Source: Bdellovibrionales bacterium RIFOXYD1_FULL_55_31 (GTDB lineage Bacteria; Bdellovibrionota; UBA1018). Taken from it: a stretch of 35,904 nucleotides of DNA. Positions 1-35,904 of this stretch are shown piece by piece (the stretch's first letter is position 1; each line of letters begins with the position of its first letter). The position numbers were made by a program, and so were the translations under genes. The stretch is taken from positions 65,521-101,424 of the forward strand of contig MEQK01000086.1 of the NCBI GenBank assembly GCA_001770175.1, given 5' to 3'. A model generated the notes under the pieces. It searched no databases. It was not told the origin of the DNA and saw only the letters and a program-made list of their open reading frames with translations.

Positions 1-366
1 ATTTTTGATTTTCTTCCCCCGATTCTCACCTTGCCCAAGGACGACGCCAGGGTGGCGCCGGCTGCTGAGGCGCCCGGAGGGGGTAATATTTTACTGACCT
101 GGCAACACACGAACTTCACGGATTCGTATGAATTGGAGATCGCGAAGGACGAAAATTTCGACCAGATACATGAGAAGATAACGCGAAAGCAGAATTTCCT
201 GTCCTTGAAGCGGCCGCCTGCGGGGCAGTATTGGTGGCGGGTGAGAAGTCTTTCAAAGAACCTGTCCAGCGCTCCGAGCGCGGCATTCAGGTTTACGATC
301 GAGGACGAGCCGGGGGAGATGGGCGGAATTGGCCGGGGCGCATCACAGGAGCCCGGCGGCGATTAA
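1..366 (+). CDS. C-terminal part of a fibronectin type III-like / FecR-associated surface or periplasmic protein (5' truncated by window edge)
   Basis: Frame 1 is open from base 1 to TAA at 364-366; text 'LLTWQHTNFTDSYELEIAKDENF...QYWWRVRSLS...SAPSAAFRFTI' resembles a Fn3-like beta-sandwich. Confidence 0.6.
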   Translation: MFDFLPPILTLPKDDARVAPAAEAPGGGNILLTWQHTNFTDSYELEIAKDENFDQIHEKITRKQNFLSLKRPPAGQYWWRVRSLSKNLSSAPSAAFRFTIEDEPGEMGGIGRGASQEPGGD

Positions 367-560
367 GCTTTGGGTGCTTGAGGACCGTTATCGAGACGCT
401 TCGCGTTTTCAGAATCTTCGATGTCCTTGCCCTCGAGACCCTTCTTAAAAGCGCCAATACCTTTCCCCAACGCGGCCCCGAGTTCCGGGAGCCGGCGGTG
501 ACCAAAAAGAAGCACGACAACGGCAACAATCAACAAATGTCCAAGGCTGAGTCCAAACAT
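363..560 (-). CDS. tatA: Sec-independent (twin-arginine) translocase subunit TatA/TatE family
   Basis: 65 aa; short N-terminal TM 'GLSLGHLLIVAVVVLLFG' followed by 'RRLPELGAALGKGIGAFKKGLEG' amphipathic helix typical of TatA. Confidence 0.88.
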   Translation of the reverse strand: MFGLSLGHLLIVAVVVLLFGHRRLPELGAALGKGIGAFKKGLEGKDIEDSENAKRLDNGPQAPKA

Positions 561-613
561 GATGAGCCACTCTACAGGAGAGGCATTGGTAGCGTCAAAC
601 CCGATTCTGGGGT

Positions 614-1330
614 ATGCACTTGGCCGTGGCTGCTTCGGAGCTTCTCTGCACGGTAAGTTCTTTCAAAATGCTTACGGCGACGGTTTTCGAACTGAAATTC
701 GAGTCTGATCGCGAACTTCTTTTTAAGCCGGGGCAGTTCATCAGTCTGGTTATTCCCGGGCTTGGCCCTCACGGCAGGGACCTTCGAAGGGCATATTCGC
801 TCGCTTCAGCTCCCGGGTGCCGGCCGCTCCAGCTTTGCGTCAAGCGGGTGAGCGGTCCGGGCAGCCGTTTTCTCAGCGAACTTCGTCCGGGTGATCGGTT
901 CCGGGCATTCGCGCCTTACGGCGACTTCGTTTTTCGCCCTAAGTCTGCCCGGTTCTGCTTCGTCACTACCGGGACCGGAATTGCTCCGGTACGTTCCATG
1001 CTGCTTTCGCCCGAGTATCGATCAGAAGAGCGATCTGGCACGATCTGTCTCTTAGGGGTGCGCGAGGAGGGCGAAATCCTGTTTCGGGATGAACTGGCTG
1101 GCATTCCGGGACTCCGGTTCGTCCCCTGTATTTCGCAGCCCGCGCCCAGTTGGAACGGGTTTCACGGCAGGGTTAGTGATTACGTGCGCCAACTCGGTTC
1201 TGAATTCCCCTGGGCTGAAACAGAGTTTTACCTCTGCGGCAATTCGCGGATGATCAGCGATGTCAAAGCCATTCTGTCTGAAAAGGGTGTGCAAAAAAGC
1301 GCGATTTATCAGGAAATTTATTACCGCTGA
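614..1330 (+). CDS. Ferredoxin-NAD(P)+ reductase-like FAD/NAD-binding oxidoreductase
   Basis: 'KPGQFISLVIPG...RRAYSLASAPG' FAD-binding (RxYS) and 'FVTTGTGIAPVRSML' NAD(P)-binding motif, 'YLCGNSRMI' near the C-terminus. Start could also be 668. Confidence 0.82.
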   Translation: MHLAVAASELLCTVSSFKMLTATVFELKFESDRELLFKPGQFISLVIPGLGPHGRDLRRAYSLASAPGCRPLQLCVKRVSGPGSRFLSELRPGDRFRAFAPYGDFVFRPKSARFCFVTTGTGIAPVRSMLLSPEYRSEERSGTICLLGVREEGEILFRDELAGIPGLRFVPCISQPAPSWNGFHGRVSDYVRQLGSEFPWAETEFYLCGNSRMISDVKAILSEKGVQKSAIYQEIYYR

Positions 1331-1344
1331 AAAACCTCGAACCA

Positions 1345-2958
1345 TCACGGGGCGACGCTGAATGCGAAAAGTCGATCACGCCCGACGACGTAAATTCTTC
1401 CATTTACGATAATCGGGCTCTGATGGCGCTGGACTCCGAAAATCCGATCGGCAGGACCCCCTCCCGCGAAAAGGACTTCGCCCGTTTCACCATCAAAGGC
1501 CTTTAGTTGCTGACTGCCTTCCGTTCCGGGACCGGTTCCATCCGCAGGTCCAACGGTCCAGACGATCGCGTCTGATCTGCCGTCCGGGCTCGAAACAATC
1601 GGCGACCCGAGCCCGTTCTGATTCGCACACCAGGCGATGCGAACCTTCGGAGGCGTGCCCGGGCTGACTTTGATGGCGGTCAGGTCACCTGGCTGGTCAC
1701 CAGGACATCCGATCCCGCGTCCATTGAAGACGAGATAGCTCCCGTAAGGGGATTCGTACTTCGCGATTGCGGCGATCGCTGAACTGGTTGTCACCCGTTT
1801 CGCGAAAACCTGCTTTCCGACTCCTCCGAGCCTATCCCTGTTCACGAGATAGGCGATGCCGTTCTTTCCGATTGAAATGAGAAGTTCCGAAGGATTCGAA
1901 TTTGGCACGTCGAAGGGTGTCGGCGCCGTTCCGCCGAGCCCGCGATCCCTCGTGTCCAGCGACCGCCAGTTCTTCGGCGTGAAGAAGTTGGTTCGATTCC
2001 GCTTGAATGCGGCATTCGTGTCGAGGCGGAGAATCGCTTGTCCGTCATTCCATGCTGAGACACCGAAGGTGCTTCCGGTCGCGATGAACGCGGAGGTGCC
2101 GTCCGAGGTGATTCCCGCTGGAGCCCAGACTCCGCCGCCCCGGGCGCGTGTGGCCCAACTCTTCACGATGCCGGGATCGGAGATCGATACGGCGATGACC
2201 CAACCGTGAAAGTTTCCGCATTCTCCGTGGTGTCCGGTGTAAGGCACGTAAAGCGTGTCGCCGATGAGGGCGAGGGCGCCTTGCTGGTTCTGAACCGAGG
2301 GATCGAAGCTGAATCGTTTGAAACGCGCGCTCTCGGCGACATCGACCGGCCATCCGGCCCGGATTGTTCCGTCGTCAACGGAGATCGCGAAGATCAGATG
2401 TTTTTTCGTGACACCTCCGTCGGGCGTTGTCATCGCATTCACGAACAGAGTTCTGGATTCCGGGTCGATGATGGGGGTCCCCGTTATTCCGACGGGATCG
2501 ATATTTCCGCATGGGAGGTGTTCTCGCGGGACCGGAGCGCCGAGTGTTTGCGACCAAACATTGGCTCCGGAACTTGCCTCAATGGCGTGCACGAGATTTC
2601 GTTCGGTGCTGATGATGATGAGATCGCGAAGTCCACCCGGAGTTTGGGCCGAGGGAAAGTAGAGCGGCTGGGCATAAACAGGCCCGTCGAGTTTCGCTAT
2701 GAACGCGGGATCAAGACGAAGCGCCGATGCTGTGTTCTTGCTCAGAATGGGATCAATGTATAGCCCGTCACGTGCCGGACTGTTTTGGTGCTGAAGAACC
2801 GGGGTTCCCCCCGTCCTTTTTGTCGCCATGGCTGTCGCTGCGGTGCCTGCTTCGGCTTTTTTTGAGCTGTGTGCGGCATTTGGCCGTTTGGGAAATTTTT
2901 CCGTGCAGCCGGTCAGGGTGAGCGCGACGAGAGACCACAGGATCAGTGAAACTTCCAT
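1345..2958 (-). CDS. PQQ-like beta-propeller lipoprotein
   Basis: N-terminal signal with lipobox 'ALTLTGC'; repeated blade text such as 'LVHAIEASSGANVWSQTLGAPV', 'LKAFDGETGEVLFAGG', 'IYVVGRDRLFAFSV'. Confidence 0.75.
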   Translation of the reverse strand: MEVSLILWSLVALTLTGCTEKFPKRPNAAHSSKKAEAGTAATAMATKRTGGTPVLQHQNSPARDGLYIDPILSKNTASALRLDPAFIAKLDGPVYAQPLYFPSAQTPGGLRDLIIISTERNLVHAIEASSGANVWSQTLGAPVPREHLPCGNIDPVGITGTPIIDPESRTLFVNAMTTPDGGVTKKHLIFAISVDDGTIRAGWPVDVAESARFKRFSFDPSVQNQQGALALIGDTLYVPYTGHHGECGNFHGWVIAVSISDPGIVKSWATRARGGGVWAPAGITSDGTSAFIATGSTFGVSAWNDGQAILRLDTNAAFKRNRTNFFTPKNWRSLDTRDRGLGGTAPTPFDVPNSNPSELLISIGKNGIAYLVNRDRLGGVGKQVFAKRVTTSSAIAAIAKYESPYGSYLVFNGRGIGCPGDQPGDLTAIKVSPGTPPKVRIAWCANQNGLGSPIVSSPDGRSDAIVWTVGPADGTGPGTEGSQQLKAFDGETGEVLFAGGGPADRIFGVQRHQSPIIVNGRIYVVGRDRLFAFSVAP

Positions 2959-3053
2959 TTGTTACCTCGTACGGCTCGCGCGCACGGGCATTTCGAATTC
3001 CGTACCATCAGACGATAAGCCCGCAGGGTTGAAGGAAATTTTTGCAAGATTAC

Positions 3054-3108
3054 GCGGCAGGACAGTCCGCTTTTTGCATCGGGCGGCCATGGCTCAGGCG
3101 AAAGCCGT
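3054..3108 (+). promoter_or_regulatory. Possible structured 5' leader of the decaheme cytochrome gene (two small hairpins)
   Basis: GCGG(3054-3057)...CCGC(3067-3070) followed by TTTTT (3071-3075), then ATGGCT(3089-3094)-CAGGCGAA-AGCCGT(3103-3108), just before the AAAGGGGG Shine-Dalgarno and ATG 3126. Stems are short. Confidence 0.2.
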
Positions 3109-3125
3109 AAAGGGGGACTCGTCTC

Positions 3126-4022
3126 ATGAAGAATATCCTGCTGCTGTTAGTTCTCAGCGCGTTTGCCTCTGGTCGAGCATACGGCGCGATCGAGCGCGCG
3201 TCCGTGGACAAGTGCAAAGGCTGTCATGAGGGCGTTGTGAACAGCTTCCTTGATGGCACGCATCACGGCAAAGCCTGGAGCAAGGACCAGACCGGCCCCA
3301 AGTACAATTGCGAGACTTGCCACGGAAACGGTGATCAGCACATCAATGACAATAAGATCGAATCGATCATCAGCTTTTCCAAGAAGTCCGCGCAAAAGCC
3401 CGGCAAACTCAACGACGTATGCATGAATTGCCACGGCAAGAGCTCCGATCTCATGTTCTGGAGCGCGGGCAAGCACAAACGCAATGACGTCGCTTGCTCG
3501 TCCTGTCATTCTATTCACAAAGAAAAACAGATCAGATCGGCATCCACTTGCTTCAGCTGTCACAAAGACATCCGGTCGCAAGTGAATCGTTTTTCTCACC
3601 ATCCGATTCTCGAAGGGAAAGTGACTTGCGTGGATTGTCACAACCCGCATGGAACCTTATCGCATGGAATGATCCGGGCTGAGACAAATAACCAGCTTTG
3701 TTACCGCTGTCACGCCGATAAACGCGGGCCCTTTGTTTTCGAACATCCCCCGGTCGAGGAAAACTGCATGTCCTGTCATAATCCGCACGGCAGTCAGCAT
3801 TTTCACCTTTTGACCCAGAAACTTCCGAACCTCTGTCAGGATTGCCATGATTTCAGTCGGCATCCGGGTACCCCTTATGACGGGAAAAAGGGTTTTCGCG
3901 GAACGAGGGACAACAAGCTCATCGCCAGGAGCTGTTTGAATTGTCACGACCGGATCCACGGAAGCATGGCTCCGCATAACCCGGCCTTTCCGGACAATAG
4001 CGGGAAGGTTTTCACCCGATGA
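3126..4022 (+). CDS. Decaheme c-type cytochrome, DmsE/MtrA/PioA family
   Basis: Signal peptide plus exactly ten CXXCH motifs (CKGCH, CETCH, CMNCH, CSSCH, CFSCH, CVDCH, CYRCH, CMSCH, CQDCH, CLNCH); 'RGPFVFEHPPVEENCMSCHNPHGS' and 'CLNCHDRIHGSMAP' typical of the family; directly upstream of an MtrB-like barrel. Confidence 0.93.
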   Translation: MKNILLLLVLSAFASGRAYGAIERASVDKCKGCHEGVVNSFLDGTHHGKAWSKDQTGPKYNCETCHGNGDQHINDNKIESIISFSKKSAQKPGKLNDVCMNCHGKSSDLMFWSAGKHKRNDVACSSCHSIHKEKQIRSASTCFSCHKDIRSQVNRFSHHPILEGKVTCVDCHNPHGTLSHGMIRAETNNQLCYRCHADKRGPFVFEHPPVEENCMSCHNPHGSQHFHLLTQKLPNLCQDCHDFSRHPGTPYDGKKGFRGTRDNKLIARSCLNCHDRIHGSMAPHNPAFPDNSGKVFTR

Positions 4023-4057
4023 CCGAGCGGAACGAGAACCCCGACCACAGCCCCCGA

Positions 4058-4090
4058 CCCCTAGTAAGCCCCTAGTAAGCCCCTAGTAAG
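4058..4090. repeat. Three perfect tandem copies of an 11-bp unit CCCCTAGTAAG
   Basis: 4058-4068, 4069-4079, 4080-4090 are identical; the last copy runs directly into GGAGG (4091-4095), the Shine-Dalgarno for ATG 4101. Confidence 0.97.
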
Positions 4091-4100
4091 GAGGACGAGC

Positions 4101-6209
4101 ATGAAAAGAACGACGTATTGGATCTCGTTTCAGCTGTTAATGGCGGGCGTATTCGCGTCCGCGGCATCGGCGGATTTTACGCTGGGCACCTGGGATCTTT
4201 CGGCCGGAGTGGGGCTGGGCGCTCAACTCACGAACATTCGGAAGTCGAGTGCGAAATGGGTGGAATACCGTGATTTTCGCAACTCGGCTCTGGCAAACGC
4301 CTACCTAAACGCCGAGAGAGCCTCATATCGTCTTAATTTGGAGGCGACGCGAATCGGGTTGGATGATCAGGAATACGTCCTTTCAGGCGGACGGTACGGA
4401 AGTTTTCAATACGATATTTTCTACAACTCGATCATTCATAACCTGTCCTTCAACGCGCTAACCTTCTATTCCAATCCAGGATCCGACACGCTCAACTGGG
4501 GTGCGGGTGTCAGTCCGACGGCCTCGACGACGTGGCCCTCGCGTTTTGACTACAGCGTCAAGCAAAAGAATTTCGGCGCGAACGCGAGTTATTTTTCCGA
4601 AGGGCCGATCTTTTACTCGATCGGTGTCGAGCAGTCAAAGCCGGGGGGGATTCGGCCGGTCGGAGTGAGCTTGACGACTCCGGGCGGGCCTGGCTTGGAA
4701 CTTCCGGAACCGATTGATCAAAAGAACAACACGGTCGCCATGGAAGTCGGCTACAAGCAGGCGAATTGGACCACCTCCCTGGATGGAAGCTTCAGCCGGT
4801 TCACGAACTTCGTTCCGTTTGTCGAGTTCAGGAACCCGAGCTTCACGGCAACCACGCCGACTGAGAAACTCTCCGTTCCGCCCTCCAATGATTACTGGAA
4901 GATCGGCGGCAAAGCGGCGTGGAATCCAATCGGCCTCAATTCATCGTTCCTCGTCCGGGCGAGTTACGCCAAGCTCACGAACGAGCAGAACTTGTTCGAA
5001 ACCATAGCAGACGGTACCGGAAATACCGGCGATCCGGTCGCCGTTCCTGCTCTAACGAATGCTTTCTCGGGAGATCTGCAATACGGCACCGCGAGTGCCG
5101 CGCTGACCTCCGAACCGGTTCAGGATCTCGAGACGAAGCTCTATTACAATTTTTCCCGCAAGTGGAATCAGAATACCTCGATTACGTTTACCGGAGCGAC
5201 TCCCGACGAAAATGTCACGAATGAACTCTTCTCCTATTACAAACACGACCTCGGGATCGACGTGGATTATCCGCTTCCGGCTAAAACGAAGCTTGGTCTC
5301 GGATATGAGTACATGAATGTCCATCGGCATCGCATTGACGCGATCGCAACGAGAGATCACGTCTACTACGCGGAATTGCGCAACAGTGAGGCGGATTTTG
5401 TTGCGGCTAAAGTAAAATACCAACGACTCAATCGCTCTTCGGATGCCGGTTATACGGAAGGCGGGTTGGAAGGAGATTTTCGAATTCTTTATTATCTGCG
5501 ACGATTTGACGTCACCAATAAAGGTCAGGACAAGGTCAGTGCGGCGCTCGATTTTACCCTCATGGATAACGTCGGGCTGGGTCTCGAGTACACTTATCGT
5601 CTGAACGATTATTATCAGACTATTTTTGGCCGCAATAAGGATCGCTCCAATGAGGTCTACGCAGATCTCAGTTATCAGGTCCCAAGCTTTGGGAGGTTTA
5701 CGATTTTTACCGACTATGAAGTCACGAAATACGAATCTTCGGCCCGAAGGTACAATCCCGGAATCGACCCCGCGCCCTCGACCCCGCCCGACGCGAACAA
5801 TTACAACTGGGGAGCGGGAATCGAGAACCGGACTTGGGGATGGGGTCTTGAAGCGGAACTTCCGATTGTCGAGAACAAGGTCGATTTCGGTGCCGGATGG
5901 CAGCAGTATCGCGGAAAGGGAAATACTGAATTCGGAGTTCAGTCCCTGGGAGCCGCTCCGGCCTACGCCGCGGCACCGATCGGGAATTTCGACAATTATC
6001 TCCGGAACACCCTGCGGGCCAGAGCTCGCTACGCTATTACCGAGAGCTTTACCGCGACTCTGGGGTACCTGTACGAGCTTTTCAAATATGAAGATATCAG
6101 TTTCGACGCGTACACGCTCACTCCAGGAACGAATACGCTGACCGGTGCTTTCTCGGATTACGATTACACCGGACATCTGGGTTATCTCGTCGCCGAAGTT
6201 CGGTTTTAA
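4101..6209 (+). CDS. MtrB/PioB family decaheme-associated outer-membrane beta-barrel protein
   Basis: Signal peptide, 'YGSFQYDIFYNSIIHNLSFNALTFY' characteristic of the family, alternating aromatic strands, terminal aromatic '...VAEVRF'; immediately downstream of a DmsE/MtrA decaheme. Confidence 0.9.
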   Translation: MKRTTYWISFQLLMAGVFASAASADFTLGTWDLSAGVGLGAQLTNIRKSSAKWVEYRDFRNSALANAYLNAERASYRLNLEATRIGLDDQEYVLSGGRYGSFQYDIFYNSIIHNLSFNALTFYSNPGSDTLNWGAGVSPTASTTWPSRFDYSVKQKNFGANASYFSEGPIFYSIGVEQSKPGGIRPVGVSLTTPGGPGLELPEPIDQKNNTVAMEVGYKQANWTTSLDGSFSRFTNFVPFVEFRNPSFTATTPTEKLSVPPSNDYWKIGGKAAWNPIGLNSSFLVRASYAKLTNEQNLFETIADGTGNTGDPVAVPALTNAFSGDLQYGTASAALTSEPVQDLETKLYYNFSRKWNQNTSITFTGATPDENVTNELFSYYKHDLGIDVDYPLPAKTKLGLGYEYMNVHRHRIDAIATRDHVYYAELRNSEADFVAAKVKYQRLNRSSDAGYTEGGLEGDFRILYYLRRFDVTNKGQDKVSAALDFTLMDNVGLGLEYTYRLNDYYQTIFGRNKDRSNEVYADLSYQVPSFGRFTIFTDYEVTKYESSARRYNPGIDPAPSTPPDANNYNWGAGIENRTWGWGLEAELPIVENKVDFGAGWQQYRGKGNTEFGVQSLGAAPAYAAAPIGNFDNYLRNTLRARARYAITESFTATLGYLYELFKYEDISFDAYTLTPGTNTLTGAFSDYDYTGHLGYLVAEVRF

Positions 6210-6243
6210 CGCATATGCAAAATAAAAAAGGAAAGGGGCTCTC

Positions 6244-7032
6244 ATGATTTGTTCTCGTTTTATGAATTTGGCTGGTCTTTTCGTCCTGCTCGTAACCCTG
6301 ACGGCAACCACGGGATGCGGAAAAAAGGGAATCCTGGACCATGTTGTCGTAACCCCGACCGAAAACTTTCAGAACGTTCGGGTGTCGCTGTTTTTCAAGA
6401 GTGACGTTCAGCTCCTGCTCGAGGGAAAGGTCGGAGTCGGAGAGTATGGTCATGTTTACATGTACCCATGGACCGCGGGACGGCCTTTCGAAATGGGATT
6501 CGAACTCAAGTCATCCGTCTTTCACGAGCCCGGATACGTGAACCTGAAGCCCACGATGTATCTTCCGAACGGCGCGCCGATCGGCCTTCCGTACGCCGTC
6601 GTCGAGGTTCGGGGTGAGCAACCGGTCACGCCCACCTTCGATCTTTATGGGTATGTTGATGTAGAGCACCTTTCCTGGCTCGGAATGGCAGGTGTTTTTG
6701 AGATTTCTGAAGGCAGCGACATTCCAGCCGGGCTGACATTAACCCAGGTGTTTTTGCGAGACGAAGCCGGGGTTCCGACCCTCTTCGCGAGTGTCCTCGG
6801 GCCCGCGTTTAACACGGACGGCTCGGTAAAACAGAGAGCCGGTCTCGCGCTGTTCGCGAATGTGAAGGCGCTGGCGCTCAAGACACGAGCTGGTGAGCCA
6901 AACGTGCTCAAGCCGGAAAAGAAGATCTACGTGACCGGTCCGATCGCGACGGATACGCCCAGTAAGAAGGCTGATATGGTTCGGCTGCAACGAGAGATCA
7001 TAGCTGAGGCGAATCGCAGCGCGGGCCGGTAA
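6244..7032 (+). CDS. Uncharacterised outer-membrane-type lipoprotein
   Basis: Signal plus lipobox 'TATTGC'; no CXXCH; no family recognised. Good SD (GGAAAGGGG). Confidence 0.7.
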   Translation: MICSRFMNLAGLFVLLVTLTATTGCGKKGILDHVVVTPTENFQNVRVSLFFKSDVQLLLEGKVGVGEYGHVYMYPWTAGRPFEMGFELKSSVFHEPGYVNLKPTMYLPNGAPIGLPYAVVEVRGEQPVTPTFDLYGYVDVEHLSWLGMAGVFEISEGSDIPAGLTLTQVFLRDEAGVPTLFASVLGPAFNTDGSVKQRAGLALFANVKALALKTRAGEPNVLKPEKKIYVTGPIATDTPSKKADMVRLQREIIAEANRSAGR

Positions 7033-7062
7033 GGCGTTCGAAAAGGAAAGGGGGCAGGGTTC

Positions 7063-8319
7063 ATGAAACGGTGCTTGCGGTTCTTGGTGTCCGTTTTCGC
7101 GATCATGGCTCTGCCCCTAGGTTCGGCTCTTGCGGACAATTGCCTTCACGAGGGATTTCTTCCCAGAAACGAAATGCGCATACCTCCTGATTCGGTATTC
7201 GTGAACGGTATCACAGAGGCAAAGTTTGACGAAATACTGGATCGGACAGTCCGGTTTTACGCTCCCGTCATTTCGAGCCGCGGCGGAGTTCTGGAGCTTG
7301 ATAGAAATTGGCAGGACGGAACCGTGAACGCGTACGCCGAAAGAAACGGTCGTCGCTGGATCATTAGGATGTTCGGTGGTCTTGCGCGACATCCGGCGAT
7401 CACCGAAGACGGCTTTGCTCTGATCACGTGTCACGAGATCGGACATCACATCGGGGGGGCGCCGAAGTACCGTCGAAGCTGGGCGGCGAATGAAGGGCAG
7501 TCGGACTATTTTGCGACTTTGAAGTGCCTCCGAAATCTGTTTTCGCAGGACGACAACGTCGGTATCGTGAGCCGGATGAAGCTTGATCCTGCCGTGGTTT
7601 CGAGTTGTGAAAAGAGCTTTGCCGCTCCGGGTGACGTTGCGCTTTGCGAGCGCAATGCGATGGCGGGCCTGTCAGTAGGGAAGCTTGCAAGAGAGATAAG
7701 CGGTGGAGCAGGGCCGGAAGTCAGCTTCAGTACCCCCGACCGAAACGTCGTCGCGGAGACCTATGACGATCACCCCGCCGCGCAATGCCGTTTGGATACT
7801 TACTTTGGCGGAGTGAACTGCCGGGTTCCCGTATCGCATGAACTTAGCGAAACCGATGCGGCGGCAGGCACTTGTTCGGAAGAACTCAATTTCGAGAGCG
7901 GTTTCAGACCGCGCTGCTGGTACAAGCCGTCCTCAAGTACTGGACCAAATCCGCCGCAAGCCGGCATCGCGCGGGCGCCGCTCCTGCTCGGACAAACCCA
8001 CTTGGTCCTGACGAATCCGTATACCGCGCTCCCGGTGCATTATGACGTTTCCGAGTTTCCGGACGCGTTCGGAGTTTACGTGGAGGTTTCCCAACCGAAC
8101 CGGGAGTTTATCGTGCCGAACGGCACCATTCCCGATCCCTACCGGCTGCTCTGGTTCAGCAGAATCGGCGTGAGGGGCGATGTAGTCATGACACCAGTTC
8201 GGGACCTGCCGGGGTGGGGAACGTATTCCGTTCGGATCATTCCGCTCGATAGCAGTGGAACATCTTCGGTCGGTCGTTTTTCGAATTCAGCAAAGCTTGT
8301 TTTGAGTCCGGCTCGGTGA
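7063..8319 (+). CDS. Secreted zinc-metalloprotease-like protein (HEXXH)
   Basis: Signal peptide 'LRFLVSVFAIMALPLGSALA'; 'ALITCHEIGHHIGGAPKYRRSWAANEGQSDYFATLKC' = HEXXH plus downstream E-x-x-S-D, similar in layout to gluzincin/M48-type sites. Confidence 0.65.
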   Translation: MKRCLRFLVSVFAIMALPLGSALADNCLHEGFLPRNEMRIPPDSVFVNGITEAKFDEILDRTVRFYAPVISSRGGVLELDRNWQDGTVNAYAERNGRRWIIRMFGGLARHPAITEDGFALITCHEIGHHIGGAPKYRRSWAANEGQSDYFATLKCLRNLFSQDDNVGIVSRMKLDPAVVSSCEKSFAAPGDVALCERNAMAGLSVGKLAREISGGAGPEVSFSTPDRNVVAETYDDHPAAQCRLDTYFGGVNCRVPVSHELSETDAAAGTCSEELNFESGFRPRCWYKPSSSTGPNPPQAGIARAPLLLGQTHLVLTNPYTALPVHYDVSEFPDAFGVYVEVSQPNREFIVPNGTIPDPYRLLWFSRIGVRGDVVMTPVRDLPGWGTYSVRIIPLDSSGTSSVGRFSNSAKLVLSPAR

Positions 8320-8344
8320 CAGTTCCGACGAAAGGAGGCTCCGT

Positions 8345-9865
8345 ATGCAGTGGTCGGGTATGCTCCTGGTTGCCATCTTTGCGACGTTCTCGATTCCGAA
8401 GGCCGCGGTCAGCGCTGAAGGCGAGAGCCTTGTCCGCTTTCCTGCACGGTACTTCGTGAAATTCAGGTACGAACTCTCGGTCCGCGAGATCAAACAAAGA
8501 TTCGCCAGAGTCGGGTTAAAGCTACAAGGCCAAATCCCGGAAATTCAAGTGTACGTGGCAGATGCTGTGGATCCCGACCGGTTCGAGGAGACCGGAAAGG
8601 AACTGGTCAACAGTTCTCCCGATGTCCTCTATCTGGAAAAGGACCGGGTCGTCAGGGCGCTCGAGAGTCATGAAAGCCATGATTCGTCGGCCTCTCCGAA
8701 CGATCCGAAGTTTCAACAGCAGAAGGCGATGATGCGAATCGCTCCTGAAGCCGCTTGGAAGCTTTCGAAGGGATCTCGTGATGTGCTCGTCGCGGTTACC
8801 GATACCGGCGTGGCGTTGAGCCATCCGGAACTCAAGAATCAGATCTGGACGAATCCGAATGAACTCCCCGGGAACGGAATTGATGATGATCGAAACGGCT
8901 TTGTTGATGACGTGCATGGATGGAACTTTGTCAGGACAAACAACAATGATCCGCCGGAGCCAGAAGATGACGAGGGACATGGCACGCATGTCGCTGGAAT
9001 CATCGGAGCCGAGGGGAATAATTCTGAAGGTATTGCCGGAATCAACTGGCAGGTGTCGATCCTGCCCGTGAAGTTTCTCGATTCCGACGGGTCTGGCACG
9101 CTCGAAGGGGGAGTTCGCTCCATTCTATACGCCGTTAAACACGGTGCGCGACTCATCAATGCGAGCTGGGGCGATAGCGAGACCTCAAGGACGTTGCAAG
9201 ATGCGATCGAGTACGCGTTTTCGAAGGGATCGCTTCTCATCGCGGCTGCCGCAAACAGTACAAAAGACACTGATCTCAAGCCGAACTACCCGTCGGCTGA
9301 TGTTTCTCTGGGCGTGATTTCGGTCGCAAGCTCCTCGCGGACCGGAACTCTCTCCGGCTTTTCGAATTACGGCATTCTTTCAGTCGATCTCGTGGCGCCG
9401 GGTTCGGACGTGCTGTCCACTTACCTTCGCGGGAAATACGCGAAAATGAGCGGAACTTCGATGGCGGCACCCATGGTGACCGGCATAGGAGCACTGATGC
9501 TGTCCCTTGAACCCGAACTGAGTGCACTTGAGCTACGTAACGGGATGTTGAACGCGGTCGAGGAGAGTCCCGGGTATGAAGGAAAAATTTCGACGAGGGG
9601 TGACATCAGGGCGGATTTCGCGCTCGAGCAGCTCCAGAAGGGGTTTCAGATCTGGCCATCGCGGCTGACCATCGCACTGAACTCACCGTACCCCCTGACG
9701 GCGTATCGTCCTGAGGGGACCGTTCAATGGGAGGTCAGCGACGAATCATTGGCGCTAATTGACGCGAACGGCGTCCTCACGTTTTTGAAAGCAGGTGAAA
9801 TTCAGGTCCGCGCTCGTGATGGCTCGGGTAAGCAAACAAGTACCGCTTGGATCAGAGGCCGCTGA
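8345..9865 (+). CDS. S8 family subtilisin-like serine protease with C-terminal Big2-like domain
   Basis: Catalytic motifs 'AVTDTGVALSHPE' (Asp), 'GHGTHVAGI' (His), 'GTSMAAPMVTG' (Ser); propeptide-like N-terminus; C-terminal 'VQWEVSDESLALIDANGVLTFLKAGEIQVRARDG'. Confidence 0.95.
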   Translation: MQWSGMLLVAIFATFSIPKAAVSAEGESLVRFPARYFVKFRYELSVREIKQRFARVGLKLQGQIPEIQVYVADAVDPDRFEETGKELVNSSPDVLYLEKDRVVRALESHESHDSSASPNDPKFQQQKAMMRIAPEAAWKLSKGSRDVLVAVTDTGVALSHPELKNQIWTNPNELPGNGIDDDRNGFVDDVHGWNFVRTNNNDPPEPEDDEGHGTHVAGIIGAEGNNSEGIAGINWQVSILPVKFLDSDGSGTLEGGVRSILYAVKHGARLINASWGDSETSRTLQDAIEYAFSKGSLLIAAAANSTKDTDLKPNYPSADVSLGVISVASSSRTGTLSGFSNYGILSVDLVAPGSDVLSTYLRGKYAKMSGTSMAAPMVTGIGALMLSLEPELSALELRNGMLNAVEESPGYEGKISTRGDIRADFALEQLQKGFQIWPSRLTIALNSPYPLTAYRPEGTVQWEVSDESLALIDANGVLTFLKAGEIQVRARDGSGKQTSTAWIRGR

Positions 9866-9925
9866 GCCTGTGCCATCCTGAGCGCCTGCCGGACGGCTGG
9901 AACACCACTTGCCTTTCTTCCTTGA

Positions 9926-12900
9926 ATGACTCTCTCTGAAATCGCCATTCGTCGTCCGGTTTTCGCGTGGATGCTGATGGCGGCCCTGATCATATTCGGA
10001 GGCGTATCATTCAGTCGAATGGGCGTGAGCCAGCTCCCCGACGTGGACTTTCCGGTGGTCACGATCTCGCTCTCCCTTCTGGGCGCCGCGCCGGAGGTCA
10101 TGGAGACGCAGGTCGTTGATCCCATCGAAGACGCGGTCATGAGCGTCGAAGGGGTCCGGAGTGTCACCTCGTCTTCTTACGAGGGAAATGCGACGATCAC
10201 GGTCGAGCTCGATCTGGATCGCGACATCGATGCCGCGCTTCAGGAAGTCCAGACGAAAGTGGTGCAGACGCAGCGGCTATTGCCGCGGAATATGGATCCC
10301 GCCGTTATCACGAAAACGAACCCCGAGGATCAACCGATTCTCTGGCTGGCGCTGGGGAGCAAGGAACACTCCGTTCGCGAACTCATGATTTACGTCAGGG
10401 ATCAGCTGAAAGATCAGTTCACGTCCCTGCCCGGCGTGGGCGAGGTCATGCTGGGTGGCTACATCGAGCCGAATATGCGGGTTTGGGTCTCACAACGGGC
10501 ATTGGCGCGCTACGCGCTTACGGTGAACGACGTGATCTCGGCGATTCAGAACGAGAGCTCAGAACCGCCGAGTGGATATCTTGATATCAAAGACAAGGAA
10601 TCGAATGTCCGGACGCTCGGGGAAGTGAAGTCGGCGGCCGAAATGGAGCGGATCACGATCAACCTCAGGGGAGGTCAGCCGAATTTCACGCCGATTCCGC
10701 TCGCCAAGGTGGCGCGGGTTGAAGACGGCCTGAACGATATTCGACGCATCAGCCGCGCGAACGGTTTGCCCGCGGTTGGACTTGGCATTCGGAAGCAACG
10801 CGGGTCGAACGCGGTTCAGGTGGCGCATGGCGTGAAACAGAAAATGGCGGAGGTCGCGCCGAGATTGCCCAAAGGCATGGTTCTGAACGTCAACTTTGAC
10901 AGCACTCAATTCATCGAGGATTCAGTTCGAGAGCTGAATTTCACCCTGGTTCTATCGGCGTTGCTGACCGCTTTGGTGTGCTGGCTGTTTCTGGGGTCTT
11001 GGTCCTCAACGATCAATGTTCTTCTCGCGATTCCGACTTCCGTTATCGGCTCGTTCATTGTGCTCTATTTCGCCGGTTTCACGCTGAATACGTTCACTCT
11101 TCTGGGGCTCGCGCTCGCGATCGGCATCGTCGTCGACGATGCGATCATGGTCCTGGAAAACATCGCGCGACATCGCGAACGGGGCGAGGCGCTGGTCGAG
11201 GGCGCCATCAACGGTTCGCGCGAGATCACTTTCGCGGCGGTGGCGGCGACTATAGCGATTATCGCCATTTTTCTGCCGGTTGCCTTTATGACCGGGATAA
11301 TCGGAAGATTCTTCTTCCAATTCGGCGTCACGATCAGTGTGGCGGTGCTTCTGTCCCTGACCGAAGCGCTTACGTTGACTCCGATGCGCTGTTCGCAATT
11401 CTTAAAAGTCGGGGAGAGGCGAACTCGGATCGGCAAGTGGGTCGAGAGCGGTTTTGACTGGAGTCGTGGCTTCTATCGCCGATCACTCGCGGTTGCCCTG
11501 AATCATCGGCTCAAAGTGGTGCTGGCCTCACTCTCAATATTCATACTCGGTTTCATGACCCTGGCGCTGCTGAACAAGGAATTCGTCCCGGCACAGGATC
11601 AGAGTATGTTCATGGTCCGGTTGCAAACCCCAGTCGGCTCGTCGATCGCCTATACGGACAGCAAGTTCAAGGAGGCCGAAGCCTTCCTGTCGTCGCGTCC
11701 CGAGATCAGCAGATACTACTCGGCCGTCGGCGGTTTTGGTGGGGGCGAGGTGAACAGCGGGATCATCTTCGCGAGTATGAAGCCTCCTGAGGAGCGGACA
11801 CAAACGCAGGAGGAGTTCATGACTTTCGCAAGAAAGTCCTTGAACGCCATTCCCAACCTCAAAGCGAGCCTTCAGGATCTCTCGATCAGGGGGTTCACGG
11901 CATCACGCGGATTTCCCGTCGAATTTGCGGTGAAGGGGCCGGATTGGGATCGCTTGGCGCTCTACTCCAAGACGATCATGGAAGAGTTGAACAAAACCGG
12001 GCTGGTGACCGATCTTGACACTGACTACAAAGAAGGAAAACCCGAAATCCGCATCGTGCCGGACCGGGAACGTGCGGCCGAGCGCGCCGTGAATGTAGCG
12101 GCCGTCGGGGATGTCGTCAGCGCGATGATCGGCGGGGTGATTGTCGGCCAGTACTCGCAGGGAGGTCATCGATATGACATCCGGGTTCGGCTTCGGAAAG
12201 AGGAGCGGGATCAGCCGGATGATATTCGAGCGCTTTTCGTCAGAAACGACCGGGGCGAGCTGATTCGGCTCTCCGAAGTCGTGAAAGTGGAACAAAGGAC
12301 GGCCCTTCAGGTGATTTCGCGTCGCGATCGTCAAAGGGCGGTCACGATTTTCGGAAACGTGAGGACTGGACGTTCACAGGCGGATGCTTTGAACGCGGTC
12401 AATCGCATCGCGGCTCAGGTGCTCCCGGCGGGCTACAGTGTCGTCTTGAGTGGAAGTGCTCAGACGTTCAAGGAATCGTTCGCGAGCCTGGTTTTCGTTC
12501 TCATTCTGGGTCTGCTTGTTTCTTATATGGTGCTTGCATCGCAATTCAACAGTTTCATTGATCCGGTGACGGTCCTGATGGCGCTTCCGTTCAGCGTTTC
12601 AGGCGCCTTCGTGGCTCTATTGATCGGGAATCAAACGGTCAATATTTACAGCCTGATCGGCCTGATTCTCCTGATGGGAATCGTGAAGAAGAATTCGATT
12701 CTCCTGGTCGATTTCACCAATCAGATCCGAATACGAGCGCATCGAGGGCCGGATGAGGCACTTCTGGAGGCGTGCCCGCTGCGGCTGCGTCCGATAGTCA
12801 TGACCTCCCTCGCGACCATCGCGGGCGCAATCCCACCGGCTCTCGCGATCGGGCCGGGAGCGGAAACCCGGGTGCCCATGGCGATTGCCGTGATCGGGGG

Positions 12901-13012
12901 GATCGTGGTTTCGACGGCTCTGACGTTAATTGTAGTCCCTTGTGTCTACAGTCTCTCCGCGCGTCATGACGCGAGAAGTCGACGGGAACGTTTAGGGAAA
13001 AAGGCGGCATGA
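9926..13012 (+). CDS. RND (HAE1/AcrB-type) efflux transporter permease
   Basis: 1028 aa; 'AIRRPVFAWMLMAALIIFGGVSFSRMGVSQLPDVDFPVV', 'GIVVDDAIMVLENIARH', 'LIGLILLMGIVKKNSILLVDF' hallmark sequences. Confidence 0.96.
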   Translation: MTLSEIAIRRPVFAWMLMAALIIFGGVSFSRMGVSQLPDVDFPVVTISLSLLGAAPEVMETQVVDPIEDAVMSVEGVRSVTSSSYEGNATITVELDLDRDIDAALQEVQTKVVQTQRLLPRNMDPAVITKTNPEDQPILWLALGSKEHSVRELMIYVRDQLKDQFTSLPGVGEVMLGGYIEPNMRVWVSQRALARYALTVNDVISAIQNESSEPPSGYLDIKDKESNVRTLGEVKSAAEMERITINLRGGQPNFTPIPLAKVARVEDGLNDIRRISRANGLPAVGLGIRKQRGSNAVQVAHGVKQKMAEVAPRLPKGMVLNVNFDSTQFIEDSVRELNFTLVLSALLTALVCWLFLGSWSSTINVLLAIPTSVIGSFIVLYFAGFTLNTFTLLGLALAIGIVVDDAIMVLENIARHRERGEALVEGAINGSREITFAAVAATIAIIAIFLPVAFMTGIIGRFFFQFGVTISVAVLLSLTEALTLTPMRCSQFLKVGERRTRIGKWVESGFDWSRGFYRRSLAVALNHRLKVVLASLSIFILGFMTLALLNKEFVPAQDQSMFMVRLQTPVGSSIAYTDSKFKEAEAFLSSRPEISRYYSAVGGFGGGEVNSGIIFASMKPPEERTQTQEEFMTFARKSLNAIPNLKASLQDLSIRGFTASRGFPVEFAVKGPDWDRLALYSKTIMEELNKTGLVTDLDTDYKEGKPEIRIVPDRERAAERAVNVAAVGDVVSAMIGGVIVGQYSQGGHRYDIRVRLRKEERDQPDDIRALFVRNDRGELIRLSEVVKVEQRTALQVISRRDRQRAVTIFGNVRTGRSQADALNAVNRIAAQVLPAGYSVVLSGSAQTFKESFASLVFVLILGLLVSYMVLASQFNSFIDPVTVLMALPFSVSGAFVALLIGNQTVNIYSLIGLILLMGIVKKNSILLVDFTNQIRIRAHRGPDEALLEACPLRLRPIVMTSLATIAGAIPPALAIGPGAETRVPMAIAVIGGIVVSTALTLIVVPCVYSLSARHDARSRRERLGKKAA

Positions 13013-13078
13013 TTTCGCGGATTTCGCTCAAGTGTTTCGATTCATGAACCGATGAGCTTTTGAGGAGATCCGTGCAGA

Positions 13079-15169
13079 ATGTCCGCCACGGGACTAAAGG
13101 ACGGTAAACGTAAACTTGCCGCCATCATGTTCACCGATATCGTTCGGTACAGTGCGCTCAGCCACACGAACGAGGCACTCGCGCTTGAATTGCTGGAGGA
13201 GCATCGCGCGATCGCGAGGCGGATCTTCGCCGAGTTTCGCGGAAAAGAAATCAAGACGATCGGTGATGCGTTTCTCGTCACGTTCGAAAGCGCTCTTGAC
13301 GCCGTTGAATGCGCGACTCACCTTCAGGTCGCGCATCGGGAAAGAAATCGCGGAGTCGCTTCGACCCGGGCAATGAAGCTTCGGATCGGGATTCATCTCG
13401 GTGATGTGGTGGCATCTGAGGGGGATGTTTACGGCGATGGCGTGAATATCGCGGCCAGGTTGCAATACCTGGCAAAACCGGGCGCGATTTGCGTGAGCGG
13501 TTCGGTATTTTACCAGATCGAGAGCAAGGTGAAGTGCCCCGTCAGTCAGCTGGGGACCCGAAAGCTCAAAAATATTTCCAAGGCGATTGCGGTTTATGCC
13601 CTTCAGATCGACTGCGAGTCGGAAACGCTTCGGAGCGGGAATGGTTTCAAACCGTTCCGAGTTCTAAAACGCTCGAGCATTTTACGATGGTCCGCAGCGG
13701 TTTTCCTCGCGTTTGTAGCCGCGGGTCTCGGCTGGTACTTCGTCGAGAATGGCAGGATTCAAAGCCGTCCAGAAACGGCGATTCGCGAAACACTTCGTGT
13801 CGCGGTACTGCCGTTTGAAAGCATCAGTTTGACCCACGATGATGAATACTTGTCGGAAGGCATGACCGAAGAGCTCATCTCGAATCTTTCCAGGTTGCGG
13901 CAGCTCCGGGTCCTGGCGCGGGCATCGGTGGTCCAGTACAAGTCGGCTTCGAAATCGGCTGATCAGATCGGAAAGGAACTGAAAGTTTCGGCTCTGATCC
14001 AGGGCAGCGTCAGAAAAATGGGTGATCTTCTGAGGATTACCGTTCAGTTCGTTGATGTCGCCAGCCAGGAGGCGAGGTGGTCCCGCGAGTATAACGGAAG
14101 AGTTGATGACATATTCGAATTGCAGTCGAAAATAGCGGATGAGATCGTCGCCCATTTTCGCGGTCGCAGCCTTGCAAGCGCCCTGGTCGAGGGTCCGGGA
14201 CGCGATTCCTTCGTCCCGGATGCCGAGGCATACAATGAATTTCTGAAGGGCCGCTATTATCTCAACCGGCGGACCGAGGAGAGTCTGTTTCAGGGGATTG
14301 GCGAATTGAAGAAGTCCATTCAGCGTGAGTCTCGATTCGCGCCGGCTTACGCCGCACTGGCGAATGCGGCAGGTTTGCAGTCGTATTATGGATTGCTCCG
14401 ACCCAGAGAAGCGATGAAGCAGGTGTCGAAGTATGCGGAAAAAAGTCTTTCCATGGATCCACAATCGGTCGACGCCTTGGTGTCTCTCGCCGAAGCCGAA
14501 GCGTACTACCATTTCAACGCTAAAAAGGCGGAGGAGCTTTTCCAGCGCGCCATCGAGATGAATCCAATGCATCCGATCGCTCACAGCTGGTATGCAGAAT
14601 TTCTTGCCAGTCGGGGACGATTTGCGGAAGCGATTACCGAAATCAACCAGGCTCTGGCGCTCGATCCGTTGTCATTGATCATTAAAACGGCAGCGGCGAA
14701 CGTAAACTATTTCGCCTCGCGCTTCGAAGACAGCATTGCGCACGGCCGGACCGCGATGGAAATGGATCCGTCATTCATGCTGCCGTATTTCTGGCTCGGA
14801 ATGGCACGGGTCCAGACTTCGAAATTCGGTGAAGGAGTTCGTCTTCTGGAAAAGGCCAGCCGTCTTTCAGGGGAGACCCCGATGATGAAGGCGGCTCTGG
14901 CTTACGGCTACGCCAAGGCCGGTAAACTCGAGGAAGCGGAGAAGATCCTGCGGGAACTCAGTGAAATGAGCGCGCGTCGCTATGTCTCGGCCTACTATCT
15001 AGCGTCTGTTTACGTGGCCCTCGGCCGAAAAGAGAAGGCGATGCTTTTCCTGAATAAAGCCTTTGAGGAGCGTTCCAGTCACATTTCCCTGGTGAAGGTG
15101 GACCCGGTATTCAAAGCGCTACGCGGCGATTCCGACTTCGATCTCTTCGTTCGCAAGTTGCCGTTCTAA
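13079..15169 (+). CDS. Class III adenylate/guanylate cyclase with TM, TolB/FlgO-like domain and TPR repeats
   Basis: 'IMFTDIVRYSALSH', 'GKEIKTIGDAFLVTF', 'LRIGIHLGDVVASEGDVYGDGVNIAARLQ'; TM 'SAAVFLAFVAAGLGWYFV'; 'AVLPFESIS...YLSEGMTEELISNLSRLRQLRVLARAS'; C-terminal TPRs. Confidence 0.92.
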   Translation: MSATGLKDGKRKLAAIMFTDIVRYSALSHTNEALALELLEEHRAIARRIFAEFRGKEIKTIGDAFLVTFESALDAVECATHLQVAHRERNRGVASTRAMKLRIGIHLGDVVASEGDVYGDGVNIAARLQYLAKPGAICVSGSVFYQIESKVKCPVSQLGTRKLKNISKAIAVYALQIDCESETLRSGNGFKPFRVLKRSSILRWSAAVFLAFVAAGLGWYFVENGRIQSRPETAIRETLRVAVLPFESISLTHDDEYLSEGMTEELISNLSRLRQLRVLARASVVQYKSASKSADQIGKELKVSALIQGSVRKMGDLLRITVQFVDVASQEARWSREYNGRVDDIFELQSKIADEIVAHFRGRSLASALVEGPGRDSFVPDAEAYNEFLKGRYYLNRRTEESLFQGIGELKKSIQRESRFAPAYAALANAAGLQSYYGLLRPREAMKQVSKYAEKSLSMDPQSVDALVSLAEAEAYYHFNAKKAEELFQRAIEMNPMHPIAHSWYAEFLASRGRFAEAITEINQALALDPLSLIIKTAAANVNYFASRFEDSIAHGRTAMEMDPSFMLPYFWLGMARVQTSKFGEGVRLLEKASRLSGETPMMKAALAYGYAKAGKLEEAEKILRELSEMSARRYVSAYYLASVYVALGRKEKAMLFLNKAFEERSSHISLVKVDPVFKALRGDSDFDLFVRKLPF

Positions 15170-15181
15170 TCGTGCGGATCA

Positions 15182-16051
15182 TCAACTCGCGACGATTTCT
15201 CCGCCGTTCGGATGCAGGATCTGTCCTGACATGAAGGACGCATCTTCTGACGCGAGAAAAACGTAGCTCGGCCCCACTTCGCTCGGTTGTCCCGGGCGCC
15301 GCATCGGGTAATTCTCACCGAACTTTCCGACGTGGTCGGACGTGAACGTGGAAGGAATCAGAGGCGTCCAGATCGGTCCGGGCGCGACCCCGTTCACCCG
15401 GATTTCCCTGTCCCTGAGCGCTTCGGAAAGAGATCGAGTGAATGCCACGATGGCACCTTTGGTGGCCGAATAGTCAAGAAGATGAGCGCTCCCCTTGTAT
15501 GCGGTGACCGATGTCGTGTTGATGATGGCGGCGCCCTCCTTGAGACTCGGAAGGGCGGCTTTCACGAGATAGAAGAAGGCAAAAATATTGGTCTTGAAGG
15601 TTCGCTCGAGCTGTTGAGAAGAAATCTCCTCGATCTCTTTGGAAGGGTGTTGTTCGGCGGCATTATTCACGAGAATGTCCAAATGACCGAAGATCCTGAC
15701 GGTCTCCTCGACGAGTCTCACGCAGAAAAGTTCGTCGCCAACGTCTCCGGAAAGGACCTCGCACCGCGTATTCTCAAGCTCCACGAGACGTTTCGTTTCG
15801 AGGGCATCGGGATGTTCGTTCAGATACCCGATCATGACGTCCGCGCCTTCTCTCGCGTAATGGACCGCGATGGAGCGGCCGATTCCGCTGTCTCCTCCCG
15901 TGACGAGGGCCACTTTACCGGCCAATTTTCCGCTCCCACGGTAGTCGGCACGGATATACTCGGGGCGCGGCGACATTTCCGATTCGATGCCCGGCTCGTG
16001 ATCCTGTTTCTGGGGGACGGGTTTAGGGTAGCGTCTCGTTCCTTGCGTCAT
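15182..16051 (-). CDS. SDR family oxidoreductase (YghA-like)
   Basis: 'KVALVTGGDSGIGRSIAVHYAREGADV' Rossmann motif, 'NNAAEQ', 'YSATKGAI' active site, 'RVNGVAPGPIWTPLIPS'. Confidence 0.93.
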   Translation of the reverse strand: MTQGTRRYPKPVPQKQDHEPGIESEMSPRPEYIRADYRGSGKLAGKVALVTGGDSGIGRSIAVHYAREGADVMIGYLNEHPDALETKRLVELENTRCEVLSGDVGDELFCVRLVEETVRIFGHLDILVNNAAEQHPSKEIEEISSQQLERTFKTNIFAFFYLVKAALPSLKEGAAIINTTSVTAYKGSAHLLDYSATKGAIVAFTRSLSEALRDREIRVNGVAPGPIWTPLIPSTFTSDHVGKFGENYPMRRPGQPSEVGPSYVFLASEDASFMSGQILHPNGGEIVAS

Positions 16052-16072
16052 ATGGAAACCTCCCGCCGAGTT

Positions 16073-17830
16073 TCAAATCAGCTGTCGAACCCTGTCGGCG
16101 AGAATCGTCATCACGATCTTTTCCCGATTGGGTTGGCCACGGGCGAGTGATTCGGCGAACTTGAGCGCCTGATCGGGTTTGAGCTTGGCGGGCATCGGCG
16201 GTTCGTGCGGATCGACCTCGGCCTCGATGAGCACGGGACCTGGGGTCTCGAGTGCGCGGCTGAGCGTTTCGCCGCAAAGCGCGGGGTCGTCTATTTTGAA
16301 GCCTGTTCCTCCGCACGCGTTCGCAAAGCCGGTGAAATCCATCGGCTGAAGATCGCAGCCGTATTCCGGATTACCGAGAAAAACCATCTGTTCCCATTTG
16401 ATCTGGCCCAGTGTGTTGTTCTTGAGAACGACCAGCTTAACGTTAAGCTTATGTTTCACACAGGTCAGGAATTCCGCCATCATCATTGAAAAGCCACCAT
16501 CACCGACAAAGGCGACGATTTGACGGTCAGGATGCGCCAGGGCCGCCCCGATCGCGTACGGGAGGCCACAACCCATCGTCGCGAGGTTGCCTGAGAGCGA
16601 GTGCATCTGACCGCGGCGGACTGGGATCTGTCGCGCAAACCAGGTTGCGACGGTGCCGGAATCGCACGACAGGATCGCGTCGGGCGAGAGGCGCTGGCCG
16701 AGTTCCCAAGCGACTACTTGCGGTTTCATCGGTATGGACTTCACGCTTCCGCGCGCTTTCATGAGCTGCCACCACTTTTCGGTTTTCGCCTGCGCGTCCT
16801 GAAGAAATGCGCGATGGTCATTCCTTCGTAGAAGTGGGACAAGATTCCGGAGGCTCTGCTGAGAGTCGCCGACAAGACCGACGTTCACGGGATAGCGTAA
16901 GCCGATCCGTTGAGGGTTCGAATCGATTTGCACGGCTTGGCACTGACCGGGCTTCGGCAGGAACTCGATATATGGAAAGGAACTCCCGACGATGAGCAGG
17001 GTATCGCATTCTTCCATCGCTTCCTGTGACGGTCGAGTCCCCAGCAATCCTATTCCTCCGGTGGTATAAATGCTGTCGTCGGGAACAACCGCCTTTCCGA
17101 GTAACGCCTTGATGATGGGCGCGCCAAGAAGTTCCGCTATTTGGATCAGCTCATCGGTCGCACCGAAGGCGCCTCGCCCGGCGAGAATGGCGATTTTCCT
17201 GCCGTGATTCAGGATCTTCGCGGCTCGCGTGAAATCTTCAGTCGACGGCGTCCGCGAGTCTTGAGTCATGACCTGGGAAACATGATGAGAAACGTTGCGC
17301 GGCGACGATTCCTTTCGCGAGACCTCCTTGTCCTGGTAGTCGGTCGGAATCGTGATGTGCGCAACGCCGCGTTTTGACAAAGCTGAACGGCATGCGAGTT
17401 CCGTGACGTTCTCGACGTGCTCGGGTCCCATGACACGGGCATTGTACAGTGCGACGTCTTCGAAAAGTTTATCGAGCTCGACATCCTGCTGGGCAAAGGT
17501 CGAAAGAAGATCATGAAAATGCATCCCGGTAATGGCCAGAACGGGAGCGCCATCGAGTTTTGCGTCATACAGGCCGTTTAAAAGGTGAATGCCGCCGGGA
17601 CCGCTTGTTGCGAGACAGACGCCCAGCTTGCCGCTGTACTTCGCATACCCGCAGGCCGCGAGCGCCGCGGCTTCCTCATGTCGTACCTGAATGAAGCGGA
17701 TATGTTCCTGCTTTTTGCGCAACGCCTCCATGATGCCGTTGATCCCGTCACCTGGCATACCGAAGATCACCTCTACGCCCCAGTTCATCAGGACGTTCAG
17801 CATGATATCTGATGCTGTCATCGTGGCCAT
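16073..17830 (-). CDS. Thiamine-diphosphate-dependent enzyme, pyruvate oxidase/acetolactate synthase-like
   Basis: 'VIFGMPGDGINGIMEAL', 'RHEEAAALAACGYAKYSGKLGVCLATSGPGGIHLLNGLYDAK', ThDP motif 'GDGGFSMMMAEFLTCVKHKLNVKLVVLKNN'. Pyruvate oxidase (PoxB) is the closest match by eye. Confidence 0.87.
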   Translation of the reverse strand: MATMTASDIMLNVLMNWGVEVIFGMPGDGINGIMEALRKKQEHIRFIQVRHEEAAALAACGYAKYSGKLGVCLATSGPGGIHLLNGLYDAKLDGAPVLAITGMHFHDLLSTFAQQDVELDKLFEDVALYNARVMGPEHVENVTELACRSALSKRGVAHITIPTDYQDKEVSRKESSPRNVSHHVSQVMTQDSRTPSTEDFTRAAKILNHGRKIAILAGRGAFGATDELIQIAELLGAPIIKALLGKAVVPDDSIYTTGGIGLLGTRPSQEAMEECDTLLIVGSSFPYIEFLPKPGQCQAVQIDSNPQRIGLRYPVNVGLVGDSQQSLRNLVPLLRRNDHRAFLQDAQAKTEKWWQLMKARGSVKSIPMKPQVVAWELGQRLSPDAILSCDSGTVATWFARQIPVRRGQMHSLSGNLATMGCGLPYAIGAALAHPDRQIVAFVGDGGFSMMMAEFLTCVKHKLNVKLVVLKNNTLGQIKWEQMVFLGNPEYGCDLQPMDFTGFANACGGTGFKIDDPALCGETLSRALETPGPVLIEAEVDPHEPPMPAKLKPDQALKFAESLARGQPNREKIVMTILADRVRQLI

Positions 17831-17854
17831 GGTCGATCCTTTCGAAATAGCCGG

Positions 17855-18079
17855 CTAAGCGGCAAGATCCCGCTCAATTTCTGAAGTTTCACGGGAATGT
17901 CGGAAACCTATCCAAATGATAGTTGCGATCAGGGCGATTCCCGCTAACGCGAGCCCCCCTTTTTGGCGGATGCCGCCAGGTGGTTTTACATCTTCACCGC
18001 GTTCAATTCGGGCCAGAGCGAGATTCTGGCTGAAGCTTTCGGCAACGTCGTAATTTGGGGAGTTTTCATTTCCAAGCAT
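17855..18079 (-). CDS. Small single-TM hypothetical protein
   Basis: 'GLALAGIALIATIIWIGF' TM; ORF track starts at 18163, but an internal ATG at 18079 gives a more natural 74-aa product 'MLGNENSPNYDVAESF...'. Confidence 0.45.
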   Translation of the reverse strand: MLGNENSPNYDVAESFSQNLALARIERGEDVKPPGGIRQKGGLALAGIALIATIIWIGFRHSRETSEIERDLAA

Positions 18080-18183
18080 CGTTTTCACTCGTTTCGGAGT
18101 TCTATATGCAAAGGGCATCCCGGAAGCAGTGCGGGATGACCGTGAGCGTGGGCTTTGCAGCAATCTGAGTTGAGGGTGATTCC

Positions 18184-19302
18184 ATGACTGTGACCACGAT
18201 CAGCCGAGGTCCCGCGATTTCAGGGTTGCGGACCAGTGTTTATGAAATTCCAACCGCTACGCCGTTGGAGGCCGACGCGACCCTGAGTTGGGGCAAAACG
18301 ATTCTCGTCGTTGTTGAAGCGGATTCGGCTGGGAAAACCGGATTGGGCTACGCGTATGCGACGCGTGCTGCCGCCGAATTGATTCATGCAACGCTTGCGA
18401 AGGAAGTGATCGGCGCGCCCGCATTCGATATTCCCCTGATCCGGCAAAAGCTCATCCGCTTGATTCGTGACCACGGTCGATCCGGGATAGCGGCAATGGC
18501 TATTTCCATGATCGACTCGGCGCTCTGGGATCTGAAAGCGAGAATTCTTGACTTGCCGCTGGCATCTGTTCTGGGACAGGTCAGAAGCGGGGTTCCGGTA
18601 TACGGGAGCGGAGGCTTCACATCATTCAGTCTGAATGAACTTGAACGTCATTTTGGACGATGGATCGCGATGGGACTATCCCGCGTGAAGATGAAAGTGG
18701 GGGGCGATCCAGAGGGAGGCGCTGATCTTGAGCGCGTTCGGCTCGTTCGGAACGCAATCGGAATCGGTTCCGAACTCTTCGTTGACGCAGATGGGGTGTA
18801 CCGGTTGAAGCGGGCCATGGAAATGGCAGAGAGGTTCTCGGAGTTCGGTGTCTCGTGGTTTGAGGAGCCCGTATCGGCAGAGGACCTACCCGGACTTCGT
18901 TCGCTCCGTGATCGTGCTCCGTTCGGGATCGAAATCGCGGCCGGAGAGTATGGCTATGAGCAGGGCTATTTTTTTAGAATGCTGCAGAGCGGGACTGTCG
19001 ATGTCTTGCAGGCGGATGCCACTCGGTGCGGCGGGGTTTCTGGTTTTCTGGAAATAGGCTCCCTATGTGAGGCGTTCGGAACGCCTCTTTCCGCGAGTGG
19101 CGCACCATCGCTTCACCTCCACATCTGCGCTGCGGTGAATCGCGCTCGTAACTTGGAATATTTTTATGACCATGTCGGAATCGAAAAAATGCTGTTCGAT
19201 GGTTTTATCGAACCGAAGGGCGGCCTGCTTTATCCTGATCTCAGCCGACCGGGACTCGGGATCGAATTCAAGAAAAGCGATGCGTTGAGATTCGCGGCTT
19301 GA
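18184..19302 (+). CDS. Enolase superfamily (mandelate racemase/muconate lactonizing-like) enzyme
   Basis: KxK motif 'SRVKMKVGG', metal ligands 'LFVDADGVY', 'WFEEPV', 'IAAGEYGYE', then 'DVLQADATRCGGVSGFLEI'. Confidence 0.9.
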   Translation: MTVTTISRGPAISGLRTSVYEIPTATPLEADATLSWGKTILVVVEADSAGKTGLGYAYATRAAAELIHATLAKEVIGAPAFDIPLIRQKLIRLIRDHGRSGIAAMAISMIDSALWDLKARILDLPLASVLGQVRSGVPVYGSGGFTSFSLNELERHFGRWIAMGLSRVKMKVGGDPEGGADLERVRLVRNAIGIGSELFVDADGVYRLKRAMEMAERFSEFGVSWFEEPVSAEDLPGLRSLRDRAPFGIEIAAGEYGYEQGYFFRMLQSGTVDVLQADATRCGGVSGFLEIGSLCEAFGTPLSASGAPSLHLHICAAVNRARNLEYFYDHVGIEKMLFDGFIEPKGGLLYPDLSRPGLGIEFKKSDALRFAA

Positions 19303-19401
19303 GGCGTTCGCGGCATTTCGGTTGCAGAGATCCGAAGGGAATAGCTCATTGTGACCCGGTGCGAACTACTGGCGAACTAAATCCGAATGGAGGAAATATC
19401 G

Positions 19402-19998
19402 ATGAAAACGACTATCTTGACAGCGCTGGTCGCCGTCAGTTTGGTGGCCGCGCTGCCTGTCCAGGCACAAAGCAAGGCAGCTGGCGGCGGCACAAGTTAT
19501 CTGGCCGGACACCTCGGCGCGGGATTCCCGAACAACGGGCAGGGTACGAACCTCATGTTCGGCGGTGCTTTCGGTTTTTTCTGGACGAGTGAGTATAGCG
19601 GCGCCGTGTTCATTGACCACATGAATGTCGGCTCGATCAGCTCGTCTCTTTTGACGCTGAATCAGAGCAGCCAGGGTATTACGCTGTTTGGCGTGGAGGC
19701 GAATCGCGAGTTGAGCGATCTTGTCGAGGGCCTCCAGGTCGGAATCAAGGTCGGGCTGACTTCCACGTCGGTCACCGCGACGGCCCCCGGGGTATTCACC
19801 GATAGCCAGAGCAACATGAATTTCTTCATTGGGCCGAAGGTCGCGTACGATTACCCGGTCGTCGGGAACTTGAGAATTGGCGGTGAAGGTAACTTTCTGT
19901 TCAAGTCGACGAGCGACGAACCGATTACAGGATTCGCGACCGTCAATGGAACCGGCACGATGTTCAATCTTCTTGGAGTCGTGAAATACCTCTTTTGA
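19402..19998 (+). CDS. Small outer-membrane beta-barrel protein
   Basis: Signal 'TALVAVSLVAALPVQAQ', Gly/aromatic alternating strands, C-terminal 'GVVKYLF'. ATG 19402 is preceded by GGAGG; the track start at 19387 would contain the SD. Confidence 0.72.
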   Translation: MKTTILTALVAVSLVAALPVQAQSKAAGGGTSYLAGHLGAGFPNNGQGTNLMFGGAFGFFWTSEYSGAVFIDHMNVGSISSSLLTLNQSSQGITLFGVEANRELSDLVEGLQVGIKVGLTSTSVTATAPGVFTDSQSNMNFFIGPKVAYDYPVVGNLRIGGEGNFLFKSTSDEPITGFATVNGTGTMFNLLGVVKYLF

Positions 19999-20005
19999 GG
20001 GGCTT

Positions 20006-21772
20006 ATGCACTACCGGGCGTTTGTCACGGATTTCGACGGCACGATAGCGAGCTACGGAAAAGTGGACAGGGAAACCATCCTTGCGCTGTACCGCTTGCG
20101 CCAGTCGGGCCGGCGCGTGATCTTGGCCACCGGCCGATTTTTGGATAACGTATTGAGCGTCTGCCCCGAATTCGGCGTCTTCGATTACGTGCTCGCTGAA
20201 GACGGGGCGGTTCTTTACAGGCCTTCGGACGGAGAGACCACGGTCCTCTCTGATCCGTTGCCGAAACGCCTGATGGATGCGCTCCGTGACGCGAAAGTCG
20301 AGCCGTTATATGAGGGCAGCGTCATTTGTTCCACGGTCGCAAGCGAAAAAACGAAGATTCTTGAAGCGATTCAGAAGGTCGGGTTGGAAGTTCAGATCGT
20401 TTTCAACGGCGGCTCGTTGATGGTGGTTCCGGTCGGCGTGAATAAGGCTTCGGGGCTCGATTATGTTCTTCGCAAGCTGGGGCTTTCGTTTCATGAGGTG
20501 GTGGGAGTGGGGGATGCCGAGAACGACCACTCGTTTCTACAACACTGCGAGTGTCCGGTCGCGGTTCAGAACGCCATTGAGTCGATCAAGGATATCGCGG
20601 TCCTGGTGACGAACGCTCCGGCTGGCGCGGGAGTTCAGGAGGTGGTCGCCGGCCTGATCAAGGACGACCTGAGTGGGATCGGCAAGTCACTGACGCGAAA
20701 CTCGATCCTGATTGGGACCCTGCATGACGGGGCGCCCTTTGGAATGCCCGTTTACGGCGAAAACGTTCTTGTGATCGGTCCGCCCGGCGCGGGTAAATCG
20801 GATTTCGCGAGCGGCTTCATCGAGCGCTTGATCCGCAAAGACTATCAGGTTTGCGTTATTGATCCTGAGGGAGACTACGTGAGCGTACGTGAGTTGATCA
20901 CGTTGGGAAGTACGCGCCATACTCCACGCGTTTCAGAAGTCGTGAGCCTGCTTGAGGATCCCGAAATTAATGGAAACGTCAACTTGCTTGGCATTCCCAT
21001 GTCCGATCGTCCCGAGTATTTCTCTCAGCTCTTTCTCGCGATTCAGGGGCTTCGGACCAGGACCGGCCGGCCGCACTGGATCATCCTGGATGAAGCGCAT
21101 CACCTCGTGCCGGCGGCTTACAGGGGAAATGAACTCGCGTTGCCGCGAAGGTTTTCGGAAACTATGCTTCTCACCGTGAACCCTGACCAGTTATCGCTGG
21201 CCATTCTTGAAATGATGGATACGGTCGTCGCGGTGGGCGCCTCACCCGAGAGCTCTTTAGCGCGGTTCGCCTCGGCTGTGCACAAACACCCACCCAAATC
21301 AATCGCGGGAGGAGGAGGCGAGACTGGCGAAAGTAAAACGATGCGGAATATCAGGCCAAATGAGGTCGTTGCCTGGCCTCTCCGAAGCGGAAGTCCCGCC
21401 ATTCGGATGAAGGTTATCCCCGGTCGGCTGGAAAGGCTTCGGCACCTTCGAAAATACGCCGAGGGCGATCTTGGATCACACAGTTTCTATTTTCGCGGTC
21501 CCCAGGGAAAGCAGAATCTGAAAGCTCAAAACGTTTTGGTTTTTGCGCAGATTGCAGAAGGAATCGATGAAGAGACCTGGCTTTTTCACCTCAGGCGGGG
21601 TGATTACTCGCGATGGCTCAAGGAACACGTGAAGGATGAGGAAGCGGCGAAACAGATGGAAAAAATCGAACAGGAGTTCGAGTCCAGCTCGGAAGAGAGC
21701 CGGCAGCGCGCATCCAGACTGATCCGTTCGCGCTTCACGGCTCCCGAGGATCGCGGGATCCTCGCCTACTGA
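20006..21772 (+). CDS. HAD-IIB (Cof-like) phosphatase fused to a HerA/DUF87-like P-loop ATPase
   Basis: HAD motifs 'DFDGTIASYG', 'ILATGR', 'NKASGLDYVL', 'GVGDAENDHSFL' followed by Walker A 'IGPPGAGKSDFA', 'VCVIDPEGDYVSVRE' and Walker B 'WIILDEAHHL'. Confidence 0.85.
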   Translation: MHYRAFVTDFDGTIASYGKVDRETILALYRLRQSGRRVILATGRFLDNVLSVCPEFGVFDYVLAEDGAVLYRPSDGETTVLSDPLPKRLMDALRDAKVEPLYEGSVICSTVASEKTKILEAIQKVGLEVQIVFNGGSLMVVPVGVNKASGLDYVLRKLGLSFHEVVGVGDAENDHSFLQHCECPVAVQNAIESIKDIAVLVTNAPAGAGVQEVVAGLIKDDLSGIGKSLTRNSILIGTLHDGAPFGMPVYGENVLVIGPPGAGKSDFASGFIERLIRKDYQVCVIDPEGDYVSVRELITLGSTRHTPRVSEVVSLLEDPEINGNVNLLGIPMSDRPEYFSQLFLAIQGLRTRTGRPHWIILDEAHHLVPAAYRGNELALPRRFSETMLLTVNPDQLSLAILEMMDTVVAVGASPESSLARFASAVHKHPPKSIAGGGGETGESKTMRNIRPNEVVAWPLRSGSPAIRMKVIPGRLERLRHLRKYAEGDLGSHSFYFRGPQGKQNLKAQNVLVFAQIAEGIDEETWLFHLRRGDYSRWLKEHVKDEEAAKQMEKIEQEFESSSEESRQRASRLIRSRFTAPEDRGILAY

Positions 21773-22773
21773 GTGGCGTAAATTGCATCCATTGCTTCGG
21801 CAACACGGACGAACTGTTCGGATTCCTCGTTAAAACGCGCGCGCAACGAGAGCTGTCGTGCCCAGTTCACGGCGGCTCGACCACCCCAATCATCGGGTGG
21901 GCTGACAAGGATCTCGCGTTTCGTGCCTTGATAACGCTCGGCGATGAAGTCGTAAAATGAGCCATTCACGTTTCTGAGCGCGAGGCCGCCTTTGGTGCCG
22001 TAAAATGTCGCGCTGATCATCGCGTCACATCCGGCCGGGAGGTTCCATGAGCAGGATATTTGAACCGAGGCACCGCTTTCGAGTTCAAGAGTCGCCGTGG
22101 CGTAGTCCTCGACTTTTCCGTGAGTATGGCGCAGAGGACGACCACCTGAATAGAGTTGACTGGCGACACGAGTAAAGTTTGGGAATCCCAGGTTCCAGAG
22201 CGCGAGGTCGAGCAGGTGTACGCCCAGATCAATGAGACAACCGCCACCTGAGAGTTCTGGTTGGTAAAACCAGCTTTTGTCGGGGCCATAGGCATTGTGG
22301 AATACGAGGTCTGCCATGAATACCTGGCCGATATCATTGTTTTGGAGCCGCTCGCGAAGCGCGGTTACCGCTTCAGTGAATCGATACGACAAATCGACGC
22401 CGAGGAGCCGATCGGATGCCCGAGCCGCGTCAACGACCGCCCGTACTTCGTTTCGCTTTCGGCCGAGTGGTTTCTGAGAAAATACCGAAATTCCGGATTC
22501 AAGAGCGCGGATTGCCTGTTCGGAATGCAGAGCGCTGGGCGTTGCGATGACGATTCCATCGAGTCCTGCGTTGAGCATTTGTTGGAAGCTCCGTGCTTCT
22601 TTTGCGCCGGGAACGCATTTCAAAGCCTCCGTGATCCGTTCGGGAGAAGGATCATGGATCATGGATACCTCGGCGACACCGCTCGAATGGATCGCCTGCA
22701 TCCGATGACGTCCGATCCAACCCACCCCGAGAAACCCCAATTTCGGACGACGCGGTAATTCGGTTTCTTTCAT
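21766..22773 (-). CDS. Gfo/Idh/MocA family oxidoreductase
   Basis: 'KLGFLGVGWIGRHRMQAI', 'DGIVIATPSALHSEQAIRALESGISVFSQKPLGR' (EKP-like), 'GGGCLIDLGVHLLDLALW'. Confidence 0.92.
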   Translation of the reverse strand: MKETELPRRPKLGFLGVGWIGRHRMQAIHSSGVAEVSMIHDPSPERITEALKCVPGAKEARSFQQMLNAGLDGIVIATPSALHSEQAIRALESGISVFSQKPLGRKRNEVRAVVDAARASDRLLGVDLSYRFTEAVTALRERLQNNDIGQVFMADLVFHNAYGPDKSWFYQPELSGGGCLIDLGVHLLDLALWNLGFPNFTRVASQLYSGGRPLRHTHGKVEDYATATLELESGASVQISCSWNLPAGCDAMISATFYGTKGGLALRNVNGSFYDFIAERYQGTKREILVSPPDDWGGRAAVNWARQLSLRARFNEESEQFVRVAEAMDAIYATQ

Positions 22774-23753
22774 ACGGCAACCACGGCTTTCAGGAATCCA
22801 TCAGGGCGTTGAATGGTGGCTTCGAGTGCTTCGCCGAGGCGTTCGAGGGGGAAGGTCTTCGTGATCAACAGGGCGGGGTTCAAGGTACCGGAAACCGCAG
22901 CCTGTATCGAGTCGCGAATTCCGGCGAGATAAACTTGAGCATCGCGTTCGTGAGCGTTGATGACATCGAGTCCTCTCCAGTTCCAGAGTTGCATGTTGAC
23001 TTGACGCGAACCATCCTGGTGGTAGCCCGCGATGATCAGTCGACCGCGTTCACGGGTGAGTTCAGCGGCAAGGTCCAGCGGCCATTGCTTCCCGGCAGCC
23101 TCGATGACGCGGTCACAAAGGACTCCAGAAGTAAGGGCTTTTACTCGGGAGATAATTTTCGCGTGATCATCCATCGGAATCAGTTCATCGGCGCCCATTG
23201 CTTTGGCGATTTCGAGTGCATAGGGTCGTCGTGAAATCGCGAGAACGCGGGCTCCGGCTTTTGAAACAAGTCGAGTGAGTGCTGCCCCGAGAAACCCGAT
23301 ACCCACGATCGCGACGGTTTGCCCGGCCCGAATTTCGCCTCGGCGAAAGATATTCATCGCGCAACCAAACGCTTCTCCGGGGAACGGCAGTGCATCGAGA
23401 GATTGGGGGAGCGCAATCGTTTCTGAGGCCTTGGCCAGATCATATTCCGCATAGCCGCGATAGGATAGTGCAGTCACCCGGTCACCCAGCTTGAAGTCGC
23501 TCACGCCTGGACCGAGCGCGTCGACGATTCCCCAGGTTTCGTGCCCCGGTGCCCCGGGTTCCAGCGGATATTGAGTCCAAGGCATTCCTTCCCATGACGC
23601 GGCATTAGAGCCGCAGACTCCGCAGCCTTGAATCCGAATTCTCAGCTCACCAGGACCTGGCGTCGGGATTGGGATCCGTTTTATCTCGCACGTCCTTGGC
23701 CCCGTCAGGACGGCCGTCCGCATCATCGCTTGGGATTCGAATGGCTGAATCAT
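22770..23753 (-). CDS. Medium-chain (zinc-type) alcohol/polyol dehydrogenase
   Basis: 'GCGVCGSNAASWEG', 'PGHETWGIVDALGPGVSDFKLGDRVTAL', 'VAIVGIGFLGAALTRLVSKAGARVLAISRR'. Overlaps the downstream gene by ATGA; a later start is possible at MMRTAVL. Confidence 0.9.
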   Translation of the reverse strand: MIQPFESQAMMRTAVLTGPRTCEIKRIPIPTPGPGELRIRIQGCGVCGSNAASWEGMPWTQYPLEPGAPGHETWGIVDALGPGVSDFKLGDRVTALSYRGYAEYDLAKASETIALPQSLDALPFPGEAFGCAMNIFRRGEIRAGQTVAIVGIGFLGAALTRLVSKAGARVLAISRRPYALEIAKAMGADELIPMDDHAKIISRVKALTSGVLCDRVIEAAGKQWPLDLAAELTRERGRLIIAGYHQDGSRQVNMQLWNWRGLDVINAHERDAQVYLAGIRDSIQAAVSGTLNPALLITKTFPLERLGEALEATIQRPDGFLKAVVAV

Positions 23754-23822
23754 GTTTCGTCTCCTTTGGTGCTTTCCACGCGGGGCGCGCGATGCAAAAT
23801 CGAAACCAGGAAACCTAGGAGT

Positions 23823-25586
23823 ATGTTCGTTGCAGCTTTTCAGTTCATGATCGTCTATGGAGGATCGAAACGAGTCGCGAGCACCACGGATCTTATTGCC
23901 AAATTGAGCGATTCATTGCGGGGTTCTGCAAGATTTGGCAAAAGTCCTCAGTCTTCAGTATCCGCACCGGCGGAACCAACACGTGTGCTCATTGAGCTTG
24001 GTGAACTGGTCCAAGGTATTTTGGATCATGAGTTTCATAAGGATGGGCAGGACGTCTGGGGTGGAGTTCAGAAAGCGTGCGGCGAAGCCCTCCTGAATTG
24101 CGGAAGGTTGTTTCTGAGTTCGAACTCTTCGGCCCTCGAACATTTGCGAAATCTTCGCCGAAATCTTGAAATCTTGTCGGGCTTTGCTCTGCCCGACCGC
24201 GTAACGATTCACGTTCCCGAGGGATATGCCTATTACGCCGTTTATCCGGAGCTTTACGCCGAGGCGGCCGCTCGGCTCACAATATCGTCTCACCAAGGCT
24301 TCAGCGTGATTGGGCTTCGGAGTATCGGGACCAGTCTTGCCGGACTGGTCGCGGCGGCGCTCGGGGCCAGTGTTTTGCCAGTCACGCTCCGTCCGACCGG
24401 TAATCCGTTCGAAAGGCGGCTGAAGATATCGGAGTCCCTCGAGGCGAAGCTCATGGCTGGAGCTCATCAGCTTGTTTATGCGATTGTGGACGAGGGGCCG
24501 GGGCTATCGGGGAGCAGCTTTCGATCTGTTTGTCACTGGCTGCAGGAACGGGGAGTTTCGCGTTCGAGAGTTGTCCTGTTCCCGAGCCATCCAGGCGAGC
24601 CGGGACCCTCGGTATCGGAAGAACACCGGAGTCAGTGGCGAGGCTTCAGGAAGGCAGTCGTGACTTTCGAGGAATATTTCGATCACCAGCTCCGCCGTTG
24701 CGAGGATATTTCGGGTGGACGTTGGCGCAAGAAGCTGCTGGCGAATTCGAAGTCGTGGCCAGCGAGCTTTCCCCAGCAGGAACGGCGCAAGTATCTGTTC
24801 ACGGACGGCGCGAAGACATATCTCGCCAAGTTTTCGGGAATCGGGCGCTACGGTGAAGACAAGTTGGCAAGAGCGAATCTTTTTGCCGAGGCAGGGTTCG
24901 CTCCCGAGGTGATGGGCTATCACTCCGGGTTTATCCTGATGCGCTGGCATGAGGATGCGGTGCCTTGCGGAGAAGAGATCGTCAAGCGGCACCGGGAGAG
25001 CCTTGTCGTGAGTGTCGGGAAGTACCTTGCCATGATTCGACAGCAGTACCGGAGCGCAGACGACTTGACGGGTGCTTCGATTCGGGAATTATTCGGGATG
25101 GCGGCCGCCAATTCGCGCGAGAAGTTCGGGAATGCTTTTGATCGTGGTTTGAAAAGAATCGAAGCGCTGATCGAGAATGTGGCGGGCGCGGTCGTCCGTA
25201 CCGCCACCGACAATAAGATGCACGCGTGGGAATGGATCAGGCTTCCCGGCGGCAGGTTTTTAAAGACGGACGGACTGGATCACCATTCGTCGCACGACAT
25301 CGTGGGCTGCCAGGACATTGCCTGGGACATCGTCGCGGCGAAAATCGAACTTCGCCTGACGGACTCCGAATTTGAAAAAGTCCTGGCGTTCGCCGACCCA
25401 GGAGGGCCGCGAGGCAATGGGTTTTCATCGGAAAAAGAGCGCTTTTTCAGTGTCACCTATCTGGCTTTTCAAATGGGCTACTTTTCGAACGCCGCGCGGT
25501 GCATGACTCACGATCCCGAGGAAGAAGCGCGTCTGCAACGGACTTCTGACCGGTATGCCCGTCGGTTGGCTGATCGACTCAGATAG
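23823..25586 (+). CDS. Two-part protein: phosphoribosyltransferase-like domain plus APH-like kinase-fold domain
   Basis: PRTase-like 'VIGLRSIGTSLAGLVAAALGASVLPVTLRPTG...LVYAIVDEGPGLSGSSFRSVCHWL' (PRPP-loop-like), then kinase-like 'TYLAKFSGIGRYGEDKLARANLFAEAGFAPEVMGYHSGFILMRW' and 'TDNKMHAWEWI...FLKTDGLDHHSSHDIVGCQDIAWDI'. ATG 23823 is preferred over the track start 23628, which lies inside the divergent gene. Confidence 0.6.
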   Translation: MFVAAFQFMIVYGGSKRVASTTDLIAKLSDSLRGSARFGKSPQSSVSAPAEPTRVLIELGELVQGILDHEFHKDGQDVWGGVQKACGEALLNCGRLFLSSNSSALEHLRNLRRNLEILSGFALPDRVTIHVPEGYAYYAVYPELYAEAAARLTISSHQGFSVIGLRSIGTSLAGLVAAALGASVLPVTLRPTGNPFERRLKISESLEAKLMAGAHQLVYAIVDEGPGLSGSSFRSVCHWLQERGVSRSRVVLFPSHPGEPGPSVSEEHRSQWRGFRKAVVTFEEYFDHQLRRCEDISGGRWRKKLLANSKSWPASFPQQERRKYLFTDGAKTYLAKFSGIGRYGEDKLARANLFAEAGFAPEVMGYHSGFILMRWHEDAVPCGEEIVKRHRESLVVSVGKYLAMIRQQYRSADDLTGASIRELFGMAAANSREKFGNAFDRGLKRIEALIENVAGAVVRTATDNKMHAWEWIRLPGGRFLKTDGLDHHSSHDIVGCQDIAWDIVAAKIELRLTDSEFEKVLAFADPGGPRGNGFSSEKERFFSVTYLAFQMGYFSNAARCMTHDPEEEARLQRTSDRYARRLADRLR

Positions 25587-25605
25587 ATTCGGGCACGAAG
25601 AAGGC

Positions 25606-27681
25606 CTAGTTGCGGAGGCGATTGCCGAGCCAGATCGTCTCGAATCTGCCAAGCTGGATGCTCGCTTTGCCATTCCGGAGTTCCAGGATCTGTTCCTTAC
25701 CCGTCAAATAGTCACTCAGATGAATGCTGTTTTGAATCGCGAGTTCTGGAAAGGGTGTGAGGTCCAGCGTAACGGTAGTGGGTCTGTCGTTCAGATGGTG
25801 CACGACCAGTACCGTTTCGCCACTGAGTGAGTGCTCGCGGCCATAGCTCAGCACGTCCTCGCAATCATTCGTTATGCGCAGAATTCGTCCCCGCCGCAGA
25901 GCCAGGCTCGAACGCCGAACGACAATCATTGTGTGAAGGTGATCGAAGGTGCTCGAGGCGAGAAGCGGTCCTTTGTGCATAGCCGCTGATTCGAATGCAT
26001 CGCGTGGAATCGGTCCGCGCCCGAGGTCACGCGTATCGAACGTGCTCAGGGCTTCAATTCCGAATTTGCCAAAGTACTCTGCGCGAAGCCGTGCCTCTGC
26101 CTGAACAAATGTTACGTTGTTCCCGGCCGCGATCTCGTCACCATAGTAGAGCACCGGCATTCCGTCCTGACTCATAAGGAACGAATAGGCTAGGCGGATT
26201 CGGTCAATGTCATTACCCAAAAACTCGGCAGCTCTGCCAGCCACGCCGTTTCCATCCCTGAACGACGCGCCTCTTCCTTCTCGGAAAATGCTTTGAAGTA
26301 CGGGTTTATGCGCCTCAGGAAGCATTTCCAGCGTGAGTTCATCGTGGACTCTCAAAAAGTTCGCCCAGATCGCGTTATGAGGCAGGGGCAGGGTTTCGAG
26401 GCGGCTTAGGAATTCTTCATAATAACGTTTGTTGCCGCTGATCAGGGTAAGCCACGAGGCGGTCATTCCTTCGAACTGATAGGCAATCTGTGATTCGCTC
26501 GGGGTCTCGATGAGTTTGGATGCGAGTGGGAGCTTCACTTCGGTGCGCGCGCTCCGGCCGAAGTACCGGACGATATCATCAAGCTTCTGACACGCCTCGA
26601 CCTTGAGGCGCGAGGCGGGCGCGATGTGTTTGAGAAAGTGGCTCAGGAGTTCGACGACCAGGTGTGTGCGGGCGTGATTTTCGGCCCTTTTGTCCAGGAA
26701 CGGAATGGCGTCCAGGCGAAAGACATCGATGCCTTTGTTTGCCCAATGAGCAAGCAATCCATAGGCTTCCTTGAGTACCTGCGGATTTCGATAATTCAGA
26801 TCCAGCTGAAAGGGATAAAACGTGTGATAGATCCAGAGCTTTCGCCCATCCGAAAGCTTGACCTCGCGGTAATGGCAATCGGCGATTTCCGGAAAAATCA
26901 AACGGCGATGCACCTCGTGTGAGGCTCCGCCCTCATCCATCTCTTTATAGACGACGACCTTTCCAGCGGATGATTCATAGCGCCGAAGAATGGCCGGCGC
27001 ATTCTCCCGGGTGATGAAGCACTCGCGAAACCTGTCATCGCCGTTCAGTAATGCTTGGAACCAGGGATGCTGATCAGATACGTGGTTCAGCACCAGATCC
27101 ATCTTGACCTTCATGGCATTTTTCTTGGCCTCGCGAAGAAAATGCTCGAAAGCCTCCGTTCCTCCGAGACGGGGTTCGACGTTCAGGAAATCCATCACAT
27201 CGAACCCGCCGTCGAGGCCCGCGGAACGCAAGAAAGGCAGTGGATAGAGTTGATCAACACCGAGGCCTTTCAGGTATGGGATCATCCGTGCGGCGGTTTC
27301 GAACGTGCCGGTTTTTCCATCCACGCCGAATTGATCAGGGTAGAACATGTATTCGACCGTGTCTTTCGGCCACTGGGCTTCGATGGAAAGATCGAGTTCC
27401 TGTAGCTCGGGTGGACGAGTCGTTCGGGCCTTCAATACCGCTTCTTCAAAATCGAGGATGGCCTTTCCGATCACCCGGGGATCCCTTGTTTGAAGAATTG
27501 AACCGAGGGTGGAGACCAGATGTGTTCTCGTCAAATGCTCAACGGGGACGAGTCCTTCGAGCTCAGAAGGGTACGAGAGAAGAAAGTCGGTGCCGTACTG
27601 GCTCAGCTCTTCCATGACTCGCTTCAAAATGTCGGGAGAACTTGAAAAATAGTCTGTTAAGTCTTCCACGGGCGCCCCCAA
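25606..27681 (-). CDS. GH13 alpha-amylase family enzyme, trehalose-synthase (TreS)-like
   Basis: 'DLVLNHVSDQHPWFQ', 'GIDVFRLDAIPFL', 'KVEACQKLDDIVRYFG', 'FLRVHDELTLEML' correspond to GH13 regions I-IV and are closest to TreS text known to me. Confidence 0.85.
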   Translation of the reverse strand: MGAPVEDLTDYFSSSPDILKRVMEELSQYGTDFLLSYPSELEGLVPVEHLTRTHLVSTLGSILQTRDPRVIGKAILDFEEAVLKARTTRPPELQELDLSIEAQWPKDTVEYMFYPDQFGVDGKTGTFETAARMIPYLKGLGVDQLYPLPFLRSAGLDGGFDVMDFLNVEPRLGGTEAFEHFLREAKKNAMKVKMDLVLNHVSDQHPWFQALLNGDDRFRECFITRENAPAILRRYESSAGKVVVYKEMDEGGASHEVHRRLIFPEIADCHYREVKLSDGRKLWIYHTFYPFQLDLNYRNPQVLKEAYGLLAHWANKGIDVFRLDAIPFLDKRAENHARTHLVVELLSHFLKHIAPASRLKVEACQKLDDIVRYFGRSARTEVKLPLASKLIETPSESQIAYQFEGMTASWLTLISGNKRYYEEFLSRLETLPLPHNAIWANFLRVHDELTLEMLPEAHKPVLQSIFREGRGASFRDGNGVAGRAAEFLGNDIDRIRLAYSFLMSQDGMPVLYYGDEIAAGNNVTFVQAEARLRAEYFGKFGIEALSTFDTRDLGRGPIPRDAFESAAMHKGPLLASSTFDHLHTMIVVRRSSLALRRGRILRITNDCEDVLSYGREHSLSGETVLVVHHLNDRPTTVTLDLTPFPELAIQNSIHLSDYLTGKEQILELRNGKASIQLGRFETIWLGNRLRN

Positions 27682-27846
27682 GGGATGTGGCCGATTTTCT
27701 GTGTAAAATACGTCGTATGCGGATTAGGCGTGATATTGACAAATCCAGGTACGCGCTTCAAGGCGAGATCCGGGTCCTGAGCATTTTTATAAGGCCGGCT
27801 GTTTGGAGGCGAACCTTATTGTCTTCCGTTAGGCAATCCTTCGGCC

Positions 27847-27852
27847 TATAAT
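27847..27852 (+). promoter_or_regulatory. Candidate -10 element (TATAAT) upstream of EamA-family gene
   Basis: Exact TATAAT 60 bp upstream of ATG 27912; no convincing -35 at 16-18 bp spacing. Confidence 0.25.
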
Positions 27853-27886
27853 CGGGTGCGTTGTTCCACCAAAAATATCTTGCGGA

Positions 27887-27908
27887 GAGTACGGAGTATA
27901 CGGGAGTA
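27887..27908 (+). repeat. Three spaced GAGTA repeats around the ribosome-binding site
   Basis: GAGTA at 27887-27891, 27894-27898, 27904-27908; last two in context GGAGTATA/GGGAGTATA, immediately before ATG 27912. Confidence 0.7.
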
Positions 27909-27911
27909 TAA

Positions 27912-28820
27912 ATGCGTTTGGCTCTGATCTTGTTTTTCGCTGTCTTCTGTGCTTCGACATCCGGTATCTGGATCAAGTTGGCAACCGCTGAACCGGGTGT
28001 GGTCGCCTTCTATCGTTCCTTCTTCGCTTTTCTGATCTTCTCGCCGGCAGTCGTTTCAGGATTGAAACGAGGCCACATGAGCTTCCGCCAAATCGGCTGG
28101 AGTCTGGCGGCCGGCTTTGTTTTTGGATTTCACATCCTGATCTGGATCATGGCCGTTCGCCAGACGACGCTGGCCAATGCCGCGCTATGTTTTGCCGTGA
28201 ATCCCGTCGTCACCGCGGTATTCGGGCACTTTTTCTTTGACGAGCGTTCGGACCGGACTCTCTGGCTCTCGATCGGTCTGGGCATTCTCGGCATCGCGGC
28301 CATCGGGGGAGTGGATGTTTCGCTTTCGCCTCAATATCTGAAAGGCGACCTGCTGGCTCTCCTTTCCGGAATCGTGTTCACGTTTTATCTGCTGATCGGG
28401 AAGAAAATGCGGCGTGACGCTGATTCCGCTTCCAACAGACACTACATGGGCCTTCTGTATTTCGGTTCGGCTTTGGTGACCGGAATCATCGGTCTGAGCA
28501 ATGGCGCGGAATTTTCGGGTCTCAGTCAGAAGACATGGCTCGCGCTCGCCGGATTGACGGTATTCCCGACGATCCTCGGTCACGGCACTTTCAATTACCT
28601 GGTAAAGTTCCTGCCCGCCTCGGTTGTTTCGGCGGGAACTCTTGCCGAACCGCTCTTTGCCGGGTTCATGGCTTTTCTGCTGTTTGGAGAAGGTGTTACC
28701 GCGGGGACCATCACAGGTTACATCCTTATTACGACCAGCATCGGGTGTCTGACATGGTCGCTGGAGCGAGCGCGATCCTTAAGAATTCAAAAAGCAGGTA
28801 TGTCGGTCGGGCTTTCATGA
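27912..28820 (+). CDS. DMT superfamily (EamA) transporter
   Basis: About ten TM segments; 'SGIWIKLATAEPGVVAFYRSFFAFLIF', 'TLANAALCFAVNPVVTAVFGHFFFDE', 'LPASVVSAGTLAEPLFAGFMAFLLFGE'. Confidence 0.92.
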   Translation: MRLALILFFAVFCASTSGIWIKLATAEPGVVAFYRSFFAFLIFSPAVVSGLKRGHMSFRQIGWSLAAGFVFGFHILIWIMAVRQTTLANAALCFAVNPVVTAVFGHFFFDERSDRTLWLSIGLGILGIAAIGGVDVSLSPQYLKGDLLALLSGIVFTFYLLIGKKMRRDADSASNRHYMGLLYFGSALVTGIIGLSNGAEFSGLSQKTWLALAGLTVFPTILGHGTFNYLVKFLPASVVSAGTLAEPLFAGFMAFLLFGEGVTAGTITGYILITTSIGCLTWSLERARSLRIQKAGMSVGLS

Positions 28821-29951
28821 AGCTCGTTTTCGAAGTTTTTCCTCTGTGGTCTCCCTGTCCCGGAGCGTTTCTCTCGATCTTCGCACGACGATCGGCCAGA
28901 TCTGAAGTAGCGCTGTCAGAGCCGTTATCAAAATCGGTCCGAAGAATACCCCCATGATCCCGAAAAATTGGAGGCCTCCAAAGATCGCGACCAGACTGAC
29001 CAAAGGATGAATAGAACTGCGTCCCTTTAGGACGAGCGGGCGTACGAAGTTGTCGATGATTCCGGCGAAGACTCCCACACCGAGCATCACTACGAGTTTG
29101 AGCCAGGCGCTTTGGACATACAGATAGATTACCCCGGCTACCCAGATCGGAGTGGTTCCGAGCATGGGGATCCATGCGAACAGGAAGGTCGCAGCACCCG
29201 CGAGAAAGGCGCCTGGGACGCCCAGAGCGATGAAGCCGATGACGAGCACCGCGGCCTGGGCGGCCGCGGCGGCAAGCGTGGCCCAGATCACCGAAACCGT
29301 TGTATTCTGGAACGCTCGTGTCAGTTCTGTTTGGACGACAGGGTCAAGCGGCACTCTCGTCTTCAGCCAGTTCAGGAAAGTTCGTCCGTCCAAGAGAAAG
29401 AAGAAGCACGCGAGGCCCGACAGAGCCGCCTGCAGCAGGATAACAGGGAGCTTCGCGGCTAACAGCACGACCCACCCGCTCGCCATTCTGAACCCGCTTT
29501 GAAGCGCCGCGCGGAGTTGCCTCTCAATGTTTGCCGGGTCACCGATCATGGATCGTAACGGAGGCCAGCGGCTCAGTTCCTCGAAAATCGACTGAAAGGA
29601 TAATTTCTGTTCCGAGAGACTCTCTCCGATGGCGGTTGCCTGCTTGACGGCGAGCAGAATAAGAAGCGAAAAAGGGCCGACGATCAGGAGGAAGACAGCA
29701 AGCGTCACGATTGTTCCCGTCCACTTCCTTCCGAAGCCTGATTTGACGAGCCTGTCAAAGACGGGAATCGAGAGGTTCGCGAATATCGCACCGCTGAGCA
29801 CTGCCAGCAAATAGGGAGCGACCATTCTGAACGTGACGACCAGTACCAGAGTCAGAAGAATGACGAATAGCGTGACTGATATTCTGTTCGACGGTTCCAG
29901 TTCGCGTTCGTTTTGTGTCACATGTGCGAAACTGCAATTTCTGAGCTGCAC
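28815..29951 (-). CDS. AI-2E family transporter (PerM-like permease)
   Basis: 'PYLLAVLSGAIFANLSIPVFDRLVKSGFGRKWTGTIVTLAVFLLIVGP' and 'GVPGAFLAGAATFLFAWIPMLGTTPIWVAGVIYL...GVGVFAGIIDNFVRPLVLKGRSSIHPLVSLVAIFGGLQFFGIMGVFFGPIL'. Confidence 0.93.
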   Translation of the reverse strand: MQLRNCSFAHVTQNERELEPSNRISVTLFVILLTLVLVVTFRMVAPYLLAVLSGAIFANLSIPVFDRLVKSGFGRKWTGTIVTLAVFLLIVGPFSLLILLAVKQATAIGESLSEQKLSFQSIFEELSRWPPLRSMIGDPANIERQLRAALQSGFRMASGWVVLLAAKLPVILLQAALSGLACFFFLLDGRTFLNWLKTRVPLDPVVQTELTRAFQNTTVSVIWATLAAAAAQAAVLVIGFIALGVPGAFLAGAATFLFAWIPMLGTTPIWVAGVIYLYVQSAWLKLVVMLGVGVFAGIIDNFVRPLVLKGRSSIHPLVSLVAIFGGLQFFGIMGVFFGPILITALTALLQIWPIVVRRSRETLRDRETTEEKLRKRAS

Positions 29952-29953
29952 GC

Positions 29954-32617
29954 TTACCTTGAATAAAGAAGGTTCTTCCGGATGAGTAGCTTTTCGAGTT
30001 CAACCGCCCAGAAGACGGAAGTTGAAATGACGAGGCAAATCGCGAGTTCCTGCGCAGTGAGGGGCTGTGTCTTGAGTAGATCATTGAGAAACGGCACATA
30101 GATCGTGGCCAGTTGAAGCATGAGCGTAGAAATCACCGTAAGAAGCAGGGGACGGTTCGAAAGAATTCCGATTCTGAACAGAGACTCGCGTTCCGAACGT
30201 ATGGCCAGGACGTGGCCCATTTGCGAAATGGATAAAACGGTGAATACCATCGTTTGCCAGTGGTCGTTTCCCCGTCCGATACCCCATGCTTCGGTCCAAA
30301 GTGAAATCGCCCCGATCAGAAGCCCGACGAAAATAACGTGCTGCCAAAGCCCGTCCGCGAAGATGCTTGAGTGGATGGGTCTGGGAGGTTTTTTCATGAT
30401 CCGTGATTCGGCTGGCTCAACGGCTAGCGCGAGACCGGGGAGTCCGTCGGTGATCAGATTGACCCAAAGGATCTGAATCGCGACGAGCGGGATCGGCAAT
30501 CCAATGAAAGGAGCGAGAACCAGGGCCCAAAGCTCTCCGGAATTGCCGGTCATCGCATAGCGAACAAACTTTCGAATATTGTCATAGATGCGGCGTCCCT
30601 CTCCCACGGCCACGACAATGGTCGCGAAATTGTCGTCGAGAAGCACGAGGTGCGACGCTTCGCGCGCTACATCGGTTCCTTGCTTTCCCATGGCGACGCC
30701 GATATCAGCCTTTTTCAGCGCCGGAGCGTCGTTAACTCCGTCTCCGGTCATCGCGACGACTTCTCCCCGTTTTTGTAGAGCCGTAACGATTCTGATCTTT
30801 TGCGCCGGATTCATTCGAGCATAAACTCTCAGTTTTTCGACGCGATTCTCGAGTTCGGCATCGGGGAGTTTTGCCAATTCCGTACCTGATATGATGGATT
30901 GTTCGCCGTGAGCGATCGCGAGCTGGCGCGCGATCGCGTGAGCTGTGATCACGTGGTCGCCGGTAATCATGATCGGCGTTACCCCGGCATCCAGACACGC
31001 ACGCACCGACGTGGCGGCTTCAGGCCGTGGCGGATCGGCAATTCCCGTCAGGCCCAGAAATGTCAGATCAGTCTCAACGAGGTCCGGCGTGACCCGGTCG
31101 ACGGGATTCTTGAGCTTACGGTAGGCGAGTGCGAGGACTCGCAGTCCTTGAAATGCCATTCGTTTCGCGGCTTCTTGGAGTTGAGCCTTGTCAATCAAAA
31201 CCTCACCGGTCGAAAGGAGCAGCTTTTCGCATTTATTGATGATGGACTCAGGAGATCCTTTGCAGAAAACGGTCACGCCATCTTCATCGCGGTGAAGAGT
31301 TGACATCGCCTGACGGTCGGAATCGAAAGGAAGTTCGGCAATTCTGGGAAGCTCCTCTGAAAGTCGGCGTTTCTCGAAACCACGATGTTCGGCCAGGGCA
31401 AGAAGGGCCACTTCACTGGGGTCACCCGTGACTGATCCGTCGGGGGCCAGGGAAGCATCGTTACTCAAGGCCATCGCTTCGAATATGCGATTCAGTTTCG
31501 GGCTGACGGAAGCTAAGCTGTCATCAGCTGCTATGGTTCGCCCGTCCGTGAAGAGTTCTTTCACTTGCATCCGATTCCGCGTTAACGTTCCGGTTTTGTC
31601 CGTACAGATGTGTGTCACGGATCCCAAGGTTTCGACGGCCGGCAACGAGCGAACGAGGGCCTGGTGTTTCGCCATTCTGCGGGCACCGAGCGCGAGGCCG
31701 ATCGTGACTACGGCCGGGAGCGATTCGGGGATGGCCGCGACGGCGATACTGATTGCCGTGATGAACATCTTCAGGATTTCTTCACCACGCAATACGCCCG
31801 CTCCGAAGAGAACGACGCAAATTCCGAGAACCGCGATTGAGAGCCGCCGACCGAGATGATCGAGACGGCGCTGCAATGGGGTTCGCACCTGTCCCTGGAT
31901 CGATCCGCTCGTGAGGAGGGAGGCGATTTTTCCCAGTTCGGAGTGCATCCCGGTGGCGATTGCGATCCCCTTCGCCCGCCCGCTGAGCGCGATCGTGCCC
32001 TGATAAGCCAGATTGATTCGATCACCGAGCGCTGAATGAGGGTCGGTGAGAATGGCGGTTTGCTTTTCGGCGGGCACGGATTCACCGGTCAGGGCGGATT
32101 CGTCGAATTTCGCCTGAATGGCCTCGATGAGGCGGAGATCGGCCGGAATCTTGTTCCCCGCTTCGATGAGCACCAGGTCACCGGGTACGAGCGAGATTGC
32201 CGGAACCATTCGCGGTGTTGCGTCTCGAATTACCCGGCATTCGGGGGTCGCCATGGAACGCAGCGCTTGAATGGCCTGTTCCGCTTTGTACTGCTGGAAT
32301 GTCCCCATTGCGGCATTCAGAAGTACGATCAAGAGGATCACGACGGAATCTTTCAAATCTCCGACCGCCCCGGAAATGATCGCCGCGCCGATCAGGACGA
32401 TGATCATGAAATCGCTGAGATGTTCGGCGAAGATGCGCATCCGGCTACGGTGCTGTTGCTCCCGGATCGTGTTTGATCCGTACCGTTTCAGACGACGCGT
32501 CGCTTCGGACGAGGAGAGACCCGAACGGAGGTCAACGGAGAGCTCTTTGGCGATGGACTCAGGATCAAGAAGATGCCACGTGGGGGTGGGTTTTTCTTGG
32601 GTCAGGCCGGGCATCAC
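29954..32617 (-). CDS. Cation-translocating P-type ATPase (Ca2+/PMR1-like, P2)
   Basis: 'CTDKTGTLTRNRMQV', 'FDESALTGESVPAEK', 'AIPESLPAVVTI', 'TGDGVNDAPALKKADIGVAMGKQGTDVARE'. Confidence 0.96.
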   Translation of the reverse strand: MMPGLTQEKPTPTWHLLDPESIAKELSVDLRSGLSSSEATRRLKRYGSNTIREQQHRSRMRIFAEHLSDFMIIVLIGAAIISGAVGDLKDSVVILLIVLLNAAMGTFQQYKAEQAIQALRSMATPECRVIRDATPRMVPAISLVPGDLVLIEAGNKIPADLRLIEAIQAKFDESALTGESVPAEKQTAILTDPHSALGDRINLAYQGTIALSGRAKGIAIATGMHSELGKIASLLTSGSIQGQVRTPLQRRLDHLGRRLSIAVLGICVVLFGAGVLRGEEILKMFITAISIAVAAIPESLPAVVTIGLALGARRMAKHQALVRSLPAVETLGSVTHICTDKTGTLTRNRMQVKELFTDGRTIAADDSLASVSPKLNRIFEAMALSNDASLAPDGSVTGDPSEVALLALAEHRGFEKRRLSEELPRIAELPFDSDRQAMSTLHRDEDGVTVFCKGSPESIINKCEKLLLSTGEVLIDKAQLQEAAKRMAFQGLRVLALAYRKLKNPVDRVTPDLVETDLTFLGLTGIADPPRPEAATSVRACLDAGVTPIMITGDHVITAHAIARQLAIAHGEQSIISGTELAKLPDAELENRVEKLRVYARMNPAQKIRIVTALQKRGEVVAMTGDGVNDAPALKKADIGVAMGKQGTDVAREASHLVLLDDNFATIVVAVGEGRRIYDNIRKFVRYAMTGNSGELWALVLAPFIGLPIPLVAIQILWVNLITDGLPGLALAVEPAESRIMKKPPRPIHSSIFADGLWQHVIFVGLLIGAISLWTEAWGIGRGNDHWQTMVFTVLSISQMGHVLAIRSERESLFRIGILSNRPLLLTVISTLMLQLATIYVPFLNDLLKTQPLTAQELAICLVISTSVFWAVELEKLLIRKNLLYSR

Positions 32618-32639
32618 GATTCAGGGTTCAAGAATGGAA

Positions 32640-32668
32640 CCACGCGACGGGAATGTCGCGGGTAGTGG
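32640..32668. other. Inverted repeat / imperfect hairpin in intergenic region
   Basis: CCACGCGAC (32640-32648) - GGGAAT - GTCGC (32655-32659) - GGGTA - GTGG (32665-32668); no adjacent T-tract on either strand. Confidence 0.4.
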
Positions 32669-32690
32669 AAATCTTAGGCTGACGGCTTAG

Positions 32691-34196
32691 TTATAGAAGT
32701 TCCTGCAGCGCGCGAACGAGGCAGTGAGTGCCGCGTGGTGCCTGGACCTTGAGATGAGAGCCAGGAACCCGGTGCTGAATCTGTAAACCCGGATTTCCGT
32801 GTGCGTCGAAGCCGATATCCAGATCCGCCACATACACATTGCGATTGAACTTATTCAGCGTATCCCAATCCAGAGTTGAGTAGTTTTCTCCGGGGAGAAT
32901 ATCCTTATCAGTCGCGTGAAAAGTGATTTTCCAGCGACCCTGTTCGTCCTGAAAGGCGTGGGCTCGGGCAGGGCCCCAGGAGAGTCGATAGGTTTTGCGG
33001 ATTTCGTCGCCGATATCCAGGAGGTCACGCCCATCCGGCTTCATAAGCGGTTTGAACGGTCCCTTCATCGTGTCACTGATCAGAACGTGGATGCCATAGC
33101 GGTCGGTCGAAAAGTCTCCACCGCTGACCAGCATGAAATACTGTCGCTGTCCGGAAACGGGGTTATCAAATGCCGTTACTCGGGGGCCTTCCATCAGGAT
33201 GCTGCTCTCCGCCGGAGTTGGGCCATCAGTCCGGACGAGAGAGGGAAAGGGCTTCGTCTCGTCAATATGGAACATCTTGATTTCGCTGGCATCGTCGGCG
33301 GCCTTGAATGGAGAAATCATTTCGCGGCAGAAAGGTTCCGTGACGGGCATGCCCATTCCGGTCAGACGGGAAATCATTTCATAACAAACCACGGGGCGTC
33401 CGCCGCGTTTACTGAATTCACCCGGCTTGCTGAGGATGAGATTGCCCCGTCCGTCGGTAATGACATGGCGTCCATAAGTGTGCCCGAGCCAACTTGTAGT
33501 GGACATGGTCGCTTCGCCAAAGAGCGGTTTAGGCAACTGGATCAGCTTGCCGTCTCGACTCTTCACGAATGCATAGGAGCGGCGTGCCTTATTGTCCGCT
33601 GGAAAACGGGCGTACTTTCGGTCACCCGTCGGGTTGATTACGCCGCCGTAAAAGACATCGAGAACGCCGTCCTCGAGAAAACTCTGGATTTTCGTTCCAT
33701 CATCAAGGTGGATGTCGATGTCATTTCCGTTCCGGATGATCTCTTTTATTCCGGATTCTTCCTTCGGAAATTCTTTGAAAAAGTTTGTCTTCTCATCCAA
33801 GGAAAATTTGTATTTATTGACGTCCCAAATGGCTTCTTGCCCGCGAAGCGCGGTTTTCCCGTCGGAATAGTAGAATGGAAGCTCTTCCACTCTGTATTTT
33901 CCACCGCGCAGGAAGTCGTCCATCGATTTGAAGATGAGGACGCGTTTTCCGGTACCGTAAACTGTTACGCTGCCGTCCGGGCGAATGCGAACGAACGGGT
34001 CGGCCGTCGGAACCATGTAGCGCTTATCCTGTCCGACTCGAAGCCACTTGCCCGTGACTTGTTTGAGGTTGGCAAAGGGATGCAGCTTTTTCGCAGCGTG
34101 CTTGATGTCGAGTTTCTCATTGGCGCTCGTCGAGAACCCGAGTGCGATGGAAGCGGCAATAGTGATGGTCACGATGTTCCGAAAAACTCGCATCAC
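32691..34196 (-). CDS. Secreted protein with GH43-like five-bladed propeller features
   Basis: Signal peptide 'TIAASIALGFSTSA'; 'SSILMEGPRVTAFDNPVSGQRQYFMLVSGGDFSTDRYGIHVLISDTMKGPFKPL' and 'GPARAHAFQDEQGRWKITFHATD' look like GH43 blades. Confidence 0.55.
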   Translation of the reverse strand: MMRVFRNIVTITIAASIALGFSTSANEKLDIKHAAKKLHPFANLKQVTGKWLRVGQDKRYMVPTADPFVRIRPDGSVTVYGTGKRVLIFKSMDDFLRGGKYRVEELPFYYSDGKTALRGQEAIWDVNKYKFSLDEKTNFFKEFPKEESGIKEIIRNGNDIDIHLDDGTKIQSFLEDGVLDVFYGGVINPTGDRKYARFPADNKARRSYAFVKSRDGKLIQLPKPLFGEATMSTTSWLGHTYGRHVITDGRGNLILSKPGEFSKRGGRPVVCYEMISRLTGMGMPVTEPFCREMISPFKAADDASEIKMFHIDETKPFPSLVRTDGPTPAESSILMEGPRVTAFDNPVSGQRQYFMLVSGGDFSTDRYGIHVLISDTMKGPFKPLMKPDGRDLLDIGDEIRKTYRLSWGPARAHAFQDEQGRWKITFHATDKDILPGENYSTLDWDTLNKFNRNVYVADLDIGFDAHGNPGLQIQHRVPGSHLKVQAPRGTHCLVRALQELL

Positions 34197-34276
34197 ATTC
34201 TATTCGGAGCATTGATTAAATTCCTTTATTACTAAAGCGCCTTAGTTGAGTCGTGGCCTTGACCGATAAGGAGTAG

Positions 34277-35904
34277 ATGGGTCTCACCTTAATATTTTTT
34301 TTCTTTCTGGAACTTGGGCTCGAACTGAGGCTCGAACTTAGGCCCGAACTGAGATTGGGGAGTGGCGTGGTTGAAGCCGCGGAACGGGCGATTTGCCTGA
34401 CAGGCTTCATCACGGCGGAGGTCCGGAAAAATGCGGACTTCAAGAAGACGCGGGTTTTTCAGGCGGAGATCAATCGTTTGATGAAGGCCGCGATCGGAAG
34501 TGGCCCGAGAGCAATTACGGCAAGTCGCAGGGCCCAGGATCTCCTCAGGCTTGATGATGCGAACTGGACGTATTATTTCGCGCTCTATAAACGAAACGCC
34601 TCCCGAAACGATGGCGCCGCGCCCGTCGTACAGCTTTTTGAGGAAGGAATCGATACCGCCGGGAAGACGATTGTTTATCCCACGTCTACCGCGCCCGCAG
34701 CTCTTTTGAAGCACCTGCGCAAGCATGAGTACGTTAACCTCGCCAAAAAGTCTGAAGCGTACGGTTCGGCAGCGAAGAATGCCGCGCTCTGGATTAAGAA
34801 GATGCAGGCGGGAAGCGGCTCTTCACTCACTCGGACGAGCTATCTGAGCCGAAAGCTTGGAATACCCGAAGCGCAGGTCAGAATCGGCGCCAAAGGGACG
34901 GATCTGCTCATTGATGTTCCTCATCCGGTTACCGGGAAAGCTGTTCAGATTCCGATTGCCGAGGCGCAGATCCTTCAATCCATTCTTGACAGGAAGAACA
35001 ATGTCTTCGGGTCAGTCATTTTTCACGACATCCTGAGTTCCGAAACAAAGGAATCCATCCGCAAGATGTGGAAAAAGCCTTCGCTCCTTGACCCTCAAAA
35101 GAGCTACGAAGAGCTGATTGCTGGAACCCCCGGTCTGGAGCGCTTTCGCGAAACGATGCAGTCCCATATCCCCACGCTGGACGAAGCCGGACAGATCACG
35201 TTCGAGCGGGAAGCTCCGGGCGGGCACGCGCTTTTCGCGATTGACGCGCTTCGCGCGGCTTACAAACCGGAACTCAGGCCACGAACGCCCGGGAAAGCGC
35301 TGATTTCGGCGATCAGCAATGGGGAGGATGTGGGCGGGACCCCGGATTCCATCATGGTCGGCTGGATGGTGAAAGAACAGATCCCGATCGCGATCGTGAC
35401 CACTGAAAAGACTTCCATGGATGCCAAAGGCGGGCTGATCTCGCTGATGAAGGCGCCCGAAGGGGATGTTTCCTTGACGATATACGAAACAGCGCAGGCC
35501 AAGGCCGCGGGGCAGGGGAAGCTCTATGAGAAGCTCCAGGGTTCAGCGAGCACGAATTTGACGCTGTTCAATTATGATGTCCTGGCACCGAAGATCGAGA
35601 AGCTTGTTTCTGAAATCGGTGAAGATGAATTTCTGAAGATTATCGCGCCGGATTTGATTCTCAATTTCAAGGACAAATTCGTGCAGCTCGAAGGCGCGAT
35701 GGGCTCGACTATCATGAACCTCGACCGGTATTGGAGCAAACACTACGGCCAACCGCTTGTTCATCTCGTGAACGTCGACAAATCCAACCGCACGCGCTTT
35801 TTTTCGCCCGTGAAGTCGGCGTTTGATTACTACATGCAGTTTCATTCTGACCGTTTCAAATTCATCCCGCATGAGATGCGCCTGAAGGATTTGAAGCCGG
35901 GTGA
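34277..35904 (+). CDS. UDPGP-family (eukaryotic-type) UTP--glucose-1-phosphate uridylyltransferase-like protein, 3' truncated by window edge
   Basis: Frame open to base 35904 (absent from ORF track because it has no stop). 'MQAGSGSSLTRTSYL', 'EREAPGGHALFAIDALRAAY', 'ISNGEDVGGTPDSIMVGWMVKEQIPIAIVTTEKTSMDAKGGLISL', 'FKDKFVQLEGAMGSTIMNLD', 'RTRFFSPVKSAFDYYMQFHSD' follow the order of UDPGP motifs. Start uncertain: ATG 34277 or GTG 34367. Confidence 0.8.
   Translation, partial: MGLTLIFFFFLELGLELRLELRPELRLGSGVVEAAERAICLTGFITAEVRKNADFKKTRVFQAEINRLMKAAIGSGPRAITASRRAQDLLRLDDANWTYYFALYKRNASRNDGAAPVVQLFEEGIDTAGKTIVYPTSTAPAALLKHLRKHEYVNLAKKSEAYGSAAKNAALWIKKMQAGSGSSLTRTSYLSRKLGIPEAQVRIGAKGTDLLIDVPHPVTGKAVQIPIAEAQILQSILDRKNNVFGSVIFHDILSSETKESIRKMWKKPSLLDPQKSYEELIAGTPGLERFRETMQSHIPTLDEAGQITFEREAPGGHALFAIDALRAAYKPELRPRTPGKALISAISNGEDVGGTPDSIMVGWMVKEQIPIAIVTTEKTSMDAKGGLISLMKAPEGDVSLTIYETAQAKAAGQGKLYEKLQGSASTNLTLFNYDVLAPKIEKLVSEIGEDEFLKIIAPDLILNFKDKFVQLEGAMGSTIMNLDRYWSKHYGQPLVHLVNVDKSNRTRFFSPVKSAFDYYMQFHSDRFKFIPHEMRLKDLKPG
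34317..34352. repeat. Three near-identical 12-bp tandem units at the 5' end of the UDPGP-like gene
   Basis: GGCTCGAACTGA (34317-34328), GGCTCGAACTTA (34329-34340), GGCCCGAACTGA (34341-34352); a more degenerate fourth copy TTCTGGAACTTG at 34305-34316. Confidence 0.85.

Follow-up and report, generated by a model that had tools for sequence, protein, structure and literature searches.

The window analysed here, a 35.9-kb stretch of DNA, forms the end of a 101-kb contig in a MAG of 3.69 Mb that is 89% complete (G000 in our genome set) and represents an uncultured member of the Bdellovibrionota. It carries genes for a decahaem cytochrome, an outer-membrane barrel and a lipoprotein, in this order (Table 1).

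Table 1. Features in and around the mtrAB locus, in window positions.
Feature	Position	Strand	Description	Basis
Divergent lipoprotein	1345-2958	-	lipoprotein divergent from mtrA	weak PQQ-type beta-propeller match below the Pfam cut-off
mtrA/dmsE-type	3126-4022	+	decahaem c-type cytochrome, 298 aa, signal peptide, 10 CXXCH	family model, PDB match
Repeat CCCCTAGTAAG	4058-4090		three perfect 11-bp copies directly upstream of the mtrB ribosome-binding site	
mtrB/pioB-type	4101-6209	+	26-strand outer-membrane barrel, 702 aa, no cysteine	PF11854, structure model
Downstream lipoprotein	6244-7032	+	262 aa, family of this bacterial class; neighbour, probably no conduit part	lipobox C25; unlinked in relatives
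M48-like	7063-8319	+	secreted protein, weakly like peptidase M48, phylum-wide family; not a conduit part	

The first two genes of the series had been read as a decahaem DmsE/MtrA-type cytochrome and an MtrB/PioB barrel, and profile searches confirm both assignments. The cytochrome lies above the DmsE-family cut-off (TIGR03508; 248.7 vs. 192.2 bits) and matches MtrA of S. baltica by sequence (6R2Q chain A; 1e-55). It contains exactly 10 CXXCH motifs, and no other frame of at least 60 codons in the window bears this motif. In an alignment of the window cytochrome with six orthologues (seven Bdellovibrionota sequences), every CXXCH is kept and exactly ten further His residues are invariant. Ten bis-histidine haems would require just this many, suggesting a distal His for each haem, with the ligation itself putative.

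The barrel belongs to the MtrB_PioB family (PF11854; E = 1.2e-63, 216 bits vs. a cut-off of 23) and stays under the cut-off of TIGR03509, the MtrB/PioB decaheme-associated protein model (156.4 vs. 240.05 bits). We hence assign it to PF11854 and not to the narrower TIGR03509 subfamily. Its structure model, built from nine sequences (mean pLDDT 74), has 26 strands of at least 8 residues, and the best structural match is Shewanella MtrB (6R2Q chain B; E 4.6e-32, TM 0.74/0.79), with the next match far behind. By sequence, Shewanella MtrB is matched at 5.2e-11. The protein contains no cysteine at all, hence the N-terminal CXXC of Shewanella MtrB is absent, as the original prediction had noted. The motif is likewise missing from all 10 MtrB sequences of Bdellovibrionota that we examined, and its absence is, as far as these ten sequences go, the norm in the phylum. 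According to Wee et al. (2014, as relayed in PMC12175506), the CXXC of Shewanella MtrB is a signature motif of metal-reducing Gammaproteobacteria.

The lipoprotein gene follows mtrB after 34 bp, has its own ribosome-binding site and is not separated from mtrB by a terminator-like site. In the window genome, mtrB and the lipoprotein gene probably share a transcript, which alone does not prove joint function. In the lipoprotein, C25 belongs to a lipobox (TTGC), and this Cys is retained throughout 16 homologues. The protein bears no CXXCH and has no match in Pfam, NCBIfam or PDB sequences, in line with its first description as a lipoprotein of no recognised family. Beyond the lipidated C25 the mature protein has no Cys. 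Apart from the start Met and the Cys of the lipobox, the invariant positions of the 16 homologues are occupied by G, P, D, W, A, and N; a conserved His, internal Met or second Cys was not found among them. The structure model is confident (pLDDT 86.5, pTM 0.83), and a fold search of the PDB returned nothing meaningful (best E 0.065, TM 0.14). The protein represents a real, uncharacterised family of this bacterial class that has no Pfam entry and that our searches found only in Bdellovibrionota, the named relatives being Bdellovibrionales, Oligoflexia, and Bacteriovoracaceae MAGs. The window lipoprotein forms a clade with its homologues from the genomes G019 and G003 in the tree (support 100/99), and these two genomes share a second lipoprotein paralogue with the window genome.

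With mtrA and mtrB adjacent and no mtrC in the cluster, the locus is an MtrAB core without an extracellular cytochrome. The original prediction had presented the missing third partner as a novelty. This view does not stand, as cytochrome-less MtrAB is established (PMC6831781; MtoAB; PMC13200544) and the conduit has already been published for this very group (PMC13200544). In the latter study, the one direct precedent that we found in the literature on MtrB in Bdellovibrionota, mtrAB is reported from two MAGs of class UBA1018 with the outer-membrane cytochrome absent (PMC13200544, 2026). Compared by published description, the Bdellovibrionota MAGs FG-1 and FG-2 (class/family UBA1018) resemble the window in having mtrA and mtrB adjacent and no gene for an outer-membrane cytochrome. 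FG-1 has an extra upstream gene with an MtrA-like N-terminus, which the window does not have, whereas the window has the lipoprotein downstream of mtrB. The MAG Kiruna3_bin-3974 (genus CAIRTR01, class UBA1018; PMC13200544) corresponds to our relative G017, which a genome search assigns to the family of the window genome. We therefore infer that the window genome lies in the UBA1018 group, and it appears to belong to a family with published mtrAB MAGs (PMC13200544).

Better-studied systems share this layout. PioAB is an experimentally studied conduit without an extracellular cytochrome (PMC6831781), and PioAB(C) of Rhodopseudomonas palustris TIE-1 combines a decahaem cytochrome and a barrel as the window does. 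Unlike PioABC, the window has no gene for a HiPIP (PioC) next to mtrAB, as had been predicted: in its mature form, the protein encoded downstream contains no Cys but that of the lipobox, and it matches no family. In comparison with PioA as described (PMC6831781), the window MtrA of 298 aa seems to be without the cleaved N-terminal extension. Gallionella and Sideroxydans also possess MtrAB homologues and no MtrC (PMC8805035), and their MtoAB (PMC8805035; PMC10654088) is in this respect like the window; in contrast to MtoAB, no mtoD or cymA adjoins the window genes and a NapC/NrfH-type protein is encoded on another contig. Shewanella MtrCAB (6R2Q; PMC7198977) resembles the window in MtrA by sequence and in MtrB by sequence and fold, but the window is without an adjacent OmcA/MtrC cytochrome and without the CXXC of MtrB. 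In the absence of MtrC the last haem of MtrA is exposed and soluble Fe(III) chelates are still reducible (PMC7198977).

The statement that an outer-surface multihaem cytochrome is missing holds for the cluster and not for the genome as a whole. A genome-wide scan found no member of the OmcA/MtrC family over the cut-off (TIGR03507; best 15 bits vs. 209) and many other multihaem cytochromes. Nine other contigs bear paired haem motifs, and at least two predicted multihaem lipoproteins are among their products: an 11-haem protein with a canonical lipobox (LSSC) on contig 157 and a 25-haem protein of 777 aa with a lipoprotein-like leader on contig 71. Either could, judging from its sequence, be a surface partner of the conduit. 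The window together with an 89% complete MAG is insufficient to claim genome-wide absence of a surface multihaem cytochrome. It is possible, albeit the less favoured reading, that the extracellular partner is encoded elsewhere and that the system resembles MtrCAB with scattered genes, which would be compatible with an ordinary conduit of two genes at this locus. Besides these two proteins, a 14-haem cytochrome directly after mtrAB in the relative G009 is in favour of such an arrangement, as is the finding that mtrC can sit apart from mtrAB in Desulfobacterota (PMC12133095). However, no protein of the genome exceeds the OmcA/MtrC cut-off, and nothing ties the other multihaem cytochromes to mtrAB. 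Other contigs also encode candidate electron suppliers: the NapC/NrfH-type protein (contig 69) and nonahaem proteins, found on contig 138 and, next to a cytochrome b561-type protein, on contig 198. Separately, contig 71 holds a dense multihaem cluster (bases 8000-27736) encoding 25-, 11-, 7-, 7-, 6-, 4-, and 2-haem proteins and a secreted protein of 416 aa that has no Pfam/NCBIfam match and may be a barrel. This cluster is possibly a second, unrelated outer-membrane conduit.

Next, we consider the lipoprotein in relatives. Each species is represented by a single genome, in most cases a fragmented MAG, hence a missing gene may reflect an assembly gap; gene calls are mechanical ORFs. Of 144 genomes surveyed in the phylum, 15 have a member of the lipoprotein family and 8 have MtrB. 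Both occur together in five genomes and are adjacent only in the window; in the other four (G003, G009, G017, and G019) they lie on different contigs. Ten genomes have the lipoprotein family without MtrB. Within the class, mtrAB is present in 7 of 62 genomes (9 copies including that of the window), one further copy comes from another class of the phylum, and the class-wide search reaching these 62 genomes gave no further MtrB. We judged linkage only for mtrAB copies whose contig extends over the next gene, and 9/9 other copies qualify. The lipoprotein is next to none of these nine, although four of the genomes carry it elsewhere. A scan of the collection with a five-row lipoprotein alignment returned 7 loci, all already known and none beside mtrAB.

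Instead, the gene after mtrB is pgeF/yfiH in G003 and G019, a monohaem c cytochrome in G002 (contig 33) and a 14-haem cytochrome in both copies of G009. In G025 and on contig 49 of G002, a different lipoprotein is followed by cytochrome c biogenesis genes, no same-strand partner is apparent in G017, and cytochrome bd genes lie farther downstream in G065. A relationship between the window lipoprotein and the post-mtrB lipoprotein of G002 and G025 was considered and rejected, as the profile comparison aligns the signal peptides only. The latter protein (about 210 aa, 60% identical between the two genomes, no family match) is itself linked to mtrAB in both of them, which belong to one genus (G025/G002: L117 7071-7766; L118 10576-11235). 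In G009, the 14-haem cytochrome of 550 aa is found on contigs 229 and 230, the two copies being 98% identical in the cytochrome. It is no OmcA/MtrC member by NCBIfam and could, from its sequence and position, serve as an alternative outer partner. G008 (contig 225) has an mtrA homologue with 9 CXXCH seen and mtrB in pieces in different frames, perhaps due to decay or sequencing error.

The original prediction had proposed the lipoprotein as a third partner that caps or anchors the barrel or relays electrons, and had named its co-occurrence with MtrAB in other genomes as a check. Linkage in relatives, whose absence had been named beforehand as a refutation, is indeed absent: the two are adjacent nowhere else, and in G003 and G019 mtrAB is on another contig than the lipoprotein and is followed by pgeF/yfiH. 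We hence reject the lipoprotein as a conserved mtrAB partner. A weaker version is improbable, namely that it serves the conduit as an accessory (cap, anchor or assembly factor) whose gene normally lies apart from mtrAB and has joined it in this genome. The 34-bp spacing to mtrB is consistent with it, as is the presence of mtrAB in all three genomes with a window-type lipoprotein (G000, G003, and G019). Furthermore, genomes of the taxonomic family have the lipoprotein and MtrB together more often than chance would predict (hypergeometric p = 0.018 without the window genome; p = 0.036 among genomes of at least 3 Mb), which is only a hint since these statistics ignore ancestry and genome size is not fully controlled. 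Against it, the lipoprotein is unlinked in every other mtrAB genome, G002 and G025 have mtrAB with no lipoprotein of the window family found, and the genomes with the lipoprotein and no MtrB often carry it beside a 5'-nucleotidase. The second paralogue shared by G000, G003, and G019 moreover points to a lineage duplication rather than to selection together with mtrAB. A lipoprotein-assisted MtrAB variant, in which the window-type lipoprotein would be a haem-free MtrAB accessory in a few sister genera of this family and be encoded apart in others, is likewise improbable. Haem-free electron exchange by the lipoprotein as a third redox partner, which its position alone would suggest, can be dismissed as very unlikely because the 16 homologues conserve neither a His nor an internal Met nor a second Cys that could ligate a metal or Fe-S cluster, C25 is the only Cys of the mature protein and the fold matches no redox protein.

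We therefore favour, with a probability of roughly 0.85, an ordinary two-part outer-membrane conduit of the PioAB/MtoAB layout behind whose mtrB the lipoprotein happens to sit. In this conduit, the decahaem MtrA/DmsE-type cytochrome would be sheathed by the 26-strand MtrB/PioB barrel. Electrons would travel through ten bis-histidine haems that link the periplasm with the outer haem, the direction of flow not being readable from the sequence. Even without MtrC, the outer haem could then come into contact with acceptors or donors in soluble or chelated form, or with a surface cytochrome encoded elsewhere. On the periplasmic side, a NapC/NrfH-type or a cytochrome b-linked multihaem quinol dehydrogenase is the probable supplier. 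The lipoprotein would be one paralogue of a class-level family that is encoded behind mtrB by chance. Six loci of this family have a UshA-like 5'-nucleotidase as a neighbour, and a homologue of the M48-like protein adjoins the lipoprotein homologue in G003 too, with the order swapped. A general envelope or extracellular role together with these usual neighbours is thus more likely for the lipoprotein than a role in the conduit.

The findings do not establish a new three-part system; they add genomes to the report of MtrC-less MtrAB conduits in relatives of the predatory Bdellovibrio. The genes that follow mtrAB vary freely in Bdellovibrionota and include a 14-haem cytochrome in one genome. A published account treats MtrAB as a core that is extended by partners (PMC8805035), and the variable downstream genes support such a self-sufficient core in this phylum.
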